This document shows, one piece after another, positions 1-64,000 of a stretch of DNA of 64,000 nt. Numbering within the stretch: position 1 is the stretch's first letter; every line of letters begins with the position of its first letter. The DNA is taken from NCBI GenBank assembly GCA_002007465.1, contig LNAC01000276.1:4360002-4424001 (forward strand). The letters are read 5' to 3'. Under the pieces are notes generated by a model, which saw nothing but the letters and a program-made list of their open reading frames with translations, searched no databases and had not been told where the DNA came from. Both the position numbers and the translations under genes were made by a program. This stretch comes from Ailurus styani (Eukaryota > Chordata > Mammalia > Carnivora > Ailuridae).

Positions 1-268
1 GGCTGCCGGGCACTGCCTCACTCCCTTCTCGCACGGCGCCTGCACTTCTCGCCCTCAGCACCCCTGCCCCTCCTGCCAGCCCGCCAGCCGCCTAAAGAGC
101 CTCAGCTTCATGAAACAGAGCACGCAGCCCCCAGGCACGCTGGGGGTGCTCCACTGACGCTCCCCTCCCACTGGCCTCCCCAAAGCCCCCCAGCCGCAGC
201 AGAGGCAGGTTGAGCCGCCCCAGGGCGCCCCCACGCCCGCCCCGCTCGCTCCCCACTGGCCCAGGCAC
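1..268 (-). other. MLLT1: MLLT1 intron 8 (partial)
   Basis: This is GC-rich intronic sequence after the exon 8 donor, running off the left edge. No exon 9 coding sequence appears. I see no repeat or other feature in it. Confidence 0.85.
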
Positions 269-377
269 CTGGAATCCCTCCCAGCATTTGTCTTGCCAGA
301 GGCCTCCTCGCCTGATGAAGAGTCGTCCTCATCAGATTCCTCGGACTGCAGGTCCTCCACCATGGAGCGCAGGGGTC
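269..377 (-). CDS. MLLT1: MLLT1 exon 8
   Basis: This 109-nt exon starts in phase 1 (it completes Gly397) and ends with two bases of an Arg codon. It encodes [19 protein letters not shown] and then a Ser/Glu-rich stretch up to GRDS. The acceptor is ctccccag before GACCCC and the donor is AG/gtgcctgg at 268-267. The acidic low-complexity stretch lies between the disordered linker and the C-terminal AHD domain, whose exons are off the left edge. Confidence 0.95.
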
Positions 378-3300
378 CTGGGGAGCGCGGCAAGGGAGGG
401 AGAGCAGGGGAGAGAAGGACGATCAGGGCTCCGCCTGGACCCTACAGGTTCCCCTGCACTCCCCGGGCCACATGGAGCTTCTTGAAACCATGACCCCAAA
501 ACACAGCCATGCAAGCCTGCCTCGGACGTTCCCCCCGGCCAGGGTGAGGTCTGCCACCCACCCTCTAAGAAAAGCCCCCGTGGCCACCCCCCTTCCTATG
601 GGGCCCCGTGGCTCCCCTGCCCCCCTACCTTCCTGGCCCTGCGCGCAGGCCTCTGGCCCCTGGCTTTGCTCGCAGGCCTCTGGCCCCTGGCCCTGCGCAC
701 AGGCCTCTGGGCCCTGGCTTTGCTCGCAGGCCTCTGGGCCCTGGCCCGCAGCAGGACTGCAGGGCCCCTCCATCGCCCAGGCTGATGGGGCAGCCCTCCT
801 CTGCTCTGGGTGCACGGAGCACAGCCTCTGCCTGGAGCCACAGCAAGCCAGCCCCGGCCAGGGAGGGCGAGGCAGCCGGACCTGGGGGGCTACAGAACCC
901 TCCCGGGCTGCCCGCGCCCCTATTCCGGCCTGCCCAGCCCTTCGGCAACCCCCTCCGCTGCTCTGGGCCAACCGTCCTCTCCTCTCTCCAGAGGCTCACA
1001 GTTCCAGTCCCCTACAGACGGCATCTTGGTTTATATTCCTGTTACCAAGGCAACAGAGGGACACAAAGCCCTCAATTACCTTGGTCACATGATCCTGCTT
1101 GGGCAGGTTCCCCCTCCCTTCCCCGTAGATAAGAACCCTTGGAGAGTGTGGGCTTTGAGCATCCCATCCCCCATTCCCCTCAGCGACTGCTATCTGAATT
1201 CCAGGCCAGACCCTCCCCCACCCCCAGCCCCCCCCCACGTGCTCCAGTCCCCAGCTCTCCCCAACCCTTGAAAAAAGATTCTAGGCTGTGGGGGCAGGAG
1301 AATCTTGGCCCAATCCCCCAGAAGCAATGCTTCCGGTTTGAGGGTGAGCCCCCTGCTGCCCTCACATCAGCACCCTGCAGGCCGGGGGCTCCAGGCCCAC
1401 TCTACTCTGAGGAAGGCCGTCCCTGCTCTGGGGCAGCCAAGTGGGACTTTGGCTTTCTCCCCCTCCAGCAAAAGGGGTGCAGGGAAAAGAAACGCAGACT
1501 GCTGGGGTCTGCGCCTGAGTGCCAGCCAAACACGCAGCAAGAGCGGAGCACTTCCTGCCCCATCCCACGAGAGCGATGCTGGGGTGGAGGTGAGCACGGG
1601 GGTGGGGGCCGGAGGGGAGCACGAGGGTGAAGATCAGGGCAGGGGTGAGCCGAGGACGGAGTGGGCGGCAGGTCGAAGCCTCTATCTGCGAGGGCAGGGG
1701 CGCTGGCAAGGAGGGGTGTCTGCTCAGGGGTGGGCCCCAAACGAGAAAGAGGCCCCTCTCCAGAGGCCCACGGGCACAGGCAGGCAGAGTCGAGGGCCCT
1801 GGAGACTGACATCAAAGGTGGGAGAGCGCCGGAAGAGCAGCGCTGCTCACACCCAGCTGCTGGGGCGGGGGCGGGGGGGGGGCTGCTTCTGTCTCACTCT
1901 CTAATCCGGTCTCCGAGACCGGACTCCACAGACCTGCGGACACGCATCTGGGGGCCTGGTCTGGGAGCGTCCGGGGCCGGGCTCCCCCCTCTTCCTGTCA
2001 TCCAGGGCCTCCCCTGTCACCCGCCCCAGGTGCACTGCCCACGAACGTGTCCGGCATTCAGACTCAGGGTGTGCGGACGCTCGGCAGGGAGTGAGCCCCC
2101 AGGCAAGTCAACCACGTGGAGAAGACAGCCGTGAGGCCCTTCGCTTGGAGCCCAGCCCCTCGTGCCTGTCTCCAGGCGGCCAGGGGCTGCCGGCGCACAA
2201 GAACACGCTCTGCGCACTGAGACCCTGTCCCCCACACCTCCCTCGCGCCACACACCTTGACTGTGGTTCTGGGAAGGCTCGAAGTCCGAATCCGAACTGG
2301 AGTCGGAGCTGGAGCTGGAGTTGGATGGGCTCGACTGCGCAGACTTCAGGCCGGGGCAGTGCGGGTGGGCAGGGCAGGCGGAGAGAAAACAAGAAAACTC
2401 TTTTCAGTCCAGAGGAAGGAGCGGCGATACGTGTCCTCTGGTCCCGGCAACACCTGGCCAGTCTCTGCCCAGATCCCGATTCAAAGGGTCACCAAGGCAT
2501 CAGAGGCCAGCACCCTTGGCCTAAGGCTCACACAAGCTCTGGGGCCCCCTTGGTCCCAGGACACCAGTTTGCATTCAAAATGCAACGAAGGGACTTGAAA
2601 TTCCTAGCAGTTCCAGGTCAAGCTGCAGACCATACGTCCAGTCTGTCCATCCCCCGGGCAGGAGGACTGGGAACTAGGCACGCTCTTGATGCTGGATGGG
2701 GGCGGGGGGGCGGCAGCACCTCTGCGGCGGCTCATCTGTTTGTGGGCCCTGCTCTCCTCTGGTGACGGTATGCACTGGCTGGTGTGGGCCGTGCTCCTGC
2801 AGGGATCAGCTGAAGGGTCTGGACAGGAAAGGTGGGTGCAGAGACCCAGCTTCTTGTTCTGCCCCTCGTTTCTTCACAGTCCATCTGGAGGCTGAGGGAT
2901 GACCCAAAGGTGTCTTTGTGCCACGTGCTATCACCCACCATGTGCCCGAGATCAGGATGAGGCTGTGTGCACATCCCAGGTGAGGACACCAAAGGGGGCA
3001 GATGGGAGCCTGGCCCATCACGCAACAGCCAGTCAAAGCCCCTCCTCCTTCCTTTTCCTGCAGCCAGCCACCCCAAACTCAGCCACCAGGGGGCAGTAAA
3101 AGCCAAAACAGGACACCAGACCATAGGATGGGGAGCGGGGGAGAGATGGTTAAGACACTTCGGGGTTGCACCTGCCGTGGGGGACACATGCAGGTGGCAG
3201 GAGCCTCTGGCAGACGCAGGCAGCATCTGTTCCTGGGCCCTTGGTTTCTGCCAACAAACTACTCCAAAGGGACAGCACAGGAGCCCGTGGGCCAGGGGCA

Positions 3301-6300
3301 CGGGCTCCAAAGGGCACAAGGGCAGAGCCTGCAGTTCAGCAGGTCCGCCCTGGCCCGGAGTGCCCCCAACGTGCAGGGGCCCCAGCAAGCCTGTCCTCGG
3401 GACAGGGCCTGTACAGCCCTCTCTCGCCTCCAGGGACCCTCTGAAGGGGCCGAGAGCTTCAGCACCTGGGACCAGGCACCCTGCCGCCCCCCCACCCCCA
3501 CCGTCGCAAGGAGGGAGGGGGCCGGGAGACAGGCAGAGGCAGCCCCTAGCGTGCTCAGTCCCGGCAGGTGCCGCCTGAGAGCCCCTGGCCTGCTGTGGGA
3601 CAGGACAGCCCCTCTAGATGACCCGTGGACCAAGGGCAGCCCCCAGCCGGAGGAAGGGGCCCCGGGAAGGCCCAAGTCCTTCCTCACCCCACAGACCCCC
3701 GGAGTGACCCAGGCTGCCCAGGCACAGAACACTTCTCACCCAACGAGTTAAAGAAGTTTCTTCTCTACCCGTTAACCACAGCCTACTGGAACCCACTCCA
3801 GGCCTTCCCAATGTACGTACCCCCGCGGGCACCCCCTGCTCACCCACCTTCACACTGGCCAGCAGCGTTCCCTGGGGAGCCCTCGCTGGGAAACCCACCT
3901 AGATGGCCATCAAACACGGACCACCGAAGAGGCACGACACACGCCAGCGTGACCCATAACCCCCAAAACGGGCCTACAGCCAAGCGGCCCCTCCGGCATG
4001 CAGACCCTGGAGTTCATACCCTCGTGCAGGCGTGCCGGGTTCGGACCCCGGCCTTCTCACCAGCACCTCCGGTTTTCAGCCTCAGTTTCCCTATCTATGA
4101 AAGAATGACTTTGCTGGGTTTGCTAACTGCATGTCTACACCAGATGCTAGCACACCGAGCTCGAGCCCAACTGTCCCACTGACCTCTGAGGGCACAGAAT
4201 TCGGACAGGACTGGGCCGGGGGCATGGGTGGCAGGGCTGAGCACCAGGCCAGGGGCGCGGCAGCACCTGGTTGGGGGATTCAGGTCAGCAGACTCTGGAC
4301 GCGGGGAGCCCCCCAGGTGAGACACTGGTATCTGACCAGGTCAGACAGGTGAGCACTGGTGTCTCTGCCAGGCAGCGAGACACGCTTCTCAGGAGGACTT
4401 ACTCCCCTTCCTTCCATGCCAATCCGAAGGGCGGGGGAAAGGAACCCAGAAATGGTTTCAGACAAAAGAGCCTAGGGGAGTGCTGGGTCAGAAAGTGCAC
4501 AGGGGCTCACTGTGAGTGCTGCCCAAGCGTCCCGGCGCTCAGGCCACATGCAGTGTCCGGAAGGAGGGCAGAGGGCACCTGGGCGATGACTGGATGGGAG
4601 CCACTGGCTCAGGAACCCCAGGGGCCAAAGAGACCACAGCAAAGCCACCGGAGCAGCTGGGGAGCTCGGCCCAGGGCCCGGACAAGGAGCTGCCCGGCCC
4701 ACCCCTGAGGAGTACGGGGGCTGCCGACTTGGGGTCCACACACGGTCAGAGCTCTCGGGTACTGGTGCCTCATGTGGCCCCCAGGGTGGAGGGCCGGGGA
4801 GGCCTGGGTCTGGAAGGCGAGCCCACCTCCTCCACCACAGACATCTGTGCCTCCCTGCGGTCCCGGGGCTGGCAAATGTCCGAGTCACCGTCTGGCATCC
4901 TGTGGGTGGTCTGGCTCTCACACGTGCAGGGGACCTCCAGCGGCTAAGCCTTGTCACTCAGAGGTCTCTCCAGGAAAACCCCCCAGGCTTCCTTGAGCAA
5001 CTCCAGCCTCGGGACACGGTGCCCAAGGCCATGGACACCGGATGTCCAGCCAGCCTCTGGGGGGAGGAAGTGCCCCCCACGGCCTGCCAGTGCTCACGAT
5101 GGCCACGGCAGGATGGTGGCATGGGCACCTGCGACAGGCCACCATGGGCAGCTCGGGGGGGGGGGTGGCTCTGGGGGAGGGGGCACCACCTCTCCCCCCT
5201 GCAGGTCCACCAGCCTTGCGCCCAGAAAGGCCTGGCCTGAGAGCACCTGGGGTGCGAAGGAAGGAAGGGCACCGGCCCAGAGCTGCAGGTGCTGGGACAG
5301 AGGGGACGGGCCAGAACAGGTGCTACTGGCAGCCAAAGAACCTCCAGCCGCCGACTGAGCTCCTGCTGTGGCCCGGGGCCGCTGGGAGGCTTCCACAGAA
5401 CAGGCCCCGTCCCGGGGTCTCACAGGTCACCGGCCGACGGAGTCTCCCAGCCGTGAGGAGTGTGGGGCACACCACACTGACAGCTCTGCGTGTCTCCCTA
5501 AGCCAGCCGGGCGCGCAGCTACTCGCGGGCCAAACCGTCACCCCCAGCCCACACCGTCGCCTCCGGCAGTCCGCCCCTGGAAGCCATGTGCTCGGCGCTG
5601 CTGGCGCTGCTGGCACGGTCACCCCGGAGCTTCATGTGCGGGGGCCGCGCTCCAGGCCCCAGCAGGGCTCCGAGCAGCAACACCGGAGGCAAGGCTTCTG
5701 CCTCCCAGACTGAAGGAGGATTTGGAAACACAAAAAAGGCACCAGGGGCTGGGACGGGTGACACGAGCAGCGGCCGCTCAGCCACTCCTCCGGCCAAGCC
5801 CCTGTCCTCTGACCCCCAGGTGCCACACAGCAGAGAGGGGTTCCCGGGAGGCCTGGCTCCCCAGGCAGCTATCTGGCTACCAGCTGCTGTGTGGCGCAGC
5901 CGTCTCTAACGGCGGCCTTCAGAAGTGCCTGGAAACGCTGCCGCCGCAGGAGCCGCGGACGGCGTGCCCAGAAGCAGGCGGTGGGAGGGGCGGGGAGGCT
6001 CGGGGGCCAGCTGCAGGGCCCAGGCCAGCAGAGCGGAGGAAGACGCTTGCGGATGCCCCACGAGCAGAGGGAGCGAGTCTCCTGATGGACTGACCTTGCG
6101 GTGGCCAGGGAAGGGGCAGCGGCGACAGGCGATCCGCCACCCACCGAGACCCAGGCCCGTGAGAGAGCTCTGAAACGAGTACCAAACTATCCTACTCTAC
6201 GGAAACCCTTCTTTCCTAAGCACCGTGTCCAGTGTTTCCTGACAGAAGGGGAAACTGAGGCTTAGCGAGGCGTGGAGGTTTACACACAGCTCCCAAGGGC

Positions 6301-9300
6301 ACACAGGGACCCCGCATCCCCGCCGCCTCGCCTAACGTTCGGGCTGAGGAGGCTTCACACAGCTCAGGGCCAGGAGAGAGAGGACAAGGGAGGGGATGGG
6401 GGGAGAGGAGGGGGAGAGGTGGGGGAAGGAGCTGCCTCACCTCTGTCTTGAAGGAGGCCTCATCCTCCGAGTTGGACTCCTCCACCTCCGGAGGCTTTCT
6501 GATCTCCCTGGGCTCACTCTCGGCCTTGACCTTCTCCCCTTTGGCGCTGCCCTTGTCCTTGGCTGGCTTTTTGTCCGAGAAGGAGGAAGACGAGGTGCGG
6601 GGCGAGGTGCCGGGGGCGCCCCTGGACCCCTTGGAGCTGCTCTTCTTCGGCTTTTTGGCGCTGGGCTTGGGTGAGTCGGCGGCGGCCGGCCGCTTGCTGG
6701 AAGACTTGGGTGGGGGTGGGGGCGGAGGCCCGCCCTTGGGGGACATGCTCTCCAGTTTGGTCTCCTTCAGGGCCATCTTGGGCTCCTTGAACGCGGCCTT
6801 GGCCGGCGGGGCCTTCTCTTCCTTGGGCGGCCGGCCTTCGCCCAGCTTCCGTGTGGCGTCCTTGGCACTCCTGGCCTGCTCGCGCTCTGGCTCCTTGGAC
6901 GGGGCCTTGCCCTCGGAGTCCTTACGCGGCCGCTCCCGGTGCTCCTTGGCTGTCTTGTGGGTCTTGCAGGCCTTGCTGCTCTCCCTGCTGGCGTCCTGAA
7001 ATGCCGGGGCAGGAGGGGGAGAGACACGGTCAAATGGCATCTCGGGGTCGCCCTGCTCCGCCTCCCCCGACCCCTACAAAGTATAATCCACCTGATTCAG
7101 ACTCAGCTAGAGAAAATCTTCCATAAAGCGAAAAAGTAAGGCAGCAGGTGAGAGTTTTAAATGGAGCTGTCCCTTTAAACTACTAGGAAGTGTCAGCAGG
7201 TCCCGGGCGACTGCAGGCTAAGATTCCCCTCTGAATTGAACTGACATTCCCTGAGGGATTCAAGAAGAGTACACGGTGAGTCAGATACGAGACAGGCAAG
7301 CCACATCTACCCACTCCCACTCCAACACCTCGCAGCTTCCCGGTGGCCCAGGGGAGGGGAGGCTGCGTGTGGTGTTGGGGGGCTGGGGGGGGGCACTAGC
7401 AGGCAGGCCCCCCCTCTTCTGTCCCCACACAGCGCCTGCATGCCTCCTGCCCGGTCACCCCCACCCCAGCCCCAGTGCACACCCAGCACAGCTGTTCTTT
7501 GATCCCCAGTCAGCATTTATTGAGCACCTGCTGGATTCCCAGGCACCGTGCAGAACAGCTCCTAGACCTCTCAGAATCAAAGCCACCTAGCAGTGTTTCT
7601 AGAACACATACGACTCTTAGATCTCCACCTTGGAAATTCAGAAGGGTGAGGGTGGAGCCCAGACTCCAGCGTTGGTCTGCCAGGTCACAGAGCTCCACTG
7701 GGGACAGAGGCAGAGGGGGCCCTGAGCCAGGCTGCTGAGAAGGCTGGGCTGGGGGTACCGACCCCGCACACTTGGGCTTTCTCCAAACAAGGGCAGGACC
7801 ACCTACCTCATTGGGGAATGGTGCAAGGCCCGGCAGGCAGCAAGCGTTCAACCAAGAGGGGGCTGCGGTCACTACCACCACCCCCCAAGCAGCTGGCGCA
7901 GTGTGCAGGCAGGAGCCCCACGGGACAACTTGTTTGGGATTCCTTCCTATCAACAACCCCCCCATCACCCTGTACATCCGGGCATGCCAGACAGGTGCCT
8001 GCTGTGGTCAGCCTCTGAGGGCTCTGCCCCTACTCAAGTGGCCAGGTGCAGAGCGGAGCCCGGAGGCTCTCCCAAATGAAGCACACTAGGACACCAATAG
8101 AGCCAGACCAAGGGTGACCCGCACCACGTAGGCAGCCACACTTCACCGGTTCACCCCAAGTGCCAAGGGGACAGGCTGGAGCACGGAGGAGAGGGCAGGC
8201 AAGCCAGGAAAACCCCCAGCAGCAAGGCCCCTGCTGCTTTCACAGCCCACCGCAGGACCCTCCCAGCAGAGAGCCACAGGGACAGACGGCGCAGCCTTGA
8301 CCACCTCTGATCCACTCGGGTTGCCGTCTTCTCGCAAATCAATAACCCACGTCAGTGTGAAGGGTTCGGGGACAGCCCCACGTGGCCGCAGGTTGCTGCT
8401 GCCTCCTTGGAGAAACATCGTTCTGGGGGCCCTGGCCCCAGCTCTTACACCACCAGGGCAGGGGAAAGGATGCTCACACCACAAGCCCCCAGCAACCCAT
8501 CTAACGGGCTTGCAGAATGAGGCTGGCTTGCAGAATGGGGCTCCACTCCCCAGCAAGCTGCTCTCCCAAGGAGGGAGGCAAGAAGCAAACTCCACATGCA
8601 ATTCCGACCTCTTCTTGCAGTGCCCATGTGTCTGCTTGGGCTGCACGAACCGGTCCAAGCTCCGAGAGGTGAGGCAAAGCACACCCAATGGGCATGCTGG
8701 CCGATGCCTCCAATGTGGTTCCCACTACGCCACACCCCCATCCCCCCATCCCCTGAGCCCTGGGGTCACCCCGCCTCTACTGCCACCCAGGGCCTGCGCA
8801 ACTAGCAGCGGCCTTCGGAGCAGCGGCTCTTCACGTGGGGGTCTGCACAGGGACCCCTGTGCGGGTCTGCACAGGGACCCCTGTGCAGGTCTGCATAGGC
8901 TCTCTGAAATCACACGCTAACCTGAGCATAATGTTGATATTCCCAGAGGTCAGGACTCCTCACAATCGTACTCTCAAAGCTGTTTGTGACCCAAAAATGG
9001 CTAAGAACCAAGTTTCAGGGAAAGGTCAACTGGGCCACGTGGCTGCCATCAGACCGAGAAGCAGGGTGCCCCTGAAGCTCCATGTGTGCGCTCCAGGGGA
9101 GCTGCCGGGTGGGGGCCAAAGGGAACCACGGCTTTGGAGTGTAAGCCTCCAGGGGGTCCCCGCTCCTTTCCCCGGAGGCTCCGATTCTGCCTGCCAGGGC
9201 GCCCTCAGGGGACAGAACCGTCAGGGAAGGGCCCATGGAGGGCGGCGGCAGCCAGACTCTCCAGCAGTCCCCAGGCCAGTGGGCGAGGCCCCGCGAGGCC

Positions 9301-12073
9301 CCACCCCTTCCCTCCCAGCCTCCTCTGGCCAGAGTGTGCGGCCTGGCCAATCAGAACTTTTGGCTCCAGGCTGCAGAGAACCAATCTGGGGAAGAACAGC
9401 CGGTGCCCAAAGGAAGGTCCTCAGCTGGAGAAAGGGGCCGGCCGGCACACCGGCTGCACCGCCCGAGGAGAGCGCATTGACACCGCTGGCTCAGAAGCGG
9501 AAGGCTGGAGAGCTGTCAGCAGAGAAGAACCTGCCTTTCGCTGCCTGAGAAACCCCCATGCAGGTGCCTCCTCAGTCACACTGCCTGGGGGGCTAGAGAC
9601 AGAGCCTGGGGCAGGGATGGGGGTGGGGGGGTGGGGAGAACCTTGCCCCCCACCAAAGACATGCTCTTCTGGCCCGGGGGCTCCCGGGGATCTCAAAGAC
9701 ACTGGCGCGAGATGCTGCGAGCGGCCCCAGCAGATGCAGCCCCATCAGCCCCTGCGGAGTCCTCACCACCCAGGAGGGCATTTCCTCGCGGGTTCTGGGT
9801 GGCTTGCAAGTGACATATACAGAAGAAATGTCAACTCCTACTCCTCTTATTCTGCAGAGTCCCAAATAACTGTGGATGGCTGAGACAGAAGCCACCAAGA
9901 TCTCCAGCGAGAATTCCTCTTCTTCTTACCCTCCACGCGGTCCAGGGAAGGACAGGCCCAGGAGGGGGACACCCCCAGAGCTGCACGCTGTGCCTGGACT
10001 CTAACCACACGCGTCTGGAGAGCGTAAGTCAGACAAACCCGGGGGTATCAGAAGCCAACTGGCCTTGTGGAAAGTGCCAGAAAGACCCTGCCGGGGTGAT
10101 GCAGCTCTCCTCCAGAGCTGCAGATGAGGGAAGCCGGAAGACAGGCTGAGTGCTCCACCCGCCCCACCTGGGGTGCCCCAAGCCCACAGCACCCGACAAG
10201 TGAATGAAGCAAGAAACACGCAGAGATGCGAAGTGGGTAAACTCATGCGGTCAGTGGCGGGAGGAGAAGCAGGTGCCCCGAGCGCCCGATGAACTTGACC
10301 TCCAAGACAGGGCCGTGTAGGCGGCTCTGGGGGAACAGGACGCATGCTCAGAGTTTACACGTCCATCGGGACACTATCTGAAGGGCTCCAGCGACCACTC
10401 CTTAACTGTGCAGAGAGAGGTCTCGGGAAGGCAGAGTGCTGCCTGCCCAACAGGACCGAGACAAGATGACAGAAATGTTTCTTCTTGGGGGGAATGAGCC
10501 TCCACCACATCGTCCCACCCGGCTTTCCCCTGAATACGCATCCTATGCCGACAGCTGCTCCCCAAGAAAGGGGCCAAGCCTGGAACAGCCCAGGAAGGAG
10601 GCACCGAGCCCTGGCAGATGGGGCACCCTGGCACGCTCAGGAGGCCTGGGAGCTGGACAGCCGTGGCTGCAGTGCCAACGCTCTGTCCGTGGTCTCCAAC
10701 CACGCGAGACTCTCAAGGTCCTGTCTGAGGGTCCTACGGCCCACGGACACAGTGGGAGCAGCGAGAATGGGGCAGGCTCTCTGGCCTTAAGAGGAAGAGG
10801 GCGAAGAGCCTGCAATCATGTGGCTGTTCATGAATCCAGCAGGCGCCAACCCTCCGGAACGGCAGGGAGCTGCCAGCTAGAGCGAAGAGCTCTAAGAGGA
10901 AGATGCCAAGGGAGCGAGTCTGGGAACGGAAGGTCCAGCTCTACAGAGGGGGCGCCCTGAGCCCAGGACCCACCACTGGGCCCCAGTGCTCCCACGTGAC
11001 TGGGCCTTCCGCCTCACTAACCTTGGAGCCGTGGGACGGTTTGGTCTTCTTGGGGTCAGAGAAGGCAGAGAGTGGAATTGTGGGTAACATGGGGTAGTCG
11101 GGGCTGGGCCTGGACACCGTTTCTGCTCCTTCGGGCATTACCATCACCTAGTGATAAAGAAGAGACAGATGTTATCAGTGAGCAAGGAGGCAGGCTGGGT
11201 TTCTGACCGGCAAGAGGAAGTCAGCCTGCAGGAGTGTGGCCAGAGGCTGTGGAGGAGGGGCAAGGGAGGACTGGAGCGCCACTTTCCAAAAGAATCAAAG
11301 GCACGTCCTTCATGAGAGGATGGGTGCTGAGTGCTTGGAGCAAAGCGGGCTCGAGGTGGAGAGCGAAGAGAAGCCAGGGTCCCAGACGGCTGGGCCCAGG
11401 TGTGGCCGCACGGCCTCTGGAAGGAGAGCCCAGAGCGCGGCGGACAGGAGGGCCAGGCCAGGAGGACTGGCGGAGCGTGCCGAGAAGCACAAGAAGGCAG
11501 CTGTGGCCCAAGCTGACCCGCACGCTGCAGTTCAGAAGGACCAGAAGCACGGTTTGGAAAGGCGAGAGGCCAGCCAGACACCACACTGGGCAGCCGCGCG
11601 GCGGAGCGAGCAACTTCGGATGGCCGTGCGCACGGGGGACTTCGCCGGGTCCCGCATCCCCGGGGGCGGGGAGGGCCGGCGCCCTCCTCCGCGGTCAAGC
11701 AGGTGGAGGTGACTGAACCGGCAGCATGGGAGGCAGAGGCAGAAGGGAACCGCACAGGGGTGGGCGCAGCTCTCGGCAAAAGCCGCAGCGCGAGCCTGTG
11801 GGGGAGGGCAGCGGGCGCCCCGCTCGGTGAGCCAACTGCGGCCAGGAGGAAGGGCCTGGGGTCCTGCCGGGAGGTGCTCCAGGGAAACCCCTGCCGGTCC
11901 AGCGTGGTTCCCGGGCTCCTGCCGCACCTGCTGAAGGAGAGAAGGCTCGGGGCAAGTCGTCCAAATACTGACACTACACATTAACACGACTAGCAGCCAG
12001 CCACTCAGGGAGCCGCCCAGAGAGCGACGAGACAGAGCGAAAGATAAAGCACACGTTAAATAAAGAAAGACAG

Positions 12074-12113
<40 letters not shown>

Positions 12114-15100
12114 GGGAAAAAAGGATTTAGCTCAGTAGAGCAAGCATGATTCATAACCCTGAGCACCTGGGATTCCTTGACAAGCCAAAGCCTTCCTCTG
12201 AGGAGGCTGGTGCCAGGCGACCGGGGCTGAAAGCAGCACAGTGAAGCCCCTCGTGCCCCTCCCGTGGTCCCCCGACTCTGGGGCAGCGAAGCCAGAGGAC
12301 CGGTAGCTCCCCAGAGCCTGTCAGAACACAATGCTCCGACCCACGGCGCCCGGAGGCCAGGTGAGCAGCCCGGGCAGAGCCCCGCGCTCTCAGGCTCGCA
12401 AGGACTTGCGGGACACACAGAAGTGACCACAGCCCGACCCAGCGCCACAGACAGGTCCCGGCGCTCCTTCGCTCGCTTTTCGTTCCACTCTGCTTCAGGC
12501 CTCCTCTCTCCCTTCGAATTACTGTCCTGGCCGGACACGGCCCCAGGACAATGCAGCCATCGCCTCTCCCATCCCTCTCCCTGTAACAACGGCCTTTTGC
12601 AAAAGGTCAAGTGATTGACCAGCGCATCGCGTCCACCTCCGCCGCCGCGCCTCACGAGGACCCAGCGCAGCCGATGGAAATACAGATCCTCGGTCACAGG
12701 AGTTTCTATCCCACACAGCTCAACTGCCAATGGGGCAAAGGCCGAGACACGACGCCGAGCGGACAGGCCTCTGACCACCTAGCAACGACCTAAGCTCATC
12801 TGGTCACTGCTGAGCAGGCGCCTGCAGCGCGGGCGAGGAATCGCCGAGCTCCGGGGAACCGCCGGCGGAGGGGCGGCAAGCAAGGCAGGTGTCACCAACC
12901 TCTGGGTCGGCTCGGGACTCCAGCTCTGCCGGCGCCACCATCGGCTTGGGCGGGTCTGCGGTCATCTGCCACAGGACAGCACATGCCGGCCCCAGTGTGG
13001 ACGCTCCGCTCAGAAAGGCCCAGGAGGACCACGACTCACCTGCTGGGAGCTCCTATCCCATCCAGGTCTCCGGCTGCCCGGAGACCAGACAGCCCCGCGT
13101 TGCCATCAGCCCAGGGCAGGCCCCAGAGGCCTACAGCCCCAAAGGGTGAGAAAGTTCCTGACCGACCAGTCAGTTCTTCTCTGGGCAGCCTTCCCGGGGG
13201 CAAGCAGCACCGGGCAGAGACCACCGTGCCGCGCTCTGCCGCCTCCTTCCGCGACTGGCCCTTCCCAGACGGCTCGCCGGACCTGCACTCCCAACCTTTC
13301 CTCCTCGCCGCCTCCGCCCTCCAGTTTTATATGTTTTGATGATGCACGTCGAGCCTTCATCTCTTCTTAGTAAAGAAAACCTCCTTATGCAGGGGCAGAG
13401 GGGGACAGTCCCTCCAGGGTCCTGGAGCTCTGAGAGGCCAGGAATGCTAAGTGCGCGTGTGTCTCCCAGAGAAACGCTGACGCTGACTACGGAGCCTCTG
13501 GGTAACAAATACTTTGGAAGACATCTGGCAGCAGAAAGAAGGTGGAGAAGCAGAGCGGGGGAGACTGTTGACCCCGGCAGCCCTCCCCACTTCCTTGGCT
13601 CTTCCAGAATTCCCAGGCAAACTTCAGGACAAATGTCTCTGGGAACTGATTCCAACACCTCCCTGTTTGTTCCCGCCAGCCGTCACATGCTAGATGATAA
13701 TCACAGACTCATTTTTTATAAGGAACCTGGCAGAACATAATCAAATTTTCTACAATGAATAAGTGAGGGCCTTTATTTAAAAAAGGGAAAAAAAAGTACC
13801 AAAGCTCCAACTGAATCAGAAAGGACCGCTCTGGAACCTACAGAAGCCCAGCTGAACTCCCTGTGTTCCCTGGGGAGGTGGCCTGCCCGCCACACGGACT
13901 CCCACTCGCGGCCCCGACCCAAACCTGCCTGGCGGGCCGCCTGGCGGGCTGCCTGGCGGGCCGCCGGGCAAGTGCTCGGTGACACTGGGGCGCTGAAAGG
14001 CGGCTCTGGGACGTCGCGCGTCCTCGGGCTGGCCCTCCCCGGGCACACGTGGCCCCGCCTCTCTCCAGGCACCCCTCCTCCTCCACGAGCAAGCACCCCA
14101 TCCACACCAAGCGCCCCTACTCCAGTTCTCAACTGCACTCCCGCCACTTGGACCCCCAGCCACATGGTTCCCCGAGAGGCCTGGGCTCTGAGAGCTGACG
14201 CCTTTGTCTGGCCTCACTCGGACAAAACCGCCAGGCAACGCGCATCACCAGGGCACCCCACAGGGAGCCCCTGCTGTTACCCCAGATGACGCAGCCCCAG
14301 CACAGCCTTGCCAATCCGGTTCAAAGCTGGCTCCTGCGCCTCGCCACGCTGACAGACTGGCCTCACGCCCATTCCTCCCAGCCCTCCCTCCCGTGGAGGA
14401 AGATGCTAATTAACCACAGTCAACCAGGAAACTCTGGGGATAACCAGTCACTAGTCGTTCGCGGCAGACAACGCCCCAGCGCCGACTCGGGACACCTGGA
14501 TCCGACGCAGGATGGCCGCCCCTCCGGGTCTCGGGCACCCAAGCAAGGCGGGAGAGACGTGCCTGGGAGACCCGCAGGCACCCCCGGCCCCGAGGCCGCG
14601 CCGCGCCAGGAGCCACGCAGCAGCCACGGCTGAGCGGCTGGCGGTGCAGGGGCGCACTCACCCCGCCAGCCATCAGCAGCTTGTACCGGAACTCGATGGT
14701 GGGGTTGTTGAAGGTGAGCTTCTCACAGCGCAGGTGGTTCACGGGCGGGTTGCCCTCCAGGTTCAGGAACAGGTCGTAGGTGAAGCAAACCTTCCGGGGC
14801 TCCTCCTTCAACAAAGAAAACAAGGAAGCTCACCTCAGAGGGGCGGGCAGGAGGCCGCGGGGACGGCCGCGGGACACGCTCCCCACCACCGGCCCCGGGG
14901 CCTCTGAGTCTCTCCCCCTCGGGCCCGTACCTGCTTCTCTCACGCACCTCTTCGTCGTCTATCCCGTTACCCAAAATAAATGAACGTACTCTTTGCATTG
15001 GACCCAGCAGAGCAGTCTCCACGAGGGAAACAGAGATCGTCAAGAATGACGTTCTCAGACTCACTGGAAACATTCCCGCTGATGGCACACGCCCTCCCCT

Positions 15101-18100
15101 CCGACCCTCACGGCGCCCATCAACAACCGGAGAGACCGAGGCTGGGAGACTGGCCGACGCGTGGTGGTACCGGGGGTCTGACCCCAGGCTCCGAGGCCCG
15201 CGACTCCAGTCTCGCCCTGTGCTCCCTTCCTGGAGGGGGTGGCGGGGGGCTCCAAAGACAGCCAAATGGCCAACACGCACCCGAGAAGATGCTCGGCAGC
15301 ACTGATGGTCAGGGAAAGGCCAATCCAAACCACGAGAGAACGCCTCCCAGCCCCCAGCATGGCGGCCGCGCGAGGTGGGCAACCTCAAGCGCTGGCGAGG
15401 ACGTGGGGCACACGGCTGGAGCGCGCTGTCCCCGACCCCAGTGCCGTCACCCTGGAGGGCCGTCTGGGGCCCCTCCCCACGTGTACTCCAGAGCGACCGC
15501 CCCATGCCCGTCTCCTGACACACAGCCAAGAGAAATGACGACCTGTGTTCACACGAGCACTACGTCTACCGTCCACGGCAAGGCTGGACTCACAACAGTC
15601 CAAGGTGGACACAACCCCAGTGTCCACGGATGAACGGGTCAACGTAACGTGTCCCTCCACGCACGGGCGCATCTCTCAGCCACGAAGAGGAGCGAGATAC
15701 CGACATGCGCTCCCCGGGGATGGACCCTGAGCCCACGACGCTCAGACACAGAAGGCCACGTGCGGCGTGAGTCCACGTGTGTGACACGTCTAGAACAGGC
15801 TCCTCCACGGACGGGAAGGAAGCGTGTAGTTGTCAGGAACCAGGGCCTGGGGATGAGGTGGTTTTCTGGGGTGATGGAATGTTCTAGAATCAGAAAACTG
15901 ATGGCCACACAATGCTGTGACTACACTAAAAAACCAGTGAATTTGTACGCTTTCTTTTTTTTTTTTTAAAGATTTTATTTATTTATTTCACAGCGGGAGA
16001 GAGATCACAAGGAGGCAGAGGCAGGCAGAGAGGGGGGGGAAGCAGGCTCCCCACTGAGCAGAGAGCCTGATGCGGGCCTTGATCCCAGGACCCTGAGATC
16101 ATGACCTGAGCCGAAAGCAGAGGCTTTAACCCACTGAGCCACCCAGGCGCCCGAATTTGGACGCTTTCAAAGGGAATTTTCTCATACGAGAATTACACGC
16201 AATTTTGAAAAATGCTCCCCATCAGGAGAGAAAACCCTAGGAACTGGGTGCTGGTGAAGAGTTCTCACGTCAGGACCAGGCAGTCAGGGGAGGGGAGGAA
16301 GCGGGGAGCACAGAGCCTCCCACACAGGCATGTCCACGCTCTTTTTCCCACCCCTCCTTCCACCCACACCAGCAGGGTCATAGTCCTGGGGGGAGAAGGG
16401 AGCAGAGGCCGGGCTGAGCCTCATTCCTGCCACTCTGACTGCAGCCCGGGGGTAGGGCCCTGGCCACCCCCCACCCGCCGTCTCCCCAGCCCGCGGTGGC
16501 CTGGTTTATGTGAGCCATGCTGGGCTTTTTGAACTCGGATGAGTGGGTGGCGCCTGGACGTGGGAACCTGGCTGGTCCTCTGCCTGCTTCTGAAAAAAGG
16601 GGACAGAAGTGGGGTCCTACAGTTGCACGTGCACAACTCGCCCCCTGCCCCCCATTTAGGCCACAGGTAGAAGGTGCACCTGTTGAACGAAAGAGTTGCA
16701 GACTCTGCCTTCTGGGAGCCTCAAGTCCAGTGCAGAGACAAGCCTTGCCCTCCCTCCAGCAGCCCCTGGGATCAGCAAGAGTGGTTCTCATCCCCGGCCC
16801 GTCTGAAGCAGACCTGGAAATTGTTGCCCTGGCCCAAGGTGGGCACGTGGCCTGGTGTGAGCGCTGAGGGATGACGAGGTCAGCCTGGGGAGCGCCGGCC
16901 TTCCCAAGTCAAACACTCAGTGTAACGAGAGAGGCTCAGCATCGTTCTTCCCCTGCCTACTTGGAGGGTTGGCGATCCCGGGAAGAGCATGCAGGATGCA
17001 GGAAAGCCATGGGGACCCTGTTCCAGGGCCATCGGCCAGCTGCTTTCCAACTGCTCGTTAAGGAAGAGAAAGAAGCCCCCATAGCAAACTCTACTACACC
17101 TCTGAATGCAGCTCATGCCTCTCCTCTGTGCCTGCACGGTTCCGTGCCAACCTCGTGGAGGCACCTGTCACAGTGGGGAGGTGTCACCACCAAACTGGGA
17201 ACCCCTTGGAGGCAGGGGCTGTGGGGACCCCTGCCCTGCACTCAGGACATTTTTGTCAAAAGAATGAAATGTTAAGAGGGGCAAGAGCAGAGCATGACCC
17301 AACCGTGGGGGTGGGGGTGGGGGCCAGGAAGGTTCCCTCGAGGCTGCACCTCAGAGAGGGGCCGGAGTCAGTCAAGAAGGGGGTGGGGAGAAGCTGCAGA
17401 GGCCACAGCAGAGTCCTCTCCAGAGTCTGGATAGTCCATACGGCTACAGCTGGAATGGGAGGGGGGACAGTGGAGGCAACAGGTGACCTGGAGAGATGGG
17501 CCTTGGCCACATGCTGGGGGCAGAGGTGTCCACTGGGAGGTCTAGGCTCAGAAAGAACAAGTCCAGGGGGCCTGGGTGGCTCAGCTGGTTGGGCATCTCT
17601 GCCTTCAGCGATCCCAGGGTCCTGGGCTCGAGTCCCACGTCAGGCTCTCTGCTCACCGGGAGCCTGCTTCTCCCTCTCCCTGTTTGTACACCCTCTCTGT
17701 CAAATAAATAAATAAATAAATCTTTAAAAAAACATAATAAAACAAAAACCCTTAAAAAAAATAAAGAACGAACGAACAAGCCCAGATATCTGTGTCCCAG
17801 GAAGCAAATACCCTCTGACTTGCAGGATGCCACTATGGGGGGCAGGGTTTGAACCTGGCAAATAAGGGAGCAAAAAAAGAAAAAAACCCACAGGGGCACC
17901 TGGGTGGCTCAGTGGGTTAAAGCCTCTGCCTTTGGCTCAGGTCATGATCTCAGGGTCCTGGGATAGAACCCTGCATCGGGCTCTCTGCTCAGCAGGGAGC
18001 CTGCTTCCCCCTCTCTCTGTGCCTGACTCTCTGCCTACTTGTGATCTCTCTCTCTGTGTCAAATAAATAAATAAAATCTTTAAAAAAAGAAAGAAAGAAA

Positions 18101-21100
18101 AAAAACCCACGGCAAGGGTCTGTCCTGCCTTCCCACGAGGTGAACGCAGGAGATGGAGAGGCAGCCTGCATGGACGTCTCCAGCTAACGTGTGCAAAAGG
18201 GACTCGAGCACTACTGTCTGTCCCTCCTAACGGGTCGGGGGTCGGGGGCACTGTTCACCAGCTGCACCGAACACCACGCACACCGGCCACAGACAAGGCC
18301 AACGCGCCACCTCCCAGGGAGGACTTCGGCTCCAGATTCAAGTTCATGTTGCCCGGGAACATGCAAATTAGAGGACGCTGCTAAGTAACCAACACCACAC
18401 GCACAAAAGCAACAGAAAGCCAGGTGATACCAAACTCTACAGGACAAATGACCCAGTTTCTTCAACAAGTAAACTACAAAGAAAAGCAGTGGTAGAGGGA
18501 GACTCTTCCCTTCTTTACGGCTCTTCACAGTAAAAGGAACTTATGAGACAGACTCAGGAATCACAACACATTGGCCTTAACTGTGGGTCCTGATTCAAAC
18601 AGGAAAAAAAGCCTTTAAACACTGCGTATTAAGAAATCGCTTATTTGTAGGTGTGACACTGGTATTATTATTATTTTATGATTAGAAAGCGGTCCTCATC
18701 TCTTAGAGACACGTTCTGAAACAGGGACAGACGAGATCACGACGTCTGGGGAAAACGACACAGGCCAGAGGCCGCCCCAGCGCGGCCCCCGCGGTAAGTG
18801 CTGGAGCCCGGGGCTGGCGGGGGCGAAAGCACTCCTCCGACTGCTGTAGGTGTCTCATTCTTTCCCGGAAAATTCCGTGAGGGGACTCAGTGCACCGAAG
18901 CCGCACCCGCGGCAAAGGAACCGAGCTAAGGGAGGAGCGGGTGGCCGGGGCCTCGCAAAGGCCAGCAGGAGGCGGGCAGGCAGCCGGACGCCCCGCCGGC
19001 GCCACCGCGAGCACGGGGCTAGACCCGGCCAGGCGTCACCTCTCACTGGCTGCTGGCCGGGGGCACGCGGCCTGTCGTCCTGGAGCCCCGGTTCCTTCAA
19101 CCGCAAGTGGGACTGTTCGATGGGACAAGGCCGCTAACGGCTCAGGTGGGTGCCGTTGAGAAAGGGAAGTCACCACTCGTACCAGAAAGAGCTCCGGGCT
19201 GCAGGACGTCCGCCGGGAGAGCCGGCGGACAGACGGTGACTGCGGCAGAACGGGAGCTCACGGGGCCACGCACTGTGGCTCTAGCGATGCACACACAGCG
19301 CTGGAGCGAAGCGGACGGTCTGGCACCGAGCCCGGGTGCCCAGCATCCGCCAGCATTTCCCACGGCCGGGCCCTTTCCTAAGCACTGAACACATACGACT
19401 GCTTCACAGCCCGGAAGACGGGTGCTCTCAGTGGCCCCACTTCCCAGACGCAGAAGCTGGAACAGGCAGGCGAGCTGCCTGGTGCCACACGGGCGGCGGT
19501 GCTCTCTGGAAGCCCTGGCCCTGGAGCAAAGCAGGGGGAGTGCTCTGGGCTCCGCAGAACCGGGCCCGCAGCGTGTGGGCTGGGCAGGGGCTTTCCCTGG
19601 GCGCTACCCCTTGTCCGGCCCTGGTGACCCGGATCGGCTGCTGACAGCCGAGTGTGTGTCACAGCACACTGAGAAGGGCTCATCACAGCTCCTTCTGGAT
19701 TGAGACCTCCGGCCTGTGACGCCCCTTCCCCGGGAAACCAGCCCGCTTCTCAGGAGACGCAGGTGGCACGGCAACGCCTCCGAGAGCCAGCAGCGTGTTC
19801 GGTGAGGAGCAGCCAAGTTCAGGGTACGCTGGGCCCACAGTCCCGAGAGCAACACCCTTGTCCTTCCAGCCAGACCCTGCGGGCGCCCCCCTCTCAGCCA
19901 AGGCAGCCGAAGCCGGCCTCCAGCGTTCTCAGCGCAGGCCACGGGCAGCTGCCCACTGTCCGGGATACTGGCTCGAGGCCAGCGTCTCTCTCCAGACTCA
20001 GCCAACTAAGATGCACAGGAACTGGCCAAACTGGTGGCAGCAGCCAAGGCTGAGGGTGCGTGGACTCGTCCACAGCGTTCGGGCAGTCCAGGCCACGGGG
20101 GCCCCGGTCGAGGCCCACCGCCCATGGCCGTGGGGCTGGCTGACCACACCTGTGGTTTCGGCTGCTGCCCCCGAGGAGCCCGGGTTGAATGCCCCACCCT
20201 GTGTGCAGCTCAGAACACAGCAGCTGAGGGCGGCCTTGGGGCGAAGTCCCGGCCATCTGGGCCCTGCCCACACTTCTCTTTCCGGGCCTGTCTGCCATTC
20301 CCCTGATAGAAGGCCCCAGCGTTCAGATAGATAGTTAAACGTGGATCTGATCGTGGCCCTGTATCTAACTGCCAGCTCACAGGGCTGCAGTCGGTAACCT
20401 CCCCACCAGACAAACCATACAGCTTCTTGAAATGCTTTGAGAGAGATAGAGAGAGAGAGAGAGAGAGATGGAGAGACAGACAAGATTTAAAGAAGCTTAA
20501 GAAACGCAGTAACCAGCAGCGAAGTACCAACTTTCTCTGAATTCTGATTTGAACAAGTTATTAAAATATATATATACGTGATAATAAAAAAAGCTGCCAT
20601 TGTTGGACATTTGATATTAAGAACTGTTTATTTGTTCATTCCCAGCTATGATGACATCGTGGTTAAAAACTTTTAAAAGAGTCTTACCGTTTACAGACAC
20701 AGACTGAAATATTTACTGATTAAAAGACAGGCTGTCTCGGACTTGCTTCAAAATCATGCCGGGGGCCAGAGGTGAGAACAGCACGGTACCGCAGCGTCTA
20801 ACTGCTGGGCTGGGGGGGCAGGGGCCGCGCCAGGGTCTGCTCTGCTACTCTCTCTACTTCCGTAGATATTATTAAGTTTTCTACATTAAGACCCTTAGCA
20901 CACGGGCTTAGCTCCACCCAGACTCGCTCACGGCTCTGCACGGGGTATCCGCGGACTGCCTCCCACGGACAGACTCTCTCCTGGTATGGGGGACAAGGGC
21001 ACAGACAGGGCCCTTCAAGGAGCCCAGGAGGCCAACAAAAGCACCCAGCCCCGGGTCCCCTGGGAGGCTCCCCGGCCACCCGGTGGATGCTTCGCTCCCT

Positions 21101-24100
21101 GCTCAAGTGGACACCCCACCACCAGCACCCGTCAGGGAGGCCCCCCACCCCCCGGGGCCAGGCGCTGCGCCACAGGCTTTACCCAGCCCCTTACTTCCTG
21201 CTCACAAATGCTCTGGGACTTAGTCACTGCTCTCACCGCACGTCACAAGAGGAAACTGAGGTTTGGTGGCATTTAATCATTTGTCAAGGCCATGCGGAAC
21301 CAACAAAGGTCAGGCACTGGAGTCCACAGACCACGGCCTCTGGCGTCCTCCTGTGGACACGGCTCGGCCACACCCAGCCCCAGCTCCCACGGTGTGCCCG
21401 CCCGGGACGACAGTGGGGCACCCGGGACGACAGCGGGGTGCCCGGGACGACAGCGGGGTGCCCGGGACGACAGTGGGGCACCCGGGAAAGAGAGCAAGGG
21501 GAGCTCCATGCACAGCCACCACCGCCAAACCGTGACTCCCACTTCCAGGACCCTGAGGTTCCGGGGGGTCACGGAGGCACTCCTGAAGGGAGGGGCCTGG
21601 AGGTGCCCAGGGTCCCTCCACAGGAAACGTCAGGGACATTACAGCCAGTCCAAGCCAGGGGGGCGCTGCGCAGCCGTCGTAAACAACGAGGCAGACTTAG
21701 GGGCACCGATGCGGGGGGGTCCACAGACACTTGTTTAAAAATGCGTTTCCCTCCCTCCCTCCCTGTCTCTCTCTCTCTCACACTCACCTCACAGAAAAAA
21801 CTGTTTCTAGAAGGACGTCCCTAATTGTTTATAGTGGTTAATTCAAGGAGACAGACTGAAGAGAGGGCTGCGACTCCCTGCGGCCCACACACAGCACCTC
21901 TGCAGTCAGAGGCAGCAGAACGACTGTAAAAGGCTCACGGAAAACAGTGCAACGTGGGCTGAAAACTGGGCTCTGGGGTCCAAGACCTTCTGGATGCCAG
22001 AGCAGCTTTGCCGCCAACTCACTGTGTGACCCTGGACAAGGCCCTCCACTCTCTGAGCCTCAGTGAGCAGAGGAAATCAATCGCAGGGCTGTGGGTATAG
22101 CAGGGGAGGGGGGAGAAGAGACCGTGGCTCCGGCGGGTGAGGGGGCGTCCGTCCGGGCCTGCGGCCTGCCCGCCCCACAGCCGCTCTGCCGGGATGAACA
22201 GTCAGACCCGAGGCTGCGTGAGCCCAGAGCTGGGCCCTGAGTGGGCTAATGTTGACAGTCCGGCCTGTCCGACCCTCCTCCTCCGCACCCCTCCCTCACT
22301 CCGGGGGGGGGGACAGTGTTAAGTGACTCAGTGATGTGATTCCCATCTTTACAGGAAACGCATTAGTCAGTCAGGAAAGATTCTCAGGGAAGTTGACTCC
22401 AGGCCGATTCTTCCATCCCCTTCTCAAGGAGCCCGGGCGAAGGCACCGGTTAGGGAGCCAGCCGGAGGGCAGACTGTCCTTCCCGGCCTCCTGGGGTCAG
22501 GCTGAGCCCCTTCTCATGCACAGGCTCTTACGAGGCACTTCTCGGTGCCGCACCAGACACCGCCCTCTAGGAAAGAGAGGTGCTTCTGGGGTCCCCCATG
22601 GGGCACAGAGGCCGCTCCGGGGAAAGACAATGTGAGCCGCACAGAGGGCTGGCATTCACGTGGCCTGTCACAACTCGGCAGCCCCCTGACCTTTCCCGGG
22701 GCCTCCCAGCACAATGCCCCTTCTGTCCCGGCTCCCCACCACCCCCCCAGTGAGGCTGGGCCAACGATCCCTGTGCAGAGGGCTGCCTGCCTCTGGAGCG
22801 CCACCAAGCCCCCAAAGCTGACCCCCGTGTGGGCACAGGGCCGAGCTGGTGGTGACCCTAGAAGCGGGGCAGGCCGGGAGGGCAGAATGTGAGCTCCCCA
22901 CCCAGTCATTCAAGACTGGCTCTCACACACCGAGTCTCAGTTTACACAGAGGGCAGGTGGGCAAAGCCTTGGCCAGCCCCAGGGAGCGGGTCTTCGCAGG
23001 CCCGGCGGGCGGCAGGGGGATGACAGTGGGTGGAAGAGCGCAGCATTCAGTGGCCCGGGGACCCCCGCCAGCTTGGTGCCAATCCTACGCACTGTCTACA
23101 TGGCTATTTCCCCAGAACACAAGTCAGCCAGGATGTGTCCAAGAAGCCTCTGAGGGATTCTGGCTCAGAAGCTGGCAAGCGTGGTTTTAACTCGCTTTAA
23201 AGCAAAATCAAAACCCCTCCCGAATAAAACTACGCAAACTTCCCAATAAAATGTACCAACCTGCCCTTCCTGTGACCTCAGATGCCACGGAGGGTTAGTG
23301 ACGGCCGGGGCTCGCTGGCCGACAATAGCTTGTTAGAGGGGTGGGGGTGGAGGGCAGGAGGATGTCTAATATTAGCAGCAATAGCCACAACGGACTTGTT
23401 GACACTTGACCACTTCTGAAAACCGGGTGATCTCTGAAAGTCAGAGTGCACACCTGATGGGTCTCCCTCCTCCCGGGGTGTGTTATTACAGCGATGGTAC
23501 CTCTCACCAGGAAACAGTCGACCACAACGAGCCCAGGCCATGTTCACTCCTGACAAACACCCATAGGGCTCAGGCGGGGCCCTGGGAGGGGGAAGGGCGG
23601 CAGGAGAAACACAGAGTGGTCCCTGATCAGCGAGGAAGACCTCTCCTTCCCATTTCTCAACTGATGAACCTTCTCTCCCCTTGGTTTTGCCAATCACTCC
23701 AACCCAGAAACTGGGGACTAAGAGGAACCAGCTTGACTCTGAAACACAGAAAATCAGATCTAAGAGGATTCCCATGGAAAATGAAGTCACATCAAACGAC
23801 GCCTTAGATCCAGAACAACTGCCAAGTCCAGCCACCGGCCTCAGCTCATGACTCAAAACCAAACCAAAACAGCAACTCCAAGCCAAGGTCAATGTGCTGT
23901 GAACACGAGCAGGTAAATCATGGGGTCACCAACTGGGGGGTGTGGAGGTAGGGCCCAGGTCATGTCCTCAGGGGCCACACACCCAGGGAGGGGCAGCGGC
24001 CCTCCAGCTCCATCCCCCACACGGGCACACCATGCCCTAGACCAAGCCCTGGAGCCTCCCTCCCACGTGGACACCAAAGCGCCCCGGCTCCCCAGTGCCA

Positions 24101-26834
24101 CCCACCCGCTTCTGGGACACAGACAGGTACTTCCTGTTTGGCAGCCACTGAATTACTTCCAAGAAACGTGGAAGCAGCTCTGCTCTGTAATGTGACTGTG
24201 CCACCACCACACAATCTGGGACGGGCATCAGATGGGCGCTTTGCTGGGCATCCTGGAGCCTTGACCAGAAGCAGACGAACCCAGAGGCGCTGGGGGGATG
24301 GTCGACCAGCACATCCGCTCCCCACACACAAGCCTGAGACGGCTCTTTACAGGGCAAGTGGCACCCCCCACGCCCAGCTAGCACACTCCAGTGGCTTTCC
24401 CCTGTGCCTGGGTTGAGTTGCCCTGCCAACCACCCAGCCTCCCTTTGGAACCCAAGTGCCCCTGACTCTCCACGTCCACGTCCACAGTGCTGCTGCTTTT
24501 GATGAAGGACAGCTGGAAGGCAGGCAGGGACCAGCGCCACCCCCCAAGAGAAAACCACCCTTAGGAGGATTTCTACACCACCCTGGAAGGAGTCCTCCAC
24601 GCGTTCCCATATGATAGATAGGTGACAAAAATCCGATTGGATGACAGGCGCAGGGAGGGTTGATCAGATTAAAACAGCCCACCAACAAGCCCATAAAAAC
24701 CCCTAGACTTAGAAACTCCCGTGGCAGGCCCTTCTGGTCCCCTCCCTCCTCGGGAGCTTTGTACTATCACTTTTCGATCGCTCAATAACTCTTGCTTTGC
24801 TGCCCACCACTCTGTCTGGTTTACCTCTTCATTCTTTGAAGTGGCGGCATGACCAAGAACCATGGGCACCGACGCGGGGGAAAAAAAATCCCGCAACACT
24901 TTGACCTGGAAGGGTGTCTCCTGGTCCTCCCCACCCCGCCGACCCCCGCCGTCCTGCAGGTCTCAGAGGACAGCTGGCCTCCTAAGGGCAGCCTTTCCCT
25001 GCACATCCTCCAGCTCGTGCTGAAGGAGTCCCCATGATACCCGCACAGGAGTAAGAGAAAGATACTCGTATCTGAAGGATGTTAAGAACCCTTAAAACCC
25101 AACAATAAGAAAACATCCCAACTAACAACAACAGAACAGCCTCTAAAGTTCTGGACACTTCACCAAAGGAAATACATGAACTTCAAACAAACACATGAAA
25201 AAAACGCTGCGTGTCATCAGCCAGCAGGTTAACATGAATCAAAACCTACTGATTCGGGTTGAGGGATTTAGGTTTGGGTTTAGGGATACTAGTTCACATC
25301 CACGAGGACGCCTAGAATTAAAAAGACAGGATGTCCTGGTGAGGATGGGGAGAAGCGGGAAGCCGGGCACTGCTGGTGGGAATGGAAAATGGTGCAGTTG
25401 CTATGGAGAAAAGTACAGCCTTCCTCAAAAAAATGAAACCCAGAATTACCATATGATGCAGCAATTCTACTCCTACGGATGTGCCCCAAAGTAGTGACAA
25501 CACCTCTGCACATGAAAACATGTACATGATGTTGCTACTAGTGGAAGCGAGGCATCAACCGACAAACAGTTCAACACAATGTGGTCCACCCAGAGGAGGG
25601 AATGCACCTAGCCCTAAAAAAGAATGAAGTACTGACGCGTGCTGCAACGCGGATGAACTCCGAAAATATGAGGCGAAATACAAGATGCAAGTCAGAAGAG
25701 ACCACACGTCGTGCGATTCCATTTATGTGAAAGGTTCAGAACAGGCAAATCGATAGCTAAAAAGTAAATTAGTGGTTGTGAGGGACTAGAGGGAGGGAGG
25801 AGGAGGAGCGACTGCTAATGGGGACAGTTTCTTTGTGGGGAGGGAACGTTCTGGAATTAGTGGTGATGGTCGCCCAACTCCAAACATACTAAACACCAGT
25901 GGAATGTACACTTTCAATGGATGAATTATCTGGCATGTGAATCGTATCTTCGTAAAGCTATTTTTTAGAAAAGAGAGCCTTGAGGACACAGCCCCGGAGA
26001 CAAGTGACCCCGCCCAGCACAGGGACGCAGGGTCCCGCGGACGGCCAGCTGCTGGCACGTCTCGTGAAGCCAAACACACCCGCTCCGTGCGACCGGCGAC
26101 CCCACACCAACTGGGATTGTCACGCATGTGAACTGAACACTTACGTTCACCCAAAAACGGGTATGGGGACGTTTAGGACAACTGTGTTCACAATCAGCCA
26201 GAGCCGGAAACAACTGCGACAAACGGGTAAATGACCCGCAGTGCAGCCACACCATAAAAAGGAATGAGCTACACGTTCGGACGACACGGACGACTCTTCA
26301 GCGCGTGCTGCGTAGACAAAGGGCTGCATGCTGTGTGGTTCCATTTCTAGGACAATCTGGAAGAGGCCAGACTACAGGGATGGGAAACAGATGCGTGCTT
26401 ACGAGGGTCGGACGGGGAAGGGCCCTGACTTCAAAGGGACAGCGTGAGGGGGCGCGGGGGGCTGGAACTGTTCCACACGGCACTGCTGTTGCGGCGGATG
26501 TGTGGCCGCATGTCAAAACCCAGAGTGAATTTCACTGAAAACAAACCAAAACAATCATAACAATAACCAGACAGGCAGGAGGAGGGGTCCAAGATGGAAT
26601 GTAGACTGTGATGAATGAATCTAACCATGCTCCACGTGTAGACATAACCACACCGACAAGGCGGAGGGACAGAGCTGTCATAAATGACCTAGTGCGGGGG
26701 CGCCTGGGGGGCTCAGTCGTTAAGCGTCTGCCTTCGGCTCGGGTCATGGTCCCAGGGTCCTGGAATCGAGCCCCGCATCGGGCTCCCTGCTCCCCCTGCA
26801 TGTGTTCCCTCTCTCACTGTGTCTCTCTCTGTCA

Positions 26835-26865
<31 letters not shown>

Positions 26866-29800
26866 ACCTTATAAAATAAAATAAAATGACCTAGTGAAGA
26901 AGCTGTGTTTTCGCCAGACACCAGAAGGGCCAAGGCCGAAAAAACTACACACACTGTACTCCAGCAGATAAATTTACTTCACCCAGGAGTACTGGTCAGC
27001 AATTCAGAAACTACTTTCCCAGTCCACTGGAGTTCAACAATAAGCAAATACACTGTAGATAATGAGGGTCAGGTTTCTCCCCTCAGAGAAAGTTGAAGCA
27101 ATGGAAGAATGCTAGAAAAAGCTTGTTGGTGCAGGACCAGAGGTGGAGGCATTGGTATGAGCTGATGGGTTACTGGGATCTATGTGCTGACAGTTGGACA
27201 GAGAAATAACAGCAGGCAGGGATGGGGAGCAGAGATGACCCTTGGCCAACTTAGGGGTTGGGGCTGCCGATCTCCCCTCCTCACCCCCCCCCAGCAGTCA
27301 AAAATCTTCATATAAACTTTTGATCCCCCCAAAACTTAAGAACTAACAGCCTGCCATTGACCAATGTTGTATTATCATATGCTGTATTCTGTAACAATAA
27401 AGTGAGCTAGAGAAAAGCACACATTACTTTAAAAATCGTAAGGAAGAAAAAATAAGTTTACAGCCCTGAACGGTATTTATCCAAAAAAACCCCCACATCT
27501 ACGTGGACCCACACAGTTCAAACCCGTGCCGCTCCAGGGTCAACTGGACCTGCGCGTGTGCTCCCCAGCTCTGTCACAAGAGAGGCCCAAACGTGGTGAT
27601 GCCCCAGGAGCAAAAGCACACTTCACTCCCAGATCTTGGCTTCTACATCCCACTCTTTAGTACAAGGGAGCAGGGCCCCTGCAGACATGGCTGATTCTAG
27701 GGCAAGGGCAGGGAAACCCAAGACAAGGCCGAGCACCCTGTGGTGGCTGAAGTGAGGGAAGGACCCAAAAAATGATGGGAAAGTAACGAAAAGGCACAGA
27801 GGCCTCTCCGAGGGAGGTCCCATTGGCCAGAGTGAGAATAGTTAGAAAATAATAATAGGACTGGATTATAATCCCAAGGGAAAAACCAAGTATTCATAAT
27901 CCATACTGAAATAAACAAATGAGTGAATGAGTACATAGATGGGGGAGAAAAGACAACACTTCCTTACAGAAAAATTCCAGTGAGTAATCAATGATGGAAA
28001 CAGATCATCATAGATCACCACGGATAGACGGCTAAAACGAGAAGAAACCTGAAAGAGAAACAGGTTAACTGCGCACTTTCAACGTATCTCCTCCAAATAG
28101 ATACTAGTTACCACGGTGGTTTGAACGATGCCCACCAGGATGCGGAGCTTAATTTCTCTCTGTGTGAGTGTGGGTTGGACTTGACGCGCTTCTAATAACA
28201 GCGTAGGAAAGAAACAGACAGTGACTACAGCAGGGAAGCCTGGCACACAGCACCTTAACAAAGGATCGAGGTTAATGTCCCCAGTAATAAGTCAAGTTAG
28301 CATCAGGTCCTCCCTTGGACGATGTGATAGGGGCGGGGAGGGCTCTTCTCTGTCGTCTTCTTACCAAAATCTGCAACCCCACGTAATCATGAAAATACAT
28401 CAAGCAAGCCCAAGCTGATACGTGCACTCTTCAAAATGCATGGCTAGAGTACAAGGTAAGAAAAGACAAGGAAAAGCAGAGAAACCGTCACAGACTGAAG
28501 GAGGCAAAAGAGACCTGATGTTAAATGCAACGTAGGATCCTGAAGCAGATCCCAGAACAGAAAAAGAACAACAGAAAACGGGGAAATGCGGAGTCTGTTG
28601 TTAAAGTCTACCAATCCAAATTAATAACCGTGTGTCGTGGTCACGGGAAATATAAGCATGAGGGAAGTGGGGCGTGGAGAACGCAAGGACTCTACATTCT
28701 CTGCAATTCTTCTCTGTTTCTAGAATTATTTCAAAATTAAATGTTACCAAAAAAAAAAAATCTTGGACTATGAGATAGTCCATACTGGGCTGTTAGTGGA
28801 AAACCTTTATGTGCAGCTGCAGCAACCTGAGTTTGTGAATCTACTTCTGTATTTGAATGTGAATTTCATGGAATCTAAATACAGATCAAGTCTTTCTGAT
28901 AAAATTTCGTGTCCAAATTGACACGATCCCGGATGTGTAATACACATACCAAATTTCCAAGACTTAGAATGAAAAAAGAATACAAAATATCTCAGGAATT
29001 AAAAAATATTGATTACATGGTGAGATGATAATGTTTTACATATAGTTGAGATGACAGTGTTTTAAATATAGTGGGCTAAGTTACATTATGAAAGTTAATT
29101 TCACTGGTTTCTTAGTTTCTTTTTCAACCTTTTTAAATGTGGCTGCTAAAAACAATTACATGGGGGCTTAAGTATTTCCTCTGAGCAGCCACTGTATGAA
29201 ATGTAATTGACACACTGAAACAAGAAGGGCTTCAAATGCATCTGGCCACTTCCAAGACAACACTGAGGCAGCATTTCAGCAAAACTCCAATGCCTTGATT
29301 GGTCCTAGGACACCTAGGCACCAACGTATGTGTCCTGAACACGGTGCCTTGTCCTGGGGCGGCCTGCGCGTGCTCCCCCTGCTCTCCCAGGCCACAGCCG
29401 ACGCTCTAGTTCACTTTCCACAGGAAGGTATCAGCCACAGCTCATCCAGGCTTCTGGGTCAACACGGGATCAGAGGGCAACTGCCTGGATCCCCCCAGAG
29501 GACCTTGAACTCCCAAGTCGGGGACATTCACTTCCCTTCATTCTGCCCCATAACGTGCTTCGCGGTCAGCATTTAAAAACAGGGACCTATCCAGAATTCA
29601 TACAAAATTCTTACACAACTCAACAACCAAAACACTACCCAATTAAAAAATGGGCAAAAGACTTGAATACATGTTCCTTCAAAGAAGATCTGCAACTGGC
29701 CAACCAGCAAATGGAAAGAAGATCCTTGGCCTCATCGGTCGCTCTGGAAATGCAATTCAAAACCATAATGAGACACCACTTCACATCCAGTAAGATGGCC

Positions 29801-31262
29801 ATGACTGAAAAACCAAGTAAGTAAAAAAAGGAAGGAAGCACTGGCAAGGATGCAGAGAAAACTGGAACCCCACACTGCTGGTGGGAACATAAAATGATGT
29901 AGCGACTGCGGAGAACAGTTTGGTGGTCCCTTAAAAAGTTAAACACTGGGGCGCCTGGCTGGCTCGGCTGGAAGAGTGTGCAACTCTTCATCTCGGGGTC
30001 CTGAGTTTGAGCCCCACGTTGAGCAAGAAAATTACTTAAAAAGAGAGAGAGAGAGAGAAAGTTAAACAGAAATACTGTATGACTCTGCGAGTCCACTAGG
30101 TATGTGCCCAAAGGAATGGAAAACGTGTTCACAGGAGCAGACAGCTGACGACAACCAAACACTGCCAATAGTGCCAATGACCATCGGCGGACAAGTGAGG
30201 AGACAAACTGGGAGACGGCCACGCTGTGAGGTGTGATTCAGCCGTGAAAAAGGAACGAGGTTCTGATACAAGATACAATGTGGATGAACTCCTACAGGTT
30301 CCACCAAGTCGAAGGAGCCAGACACCAAAGGTCACGGTGGGGACAGGCTTTCCTTCTGGGCTGAAGAAAATATTCTGGAACCAGGTACAGGTGGTGGTTG
30401 CATAACATTGTGAATGCACTAAACTGCCAGTGAATCACTCACTTGAAACCGGTGAATTTTCTGTTCTATGACTTTCTCCTCTGTCTAAAAAGCTGTGGGA
30501 TGCTGATCATGTCCCAAGGCTTCTGGACGCACACAGCTGCCCCTCCAGAATCCACCTGGTCCGCCCACTCAGTCACTCATTTCACAGATATTTACCCAGA
30601 TATTTGCCATCTCCGCGCTGGAGGCCGGTACGCAGCAGAGCGCATGGCTGCTGGGCCGCCCGAGAGCTTACCTTCTAGTGGGAGAGCCGGACGGGAGACA
30701 CACACATGCGCACTTAGGTACCATGAAAAAGCAAAAGACGAGAGTGCCAGGGAAAGTCTAGAAGGGAAGGCCAAACTCAGAGAGGCTGTGGTGGATCATG
30801 AGGGCTACATGGCCCCTGGCCGGGGTTATCATTAAATACTTTTCTCCTAAGTATAAAATCATCTGAGGCATGACAATATTAAAAAAACAAAAATCGCATG
30901 ATCATCTCAATAAATGCAGGAAGAGCACTGGACACGATCCAACACCCTTCTGTGATTAAAGAAAAACCACTCAGCAAACTAGACACAGAAGGAAACTACC
31001 TCAACATAATAAAAGCCACATATGGAAAACCCACAGTCAACGTCACACTCAGTGGTGAAAGCCTGAGCCCTCTTCCACTAAGATCAGCAACAAGGCAGGA
31101 TGCCCCTCACCACTTCTATTTAACATAGCGCTGGAAGTTGTAGCCAGAGCCCTAGGCAAGAAAAGAAGAGAGAGAGAAAAAAAGGTATCTAAATTGAAAA
31201 GGAAAAAATAAAATTATCTGTTAGCAGATGATAACCTCTTATGTGTAGAAAACCCTAAGACA

Positions 31263-31308
<46 letters not shown>

Positions 31309-34300
31309 TTAGAACTAATAAATTAGCAAAGTTATGGGATACAAAATCAACACACACAAAAAAAATCACTGCATTTCCATACACTAATGATGAACAAAGT
31401 GAAAACAAATTAAGAAAACAAATCTACTTACAATAGTACCAAAAAGAATAAAATACTTAGGAATTAACCAAGGAGGTAAAAGAATTGTACAATAAAAACC
31501 ACGAAACACTGATGAAAGAAATTAAAGAGCACATAAATGGAAAGACATCATGTTCATGGACTGGAAAACTGCATGTTGTTAAAATTTCAAGACTGATGAG
31601 GGACAGAAGCAGAAAAATGTTCAACTTTAGTCCGGAAGGCTGACCTACAGTAGTTCCGATAAGGATCAGATATGTGCTGATTGCTACATTCTTAAAGGGT
31701 CTCATGACTGCCTATACATCTCACCGATAGTTACCGTGGAACTGAGTGATAAGCGCCAGAGAAATCTTGCAAAAGTATTTTTACGAGTAGAAATTTGAAG
31801 AAAAAAACCATTTATGATCTAATACTCCTTGCGCGTCCCCTCCCCCTTGAGCACTAAGCATATAACCAACAGCTTCATACAGAAGTGTAGCTCTTTCTGC
31901 CCACGGGTCCTGTCCCTGTGCTATTTACATAAACTTACTAAGCTGCACCATACAACGTTTCAAGAAGTCTTTCTTGGCCACTGCACTCGATGACATCGCA
32001 AGAGTACAGCTGTGATGGAAAACAGCACGGTGGTTCCTCAAAATATTAAAAATAGATTGACCATATGTTCCAGTAATTGCACTTCTGGATATATACCCCG
32101 AAGAAGTGAAAGCAGGATCTCAAAGAGATATTTCTATACTCACGTTCTCAACAGCAGTGTTCACAGTAGCTAAAACATGGAAGGAACCCAAGCGTCTGTA
32201 GATAGATACATGGAAAAGCCAAATGTAGGGGGTACATCCGCACAACAGAATACTATTCAGCTTCAAAAGGGAAAAGGCCCTGTCACACATGACAACAGGG
32301 ATGAGCCCTGATGTGCAGTAAAGAGCACCAACAAAGGACCAGTATCACACGCGTCCATGTGTGTGAGCTACCTACAGTAGGCAAGTTCACAGAGACAGAA
32401 AGTAGAACACAGGTTACCAAGGGCAGGGGGAGGAGAGATTATTACTTCAGAGGTTTTACTTGGGATGATCAAAAAGCTCTGGAAATAGTAGTGATGGCTG
32501 CACAGTACTGCACATCTATGCAAAAGTGCTGAATGGTACATTTAAAAATGACTAAAACGACAAATACTATGTCACAGACACACACATACCCACACGCCAC
32601 AAACCAGAAAAGGCAAAATCAGTAAGTGGGCTGTATCATAATCAAGAACTTCGGTTCTCTGCAAGACACCGCTGAGAGACTGAGGAGACAAGCCATCAAA
32701 TGAACATATCATAAAGGACTGACATCCAGAAATAAAAAGAAATCTCACAAATTCAGTAAGAAAGCAGACAACTCAACTTTTAGAAAATGGCAGACACTTT
32801 GAACAGACACCTCCTTAGACAGAATGACAAATAAGCATATGAAAACATGCTCAATGCCTTTAGTCATTAGGGAAAAGTCCAGAACCAGATGGTTTCACTG
32901 GTAAACTCTACCAAACATTCAAAGAATTAACACCAATTTTACTCAAACTCTTCCGAAAACAGAAGAGGAGGGAATACTTCCTAACATATTCTATGAAGCC
33001 AGCATTACTTCGAAACCAAAGACAGGCAAAGATACCACAAGAAAACAGCAGACCAATAGACCCTTTGAATAAAAAATTCTCAAAGAAATACAAGCATCCA
33101 ATATCACACGTAAAAGATTATACACCCGAAACTAATGATGTACTATAAGTTGGCTAATTGAATTTAAATAAAAAAAGATTACATACATAATTTATCTATC
33201 CCAGGATGCAAGTGTGGTTCAACGTGAGAAAACTAATCAAAACGATCAAAACATAATATGCCACATTAATAAAACAAAGGGAAAAAACCCACATGATTAT
33301 CTCAACGGAGGCAGAAATAGTGTTTGAAAAAATGTAAGGCCCTTTCCTGATGTAAACACTCAGAAAGCTAGGAATAGAAGGGGGTTTCTTGAACCTGGAA
33401 AGGGCATTTATGAAAAACCCACCACAAACACCACACTCAATGGCAAAACGCTGAAAACTCAGCCTTAAGCTTTAAAACTTAACTTCAGGGACAAGATAAG
33501 GATGGGCCACTTTCACCATTACTATTCAACACTGTGATGGAAGTCCCAGCCAGAGCAATGAGGCAAGAGGAAGGGAAAGAAGAGAGGTGAGCATCCAAAC
33601 TGGAAAGGAAGAAGTACTATTATCTCCACCTGCTGATGGTATCTTACATGTAGAAAATCCCAAAGAAACCACAAAAAAATAAACAGATTCGGTACAGTTG
33701 CAGGGTATAAGATCAGCACAAAAAAATCAATTGCGTTTCTGTACACCATCAGTGAACAATCAAAAAAAAATTAGGAAAATAATTCCACTTATAACAGCAT
33801 CCAAAAGAATAAAATACCTAGAAATAAATTTAAGCAAGAAGGTAAAAGACTTGTATACTGAAAAGTACAAAAGATTGCTGAAAGAAATTAAAGAAAACCT
33901 AATTAAATGGAAAGACATCCCATGTTCCTGGACTGGAAGATTTAATAATGTTAAAAGAGTAATGTTTCCCAGGTGATTTACCAATTCAATGCAATGCCTA
34001 TCAAAATTCTAGTGGTCTTTTTGCAAAAATGGAAAGTCAAACATTAGACTCATATGAAATCGCAGAGGCCCCAAAGAAGCAAAACCACATTAAAAAATAA
34101 AACCCCTCACAAAATTGGAGGGCTGTCATTTCCTAATTTCAAAACTTCCTGTAAAATTACGATCGGGGGGCGCCTGGGTGGCTCAGTCAGCTAAGTGTCT
34201 GCCTTCGGCTCAGGTCGTGATCTCAGGTCCTGGGATTGAGCCCCGCGTCAGGCTCTCTGCTCAGCAGGGAGCCTGCTTCTCCCTAGTCCCTCTGCCTGCC

Positions 34301-37300
34301 TCTCCCCCTGCTTGTGCACTCTCTTTCTCTCTCTCAAATGAATAAAATCTTTTTTTTTCTTTTTTAAGATTTTATTTATTTATTTTATTTATTTATTTCA
34401 CAGAGGGAGAGAGATCACAAGGAGGCAGAGAGGCAGGCAGAGAGAGAGAGGGGGAAGCAGGCTCCCCACTGAGCAGGGAGCCCGATGCGGGCCTCGATCC
34501 CAGGACCCNAGAGAGAGGAGGAAGCAGGCTCCCTGCCGAGCAGAGAGCCCGATGTGGGCCTCGATCCCAGGACCCTGAGATCATGACCTGAGCCGAAGGC
34601 AGAGGCTTTAAACCGCTGAGCCACCCAGGCGCCCTGGATAAAATCTTTTAAAAAAAAATTTTTTTTACAGCAATCAGGAGCACCTGGGTGGCTCAGTTGG
34701 TTAAGCCTTGGGCTCAGGTCGTGATTCTGGGGTCCTGGGATCGAGCCCTGCATTGGGCTCCCTGCTCAGCGGGGAGTCTGCTTCTCCCTCTTCCTCTGAT
34801 GCCCCCCAGCTTGTGTGTGCACCCGCGCTCTCTCTCCCAAATAAATCTTTAAAAAATTTACAACAATCAAAATTAGCAATGAAATAGAATTGAGAGTCCA
34901 GAAATAAACCCAAACATCTGTGGCCATCTGATTGTCAACAAGGGTGCTAAGACAACTCAACGGGGAGAGATTAGTCTCTTAAAAATGGTGCTGAGACAAA
35001 TGAACAATCACATGCAAAAGAATAAACTGGACCCTACCTCGTGGCATATATCGAAATTAACTCAAAACGGATCAACTATCTAAATATAAGATTTGTAAAA
35101 CTATGAAAGTAAAGTAAACAGAGGAATAAACCTTCACAACTTCAGATCTGGGAATGGAGTCTGAGATTTTATACTCTAAGTGTGAACAACAAACAAAAAT
35201 AGATTAACTGAACTTTACAAAAATCAAAAACTTTTACACATTAAAGGACGTTATCAGAATAAGATAAAACAATCTATGAGATGGGAGAAAATATTTTTCA
35301 AGTCACATATCTGGTAAGGGTTTACTATCCAGAATACAGGAAGAACTCTTACAACTCAACAACAAAAAGACAAACAATTGGATTAAAAAAAAGACAAAGG
35401 GGGCACCTGGGTGGCTCAGTGGGTTAAGCCTCTGCCTTCAGCTCAGGTCATGATCTCAGGGTCCTGGGAACGAGCCCCACATCGGGCTCTCTGCTCGGCA
35501 GGGAGCCTGCTTCCCCCTCTCCCTCTGCCTGCCTCCCTGCCTACTGGTGACCTGTCAAATAAATAAATAAAATCTTTAAAAAACAAAAAACAATGGACAA
35601 AGGATGTATATAGCCGTTTCTCCAAATAGGACACACAAATGGCCAACAGACACATGAGATATTCAATATCATCGATCTTTAAGGAAATGCAAATCAATGC
35701 CTCGATGAAATACCATTTCATACCCGCTAGAAAGGCTACAATAAGAAAAAATTTTGTAATGGAAAATAACAAGCCTTGAGGAGTCTTCACACATTCTGGT
35801 GGGAACACAAAAAGCTGCAGCCGGGGGAGGTTTGGCAGGTACCTCACAAAGGTTACAGACACAATCTCCACATGGCCCGGCAATCCCCCCGGGTGCACGC
35901 CCGAGAGACACCGAAACCGGAACGTGCACACGTACGAGGGTGTCCGCGGCAGCTCGACGCGGGGGAGCAAGTGAGTGGAAGCGGCCCGAACGTCCGCCCA
36001 CCGACGACCGAGTAAACAAACGACGCCCGAGCTGACGTTCGCCGTCCCCGCGTTCCGCATCTGGAACTGGCCGCCCGCTAGGATGTATTCGGAAGCCGAC
36101 TGTCAACACCGCGCCGTCCCGGGCGCACGGAGGGCTGACAGCGCGGCTGACGCAGAGCACGGGGAAGCCCGGCCTGCCTGTCTCCGCTCTTGGGGGCGAA
36201 CAAGTGGTAGATGCAGGGCCATGGTTTCCACATTCTCGTGCTCTTTGCTGGTGACTGTATGGTCCGAAAGGGCCCCAAGCAAAACGCTGACGGGCTGTCG
36301 AGGGCCTAAACCCAGGGGGGCCGAGAGGTGCCTTACAAAGAAAACACATCTGTCAGATGAGTGGGGCTCCGGCAGGTGGCTGTGAGCTCAGGGCTCATGA
36401 AGCCACGGTGCACGTTAGATAAGGTGTCTGTGGACGGAAACACCCAGAACGCATGACTGCGGACCCACCAGTCGACGGACAAGTGACCGGAGGCTCCCAG
36501 GGGCCCAGGCCTGCGCTCCGTCCCGGCCACAGTGGCTCAGGCCTCACGGATTCAGTGTCGCCGGGGATGTCACAGAACCTCATTCCTGAGAAGGGGAACG
36601 TCACTCGGCCCCAAAAAGCCACGGAGCACGGACACGGCTGCGCACACGGAGGACCCCGCAACCCCGGCACCGAGCACGAGAGGCCAGACGCAGGAGGACA
36701 CGGATCGTACCAGTCCTCACATGAGATGTCCCAAACCGGCGGACCCACAGGAGGGAGAGCAGACTGGACGTGACCGGAACGTGGGGCTGGGGACAACGGG
36801 GAGACGGGGAGGGCTGACTTGACAATGGTTCACTGCATGGGAATTTCACCTCACTCAAAAAAGATTTTTTGGACAATCGTGGTACCAGAGAAAGACACTT
36901 GGGCTTTGTTCCTGGCTCCTGGCACAGATCTCCAAAACCCTTGGAAAGGCCTCAGTGACAGGGGCATCTTTGGTTCTCATGAGACAACACGTGGCGGGGC
37001 CCTTGACGGGGGGGTTGGGGTGGGGGAGCTGGTGGCCAGAAAAGACCAAGCCCTGATGAGCAGCTTGGTCATCCAGCCCCACCTCCCAACCTGCAGAGAC
37101 GGGTGAGGGGCTAAAGGCTGCGACAGTCACCCACTGCCAATGATTTGAATCAATCGTGCCTACGTATTCAACCTCCATAAAAACCCAAAACAATGGGGTC
37201 TGGAGAACCAGGCTGCTGAACACAGGAGGTGCTAGGGGAGCGGCATGCCCCCGGGAGGGCCTGGGAGCTCCAGACCCCCACCCCACACCCCTCTTCCGGC

Positions 37301-40300
37301 CGCCTGGCCCTGAAGTGCATCCCTCATAAAAAACTAGCAACAGTAAGGAGCATGTTTACCAGAGTTTTCTGAGCGGTTCTAGCGCAGGGGGTCGTGGGAA
37401 CTCAGGCATTAGAAGCCAGAGCCTGCAACTGGCACTGGCGGTGGGGCCAGTCCTTTGGGGCAGAGCCCTGCACCTGCCGGGCCTGCACTAGTTCCGAGCA
37501 GACAGTGGCAGGACCGAAGCGAACTGCAGGACACCCGGCCAGTCTGCAGAGTCAGAGCTGGACACGTGTTCTTAGACAGGACGCCTCTCGTTTGCCGTCA
37601 GAAGTGGTCTCAGTAAAGATGCTCAACAATCCACACATTCTACTTCTGAAGTAGGACAAGGCTCCCCGCCGCACACTGCAGTTGTTCTCCCTGGGGGAAA
37701 GGAGGGCTTTATCTGTCAAGCAGAATGTGGCCTCCCGTAAGGACCGCCAAACAACACGGAAGCAGAATTCCTTCACTTCACAGATGCCGCCCTATTCAGG
37801 GTCAAGAGTGGCTAAAAAGCCCTCAGGCTGACACAAGAAAACGTCCTTTGCCCGAGAAAGCGCCTGTTTCTGCTGTGGGCAAGGACCCTCCCCGCTCACC
37901 AGAAAAGCCAAATGCCAACTTCCCTCATCTCCCAACGCTGCCCTCCTCCGGCCCCCAGAGGCCGTTTTCTTTTTTTTAATGTCTTTTTTTTTTTTTTAAG
38001 ATTTTATTTATTCATTTGACAGAGGGAGAGAGATCACAAGCAGGCAGAGAGAGAGGAGGAAGCAGGCTCCCCGCCGAGCAGAGAGCCCGATGCGGGGCTC
38101 GATCCCAGGACCCTGAGATCATGACCTGAGCCGAAAGCAGAGGCTTTAACCCACTGAGCCACCCAGGCGCCCCGGAGGCCGCTTTCTCTGCTCAGCTTCC
38201 TGATGCAGACGAATCAGCAGGACAGACGGCCGGCTCAACGGACCAGCACATGTGCTCCCACCAAATGCTCCGTCTGGGCGGTGCTGGGTCTGTCCCATCT
38301 CGGAACCTTCCGAGCAGCCCCGACGAGCGGATGGAGAGACCAAGGCCCAGGGAAGTAAGCCGGCTACTGCCTGCCCCCTTCGCTCCCTACCGCAGAGCTC
38401 AACTTACCTCCCCTACCGCTGCCGGGGAACCGAGGGCAACCCCTGCCTGCGCCGGGGCCACAGAGCCACCCGCAGAGGCCTACCACACCTGCAGGAGCCC
38501 CTCGGGCGGTGACCTGGTGTGGACTTCCCCACAGGTGTCTGATCACGAGACCATCGAAAGCAGGGACCCACATTCAGACAGCTGCAGGGCGCCAGGCCTA
38601 GAACTGTCCCTGTCACCCCGATAGAAGCAACCACCAGGATCTGTGACCCGCGGACGCCCTGGGTCAGGCCTGTCTTGGCTACTTAGGCAACAGGTGTACA
38701 CACGCACTCAGAGGCTCTGCTGGCTAAATCCCAGCTCTGCCCATGACTGCACGGCCTTCACTCAGTGACTGGGTGACCAGGAGCTCCTTCTTCCACGGAC
38801 CGGGGAGGTCACCTTCCTCTAGGCCTCACCTGCACACTCAGCAGGTCCCTGCTTAGCAGAGCACCTGGCCCATGCACACACCCCACAGGACCTGCGACTG
38901 GACTTGTGGCCCAAGCCCCTCCCCAGGGTTCCTCGCTTCCTGGGTTTTCCCAGTTCAGGGCCACCTTCTAGAGCTCTGGGGGCAAAACCACCTCCAGGAA
39001 CAGAGGAGGCCAGCGTCTGTCCTGAGCAGGAACGTGCTGCAGTTGTGAGAACCGGCTCACAGCGGCACTCCTGCCCCAGGCACATGGGCCTCGGCAGGAA
39101 TTGGTCAGACAAGTCTATGCCTGGGAACACGACCTTCCTTTTCTTTTCTTTTTTTTAACAGAAAGAAACAAAAACCGCATACCAACAGATTTCAAATGAA
39201 AATACGAACCGAAATTTTAAAAAACCTACAATACCTAAACTTAAATTAAAGAATCATAGTGTAAGTAAATTCTACCTCAAGAAACCAGACTTGAACAAAA
39301 ACTTTTAACTTGAACCAGAAGCCACGGTGGATCACGGGACACACAGGGGCAGTGAGCTGCACACGTGCGCCCTCTAAAGGGTCATCTGAGGAAGTGGCGG
39401 CGTGTGGGGCCTGGCAGAGGAACTGGAATCAGAGAGGGTCAAGGAGTCCAGGATCCCGCCCCGCCCTTGCAAGACACACACACACACCCCTGCTCACTCC
39501 CAATAAGAAAGCCCAAGGATCCTGAAAGAGCACACAGGGATTCAGGACACCCTCAGAGGGGTCCTCTCTGCTTCCTCGATGCCCAGTGCAGGTGAGGGGG
39601 CTGTGCCCAGGAGGGACATGTCTTGTGGCCAAAGGGTCACCCGGAATTCCCTCTGTTCCCCACCAGGGACAGGACAGAGGGGTGGGACCTTGGGAACTCA
39701 GTATAGGAGTATAGGAAGTCCAGATGCAAGGCTCAGGGGAGCATTACAAGACGTGGCAGACAGATGCCGTGACCCACGGTGGAGACCCTTCCTGGGGCTC
39801 CTACAGGGATGGGCAAGTTGCACCTGCTCGATCTGGGTTTTGTAACATGGGGGCTTCTGCATGTGGCGGGCCTAGCTCCCCATCCCCCCTGCACAAGGCT
39901 GAGAAGGGGGCGCTGAACAAACAGCGCCAACCATGTCCTGCCCAACATCCTTCAACACTCAGCTGGCCCCAAAAAGCCACCCGCCGAGCCAGGGGACTGC
40001 AAAGCCAGGCGCTTGACTCTCCCTCCCAGGGCTGCCCTCAGATCCGTGGTCTGAGAATCTATGAACGCAGGGTAACAACTCAGCCTGGAGGGACACTGTA
40101 GCGTGCAGTTCTTACACGGGCTGAAACATAACAAGGGAGAGGAGAGGCTCTTCTCTGGGACAAGGGTTCTTAATCCCTAAAATGGTCTGCGGCCGTTCCG
40201 AGGTGAGCTTCGCTTCACGCAATCCCAAGCAGCTAGCGCGCGTGCCACAAGGGAGACAACAATGGGCCATGTCGGCTCGGTGCCAACCCGCCACGCAAGC

Positions 40301-43300
40301 TGGAGGAGGAGTCACCCTCTCCAGCCTCGGAGTCCCCAGTGGTTGCGAGGGGCTTGGAGACATGGGGGCCTGGCTCCAGCTTCAAGACCAGAAAAAAATG
40401 CTTCTGCGGTAAACAGTAAGTGTCCATCGATGGATGAATGGATCAAGAAAGTGTGGCCAATGTGTGTACGTATGTCTACACACACAGTGGAATACAGTTT
40501 GGGCTTGGGATTTGGGGCTTGGGAAATTTCAATGGGCTTGGGATTTTGAAGAAGAAAACCCTTTGTATAAGAACCTAGACAGATTATGCTAAGTGAAATA
40601 AGCCAGACAGAGAAAGACAAATACTACATAGTATCACTTACATGTGGAACCCAAAAAAATGAGAAAATCATAGAAACAGGGAGTAGAAAGTAGCTATCAG
40701 GGGTTGGGGGTGGGAGAAGTGGGAGGGGGGCTGGTAAAAGGTGCTAATGTTCAGTCATAAGGTGAACAAGGCCTGAGGACCTGACATGTAATGTGGGGAC
40801 TATAGCTGATTAACACTATTGTTAACTGAAATTTGCTAAGAGAGTAGAACTTAAATGTTCCCCCCCACAAAAAAACGGGGTGTGTAAGGTGATGGATGTG
40901 TTAGTGAACTCGATGGGGAAAATCCTCTTACAAATGTGTGCATCTGCCAAATCACCACGTGGTGCACTTTAAATGTCCTATACTTTTGTCAGTTACACTT
41001 CGATGGAGCTGAAAAAAAAAAGGTAAAAAATGTTTCTGTGTCCCGCAGTAATTGGCAAGCCCAAGCGAGCAGTCCTTGCGGGCGCCCATGGGCTCCCGCA
41101 GCTCTCGTGAGGACAGAGAGCCCTTGGTGCCTGCTGGTATGTGGAAGAGCCAGGGCTAACCGAGGGACTCATTAGGCAAGCGGTGGCATCCACCGGCCTC
41201 CCATGGAGATCTCCTTCCTGAGAGAAGGCAGAGCTGCCTGCTGCCAAGGTCAGCCGGGCTTGGAGAAAAGCACACTTCTGAGCCAGGAAAGCTCACCGTG
41301 GCCTCTTGGTGGTGCCCGTGAGAGGCAGAGGCAGGCTGCCAGGAAGGCTTTTTTTATCTGAATCACTGGGCTTTAAAAAAAAAAAAAGCTATGGTCTGGA
41401 TGTGTCTTCCCCAAATTCCTCTGTGGAGGCCTAACGCCCAGAGGTGATGGGAGGAGGAGGTGGGATCTCAGAAGGTGATTAGGTCCTGGGGGTGGAGCTC
41501 TCACGAGTGGGAAGCACGTTTTTATAAGAGACCCCACACGTGGCTGCCTCTCCCTCCACATGAGGACATAGCAAGAAGTCTGGGACCCGGGACAGGGCCC
41601 TCCCCGACCCACTGGTCACCCTGATCATGCACTTTCAGCCAATAAATCTCTCTTGTTTATAAGCCCCCCAGTCCGTGGTATCTAGTCACAACAGCCCAGA
41701 TGGAATAAAATAATACACGTAAATATATACAGTCGCTGTGTTTAAAAACACACATGGAAGAAAATAAAACAAAAACTGCTTATAACCCTATCCCCCAGAT
41801 TACCCTTTAACGTGTTTGATGGACCTCTTTTTCTCTATGAATAATATACCTAAATTTGCTTTTTTCACTCAAAAAATTAACCTCCCCGCCCACCCTACCA
41901 GGTCATCAAAGATTCCATGTAGACGCACCGTAAACACGCCGAACCACTCACCTACCGCTGGACGTTTATGTAACTTCCGCATCTTGGCCACAGCTCCCGG
42001 CCGGTGACTAACCCCCTAAGACCAACCATGGAATGTGGCCCTGTCATGGCACATCACTGCTAACTCAGGGCCCACACACACCTGCAGGGCAACTGAACGG
42101 GGATGTGGCCTGGCTGCTCCCCGAGAAGGCCACGTCCATGGGTTCCCCCACCTGCCGTCCCAGCAGGAGACAGACGCCCCACTCGGAGCACCCTGACTCG
42201 GATGTCCGCTCCAAGGGACTCCAACGCTCCGTCCTGCACGCAGCCCCGGCTCCACCGCCTCCCTTGTGAACGCTGTGTCCTTCTCGCTGCTACTCCGGGG
42301 GTCCTACCTTGTTTTTGAAGTACACCTCGATGGGCATGATGAAGCCAGCGTAACCCGACTCCTCCACTTTGTAAGGGGGCTCCTTGCACACTAAAAAGAA
42401 AGGGAAAATGCATCATCAGCTTCCCGCACACTCAAAGGCCCAGGCGCCAGCAGCAGCAAGCTCACAGCCCCTCTGCGCCTCTTCTCGGGGCTCAGCCGAC
42501 CTCACGGGACGGCAGCTTTGCAGGAGGCCTGCTGCCCCCGGGAGTGTCGAATCCCACGGAATTCAAAGCATCACGCGGCACCAGAGTAGAACGGGAGAAA
42601 GGTGACCCCGGCACGGAAGGAGGGCGGCAGAGGGACGCGGGAAGGGACGTGAGATGAGCTAGGACAGAGTGGCCACTGCCAGCCATGGGCCGCACGAGCT
42701 CAACCGCATCAGGGCAGTGAGATGCCAGACCCTGTGGGGCCCCAGCGTCCCCGGCAGCGAGGACCGTGCCCACCGCCAGCCGCTGCTCACTCAAACGCGC
42801 TCCCGAGGCCCGGCTGGGCGCCAGTGCCACAGACGCGGGGAGATGGGAGATGGTGACGGCGGGTCTTTGCTGGGAGTCCCCCGGATTCCATTTTAGCCCC
42901 TCACAAAGGCATTCCCGAGTGACTGAAGAGAGACTCGTTAACCCCAGAGTTGGGGGGGGGTAAAAAGTTGAAACCAAAAAGAACAGCCAGGTACAAGTAA
43001 CATGACCTCCAGCAACCACACCCTCCAGAACGAACCTCAATGCTTTGACACGCATGCTATCGTGAATACCGTTCTCCTGCTTTTAAGAAAGATCAGCTCC
43101 CCTGGTCCTCCACTCCGCCCTCCCCAGAGGCAATCTCTAGTGGGAGCCGGGAAAACACCTGCCCGTCCTGAAAAACCATTATGCCCACATCTGCACCAGT
43201 CAGGTAATTCTTAAGTGGGCCAGAATCCGCTGGAAAACAGTGCCCGGAACATAATGAAAAAGGTTTTGTTTTGTTTTGTTTTAATTTGAATGGTGTAAGT

Positions 43301-46300
43301 TTTTTTTTTTTTTAAATCTTTTTAGCTCTCAAATATCTCATCCAATATCTCCTGACTCTCATCTATCCCAACAAAACTGGCCGACAGGGTAAGTATGGAA
43401 AAACTAGGGACCCTCAGAGGCAGGGCCAGCCAGAAAGCCTTGCACGGGACCCCAGTCTGCAAACCCCAGGGGAGCAGGGGACGGGCTTGCGGCTCAGGCT
43501 TCAAGAGCCCTGCGGGCCTCACAGACCAGAGCGGGCATGAGCCACAGGGGTATGAGCCGGCCTAGGCTCCTGGAACCTTGCCCAGGGTTCCCCCACCCCC
43601 TTCCAGCCTCCTCTGCCGAAGAGCCCGTCCCCTCCAAAGTCCAGCTGGAGGCTGGCTACCATCTCCCCAGCCGTGTGCTCGCTGGGCACTCCAGGAGCCA
43701 GTCCCGGTGGCTGCCATAGGAGACACTGCCGGGGGGCAGAACCTCGGCCACCGCTGGTATATGCAGCTTACTCAGCTGGCCTGACTTCCCCACCAGGTGT
43801 CGGCAGGGGTCTCCCAACACAGCCCCATGGCATGCCACAGCACACAGCCTCCTGGAGGCCAGCGGTGGCCCTGGCTGCCTCTGCTGAGCACCTTGAACAC
43901 TGTCACCTGACAGCAGGGTCTCTGTGGGAATCACTACTGCCGCCAAGTGCAGCAGCGACTGCCTCCATTCATTTGCTCCACCACTGTCTACGTCTGGCAG
44001 AGTCAGGCGCTGCAGCGATGAGAGAGGCCGGGAGGGTGCCTCTGGTCTGGCCTAGCTTACCTGGGTGGGGTCCCACCCTCAGGGTCAGCCCACCCAGAAG
44101 GAAGGGGCAGCCCCGTCTCCAAGACGAGNTGCCAAGTGCAGCAGCGACTGCCTCCATTCATTTGCTCCGCCACTGTCTACGTCTGGCAGAGTCAGGCGCT
44201 GCAGTGATGAGAGAGGCCGGGAGGGTGCCTCTGGTCTGGCCTAGCTTACCTGGGCGGGGTCCCACCCTCAGGGTCAGCCCACCCAGAAGGAAGGGGCAGC
44301 CCCGTCTCCAAGACAAGGGGCTGGGTCAGCAGGCAGTAAGCCCCGGCAGCTCGGTGAGGCCAGCAGCCAATCCCTGCTCCAGCCAGTCTCCTTCTGCTCC
44401 TCAGACATCCTCCCGCAGGTGCCGGATGGGAAACGCAGATGGGAGTCAACCCCCGGCCACCTCCTACCCCCTCTTAAACTTGTACCACCCCAGCATCCTA
44501 CAGCTCAGAACCCAGGCTGCCCACCCAAGGACTCAAGGTCACCCCGATCCTCTGTCTCCCAAGCTCACCTGTCACCAAGCACTATCACGTCTGCCTCCAA
44601 CACCCTCTGAAATCCACCCACTGCCCCAGCACCCTGGGCCTCTGCTGCAGCCCAGCCACCCTGCCACTTGCATGAGGGGCTGCCCAGCACCTCAATGGCC
44701 CCTCTGTCTCAGGCTCACCCCGGGCACCTTCTGAACGGGCAGCTGTAACGATCATTCTGAACTGTGAACCGGACCGGGTCCCCTGATGGCTTCCCACAGC
44801 CCTCAGGACCAACTTTGAGCCCCTTGAGGGTGTTGTAAGGTGCTTTGTCATGACTGGCCTCATCTCTCTCCAGCCTGGCCTCAGTTCCTAGATCCAGCCA
44901 CGTGACCCTCTTCCATCACAGATCACTTCCTTCTGATGACCTCATCCTGAAGTTGGGGGCTCCACTCCCTAATCAGAAGCCTGCTGGTCAACAAAACCCA
45001 TCCTGCCTTACAAAGAGCTCTCAGTGAGAGTTCCCACCTGTAGGAAAGAGCCCAAAGAAACTGGAATAATTTAGGGGCACCTAGGTGGCTCAGGTGGTTA
45101 AGCATCTGCCTTTGGCTCAGGTCATGATGCCAGAGTTGTGGGCTCGAGCCCCATGTGGGGCTCCCTGCCCAGTGGGGAGCCTTTTTCTCCATCCTTCCCT
45201 ACCCCCTGCTTGTGTTCTCTCTCGCTATCTCTCTCTCTAATAAAAAAACTCTTAAAAAAAAAAAAGAAAGAAAGAAAGAAAGGAAGGAAGGAAGAAAGAA
45301 AGAAAGAGGAATAATTTGGAGGCCACATGAGAACCTGGGGAAAACAACAACAAACTAGAGCCAATGTCCTCAGATTCAAGATATGCCCAACAAATAAAAA
45401 CGAAATACTTTAAAAAGGAAAACTAGAGAGGATGAAAGGGCTCTTAGATGTTACAAAGAGAGTACTTATAATTTTATAACTCAATGGGAAGACTAAAAGG
45501 AAAGTGAAGGAAACCTCCCAGGATGCAGAGCAAAAAGACGCATTTTTAAAGGGTGACATGTAAAAGTTCAGATTAAACAAACAGTAACAGCACCTAATAT
45601 TTATAAAGCACCTACTGGGTACCAGGCACCGTTCATGCACTTTACACATATTAATGCACATAATCCTTAGGACATCCTTGTGAGACAGATACAACTGTTT
45701 CTATTTTACATACGAAAAAAATTAAGCATACAGGAGTTAAGTAAGAAGCATCCCAGAAATAAAAAAGAGAAATTAGAAATAAATTGTCAAAGAAGTAGAA
45801 GAAAACTCTTCAGAGTTAAAAAATGAAGGACACCAAATAGCCAACATTAAGAACAACGAAAAGACCCCAGAAACAATGCTATGAAAAATACCTAAATGTT
45901 CCTGGAGCAAAGCAAACAAACATACAAAACAGGTCATCCACAGCAGCATCGGAACCCAAATGCATCGGACTCCCCGGAAAACGATGAAGCAGTACGTTAA
46001 AAGCTCTCAGTGACTGCAAACCTCAAACTAAAGTATTATACCCAACCAAACTATCAGTCAAGTGTGAGAACAGAGTAAACGGTACTCTGCAATGCACTAG
46101 GAGTCAGAGTTTATTTCCCACATGCCTCTCTTCAGAAACTGCTTAAGTAATTAGTCTCTTGGGACATTACTTTAGAAATTACTCCAGAATAACAACAAGC
46201 CAAAACACAGGGTAATAAATAGATCCCTCTGGGAGAACAATAAAGTCCCAGGGTAAGGGCTAAAGAGGTGGCCTCTGTGACAGCTGCCAGTCCTAATTAG

Positions 46301-49300
46301 AGAAGGAAGATAAAGAGAACCAGAATGAAATATCCGGGGGCGGGGGAGGGGATTCCCCCAAATAAAGGAAATGATCAAGAAGATGTGAAAAAAGTGAAGC
46401 TCTCTGGATGCTGAGGAACAACACAATGGGAAAAAAAGGGGAGAAGCAAATTATTCAAAGTTACACCCAAACATGAGGCAAAGTAAACAGTGTGAAATTT
46501 TAACCAAGAATGATAAAAAGGACCCATCTGACCTTGACACGACCTTGAACGTTCTCCTCTGGGAGGCCCCGGAGCTCAAGGGGTGAACGAAATCCTGGCA
46601 ACATGACCAGCCCAACAGGGTACAGAATCAACAAAACAATCGGTTTCCAGCTTCTAGAATTAACCCCTAATGTGGGAACAGAAGTGCAGCCCCCAAAAGG
46701 AGGGGTAGAGGGTTCAAGGAAAGACAAGGGTGCTCAGGTCCTTCTCTTCCCAGGTGGAAAGTCAGAAAGCACAGACGAAGGTTGACAGGGCTGGAGAGCC
46801 CATTCACTCACTCAATAAATACTTAGTAAGCACCTACTGTATCCTTTCAGCACTAAGGTCACAGCAGCAAACTGCACACAGCAAGTCATAAATCTCTCCC
46901 TCGGGGGAGGAGGAAAGACGGACGAGATAAGTACCATGTATGATTTGTTAAGATGGGGCTAAGGAGGGAAAGAAACAAAAACAAAAACAAGAAACACAGA
47001 AAAAGGCTGCGGAGCACACGGCACGTCGGTGGCTGAGCACAGAAACGGCGAGTGAGACCCGGCAGCCAGGGGTCTTCCTCCGAGGATGACGGGAGCCTCT
47101 GCAGAGGACCCAGAAGGCCAGCAGGTCTGCCTCCATGTTCAAAGTCACAAAGACAACCACTGAAAACAAACCACTTACCTACAGTACGTTAGAGGAGATG
47201 CTGGAGGAAGGGCCGGAGTTTAGGATAGAGCCAGTAAGTTAAAAACATTGTTTTAATTTGGAAAATCATGAGGTAGCAAATTTGCTTCTACTACTTTAAG
47301 AGATTTGGGAAGGAGAAATCCACAAAGGGCTCGAGTGTCCTGAGGCAGCATGGCCAGTGTGAGACAGAAAGGAAAATTCCCACCCCGAACACTTCTGTTG
47401 GCTTTGTCAGGGGTAGGTATTTGACTGAAAAAACACTTTTTAAGTATACCATGTGTAATTTCAGAGCACCCTGTGTGAAAATCGCTCTTTCTTTAACCCG
47501 ATCCACGTCTCGCTGACAACTGGCAAGATGAGTTCGGTCAACACCGCCACATTCACGACATGCGACGTTCGGGGGAGCTGCTCCCCGGGCTTGGGCGTCC
47601 AGGCTCACAGACAGACCAGTGCGCTTCAGCTACTGATCACACCTCTGCCCCCAAAACGATGTGTTCAGAGAGTGCGCCCCACTCGTCGCCCCACTTCCTA
47701 GGCACCTGGAACTCAGCAGGTGCCGCCTGCACGTGACCACCGCGGGCTACAGGGCCTCTCTGAACCTCAGTGCACACGTCTGCCTCCAGGGCTTCCGGGG
47801 GGCCCCACGTGGCAAGGCTGCCACAAGTGCATGGGAACCACAGACTGCCATTCGTGTCACTTCGGGTGCCCGGGGGACAGCTTAAAGGTGGAGGAAACAT
47901 CCTGCTGGGGCCACCCCAGACGGAGGGGAGGGCGACGGTGAAGAACCGGAGAGGAAGCTGCCAAGGAGGCGCGGAGGGCCCAGCCCCGGAGGGCAGCAGG
48001 GACAGCAAGCAGGCCGGCCCGAGTGCAGGGGCGTGTGGGTGCCAGTCACAAGCAGGGGCACCAGCCCAGCCCCCGGGCCAGCGTGCAGACCCTGCTTGGC
48101 AGCACAGGCCGCGCAGTGGGCCCTCTTGAGCCTGTCCCCCATCGGTCAGGGCGCTGTGGGGAGACTGCACAGGGACCCCACATGGGAAAAGAGCTTAGCA
48201 GGAAGTTCCAGGTAAGCAGCGTGGACTATGCTTCCTGGAGGTGCTTGACAGACATCGGCTGTCGTGGTTAGCAGAGCTGCTCCCCTCCAGCGCGCTCAGG
48301 AAGGAAGGAAGGAAAAGGAGACCAGGTGAAGACCCAGGAAAGGAGAAATGAGGGAAAGGAATAGCTGACAGTCGCTGGAAGAAACCAGAAGAAAAAGAAA
48401 TGGCTACCACAGCGTTAGGAACCTCCAGCTGCCTTCCCTTGTAAGCCAGGACCTTCTGCATGTGTAAGAGACGTCATTTCCCCACTAGACCACAAGCCGC
48501 TCTCTGGCGCTGGCCCCCCCCCCAGGCCCCGGCCCCCAGGGGATCCCACGCCACGCTCCTGCTTCAGCCTAAGGCCATCCACGCTTGCTCACGCGCAGCC
48601 CTGCGGTGCCCAGCGCTGGGGTGGAGGGCTCAGCAGCGGCTCTCCCTGCTCTGAAGTACTTCTTCAGCAAAGAAGTCCTTCTGTCCTTATCAACACACCC
48701 GTTCAAGAAATTCTTTACTGGAGGGCGCCTGGGTGGCTCAGTGGGTTAAAGCCGCTGCCTTCGGCTCAGGTCATGATCCCAGGGTCCTGGGATCGAGGCC
48801 CGCATCGGGCTCTCTGCTCAGCGGGGAGCCTGCTTCCTCCTCTCTCCNGTGCCCAGCGCTGGGGTGGAGGGCTCAGCAGCGGCTCTCCCTGCTCTGAAGT
48901 ACTTCTTCAGCAAAGAAGTCCTTCTGTCCTTATCAACACACAAGTTCAAGAAATTCTTTACTGGACCCCTGGGACGTGCCGCACTTCACCCGGGGGACTC
49001 CACAGATGTNAAAATAAAAATAAAAAAAAAAAAAGAAATTCTTTACTGGACCCCTGGGACGTGCCGCACTTCACCCGGGGGACTCCACAGATGTGGCACC
49101 GGCCCCCACAGAGCTAAGGAGACGGTCACCAACTTCATCCCAAATTCCCCAGGGAGCGTTGTCTGAGCCCCGTAAGCCGGGTGAGTTCCCAGCTCTCTGC
49201 CCTGTCACACCACCGGGCCATAGGTAGTCGAGATCTGGGCGGCGTCCGTGAATGAGGAGGCCCTTCCTTCTCAGCGAAGAGCAGGCCGGTGGGGGGAGCA

Positions 49301-49993
49301 GGGAAGGAAGATGCACAAAACAAGACGACGGTGAAATGAGAACCCTTTATGCTTTTTGGCCCAGATAGCACGAATTCTTAAAATGGCATCTCTCATCAAA
49401 TGTAGGCCCACTAAGCAATTTCCTGGTTACTCACCAGGTGGGAGTAACTCAGTCTTCCCACCCACTGGCCACTGGCTACGTGCTCTGGATGCTTCTCGGA
49501 GCCCAAGTCTAAACAATGACACAAGCCACAGTCACCACCTCCTTTGGGTTTTCCCTACAACGAACTCATCAGCTGAAGGAGAAGCAGAGAGGTAGGCGGA
49601 GGACCATTTTGTTTTAAGGTCAGAGGAGGGCCACATCCTGGCTGGGTACCTTCCCTCCAGCAAGGACAGGGGTGCAGGTCAGGAGCTCAGAGTGTGGGCC
49701 CCGCTGCTTCCGGGGAGAGGGAGGAAACAAGCCTGGCAAGGAGCGAAGACGCACGGGTTACGTCCCAACACTTGGTCCCTGCAGGGCTGCCCCGCCAGGT
49801 GGAGGCACTCACCGCGCTTGGGCTTGGGGAAGCTGTCATGCAGCCGGAAGACCACTTTCTCCACGAAGTGCTGGATTTCACATTGCTCGGGGCCACGGAC
49901 AAACACCATCCAATCGTGGGTGAACCCCTCCGTGGTGGGCTTCTTGCGCAGTTGGGCGCGGTGTCCCAGCTCTAACTTGACCTGGACAGTGCA
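269..49993 (-). CDS. MLLT1: MLLT1 (ENL) YEATS-domain chromatin reader, exons 2-8, partial at both ends
   Basis: ENL reads acylated histone H3 lysines in the nucleus and couples them to transcription elongation through the super elongation complex (AFF1/4, P-TEFb) and DOT1L. The CDS is join(complement) 49813-49993, 42308-42390, 14662-14805, 11022-11147, 6441-6995, 2256-2343, 269-377. Every junction has AG acceptor and GT donor, and the phases fit. Assuming the usual four-residue exon 1, the YEATS fold is residues about 5-138. It keeps F28, H56, S58, F59, S76, G77, Y78 and F81, the acyl-lysine pocket known in ENL. Residues about 183-367 form a long Lys/Ser/Pro-rich disordered part with basic nuclear-localisation-like runs. 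Residues 368-433 are Ser/Asp/Glu-rich. Start codon and C-terminal AHD (AF4/DOT1L-binding) are outside the readable sequence. The paralogue MLLT3 (AF9) is excluded: the disordered part lacks AF9's long poly-Ser tract and matches ENL. To R433 it is three residues shorter than human ENL as I remember it. Confidence 0.97.
378..2255 (-). other. MLLT1: MLLT1 intron 7
   Basis: This 1,878-nt GC-rich intron contains a 27-bp minisatellite at 632-739 and a reverse CTCF-like core at 1345-1361. I see no interspersed repeat. Long open frames on both strands follow from high GC and are not supported as genes. Confidence 0.85.
632..751 (+). repeat. 27-bp minisatellite in MLLT1 intron 7
   Basis: Four full units lie at 632-658, 659-685, 686-712 and 713-739, followed by a partial copy. 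The shared unit end is 'caggcctctggcc' or 'caggcctctgggc'. Units alternate between a 'ccctgcgc' type and a 'ctttgctcg' type, which gives a 54-bp higher-order period. Because 27 is a multiple of 3, the array creates repetitive open frames on both strands. Confidence 0.93.
2256..2343 (-). CDS. MLLT1: MLLT1 exon 7
   Basis: This 88-nt exon encodes SAQSSPSN, a Ser/Asp tract and FEPSQNHSQ, and ends one base into a Gly codon. The acceptor is cctgaag before TCTGCG and the donor is AAG/gtgtgtgg. The Ser run is coded by repeated TCC/AGC codons, so this is a place where slippage could change length. The product is a disordered acidic Ser-rich segment of ENL. Confidence 0.95.
3082..3098 (+). promoter_or_regulatory. 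CTCF-like motif, forward orientation
   Basis: The sequence GCCACCAGGGGGCAGTA matches the known CTCF core (CCACCAGGGGGCGC-type) at nearly every position. This is motif evidence only. Occupancy cannot be judged from sequence. Confidence 0.5.
6225..6310 (-). repeat. MIR SINE fragment
   Basis: 'ggggaaactgaggctta' followed by 'ttacacacagctcccaag' is the reverse complement of the MIR core (cctcagtttcc ... tgtgtgacc). It is an ancient mammalian tRNA-derived SINE, heavily decayed. Confidence 0.6.
6441..6995 (-). CDS. MLLT1: MLLT1 exon 6, disordered Lys/Ser/Pro-rich linker
   Basis: This 555-nt exon (185 codons, phase 0 at both ends) runs from [11 protein letters not shown] to DEASFKTE. It is the largest coding exon here. 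It encodes a highly charged disordered linker with [12 protein letters not shown], a run of seven prolines, and a basic KKPKK cluster suited to nuclear import. The acceptor is ggcatttcag and the donor GAG/gtgaggca. The proline run and the Ser run before [10 protein letters not shown] are shorter than in human ENL as I recall it, which accounts for the overall length difference. Several opposite-strand ORFs here are shadows of this biased composition. Confidence 0.97.
7495..7565 (-). repeat. L2/MIR3-like fragment
   Basis: 'gcatttattgagcacctgct' followed by 'aggcaccgtgc' matches the reverse complement of the L2/MIR3 3' end ('gcacagtgcctggca ... gtgctcaataaatg'). Confidence 0.5.
8839..8899 (+). 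repeat. 24-bp tandem repeat with palindromic unit
   Basis: Two copies of a 24-bp unit (8839-8862 and 8863-8886) are followed by a degraded third copy. Inside each unit gcacaggg-ac-ccctgtgc is an inverted repeat, so the array can form two tandem hairpins. Confidence 0.85.
11022..11147 (-). CDS. MLLT1: MLLT1 exon 5
   Basis: This 126-nt exon (42 codons, phase 0) encodes [20 protein letters not shown] through [12 protein letters not shown]. It follows the YEATS domain and begins the linker. The acceptor is tatcactag/GTG and the donor AAG/gttagtga. Confidence 0.96.
12077..12115 (+). repeat. (GA)n microsatellite
   Basis: A near-continuous GA dinucleotide run, purine-only on the plus strand, lies inside intron 4. 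Confidence 0.9.
13927..13970 (+). repeat. 12-bp GC-rich tandem repeat
   Basis: Three consecutive copies of gcctggcgggcY (13927-13938, 13939-13950, 13951-13962) are followed by a degraded fourth. Confidence 0.9.
14662..14805 (-). CDS. MLLT1: MLLT1 exon 4, end of YEATS domain
   Basis: This 144-nt exon (48 codons, phase 0) encodes [20 protein letters not shown], then [17 protein letters not shown] and RYKLLMAGG. These are the last beta strands and C-terminal helix of the YEATS domain. The acceptor is ttgttgaag/GAGGAG and the donor GGG/gtgagtgc. The intron upstream (intron 3) is the largest in the window. Confidence 0.97.
15470..15938 (+). repeat. L1 3'-end relic, GC-shifted
   Basis: The order of landmarks follows an L1 3'UTR: 'caaccccagtgtccac', 'ggatgaacgggtcaac', 'tctcagccacgaagagg', then a terminal 'ggaatgttctagaatcag' block. 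Many positions that are A/T in typical L1 3' ends are G/C here. Confidence 0.65.
15955..16152 (-). mobile_element. CAN-SINE, minus strand
   Basis: A T-rich tail (plus strand 'aaagattttatttattta') is followed by the reversed body and the tRNA-derived head ending 'gagccacccaggcgcc'. It is flanked by a 16-bp target-site duplication, gaatttgtacgctttc (15939-15954) and gaatttggacgctttc (16153-16168), with one mismatch. Confidence 0.96.
17567..17773 (+). mobile_element. CAN-SINE, plus strand
   Basis: The tRNA-like head 'cctgggtggctcagctgg' leads to a CT-rich body and an 'aaataaataaataaat' tail. The target-site duplication is gaacaagtccag (17555-17566) versus gaacaagcccag (17774-17785). Confidence 0.95.
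17893..18096 (+). mobile_element. CAN-SINE with mustelid-style body
   Basis: This full-length element runs from the 'cacctgggtggctcagtggg' head through 'ctacttgtgatctc' to 'aataaataaaatcttt'. The flanking A-rich duplication 'aaaaaacccac' appears before it (about 17879-17892) and after it (about 18097-18110). It lies 120 bp downstream of another CAN-SINE. Confidence 0.95.
19365..19490 (-). repeat. MIR-like fragment
   Basis: 'taagcactgaaca', 'cccacttcccagacgcagaa' and 'gagctgcctggtgccaca' follow the order of the reverse-complement MIR consensus (counterpart of 'ccccattttacagatgagga'). It is highly diverged and GC-shifted. Confidence 0.5.
20436..20482 (+). repeat. (GA)n microsatellite
   Basis: An imperfect GA run with interspersed gata and gatg units. 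Confidence 0.9.
21190..21320 (-). repeat. MIR SINE fragment
   Basis: 'aagaggaaactgaggtttgg' followed by 'catttgtcaaggcca' matches the reverse-complement MIR core. Confidence 0.6.
21401..21487 (+). repeat. 20-bp minisatellite
   Basis: Four exact-length 20-bp units (21401-21420, 21421-21440, 21441-21460, 21461-21480) plus a partial unit all start with the palindrome cccgggacgacag. Variants pair as types A-B-B-A (tggggca, cggggtg, cggggtg, tggggca). Because 20 is not a multiple of 3, the array is open in several frames, which explains the repetitive ORFs here. Confidence 0.94.
21980..22080 (+). repeat. MIR SINE fragment
   Basis: 'actcactgtgtgaccctgga' followed by 'tctctgagcctcagt' is the MIR core in plus orientation. 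Confidence 0.7.
24610..24890 (+). mobile_element. ERV1-type solo LTR relic
   Basis: The arrangement is that of a gamma-like retroviral LTR: a TATA-like 'cccataaaaacccc' near 24689, a pyrimidine-rich 'ggtcccctccctcctcggga' R-start region, 'cgctcaataactcttgcttt' carrying a polyadenylation-signal-like element, and a 'cctcttcattctttgaag' U5-like end. No internal gag-pol-env region is seen. Exact ends and family are uncertain. Confidence 0.6.
25085..25970 (+). repeat. L1 3'-end relic with telomere-like insert
   Basis: 'ggcactgctggtgggaatg', 'accatatgatgcagcaattc', 'tggaatgtacactttcaatg' and 'atgaattatctggcatgtga' occur in the order expected of an L1 ORF2 end and 3'UTR, plus strand. A G/T-rich tract at 25256-25285 interrupts it. 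Confidence 0.85.
26125..26560 (+). repeat. L1 3'UTR relic, GC-shifted
   Basis: 'ttcacaatcagccagagcc', 'accataaaaaggaatgagct' and 'gtggttccatttctagga' mirror the L1 3'UTR landmarks. Many CpGs are present. Confidence 0.75.
26695..26883 (+). mobile_element. CAN-SINE with perfect 13-bp TSD
   Basis: The head 'gcgcctggggggctcagtcg' is followed by the body and an (AAT)n-expanded tail. The perfect target-site duplication aaatgacctagtg lies at 26682-26694 and 26884-26896. Confidence 0.96.
27233..27547 (-). mobile_element. MER2/Tigger2-like DNA transposon relic
   Basis: The right end read on the minus strand (gttgaccctggagcggcacg, then ggtttgaactgtgtgggtcc) matches the known MER2/Tigger2 terminus. 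The left end (gatgacccttggccaac) is the decayed opposite inverted repeat. It is about 315 bp with no transposase and is non-autonomous. Confidence 0.7.
28020..28755 (+). repeat. Probable L1 3'-end relic
   Basis: The stretch ends with 'tctctgcaattcttctctg', 'ttatttcaaaattaaatg' and a poly-A, resembling the 3' terminus of older L1 families. The upstream part is only weakly recognisable. Confidence 0.45.
28756..29570. other. Unassigned AT-rich stretch in intron 3
   Basis: I recognise no coding exon or repeat family in this AT-rich sequence. It may be anciently decayed transposon or unique intronic DNA. Confidence 0.4.
29575..30480 (+). repeat. L1 ORF2 end and 3'UTR, interrupted by a SINE
   Basis: 'ttacacaactcaacaacc', 'aaaatgggcaaaagactt', 'gctggtgggaacataaaatg' and 'ggtgaattttctgttctatg' are in the expected L1 order. 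The element at 29946-30057 is inserted inside it. Confidence 0.85.
29946..30057 (+). mobile_element. Short tRNA-derived carnivore SINE
   Basis: The head 'gcgcctggctggctcggctg' is followed by the B-box-like 'gagtttgagccccacg' and a GA-rich tail. The TSD aaagttaaaca lies at 29935-29945 and 30058-30068. It lacks the long CT-rich body of the other CAN-SINEs. Confidence 0.9.
30890..31600 (+). repeat. L1 ORF2 fragment (reverse transcriptase region)
   Basis: The plus-strand translation from 30898 contains [20 protein letters not shown] and [14 protein letters not shown], typical of L1 ORF2 just before the RT catalytic region. Frameshifts and a (CA)n insertion follow, so it is a dead relic. It stops at about 31600, where LTR-like DNA starts. 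Confidence 0.9.
31264..31308 (+). repeat. (CA)n microsatellite
   Basis: About 22 uninterrupted CA units inside the L1 relic. Such a length is normally highly variable. Confidence 0.97.
31590..31999 (+). mobile_element. Possible LTR relic
   Basis: 'agaagtgtagctctttctgc', 'ccacgggtcctgtccctgtg', 'ctaagctgcacc' and 'aagtctttcttggccactgc' resemble an ERV LTR R-U5 region as I remember it. It sits between two L1 pieces. Boundaries and family are unsure. Confidence 0.45.
32000..32870 (+). repeat. L1 3'UTR fragments
   Basis: 'aaaacagcacggtggttcct', 'ggatatataccccgaag' and 'cgtccatgtgtgtgagc' mark an L1 3' end. From about 32590 a second piece repeats the ORF2-end signals. Confidence 0.8.
33108..33180 (+). 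mobile_element. Tiny 5'-truncated carnivore L1 3' end
   Basis: 'ttatacacccgaaactaatg' followed by 'aattgaatttaaataaaa' is the terminal piece of a carnivore L1, only about 70 bp long. It is inserted in the older L1 with a likely aaaagatta duplication on both sides. Confidence 0.6.
34166..34350 (+). mobile_element. CAN-SINE, plus strand
   Basis: The head 'cgcctgggtggctcagtcag' leads through the body to a 'caaatgaataaaatctttt' tail. The next SINE is inserted in this tail. Confidence 0.95.
34354..34635 (-). mobile_element. CAN-SINE, minus strand, broken by a single N join
   Basis: The TSD gaataaaatctttt (34340-34353) versus ggataaaatctttt (34636-34649) shows insertion into the tail of the preceding SINE. 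At 34509 an isolated N splits the element. The bases after N re-enter about 55 bp earlier in the SINE with several differences, so two versions are spliced together. Confidence 0.93.
34677..34856 (+). mobile_element. CAN-SINE, plus strand
   Basis: The TSD is tttacagcaatca (34664-34676) versus tttacaacaatca (34857-34869). It is the third SINE in a 700-bp cluster. Confidence 0.95.
35401..35595 (+). mobile_element. CAN-SINE, plus strand
   Basis: The head 'cacctgggtggctcagtggg' leads through the body with 'gcctactggtgacctgtc' to 'aaataaataaataaaatctt'. A short gacaaagg duplication flanks it (35393-35400 and 35596-35603). It lies inside the long L1. Confidence 0.93.
36880..37620 (+). mobile_element. 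ERV-type LTR relic
   Basis: The sequence contains 'tgccaatgatttgaatcaat', 'cctccataaaaacccaaaac' (TATA-like), 'gagttttctgagcggttcta' and 'gggggtcgtgggaactc', the order of an old mammalian ERV LTR. There are no internal retroviral genes. I am confident of the LTR type but not of the family name. Confidence 0.6.
37971..38174 (-). mobile_element. CAN-SINE, minus strand
   Basis: A poly-T and 'aagattttatttattcattt' tail leads to the reversed body and 'gagccacccaggcgcc' head. The TSD is gaggccgttttct (37958-37970) versus gaggccgctttct (38175-38187). Confidence 0.96.
40405..41020 (+). repeat. L1 3'UTR relic
   Basis: 'gtccatcgatggatgaatgg', 'taagtgaaataagccagaca' and 'gatggatgtgttagtgaact' are in L1 3'UTR order. 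A short degenerate gggcttggga repeat (about 40498-40545) replaces expected L1 sequence. Confidence 0.85.
41389..41705 (+). mobile_element. MaLR (MLT1-like) solo LTR
   Basis: 'ctatggtctggatgtgtctt', 'gaaggtgattaggtcctggg', 'tataagagacccca', 'acatgaggacatagcaagaa', 'tgtttataagccccccagtc' and 'agcccagatgga' are the successive hallmarks of an MLT1-class LTR. It is complete in outline with no internal region. Confidence 0.85.
42308..42390 (-). CDS. MLLT1: MLLT1 exon 3, YEATS core
   Basis: This 83-nt exon encodes [20 protein letters not shown] then IEVYFKNK, with the first Val codon split across the junction with exon 2. It carries S76, G77, Y78 and F81 of the acyl-lysine-binding pocket. The acceptor is ttctttttag/TGTGC and the donor AAG/gtaggacc. 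It lies between intron 3 and intron 2. Confidence 0.97.
43942..44317. repeat. 187-bp direct duplication around a single N
   Basis: 43942-44128 and 44131-44317 align without gaps over 187 bases and differ at four transitions that I can see. The lone N at 44129 lies at the join, so this looks like an unmerged haplotype overlap and not a biological tandem repeat. Confidence 0.93.
45073..45307 (+). mobile_element. CAN-SINE with (GAAA)n/(GGAA)n tail
   Basis: The head 'gcacctaggtggctcaggtg' leads through the body to a poly-A expanded into gaaa and ggaa repeats (about 45265-45306). The perfect 10-bp TSD ggaataattt lies at 45063-45072 and 45308-45317. Confidence 0.95.
45590..45740 (-). repeat. L2/MIR-like fragment
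   Basis: 'aaagcacctactgggtacca', 'ggcaccgttcatgcacttta' and 'tttctattttacatacga' follow the reverse-complement L2/MIR 3' pattern. Confidence 0.6.
46795..46890 (-). repeat. L2-like fragment
   Basis: 'cattcactcactcaataaat' followed by 'taagcacctactgtatcc' resembles the reverse complement of the L2 3' end. Confidence 0.5.
48723..49032 (+). mobile_element. CAN-SINE, filled allele interrupted by its own empty-site allele
   Basis: The SINE head and body occupy 48723-48847 and the A-rich tail 49011-49032. The TSD aagaaattctttactgga is present at 48705-48722 and 49033-49050. Between single Ns at 48848 and 49010 lies 48849-49009, which repeats the left flank, one copy of the TSD and the right flank with no SINE. 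That block is the pre-insertion allele. Confidence 0.92.
49813..49993 (-). CDS. MLLT1: MLLT1 exon 2, N-terminal YEATS segment
   Basis: This 181-nt exon begins in phase 0 at Cys5 ([20 protein letters not shown]) and ends with one base of Val65. It carries F28, then H56, S58 and F59 in LHDSFPKP, which line the acyl-lysine channel in ENL. The acceptor is tttctccctccag/TGC and the donor CGCG/gtgagtgc. A phase-0 acceptor here fits the known MLLT1 design, in which exon 1 contributes only the first four codons. Confidence 0.97.
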
Positions 49994-50239
49994 CTGGAGG
50001 GAGAAAGAGACCAGCACGGGTCAGTGAGAAGCCCAGAGCAGGGGACCGCAAGCCGTCCCGCCCCATCGCCTACAGAGCACGGTCAACGCTGGCCGCAGGA
50101 CGACTCTCGAGCATCGCCAGCCATAGGACTCTCGACCCACAGCCAGAGTGCAAACAGCCTCCCTGTACTTTTTCTGGACCAGACGCCGTGCGAGCAGCTG
50201 GTCAGACCTGCTCCCCAGCCTGCCCACCGGAGGCCCTGC

Positions 50240-50560
50240 GTTTCCTCCGTCCTCACCCTCATCCTCTGCTCAGCCGGACAACCTCCCCGCTGTTCCTCCG
50301 GCAAGCCCTGCTCATTCCCATCTCGGAGCCTCGGCACCTGCGGTTCCCTCTGCCTTGGGTGCTCTTTCCCTAGGCCCTTCCACAGCTGGCTCATTCCTGT
50401 CACTGAAGTCTCGGCTTGAGCGTCACCTCCTCTGGGAAGAACCCCCGGCCACCCGGTCTGAAAGCACCCACCACCATCCCCGTCGCTCTGTGTCACATCC
50501 TATGTTCTCAGCATCTGTCACTGCTGGAACTCATCGGCTCACGATCTGTTGGCTCGGCTC
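50240..50560 (+). repeat. L2 LINE 3'-end relic
   Basis: 'ctgcggttccctctgccttg', 'gtcacctcctctgggaagaa', 'ctctgtgtcacatcctatgt' and 'actcatcggctcacgatctg' follow the L2 3' consensus order. It is GC-shifted. Confidence 0.6.
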
Positions 50561-51369
50561 GGGCGTCTGACTCTTGGGGGCAGCTCCCTGTCCAGAGCTG
50601 GAATCCTCACCAAGAGCTCTCTGAATACATCTCCCAGTGTGACCCACAGTGCAGTTCCTTCATTCTGCAGATGAGGGATCGGAGGCCCTGGGACTGGGCG
50701 GCTAAGCAGCACACCGTCAGCTGCTAGGGAGCAAGGCCCAGATCCAAGCACAGGTGTGTCCCCTGAGGACCTGCTCCCTGAGCTCCTCTGCCGCCTGGCC
50801 TCCCTGGTCAAGTCACCCAAGCTCCTCCGTGAAAGCGTGGTTCCCGCTCCTCTGTCTCGTGGGAGGCCTCTGGAGAGCAGAGACCCTCGGGGTCACCTGA
50901 GTCCACACAAACACTGACTCTCAGTTTCAAAGGCAGAATGGTGGTCTGCAGTGAGAGTGGGGGGGGGCCAGGATGAAGCCACCTGGGGGACGCCCCAGAA
51001 GCCAGGCTCCCTTCCTGACGCACGTGTGTGACATTGCGCCTGAAATGTGGGGTGGCTCGTGCCAGTTCCACTCCACTGGACAAGAAGCCGCAAAATGTTT
51101 ACGCCTAGCCGGGCCAAAACCACCGACGGGGAACCCACTGTAAACATCCACTCTGGTCCTAAGGTCCTCCCCTGGCTTCTCATAGATACAGCCTGACACC
51201 TAGTATCAAATGCAAGAATGTTACAAAGAAAGCAGAGGCCAAGTGGACACTTGTTCCCAAGTGCTGAGACAGCCAAGAACATGGTGCTGGTTGGCATGCG
51301 ACCCACACTTTCTCAGCAAAGTCTCCTTCCAAAGAACCACCCTCCCTGCCACCCACCAGAGCCCCCCTT

Positions 51370-51640
51370 TCTCCCCAGCTACCTTGTGTGTCCTCCTGCC
51401 TCTTCTGTGACCCCTCATCCCCCACCCCCCGCCGGGGAGCAGATCCCCGCACCGGCGCCCGGCATCCTCCCTCCTTGTGCTCTCGGTCACTGCCAGGAAA
51501 GCAGGACAGACACAAACGATCGCTCCCAAGTTCAGCTTTCCATGGCTCGCCACTCCCTCGGAATAAAGTCCAAACGCCTCAGCACACCTCCCGTCTCCCA
51601 CCTGTGTGTTTCCTCAAGTCCAAGATGCTCTTCGTCTCTC
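51370..51640 (-). repeat. Decayed L2-like fragment
   Basis: 'aataaagtccaaacgcctca' and 'tccctcggaataaagtcc' resemble L2/L1M-type decay products. Assignment and strand are tentative. Confidence 0.35.
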
Positions 51641-52418
51641 ACTTTTTAAGCTTTCTGAAGTCAGAGCACGTCTTGCCATTGACATGTAGGTTTTCTGTGT
51701 TGAGTGGCGCATGCGCACACAACCACATGAGCCATCCCCAAGCTGGTGGCTTGCCTTGGAGGCTCCGTGGCAGTCTGGGTATGACCCCTTCCACAGCACC
51801 CACTTCATCACCCCCCTGCCCCTTGGCTGCTCACTGCTGCCTCCTCAGGAACCACAGCTAACTGGTCCTTTTGCTTCCATCTTGTAACCCCCATACGCGA
51901 GGCATCAATAATACGAGAGATAATTTAAACTAGAGAGCCTTCCTAGATCAGCAAATTCTAAGTGGTGCTTTCCAAGAGGGAAGGGCCAATAAGGACACTG
52001 ATAAGGACAGGGTGGGCCCCAGTGTATGGAAGGGCTAGTGGGAGGCTCTGCGCACTTAGCCAGCCGACTGTAAACCACAGAGTAGGAGGTTCCCGGCACG
52101 GGATCAGTCACTGTGGGGCTCCACAGGGAACGCAGCGGCTCGCTAGGTCCCGGGCCACTGGAGGGACAAGTGGGGATCAGGATGGAGCATTTAGATTCCC
52201 CACAGCAGAAATGACAGCCGATTGTAAGCAGATGATGGATGCGAGGAAACAGCATCTGAGTCAAAATTCCCCGGCAATTGTATACAGTTTAGGCTGAAGA
52301 CAGAAGAGGACAGACAAACAACAGCCCTGCTACGAGGCAACTAGAGGGAGTGGCTGGAAAAGGAGATTTAGTCGAGTCTGAAATGAGAGAACTGGCCAGG
52401 CTTAAGAGTGGGTGGAGG

Positions 52419-52538
52419 AGCGCCTGAGTGGCTCAGCGGGTAGAGCATGTGGCTCTTGATCAAGGAGCTGTGAGTTCGAGTCCCCCACTGGGTATAGAGA
52501 CGACGTAAATAAGAAATGAATTAATTAAAAAAAAAAAA
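52419..52538 (+). mobile_element. Short tRNA-derived carnivore SINE
   Basis: The tRNA-like head 'cgcctgagtggctcagcggg' with A-box and B-box-like 'gagttcgagtccc' is followed directly by an A-rich tail. The TSD is aagagtgggtggagg (52404-52418) versus aagagtggatagagg (52539-52553). It is not a functional tRNA gene: it lacks a proper acceptor stem and is flanked by a TSD. Confidence 0.9.
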
Positions 52539-54029
52539 AGAGTGGATAGAGGAGAGACAAGGAAGCTCAACCCCAGGACCCGGGGCACTGGGATGCTGCC
52601 AATGCCAAGAGGTGGCAGGGGTGCGGGGGAGGGGGACAGGGGACACTCCGGGGGGAAACACCACACCACAAGCTAGAGACGGGGGAGCAAACATCTGGAT
52701 AAACAAGTAATGCTCCACTCAGCCAGAGGCTTCCATCTGCAGAGCACCACACACGGGCCACGTTCCACAGAAATGAGCCTGACCCGTATTTACGTTACCC
52801 CAAGTGAGCTGTGACCCCCAGATGCCCTCACACGCAGGACAGAAACTCTGCGTTTCTCGGCCACCTGTCCTCACACCGAGAAATCGGGAGATTTTCCCTG
52901 GACTGCTGGGAGGGTCACAGGTGAACGAAACACACAGGATCAAAATCACACGCTGGCAAATGACTCTGACTCTTGGTTCTTCGCAGTTAAACTCCTCCGT
53001 CCCGAGAGGTCTCCCCAGACTCGGCCGTTCACCAACCCGGCTGCTCCCACTCCGGCTGCTTTCTCAGCAGTTCTGATTAGCTGGGGCTCCTACCCAGGGC
53101 ACACCAGGGGCAGGGCAGTTATTGTGAAAGAATGGAAGACCACAGTTCCATCGGAGAGGGAGAGAATGAAGCGCCAAAAAACCGCTCCCGAGGCCAAAGT
53201 AAACAGGAAGGTTGAGAAGCGGTGCTGGGTGATCGCTGCTGCTGGCAGACCGTGCCCAGAACTCTGCCCGGGCAGCATCTATGCCCCAGGGGCTGGCGCC
53301 AGCTCAGCCTCGACACCCCCCAGCCTTGAGGGCCCGACGACAGCAGACGCTGGTGCACTAAGGAGAGGAATGCTCCCCTCACCCACTGGCCCCGAGTGCT
53401 GGACTCTTTCAAGAAATAAAGATGGTGCAGTCACACAGATTCTGAGCCACTGTCTTAGAAAAGAAATCACCGATTCAGGAAGACATTCAAGCTACCTGAA
53501 CTGGAGACAGGCAAGAAACTGAGCTCTCCCCAGCTACTCCAACTTGTCAAGTCATGATAACTTATTAGTACAACTCAGCCAATTCCACCTTCAAGGGTTC
53601 TGCCCACACCCCCCCCCACCGCCCCCTGCCTTACTCCACCTGGACTCCTTCCCCACGCAGCAGAACCGAAGAACTGAAGTGAATCAGTTCGCTCGTTCCC
53701 CAGGAAGGGTGCCTAGCTTTGTAAAGAGGTCAAGTGTCAGTCAGGTTAAGCTTAGAAGAATGCACCTCGCTCGTCCCGCCTGCTGCTCGGAGGCGCTCTG
53801 CGCAACCTCCAGTGGGTGGCTGGAAGGAGCCTGAGGGCCCCAGCCTCAGTGCCAGCCATGTTCCAGAACCCTGGGAACCTTTCTGTCACCCACTCCCCCC
53901 TCCAAAAGCCGGAAGCAAAGGGGGAACATTCCAGGCCTGCCACAGAAAGAGTTCATTCACTATGTCACTTCTGGGAAATCATCTGGAAGACCCTCAGATG
54001 GAGATGGGAGCAGCTCTGGGGCCCTGAGG

Positions 54030-54046
54030 GCCATCAGGGGGCAGTC
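54030..54046 (+). promoter_or_regulatory. CTCF-like motif, forward orientation
   Basis: GCCATCAGGGGGCAGTC fits the CTCF core with the invariant AGGGGGC. It has the same orientation as the motifs at 3082 and 59957. Motif evidence only. Confidence 0.4.
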
Positions 54047-55336
54047 AGATTTGGGCTGAGGGCCTCAGCCGGGCGCTGCTCTCTCAGGATCAGCTGGAAC
54101 CCAAGGGTGGTAACCCCACGCCCTGCAATCCCGGCAAACAGCCCCTGGGGGGCACTTGTTCACAGAACAGTAGAGATCCCCCCAAGTGTGGACTCACATG
54201 GCCAACGCCTGGCAGAGTGAGCCAGCCTCCCTCCAACAGCTTCACTTCTTCAAAAGCTTTTCCTTATCGGATTCTTCCCGCGCCCCACGCACCCTGCCCG
54301 CGGCCTGGGCCCCCAAGAGCAGGTCTTTAACGAGTTGATCTGTAAGAGTTCCCCCGACTTCCTCGTGAGAATTCTCTTCAACAGATGCCCTTTCCTCTGG
54401 GAATGCATACTTTACCAAGCGGTATAATTATGCCTGGAGTTGGGCGACCGTAGCCAATTCCCTCAGCTACAACAATTCCCACCCCTCCCAGGAGGAGAGG
54501 ACACCGAAGAGCCTTTTCCCCTCGTCGGCCTAGACTGACCGTGCCAAGTCCAACTGGGTCTGGCACGGCTGCTGGCAACGTGGTCCACACATACGGAAAG
54601 TGGGAGAAGGTGCTGGTCCCACAGAGCGACAGCAGCACACGACCAAATAAAACACTCTTTGCAGAACGTTCTCCCCCCAGACTCAGCGGGGGTTCTCAAG
54701 AGCAGCCACTGGATCAGAACATGAGAGAGATGGGAACATGATGGATTTGCTCAGTGACCAAGCTCTCAAGCAGAAGACTGCCCACCCGGAGGTGGGGACA
54801 GAGCCAAAGGACCCCTCACAACCCCTCCACGGGGCCTTGGTCTTCTAACCAGGGACACATGGGCTGGATGGGGGAGGGTGGCCAGTACCTGGGCTCCTCA
54901 TCTGGCCTCGTCCCTTTGGCCCAGGGCATACGGTTAAGGACAAAGGGACAAGAGGGGGCTCGGTGAATTTCTCCCTGGAAACGAAGGATAAGTATGTAGA
55001 CTGTGAGAAGAGGCAACGACACCCTCAATCCTTAGTTTGCAGGTTCCCAGGAAGACTGACCCGTACCAGCCGGCCAGGGAGACTTGGACGGGGTTTATGC
55101 TGTATACGCGCACTGACATTCACGCCCACAGACAGGGAGATGGTACACCGGCTCTCCACAGAGTTCTCCAGGAAGCAGCGCTGGGAGATTTCTGAAGGAG
55201 CACAACTCTAACCAAGGCGTCCCTCTGCACGCCAGGTAGACCTGGTTACAAAGTAACTGATTCCTAGTTACTTGTATTCAACCAACAGTTGGCAAAGCTA
55301 AGTGCAAAACTTTGAGTTAGAAACTATGATGGATGT

Positions 55337-55548
55337 GGGGCGCCTGGGTGGCTCAGTCGGTTCAGCGTCCGACTCTTGATTTCAGCTTAGGTCATGATCT
55401 CAGGGTGGTGGGATCAAGCCCTGCAACGTGCTCCGTGCTCAGTGGGGAGTCTGCTTGAGGTTCTCTCTCCCTCCGCCCCTCCTCACCAGTTCACTCACTC
55501 TCATGCTCTTGCTCTCTAAAATAAATAAATCTTTAAAAAAAAAAGCGG
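55337..55548 (+). mobile_element. Older CAN-SINE, plus strand
   Basis: The head 'gcgcctgggtggctcagtcg' is followed by a more diverged body ('gactcttgatttcagctt') and an 'aaataaataaatcttt' tail. The divergence suggests an older caniform subfamily. A possible short TSD tatgatgg lies at 55325-55332 and 55562-55569. Confidence 0.93.
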
Positions 55549-58500
55549 GGGGGGGATGAATTATGATGGTTATAAAGGTGAACAGGATTCTGGTTCCTAC
55601 CTCAAGTACTATACAACACACTGACTTTAGGACAAACCACTCAGCAGGTCAGCTTCCCAGTGACAGTTTCAGAGCTGGGTCGGGGAGAATCCGTCACCCT
55701 AAAGTCAGTGCTCTGAGCAAGTCTGAGCATCTCTCCCCAAGGTCTGGGAAAAGGACAGTTACCTAGGAATCCCACCTGGTCCTGACTCCTCTTGGGACCC
55801 TCCTGAGCCTCCATTTCCATCTCTATAACCGGGGCCGTCACTGTCAGAAACAAACCTCCTCTTCTGGGGACAGAGGATGGTCAACAGCAGTGTAGCTCAC
55901 ATTTGAACTTGGGAGAATCAGCAAGTATCATTTCAACTGTGTGATTCAATGGGTCGGCTGCCCACCTCAGGTGATAGGCCCAGTGCCTCTGTGAAGGGAG
56001 GACGCCCTAGTCCTTCAGAGAACAGGACCACCCAGATGCTGAACCACCCCTAGCTCCCTAGGCTACCCCTGTGCCCAGAGACGCTGTCTCCATCCTCCTT
56101 TCTCCACGTTCTCACCATCTGCTCTGCCTTCACCCATGCCCATCCTTCCACACCCTCCATGTCTCCCAGCCCACGACCCCCCAAAATACAAACACCACAG
56201 ACAATGGACCTGTAAGTCTGGACTGGGGGTTGGGAAGATCCAATAGATGGGTTAAAGTCAGGGCGAAGGGAACCAGAAAGACTTTTCCTGGCCACAGGGA
56301 AAGGATTTCAACGCTGAGAAGCTGGGAGCCCAGAGCAAAATGCAGAATCCCCCTTCTTAGCTGAGCCTGAAAGTTTCAGAGACTATGGCAGGAAGGTAAA
56401 GAGAATCAAACCCTCCCAAAGCAAGCAGGGCAAGGGGCCCTTAGGGGAAAGTCCTGTTGTTTCCCATCAGGCTGAGGCATTTACAGGTTTGGGGCATCTC
56501 AAGGGAGAAAGAGAAAGCCAAGATTCTGGTGAATTCAAAGCATTTTCCACGCACCAAAGTCATTCTGGAACACAGCCATTCACCCACTTGGGTAAAGGAC
56601 ACCATCCTCTCCTGTCTTCCCAGGGACTGCCACCTCTGTAAGGAAGGGACAGAGCTCCTGGGACTCTCCCAGATCGGCAGAAATGCAGCCAGGCCTAGAG
56701 AATCAGACTACAGAATGCCACATACTTTCCTCTGGAATCAGTTTCACTTGCAAATACTTCTGCAAATACTAGACAAGCACTGCCCCACAGAACTTTCTGC
56801 CACGATGGAACTGTTGTGTCTGAGCTGCCCATTAAGGTGGCCAGCAACTCAGTAGTGGTGGTTAATGGGCACTTAAAATGTGGCTGGTGCCACTGAGAAA
56901 CTGACTTGTTCGTTCCAGTGCACGTGAATGTCAACAGCCACAGGTGCTGACGGCTGCACACTGGGCGGTGGAGACCTCTCTCCCCGCCCACGTGTGATTA
57001 CTAGTCCACTCAAGCAAGACTGTTCTCTCCCTCTGTCACGGCCAAGAATGCCACCTATTCCCACCATGCCGCTTACACAAGTGACAACAACCCAGACGGC
57101 CAGTGGACCCGGCAAATCATGGGGGGACGGACACATCTGGGCTGAAGATACCTCCTCAGGGGACTAGCAGGTGGGGTGACAGGCGGGAGCCACATTCTAT
57201 GCCTGCGTGGTACCCAACAACTTTCCCACGGGGGCGGGGGGCCTTCACTGAGAGTGGACACTGAAGGTATATTCCCTTGTTTTTTAACTCAGCGCACGCT
57301 GCAGGCAACAAGCTCTGTACCTTCGAGACGTGAACTCACACCACACTAGAGAAATCCACCGTCCGACAGCTCTAAACTCTACCTCGCCTCTCAAGACAAA
57401 GGCCACAGTGATCCTGTACCACCGCAGGTGACCGGGACAGGCAAGGGGAGGTCTCCTGCCCACGCGCCCCTGAAACCTTACAGCCACACAGCACCTCACC
57501 AGACACAGCCGCCTCGGTGGCGCCAGCAGCCAGGGATGCCCCAACCTGCCCTCGCCAACTGCAGATTTCAGCCGCCACCCCCAGAGCTCCACACCACCGC
57601 CCTTCCTGGCCTCGCGCCCCTGGAAGCCAAGGGCAGTGGGCAAGGATGAAGAAATAAATGACCCCATGCTGGGGGCCACACCGGTCTGGGGCTGGAGTGG
57701 GTAAGGGGCGTGGGTGCTGAAGAGAAGACAGGCAGAGCTGGTGGAGGCGGGACCAGGGCCTGAAAGGCCTCAGGTTTACTTAAACTGACAGAGTTGACTC
57801 TGGTTTTCCACACAGTGGGAAAGGGGCCATGGGGAGAGTTTATGGAGGCCGGGGAGCCACCCTGAGTTTGGAGCAAGGCTCTAAGATGCTGGGGAAGGAA
57901 TGGACGTGGGGTGTGCTGCGGGGAGAGGACAGTGGCTGAAAGCCAAAACGTCAGGCTGGGGGGTGTTGGGAGGAAGTGGGAGACCCTGAATGCAAGGAGA
58001 GACGTACTAGGGGCTGGGCAAACTGCAGGACTGCAAAGGGAAGCCAGCTGAGGGGGAAAGAGGCAGACTGAGAGATGGACTGGAGCTAAATGTGGGGAAG
58101 TGTAAAGCAGGGGTGCAGGGGCAAGAGGACCCGAGCTGAGGAGAGCGAGGCATCTGGTGTCTGAAGGGCTTGGGGGCTCCAGGTATGAGCACGAAATGCC
58201 CCTGGGCCCGGTCTGAGAGAAAGGTCTGAAGGTGAAAGAGAGCCCCTCCGGCTCTAGGGGCCAAGAAACCAGAGGGAGCTGAGGAAGCAAGGGAGAGTGG
58301 GGTTGTGTCAAAGTGTCCGAGGAAGCAAGCCCAAGTCCAAAGTGATTGGGATGAGGGGGTGAGCTCCAGGCAGGCCTGGGTCCTTGTGGGAAAACGGTCA
58401 CCTAGGCTAAGGCAGTGGCAAGATCGACAGGGAGAGAAGGCTCAGTCCTGGAAGAGAACGAGGGGTAAGAAAGCTTCAGGTGAGTCTAGGTTTGAGGAAG

Positions 58501-58610
58501 CAGGAGGCTGCGCCAAGGTCTGGGGGATTCGGGGGGTCGGGGGTGAGGGTTTCAAACCCCAGCAATTGGTTAACTGGTTTAAGGAAGCAGCAGCAGCAGG
58601 CTGCGGGCTC

Positions 58611-58636
58611 AGGGAGTTAGAGGGGAGTTAGAGGGG
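58611..58636 (+). repeat. 11-bp tandem repeat
   Basis: 'ggagttagagg' occurs twice in tandem at the edge of the CpG island. Confidence 0.8.
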
Positions 58637-58744
58637 ACTCAGGGCCGAGGGTCCGGAGAGAAAAGGAGACAGGCCCTAGATCCAAGAAGGGTAGTACAGC
58701 GCAGATCTGACCAATCTGAAGGGTCCCGGGGGCAGCGGTGGGAC

Positions 58745-59165
58745 TCTCTGGACTGGGCTTGAGTCCCCAGGGGTGCCTGCGGGGACTCCGGAGTGCGCTG
58801 GGGTCCAAGGGGCTCTGGGCCGTACTGGGGTCCCAAAGGGCATCGCAGGGGTTTCTGGGCCACCTGTGGGGGCTCTAGCCTGGTTCGGGGGTCCGCGGGG
58901 CGTCCCGCAGGGGGCTGGGCTGGACTGGAGTCTCAGGGGGAGTCCCGGGGGAGTCTGAACCGCCTGTGGACACTCTGGCCTGGGCCGGGGGCCCGAGGAG
59001 CGTCCCAGGAGGCTCGGAGCTGGACTGGGATCACCCGGGCCATCCCGGGGGGTCTGGGCCGAGCTGCGGCTCCGGGGGGCGTCTCGGGGGCCTCTGCGCG
59101 GGGCCAGGCCGGGGTCCCCAGAGAAGTCCGAGGCGCTCCGGCCGGGCCGGGGTCGCGGATGGGGG
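58745..59165 (+). repeat. Degenerate ~39-bp minisatellite beside the MLLT1 first-exon gap
   Basis: About ten to twelve diverged units of roughly 39 bp can be aligned by eye on a pattern like ggggtcc...gggggtctgggc...ctgg. It is G-rich on the plus strand. Since 39 is a multiple of 3, open frames on both strands follow; they are not genes. Confidence 0.6.
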
Positions 59166-59207
59166 AGGGGCGCCCCCGCCCCACATAAAGGCCGGGGGAG
59201 CGGCGGG

Positions 59208-59702
59208 NNNNNNNNNNNNNNNNNNNNNNNNNNNNNNNNNNNNNNNNNNNNNNNNNNNNNNNNNNNNNNNNNNNNNNNNNNNNNNNNNNNNNNNNNNNNN
59301 NNNNNNNNNNNNNNNNNNNNNNNNNNNNNNNNNNNNNNNNNNNNNNNNNNNNNNNNNNNNNNNNNNNNNNNNNNNNNNNNNNNNNNNNNNNNNNNNNNNN
59401 NNNNNNNNNNNNNNNNNNNNNNNNNNNNNNNNNNNNNNNNNNNNNNNNNNNNNNNNNNNNNNNNNNNNNNNNNNNNNNNNNNNNNNNNNNNNNNNNNNNN
59501 NNNNNNNNNNNNNNNNNNNNNNNNNNNNNNNNNNNNNNNNNNNNNNNNNNNNNNNNNNNNNNNNNNNNNNNNNNNNNNNNNNNNNNNNNNNNNNNNNNNN
59601 NNNNNNNNNNNNNNNNNNNNNNNNNNNNNNNNNNNNNNNNNNNNNNNNNNNNNNNNNNNNNNNNNNNNNNNNNNNNNNNNNNNNNNNNNNNNNNNNNNNN
59701 NN
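59208..59702. other. Assembly gap (495 N) hiding MLLT1 exon 1
   Basis: A run of N lies inside the CpG island and directly abuts a GC-rich degenerate minisatellite, a usual cause of read dropout. Its true length may differ from 495. Confidence 0.9.
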
Positions 59703-59956
59703 CCCCGACTGACAGCCGCCTGGGCTAATGGGCCGCGCGGACGGCCGCGGACGGGGCGGGACTTCCTGCCTGGCGGGGGCCTGCCGGGCTGCGGTCGGAG
59801 GGACGAAGCCCCCAGCCAATGGGAAGCCCGAACCGGAGGGGCGGTGGGAGGGAGGGAGGGAGGCGCGAGGCGAGCCCAGCGGAGGGGAGCGCGAGGTGTG
59901 CGCCGCACGTGGAGGGGGGCGGGGGCGGGACGGGAGTGCCGCGCCTGCGCACTGCG

Positions 59957-59974
59957 GCCCGCAGGGGGCGCTGC
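59957..59974 (+). promoter_or_regulatory. CTCF-like motif upstream of MLLT1
   Basis: GCCCGCAGGGGGCGCTGC is close to the canonical CTCF core (CCAGCAGGGGGCGCTG). It lies about 250 bp upstream of the gap edge within the CpG island. Confidence 0.55.
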
Positions 59975-60129
59975 CTCGTGGCCGGAGCTTCCCCCCGGCC
60001 TGAGCCTAACCGGGTCCAGCTGAGGTGGCGGTTCGAGCTCCGGGGAGGGAGCCCTGGGAACACTTTTGTTTCCTGGCCACGTGTTGCTACCGTGTCATGG
60101 GATGGGCTCCGGGCTCTGGAACTGGCCGT

Positions 60130-60235
60130 TAGTTTGCCAGTGCTGGATGTGGATCAGGGAAAGCCTGGTGGGCTCGCCACTCCCTCTGAGTCTCAGTTTG
60201 CACATCTGTGAAATGGGAACACTCAGGACCTCGTA
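60130..60235 (+). repeat. MIR fragment
   Basis: 'ctctgagtctcagtttgcac' followed by 'atctgtgaaatggga' is the MIR 3' core in plus orientation. Confidence 0.75.
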
Positions 60236-60514
60236 ATGTTAGTTCACACTTGAATGATACACATTTGAAATCTTCTACATTAAAATGATCAAGAAAGTCT
60301 CATTTTATCCATGAAATTTATCATGCTAATCCCTCTAACACCGTTTTTTAATTTACTCGTGATCATGTAATTTCACAATTTGAAAACTCTGTTTAGATGA
60401 GTTAGAGACATATGGCTCCATCTCTTTTAGGATCTTGTAAGCCACTTGTCTCTCTGACAATAAGACTTCTGCCTGCAACTTAGGGACTCTCGTAGAGTTT
60501 TTAAATTTTATTTT

Positions 60515-60692
60515 TTAAAGATTTTATGTATTTATTTGAGAGAGAGGCAGATGTAAGGACTGAGAGCACAAGCAGGGAGGAGAGGGAGAAGCAGGCCCCC
60601 CGCTGAGCAGGAAGCCTGACTCTGGGCTCCATCCAGGATCATGACTTGAGCCGAAGGCAGACACTTAACCAATGGAGCCACCCAGGCACCCC
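60515..60692 (-). mobile_element. Older CAN-SINE, minus strand
   Basis: 'aaagattttatgtatttatt' marks the tail and 'gagccacccaggcacc' the reversed head. The body is diverged, suggesting an old insertion. Confidence 0.93.
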
Positions 60693-61439
60693 TGTGCAGT
60701 TATTTTAAATTTCTTCTTATATTAAACCAAGGCTTTGGGTTTGCTTGAGGGTTTTCTTGCCCCCCCCTCCACATTTAAGTGTCGGCCAAGTATTCTTTAG
60801 GTAATCAGGGTGCTACTTTGTACCGACGAACAGCACCAGGAAATCAGTAACTTTGGAATGAACATAATTCCATGTAAAACTCTGAAGAAGGCCAGATGCT
60901 GTCATAGTAATACCATACCTTTTGCTCTAGGGGCGGGCATGCTGGGGGGACGAAATGAAAGACATGCTGAGAAAATAAGCAGCAACTTTAATGTGAGTGC
61001 AACTTTTTTTTTAATCCTATAACTGGATGTAAGTGGATCAGTAGTTCTAAGTGGTCCTTGAACCAGCACGTTCGGCATCCCCTGGGAACTTTATTCAAAA
61101 TGCAAATTCTAGTCTCCCTTGATTTACGGAATCAGAAACTCTGGGTGCGTAGCCTGCACCCAGCGGGATGGTTGAACTAGCCCTGCAGACGATAGTGAAA
61201 CTTACTCAAATTTCAGAACCACTGTCCCAGGTAAAGGGACAAAAGTTGGGGGGTTAGCCATTTGTCTCTAAAGGAAGCTTGCACTGGAAAACCTTCAAGC
61301 TACAGTTGTTGCAAGGAAGAGCTTCAGGAACTCAGCCACCTCCCCCTTTCTCATCTGGGAAATTCTCTTTAAGTTAGATTCTGAACTGGGGGCTTTCAAA
61401 ACTATATCCCCAGGGCTCCCACAAAATCAAGCCTAACCC

Positions 61440-61885
61440 TTTAAGAATTGGAACGAATAATGGGGAAACAACCCAAGTGTCATTCAAGAGTTGACTGGAC
61501 AAACAAAATGGGATCCATCCTTGCAGTGAAATATTATTTAGTCTTAAAAAGGAAGCATACCTGCTACAACATGGAGGACACTCTGCTCAGTGAAGTAAGC
61601 CAGACCCAAAAGGACAGATCCTACCTGATTCCCCTCACAGAAGGTCCGTAGAGGAGTCCCGTCCAGAGAGACAGAGAGGAAATGGTGGGAACCAGGGGAG
61701 GGGCGGGGATGGGGAGTCAGAGTTTCCTGGGGACAGAGTTTCAGTTTAGGAGATGGAAAGTTCTGGAGACGGATGGTGGGCGTGGCTGCCCGACAGTGTG
61801 AGTGTGCTTCGTGCCACTGAGCCGTGCACTTAAAATGGTTACGATCATAAATTTTGTTATGTATATTTTTACCACGTTAAAAAAA
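61440..61885 (+). repeat. L1 3'UTR relic
   Basis: 'caacccaagtgtcattcaag', 'gtgaagtaagccagaccc' and 'cacttaaaatggttacgatc' followed by 'aaattttgttatgtatat' are in L1 3'UTR order. Confidence 0.85.
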
Positions 61886-62851
61886 AGAACGGATTTCTTG
61901 ACACCGTGAACATATAAATATCCATGAGTCCATAATAATATCAAAACAACAGCAGAATTCATTTGTCACTTTCGAAAGCGACAACCACATCAACTCCTTA
62001 CTTACCATGCCTTTACAGCATGAAAGCAGCCCAGTTGATGAGGGAAAGCCCTTTTCACAGAAAAACACCTGCTGATAATGTTGAAAGGATGATGGGGGAA
62101 AAAAATCACTATTTTGAAACCACTAACGAAACAACCATTGTGGACAAGAGTCATCCATGGAGCTAAAACCATTCCCTGAAAGGTTATAGGGAACTGGACA
62201 CTCTCACGTTCACCAAAGATCTTCCCTCAGATTGCCTCCTAAATGCGAGGAGGAAAAAAGTATCTTTACCATGGAAAACATCATGCTGTCACCACCTTGG
62301 TCCAGTGACCACTCTTAGGAACAAAGCAGTGGGAAGTGAAGAATGACGGGCTCCTGCTAGGGGTGATGGGAAGTCCACAACACCAAAAAGAAAGTTCTTG
62401 CCCAAAAAGTTTAACTCGAATCCGGTCACCCCTAATGTCCTAACTTCCAGTTCACAGGAGAAACACGGGAATGTTGAGAAGCATGAGAGATGACATCATG
62501 AGAAGCGGTCACAAATCTGGAAGGTGGAATCTCAACAGTCTGGCTTCCTTGCGTCAACAGGAGGGAATGAGAGGAAAGGTGACTGCCCAGAGGTACAGGA
62601 GGTAGCCTCACAGCGAACTGCAGTGTGGGCGTCTGTCACTGGACCTTGGGTTTTGAACAAACAAGCTGTGTCAACTCGGGAAATAGGGATAGGGATAATA
62701 GCAGCTGATATTTGAAAATGTATTTGGTTAGTTGCAATAATGAGACTATGGTAATGTAGGAAAATGTCTTTACTTCTTTAGAGATACATGGGATTGGTTT
62801 AGAAGGATTTATGCATTATGGCTGCATTGCCTTCAAAACACATTAAATAAG

Positions 62852-63036
62852 GGGCACCTGGTGGCCCAGTGGGTTAAGCATCTGCCTTCGGCTCAGGTCG
62901 TGATCCCAGGGTCCTGGGTCCCTGCTTAGCGGGGAGCCTGGCTCTCCCTCTCCCTCTGCCTGCCACTCCCCCTGCTTGTGCGCACTCTCTCTTTCTCTCA
63001 CTGTCAAATAAATAAATAGATAAATCTTTTTAAAAA
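62852..63036 (+). mobile_element. CAN-SINE with internal deletion
   Basis: The head 'gcacctggtggcccagtggg' leads to the body and 'gtcaaataaataaataga' tail. About 30 bp after 'ggtcctggg' are missing compared with its neighbours. Confidence 0.93.
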
Positions 63037-63295
63037 TTAAATTTATCAATTAAAAAATAGATGCAAAATAGAAACAAAAATGGCAAATGTTAAACATTGT
63101 TAAATCTAGGCATTGGATACAGCAAAGTGTTCCTCAAACCGTTCTTTATGTTTTACATCTGTATGTGTAAATTTCTGTAATAAAAAGCAACAATTTTTAA
63201 AAATGCATCTTGTGCCTAAAATAGAACCACTGTATTCCTCCCTTCAGGAGGTCGAGGGCTGCCCCATTTTCTCGTTGGTGGTGGCCCTGTTGTAG

Positions 63296-63460
63296 CCAAC
63301 ACCTGCTATGTACAAACTCTTGTTATGTCACTTCGTCCTCACAATACTAGGAGGTAGGTGTTGTTGCCCCATTTTACAGGTGAGGAAACTGAGGCTCAGA
63401 GGATGTGAGCGAGTTACTCCAAAGTTGCATGGTGAGTATATGGCAGAACCAGGGACCTTC
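63296..63460 (-). repeat. MIR fragment
   Basis: 'cacaatactaggaggtaggt', 'ccccattttacaggtgagga' and 'aactgaggctcagagg' are the reverse-complement MIR core, well preserved. Confidence 0.85.
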
Positions 63461-63464
63461 TCAA

Positions 63465-63720
63465 TGAGACCTACCCTGACCATCCCATCTAATTCTGTCC
63501 CCCCACTGTAGCTCCCTAACCCTTGTGACCCTGCTCTAATTTGTCCTTTATCCACAGCACTTGTCACCTCTGAAGAAATACATATTTACTTATTAAGTCC
63601 ATTGTCTATTTCCCCTAGATGGAAGGAAATTCCGAGAGCAGGGATCTTTGTCACTGATATATCCTGGGCACAGTGCCTGCCACAAAGTAGATGTTCAATA
63701 AATAGTTCTTGCATGAAATG
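63465..63720 (+). repeat. L2 LINE 3' end
   Basis: 'cttgtcacctctgaagaaat', 'gagcagggatctttgtcact', 'gggcacagtgcctgccac' and 'gatgttcaataaatagttct' match the L2 3' terminus. It directly follows the MIR. Confidence 0.8.
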
Positions 63721-64000
63721 AAATAATCCTGAATCACATAGAAGGTTGGTTCCTTTTCGTTTCTCTTCAGTCTTTCTAACTCAAGAAGTCTTGGCTTGGT
63801 GCTCGTGTGTCTTAAACTCCTCCCTGTCACTCTCTAATCTACCTTAATGAAAAGAGAACAGACCTAGAGTTCAGAGCCTGGGACAGGTGATCATATCTGG
63901 TGCCTGGACTTTGAAATCACCTGATAATCTATTTAAAAACACCAGTGCCAGGAGTCTTTTAAAAAAGTCCCCCCTTCAGAAATTCTGGTCTCATTCATCA

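Follow-up and report, generated by a model that had tools for sequence, protein, structure and literature searches.

The window analysed here, that is the whole stretch of 64,000 nucleotides, carries segments that encode parts of the YEATS domain of Protein ENL, the product of MLLT1. The segments are as follows:

49817 to 49993, minus strand: MLLT1 exon upstream of the intron under study, YEATS domain part 1 (PDB match)
42299 to 42391, minus strand: the MLLT1 exon that follows the intron (matched by tblastn; splice donor within the last codons)
14659 to 14808: third part of the ENL YEATS domain

When 49817-49993 was searched in the PDB, the best match was Protein ENL (E = 5.4e-36, versus 2e-31 for the best AF-9 chain). 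The insertion described below is flanked by exons for successive stretches of the ENL YEATS domain and thus lies in an intron of MLLT1, which confirms the gene named in the earlier note. We take this intron to be intron 2, on the assumption that exon 1 carries only the first few codons. The product of 49817-49993 was 93.2% identical to the human ENL piece used as query; the differences at a few residues, such as an R in place of the W of VVFWLHD, may be either natural or assembly errors.

Inside this intron, the stretch 48606-49094 contains two parts of a site with a SINE (filled) and, between two single Ns, a block that resembles the same site without the SINE (empty):

48606 to 48704, plus strand: left flank of the filled haplotype, with CC at 48699-48700 (97 of 99 bases identical to 48849-48947)
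48705 to 48722, plus strand: first copy of the target-site duplication, AAGAAATTCTTTACTGGA (exact 18-mer)
48723 to 48847, plus strand: SINE head of 125 bases, presumably of CAN type, antisense to MLLT1 (14 other matches in the window)
48848, no strand: single-N join (one base; duplicated ends)
48849 to 49009, plus strand: empty-site block, 161 bases, interpreted as a contig from the second haplotype (159/161 versus the predicted pre-insertion site)
Parts of this block, plus strand: left flank 48849-48947, single target-site copy 48948-48965, right flank 48966-49009
49010, no strand: single-N join (one base; duplicated ends)
49011 to 49032, plus strand: A-rich 3′ tail of the SINE in the filled haplotype, 22 bases
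49033 to 49050, plus strand: second copy of the target-site duplication (exact 18-mer)
49051 to 49094, plus strand: right flank (44/44 identical to 48966-49009)

The coordinates and anatomy that had been proposed for this stretch (the 97/99 left flank, the 18-base target-site duplication, the head and the tail) all hold. Over the left flank and target-site copy, 48606-48722 and 48849-48965 match at 115 of 117 bases, and the two mismatches are neighbouring, with CC at 48699-48700 and AA at 48942-48943. Because these only two differences outside the SINE adjoin each other, they may represent a single event or an error. On the right, the 62 bases up to 49009, comprising target site and flank, are the same as the 62 bases up to 49094 (62/62). 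Bases 1-117 of the block match the left contig and bases 100-161 match the right contig. When the pre-insertion site was built from the filled halves alone, it had 161 bases and agreed with the block 48849-49009 at 159, the CC/AA pair being the sole difference; the earlier reading of the block between the Ns as the locus without its SINE is thus borne out.

The empty site has exactly one target-site copy and no scar. The filled site has the target-site duplication on both sides and a 3′ A-rich tail, with head and tail in separate contigs, and the halves outside the block are complementary, the head being accompanied by one target-site copy and the tail by the other. Within the window, the plus strand has three occurrences of the 18-mer AAGAAATTCTTTACTGGA (48705, 48948 and 49033) and the minus strand has none. 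The two As at the start of the 18-mer might instead be part of the poly-A tail, which gives a target-site duplication of 16-18 bases. An exact pattern over the empty junction gave 0 matches in viral_contigs, a search that is uninformative for a mammal.

The element is presumably a CAN-SINE. Its head, 48723-48847, had 14 other matches in the window at E ≤ 1e-5, the best at 95.97% over 124 bases, and differed from 38049-38172, 34511-34634 and 17894-18017 at 5, 7 and 10 positions, respectively. The complete sister copies carry a tRNA-derived head, a CT-rich middle and an AAATAAA..TCTTT(A)n tail, as in the carnivore consensus, while the copy at 48723 is without the middle, and the filled contig ends in this CT-rich part of the SINE. 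In the four complete sister SINEs of the window, the A-rich motif is reached after 155-167 bases and is over by 174-186; from these lengths, about 30-61 SINE bases between 48847 and 49011 are unassembled. The target site is preceded by GTTC and begins with AAGAAA, so that the nicked strand would read TTTCTT before the cut, which, as a variant of the L1 endonuclease site, should still be usable.

Since the empty allele has one clean target-site copy, it points to the ancestral state rather than to a deletion of the SINE; precise SINE loss is rare. That the insertion is recent is indicated mainly by the combination of an intact target-site duplication and an empty allele, and CpG content and diagnostic positions add little. 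The head 48723-48847 has 7 CpG and other copies have up to 8, and as an argument for youth this is weak at best, the count of retained sites favouring whichever copy defines the sites. Positions 32 and 57 of the head were considered as private to it and discarded, base 32 being present in one other copy and base 57 in six.

The window was compared with itself using BLASTN (word size 20, E up to 1e-10, plus strand). Four direct repeats of at least 50 bases within 1 kb were obtained, each spanning a single N, and two of them lie outside 48606-49094, namely 34443-34508/34510-34575 and 43942-44128/44131-44317. For the control, 1,500 random junctions were drawn, 76 were excluded for an N within 300 bases and 1,424 were tested, ends being scored as duplicated when a 60-base stretch at ≥90% identity was shared between the 300-base flanks. 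Duplicated ends were found at 4/4 single-N junctions of the window versus 0/1,424 random junctions; because two of the four belong to 48606-49094, the independent joins amount to 2/2. Both junctions of the present locus are on such joins, which supports the earlier proposal that both haplotypes were threaded into the assembly. The only multi-base gap in the window, 495 Ns, is at 59208-59702.

The join at 44129 is in the same MLLT1 intron. After its N, 187 bases are repeated with 4 scattered substitutions (97.9%), and from this overlap the join is probably between two unmerged haplotype contigs. The join at 34509 is inside a minus-strand SINE and has a 66-base overlap at 90.9% identity; its right-hand contig starts in the CT-rich SINE middle, where the filled contig stops at 48847, and the contig tip was likely built from another SINE copy. 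At this divergence, the overlap cannot safely be taken as allelic. Therefore single-N overlaps need not all be allelic, and contig ends within SINEs, including the last part of 48723-48847, need caution. The SINE with the 34509 join is part of a cluster at 34168-34791, where plus-strand heads (34168-34279 and 34680-34791) stand on either side of it. Overlap length was also considered as a k-mer effect, with the 62 bases on the right being k-1, and this was rejected: in the left overlap, the first difference comes after 93 bases and the SINE after 117, and a single k is also unfit for the 44129 overlap, whose differences are scattered. Since all single-N joins in the window sit on unmerged overlapping ends, scanning such joins would, if the pattern holds assembly-wide, list heterozygous insertions and false duplications without reads.

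We consider it very probable that the sequenced animal is heterozygous for the SINE in MLLT1 intron 2 and that a contig of the empty allele was set in the break of the filled allele, giving a haplotype false duplication; an ordinary type of variant would be combined with an ordinary type of assembly error. The SINE is predicted from this one assembly to be polymorphic. One chromosome would carry the CAN-type SINE and the other would be without it. As suggested by the anatomy and by established knowledge of L1-driven SINEs, the element would have entered the site by target-primed reverse transcription, with duplication of 16-18 bases. With the filled-allele contigs halted within the SINE, in its CT-rich middle, the join pattern suggests that the other allele formed a separate 161-base contig, which paired reads would have put between the halves, and that the scaffolder linked the overlapping ends with one N apiece. 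In the animal itself there would be no tandem duplication. The empty allele would be the block, and the corrected filled allele would be the stretch minus 48849-49009 plus the about 30-61 unseen SINE bases; the removal of 48849-49009 that had been proposed before is right, but it does not restore the locus, as those SINE bases are unassembled.

The divergence between the copies is 1.2% (2/161) here and 2.1% (4/187) at 44129, and usual mammalian heterozygosity is lower than 1.2-2.1%. These values are biased upward, because contigs remain unmerged only where haplotypes differ. The empty contig could also come from another individual or a close relative, through a pooled library, a hybrid or cross-sample contamination, so that the two states would differ between animals or species and not within one animal. 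With one assembly, 2/161 differences fit closely related genomes equally, and the 44129 overlap (187 bases, 4 substitutions) is rather divergent for a single animal. We regard this source as unlikely, since contamination would have to be frequent to give two separate joins with near-identical overlaps in the same intron, and heterozygosity was the main source of false duplication in the three-species study as described in PMC9516828. Still less probable is paralogy, in which a contig from a SINE-less second copy of the intron segment elsewhere in the genome was pulled in. The CC/AA pair could be a paralogous variant, but no additional copy of either flank or of the block turned up in the 64 kb window (E up to 1e-3), and an allele is the likelier source of a block placed exactly where the filled site is broken. 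A real tandem arrangement, with the locus duplicated and its empty copy inside the SINE, is the scaffold read literally and is very improbable, for both junctions are Ns, the SINE would have had to receive a piece of flank, target site and flank whose two ends both coincide with assembly breaks, and the other two close direct repeats of the window are likewise on single Ns; between 48000 and 49800, no array was reported by Tandem Repeats Finder.

The proposed heterozygosity for the SINE, with the two alleles left unmerged, agrees with what has been described for other assemblies. Duplicate haplotype contigs retain links to the same surroundings and may be placed adjacently, which creates an illusory duplication (Kelley and Salzberg 2010, PMC2864568). 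The present locus shares with the duplicated contained or overlapping contigs of PMC2864568 a haplotype contig beside the sequence with which it should have merged, and the 44129 join fits the overlapping-contig case there. A contained contig, as defined in PMC2864568, lies wholly within one contig, whereas the block 48849-49009, owing to the break of the filled allele within the SINE, is contained only in that allele taken as a whole; we therefore file the block under the wider class of haplotype false duplication only. Heterotype false duplication, as presented in PMC9516828, likewise consists of a pair of near-identical copies that share a scaffold and are separated by an assembly gap. The calls described in PMC9516828 use half read depth, haploid-specific k-mers and discordant read pairs, and the test described in PMC2864568 uses mate pairs, whereas here the assembly sequence alone was used.

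Among the matches listed from the open-licence literature on carnivore and mustelid SINE polymorphism, nothing concerned the present locus, and the open-licence literature gave no report of MLLT1 together with a SINE insertion. Polymorphic SINEs of other carnivores, as described for dog (PMC2830451) and felids (PMC4084570), likewise have presence and absence at one site together with a target-site duplication, and the present locus differs from them in being in MLLT1 and in a genome that, judging by its SINE sequence, is probably mustelid. Such polymorphism is common in the dog, for which 10,000 SINE sites that are bimorphic between boxer and poodle are cited in the essay PMC2830451. Polymorphic SINE loci with heterozygous animals are described for felids in PMC4084570, and for 14 introns of 21 species, chiefly mustelids, 106 cases of intra-individual allele heterozygotes are given in PMC3088541.

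The SINE is antisense to MLLT1, and some 0.77 kb separate the insertion from the upstream exon (49051 to 49817). By analogy with some dog SINEs, a young antisense SINE in MLLT1 intron 2 might change how MLLT1 (ENL) is spliced or expressed in carriers, an effect to which no observation in the window points and which we consider highly improbable here. The local gain is that a false duplication of 161 bases is identified and that the insertion offers a ready presence/absence marker.
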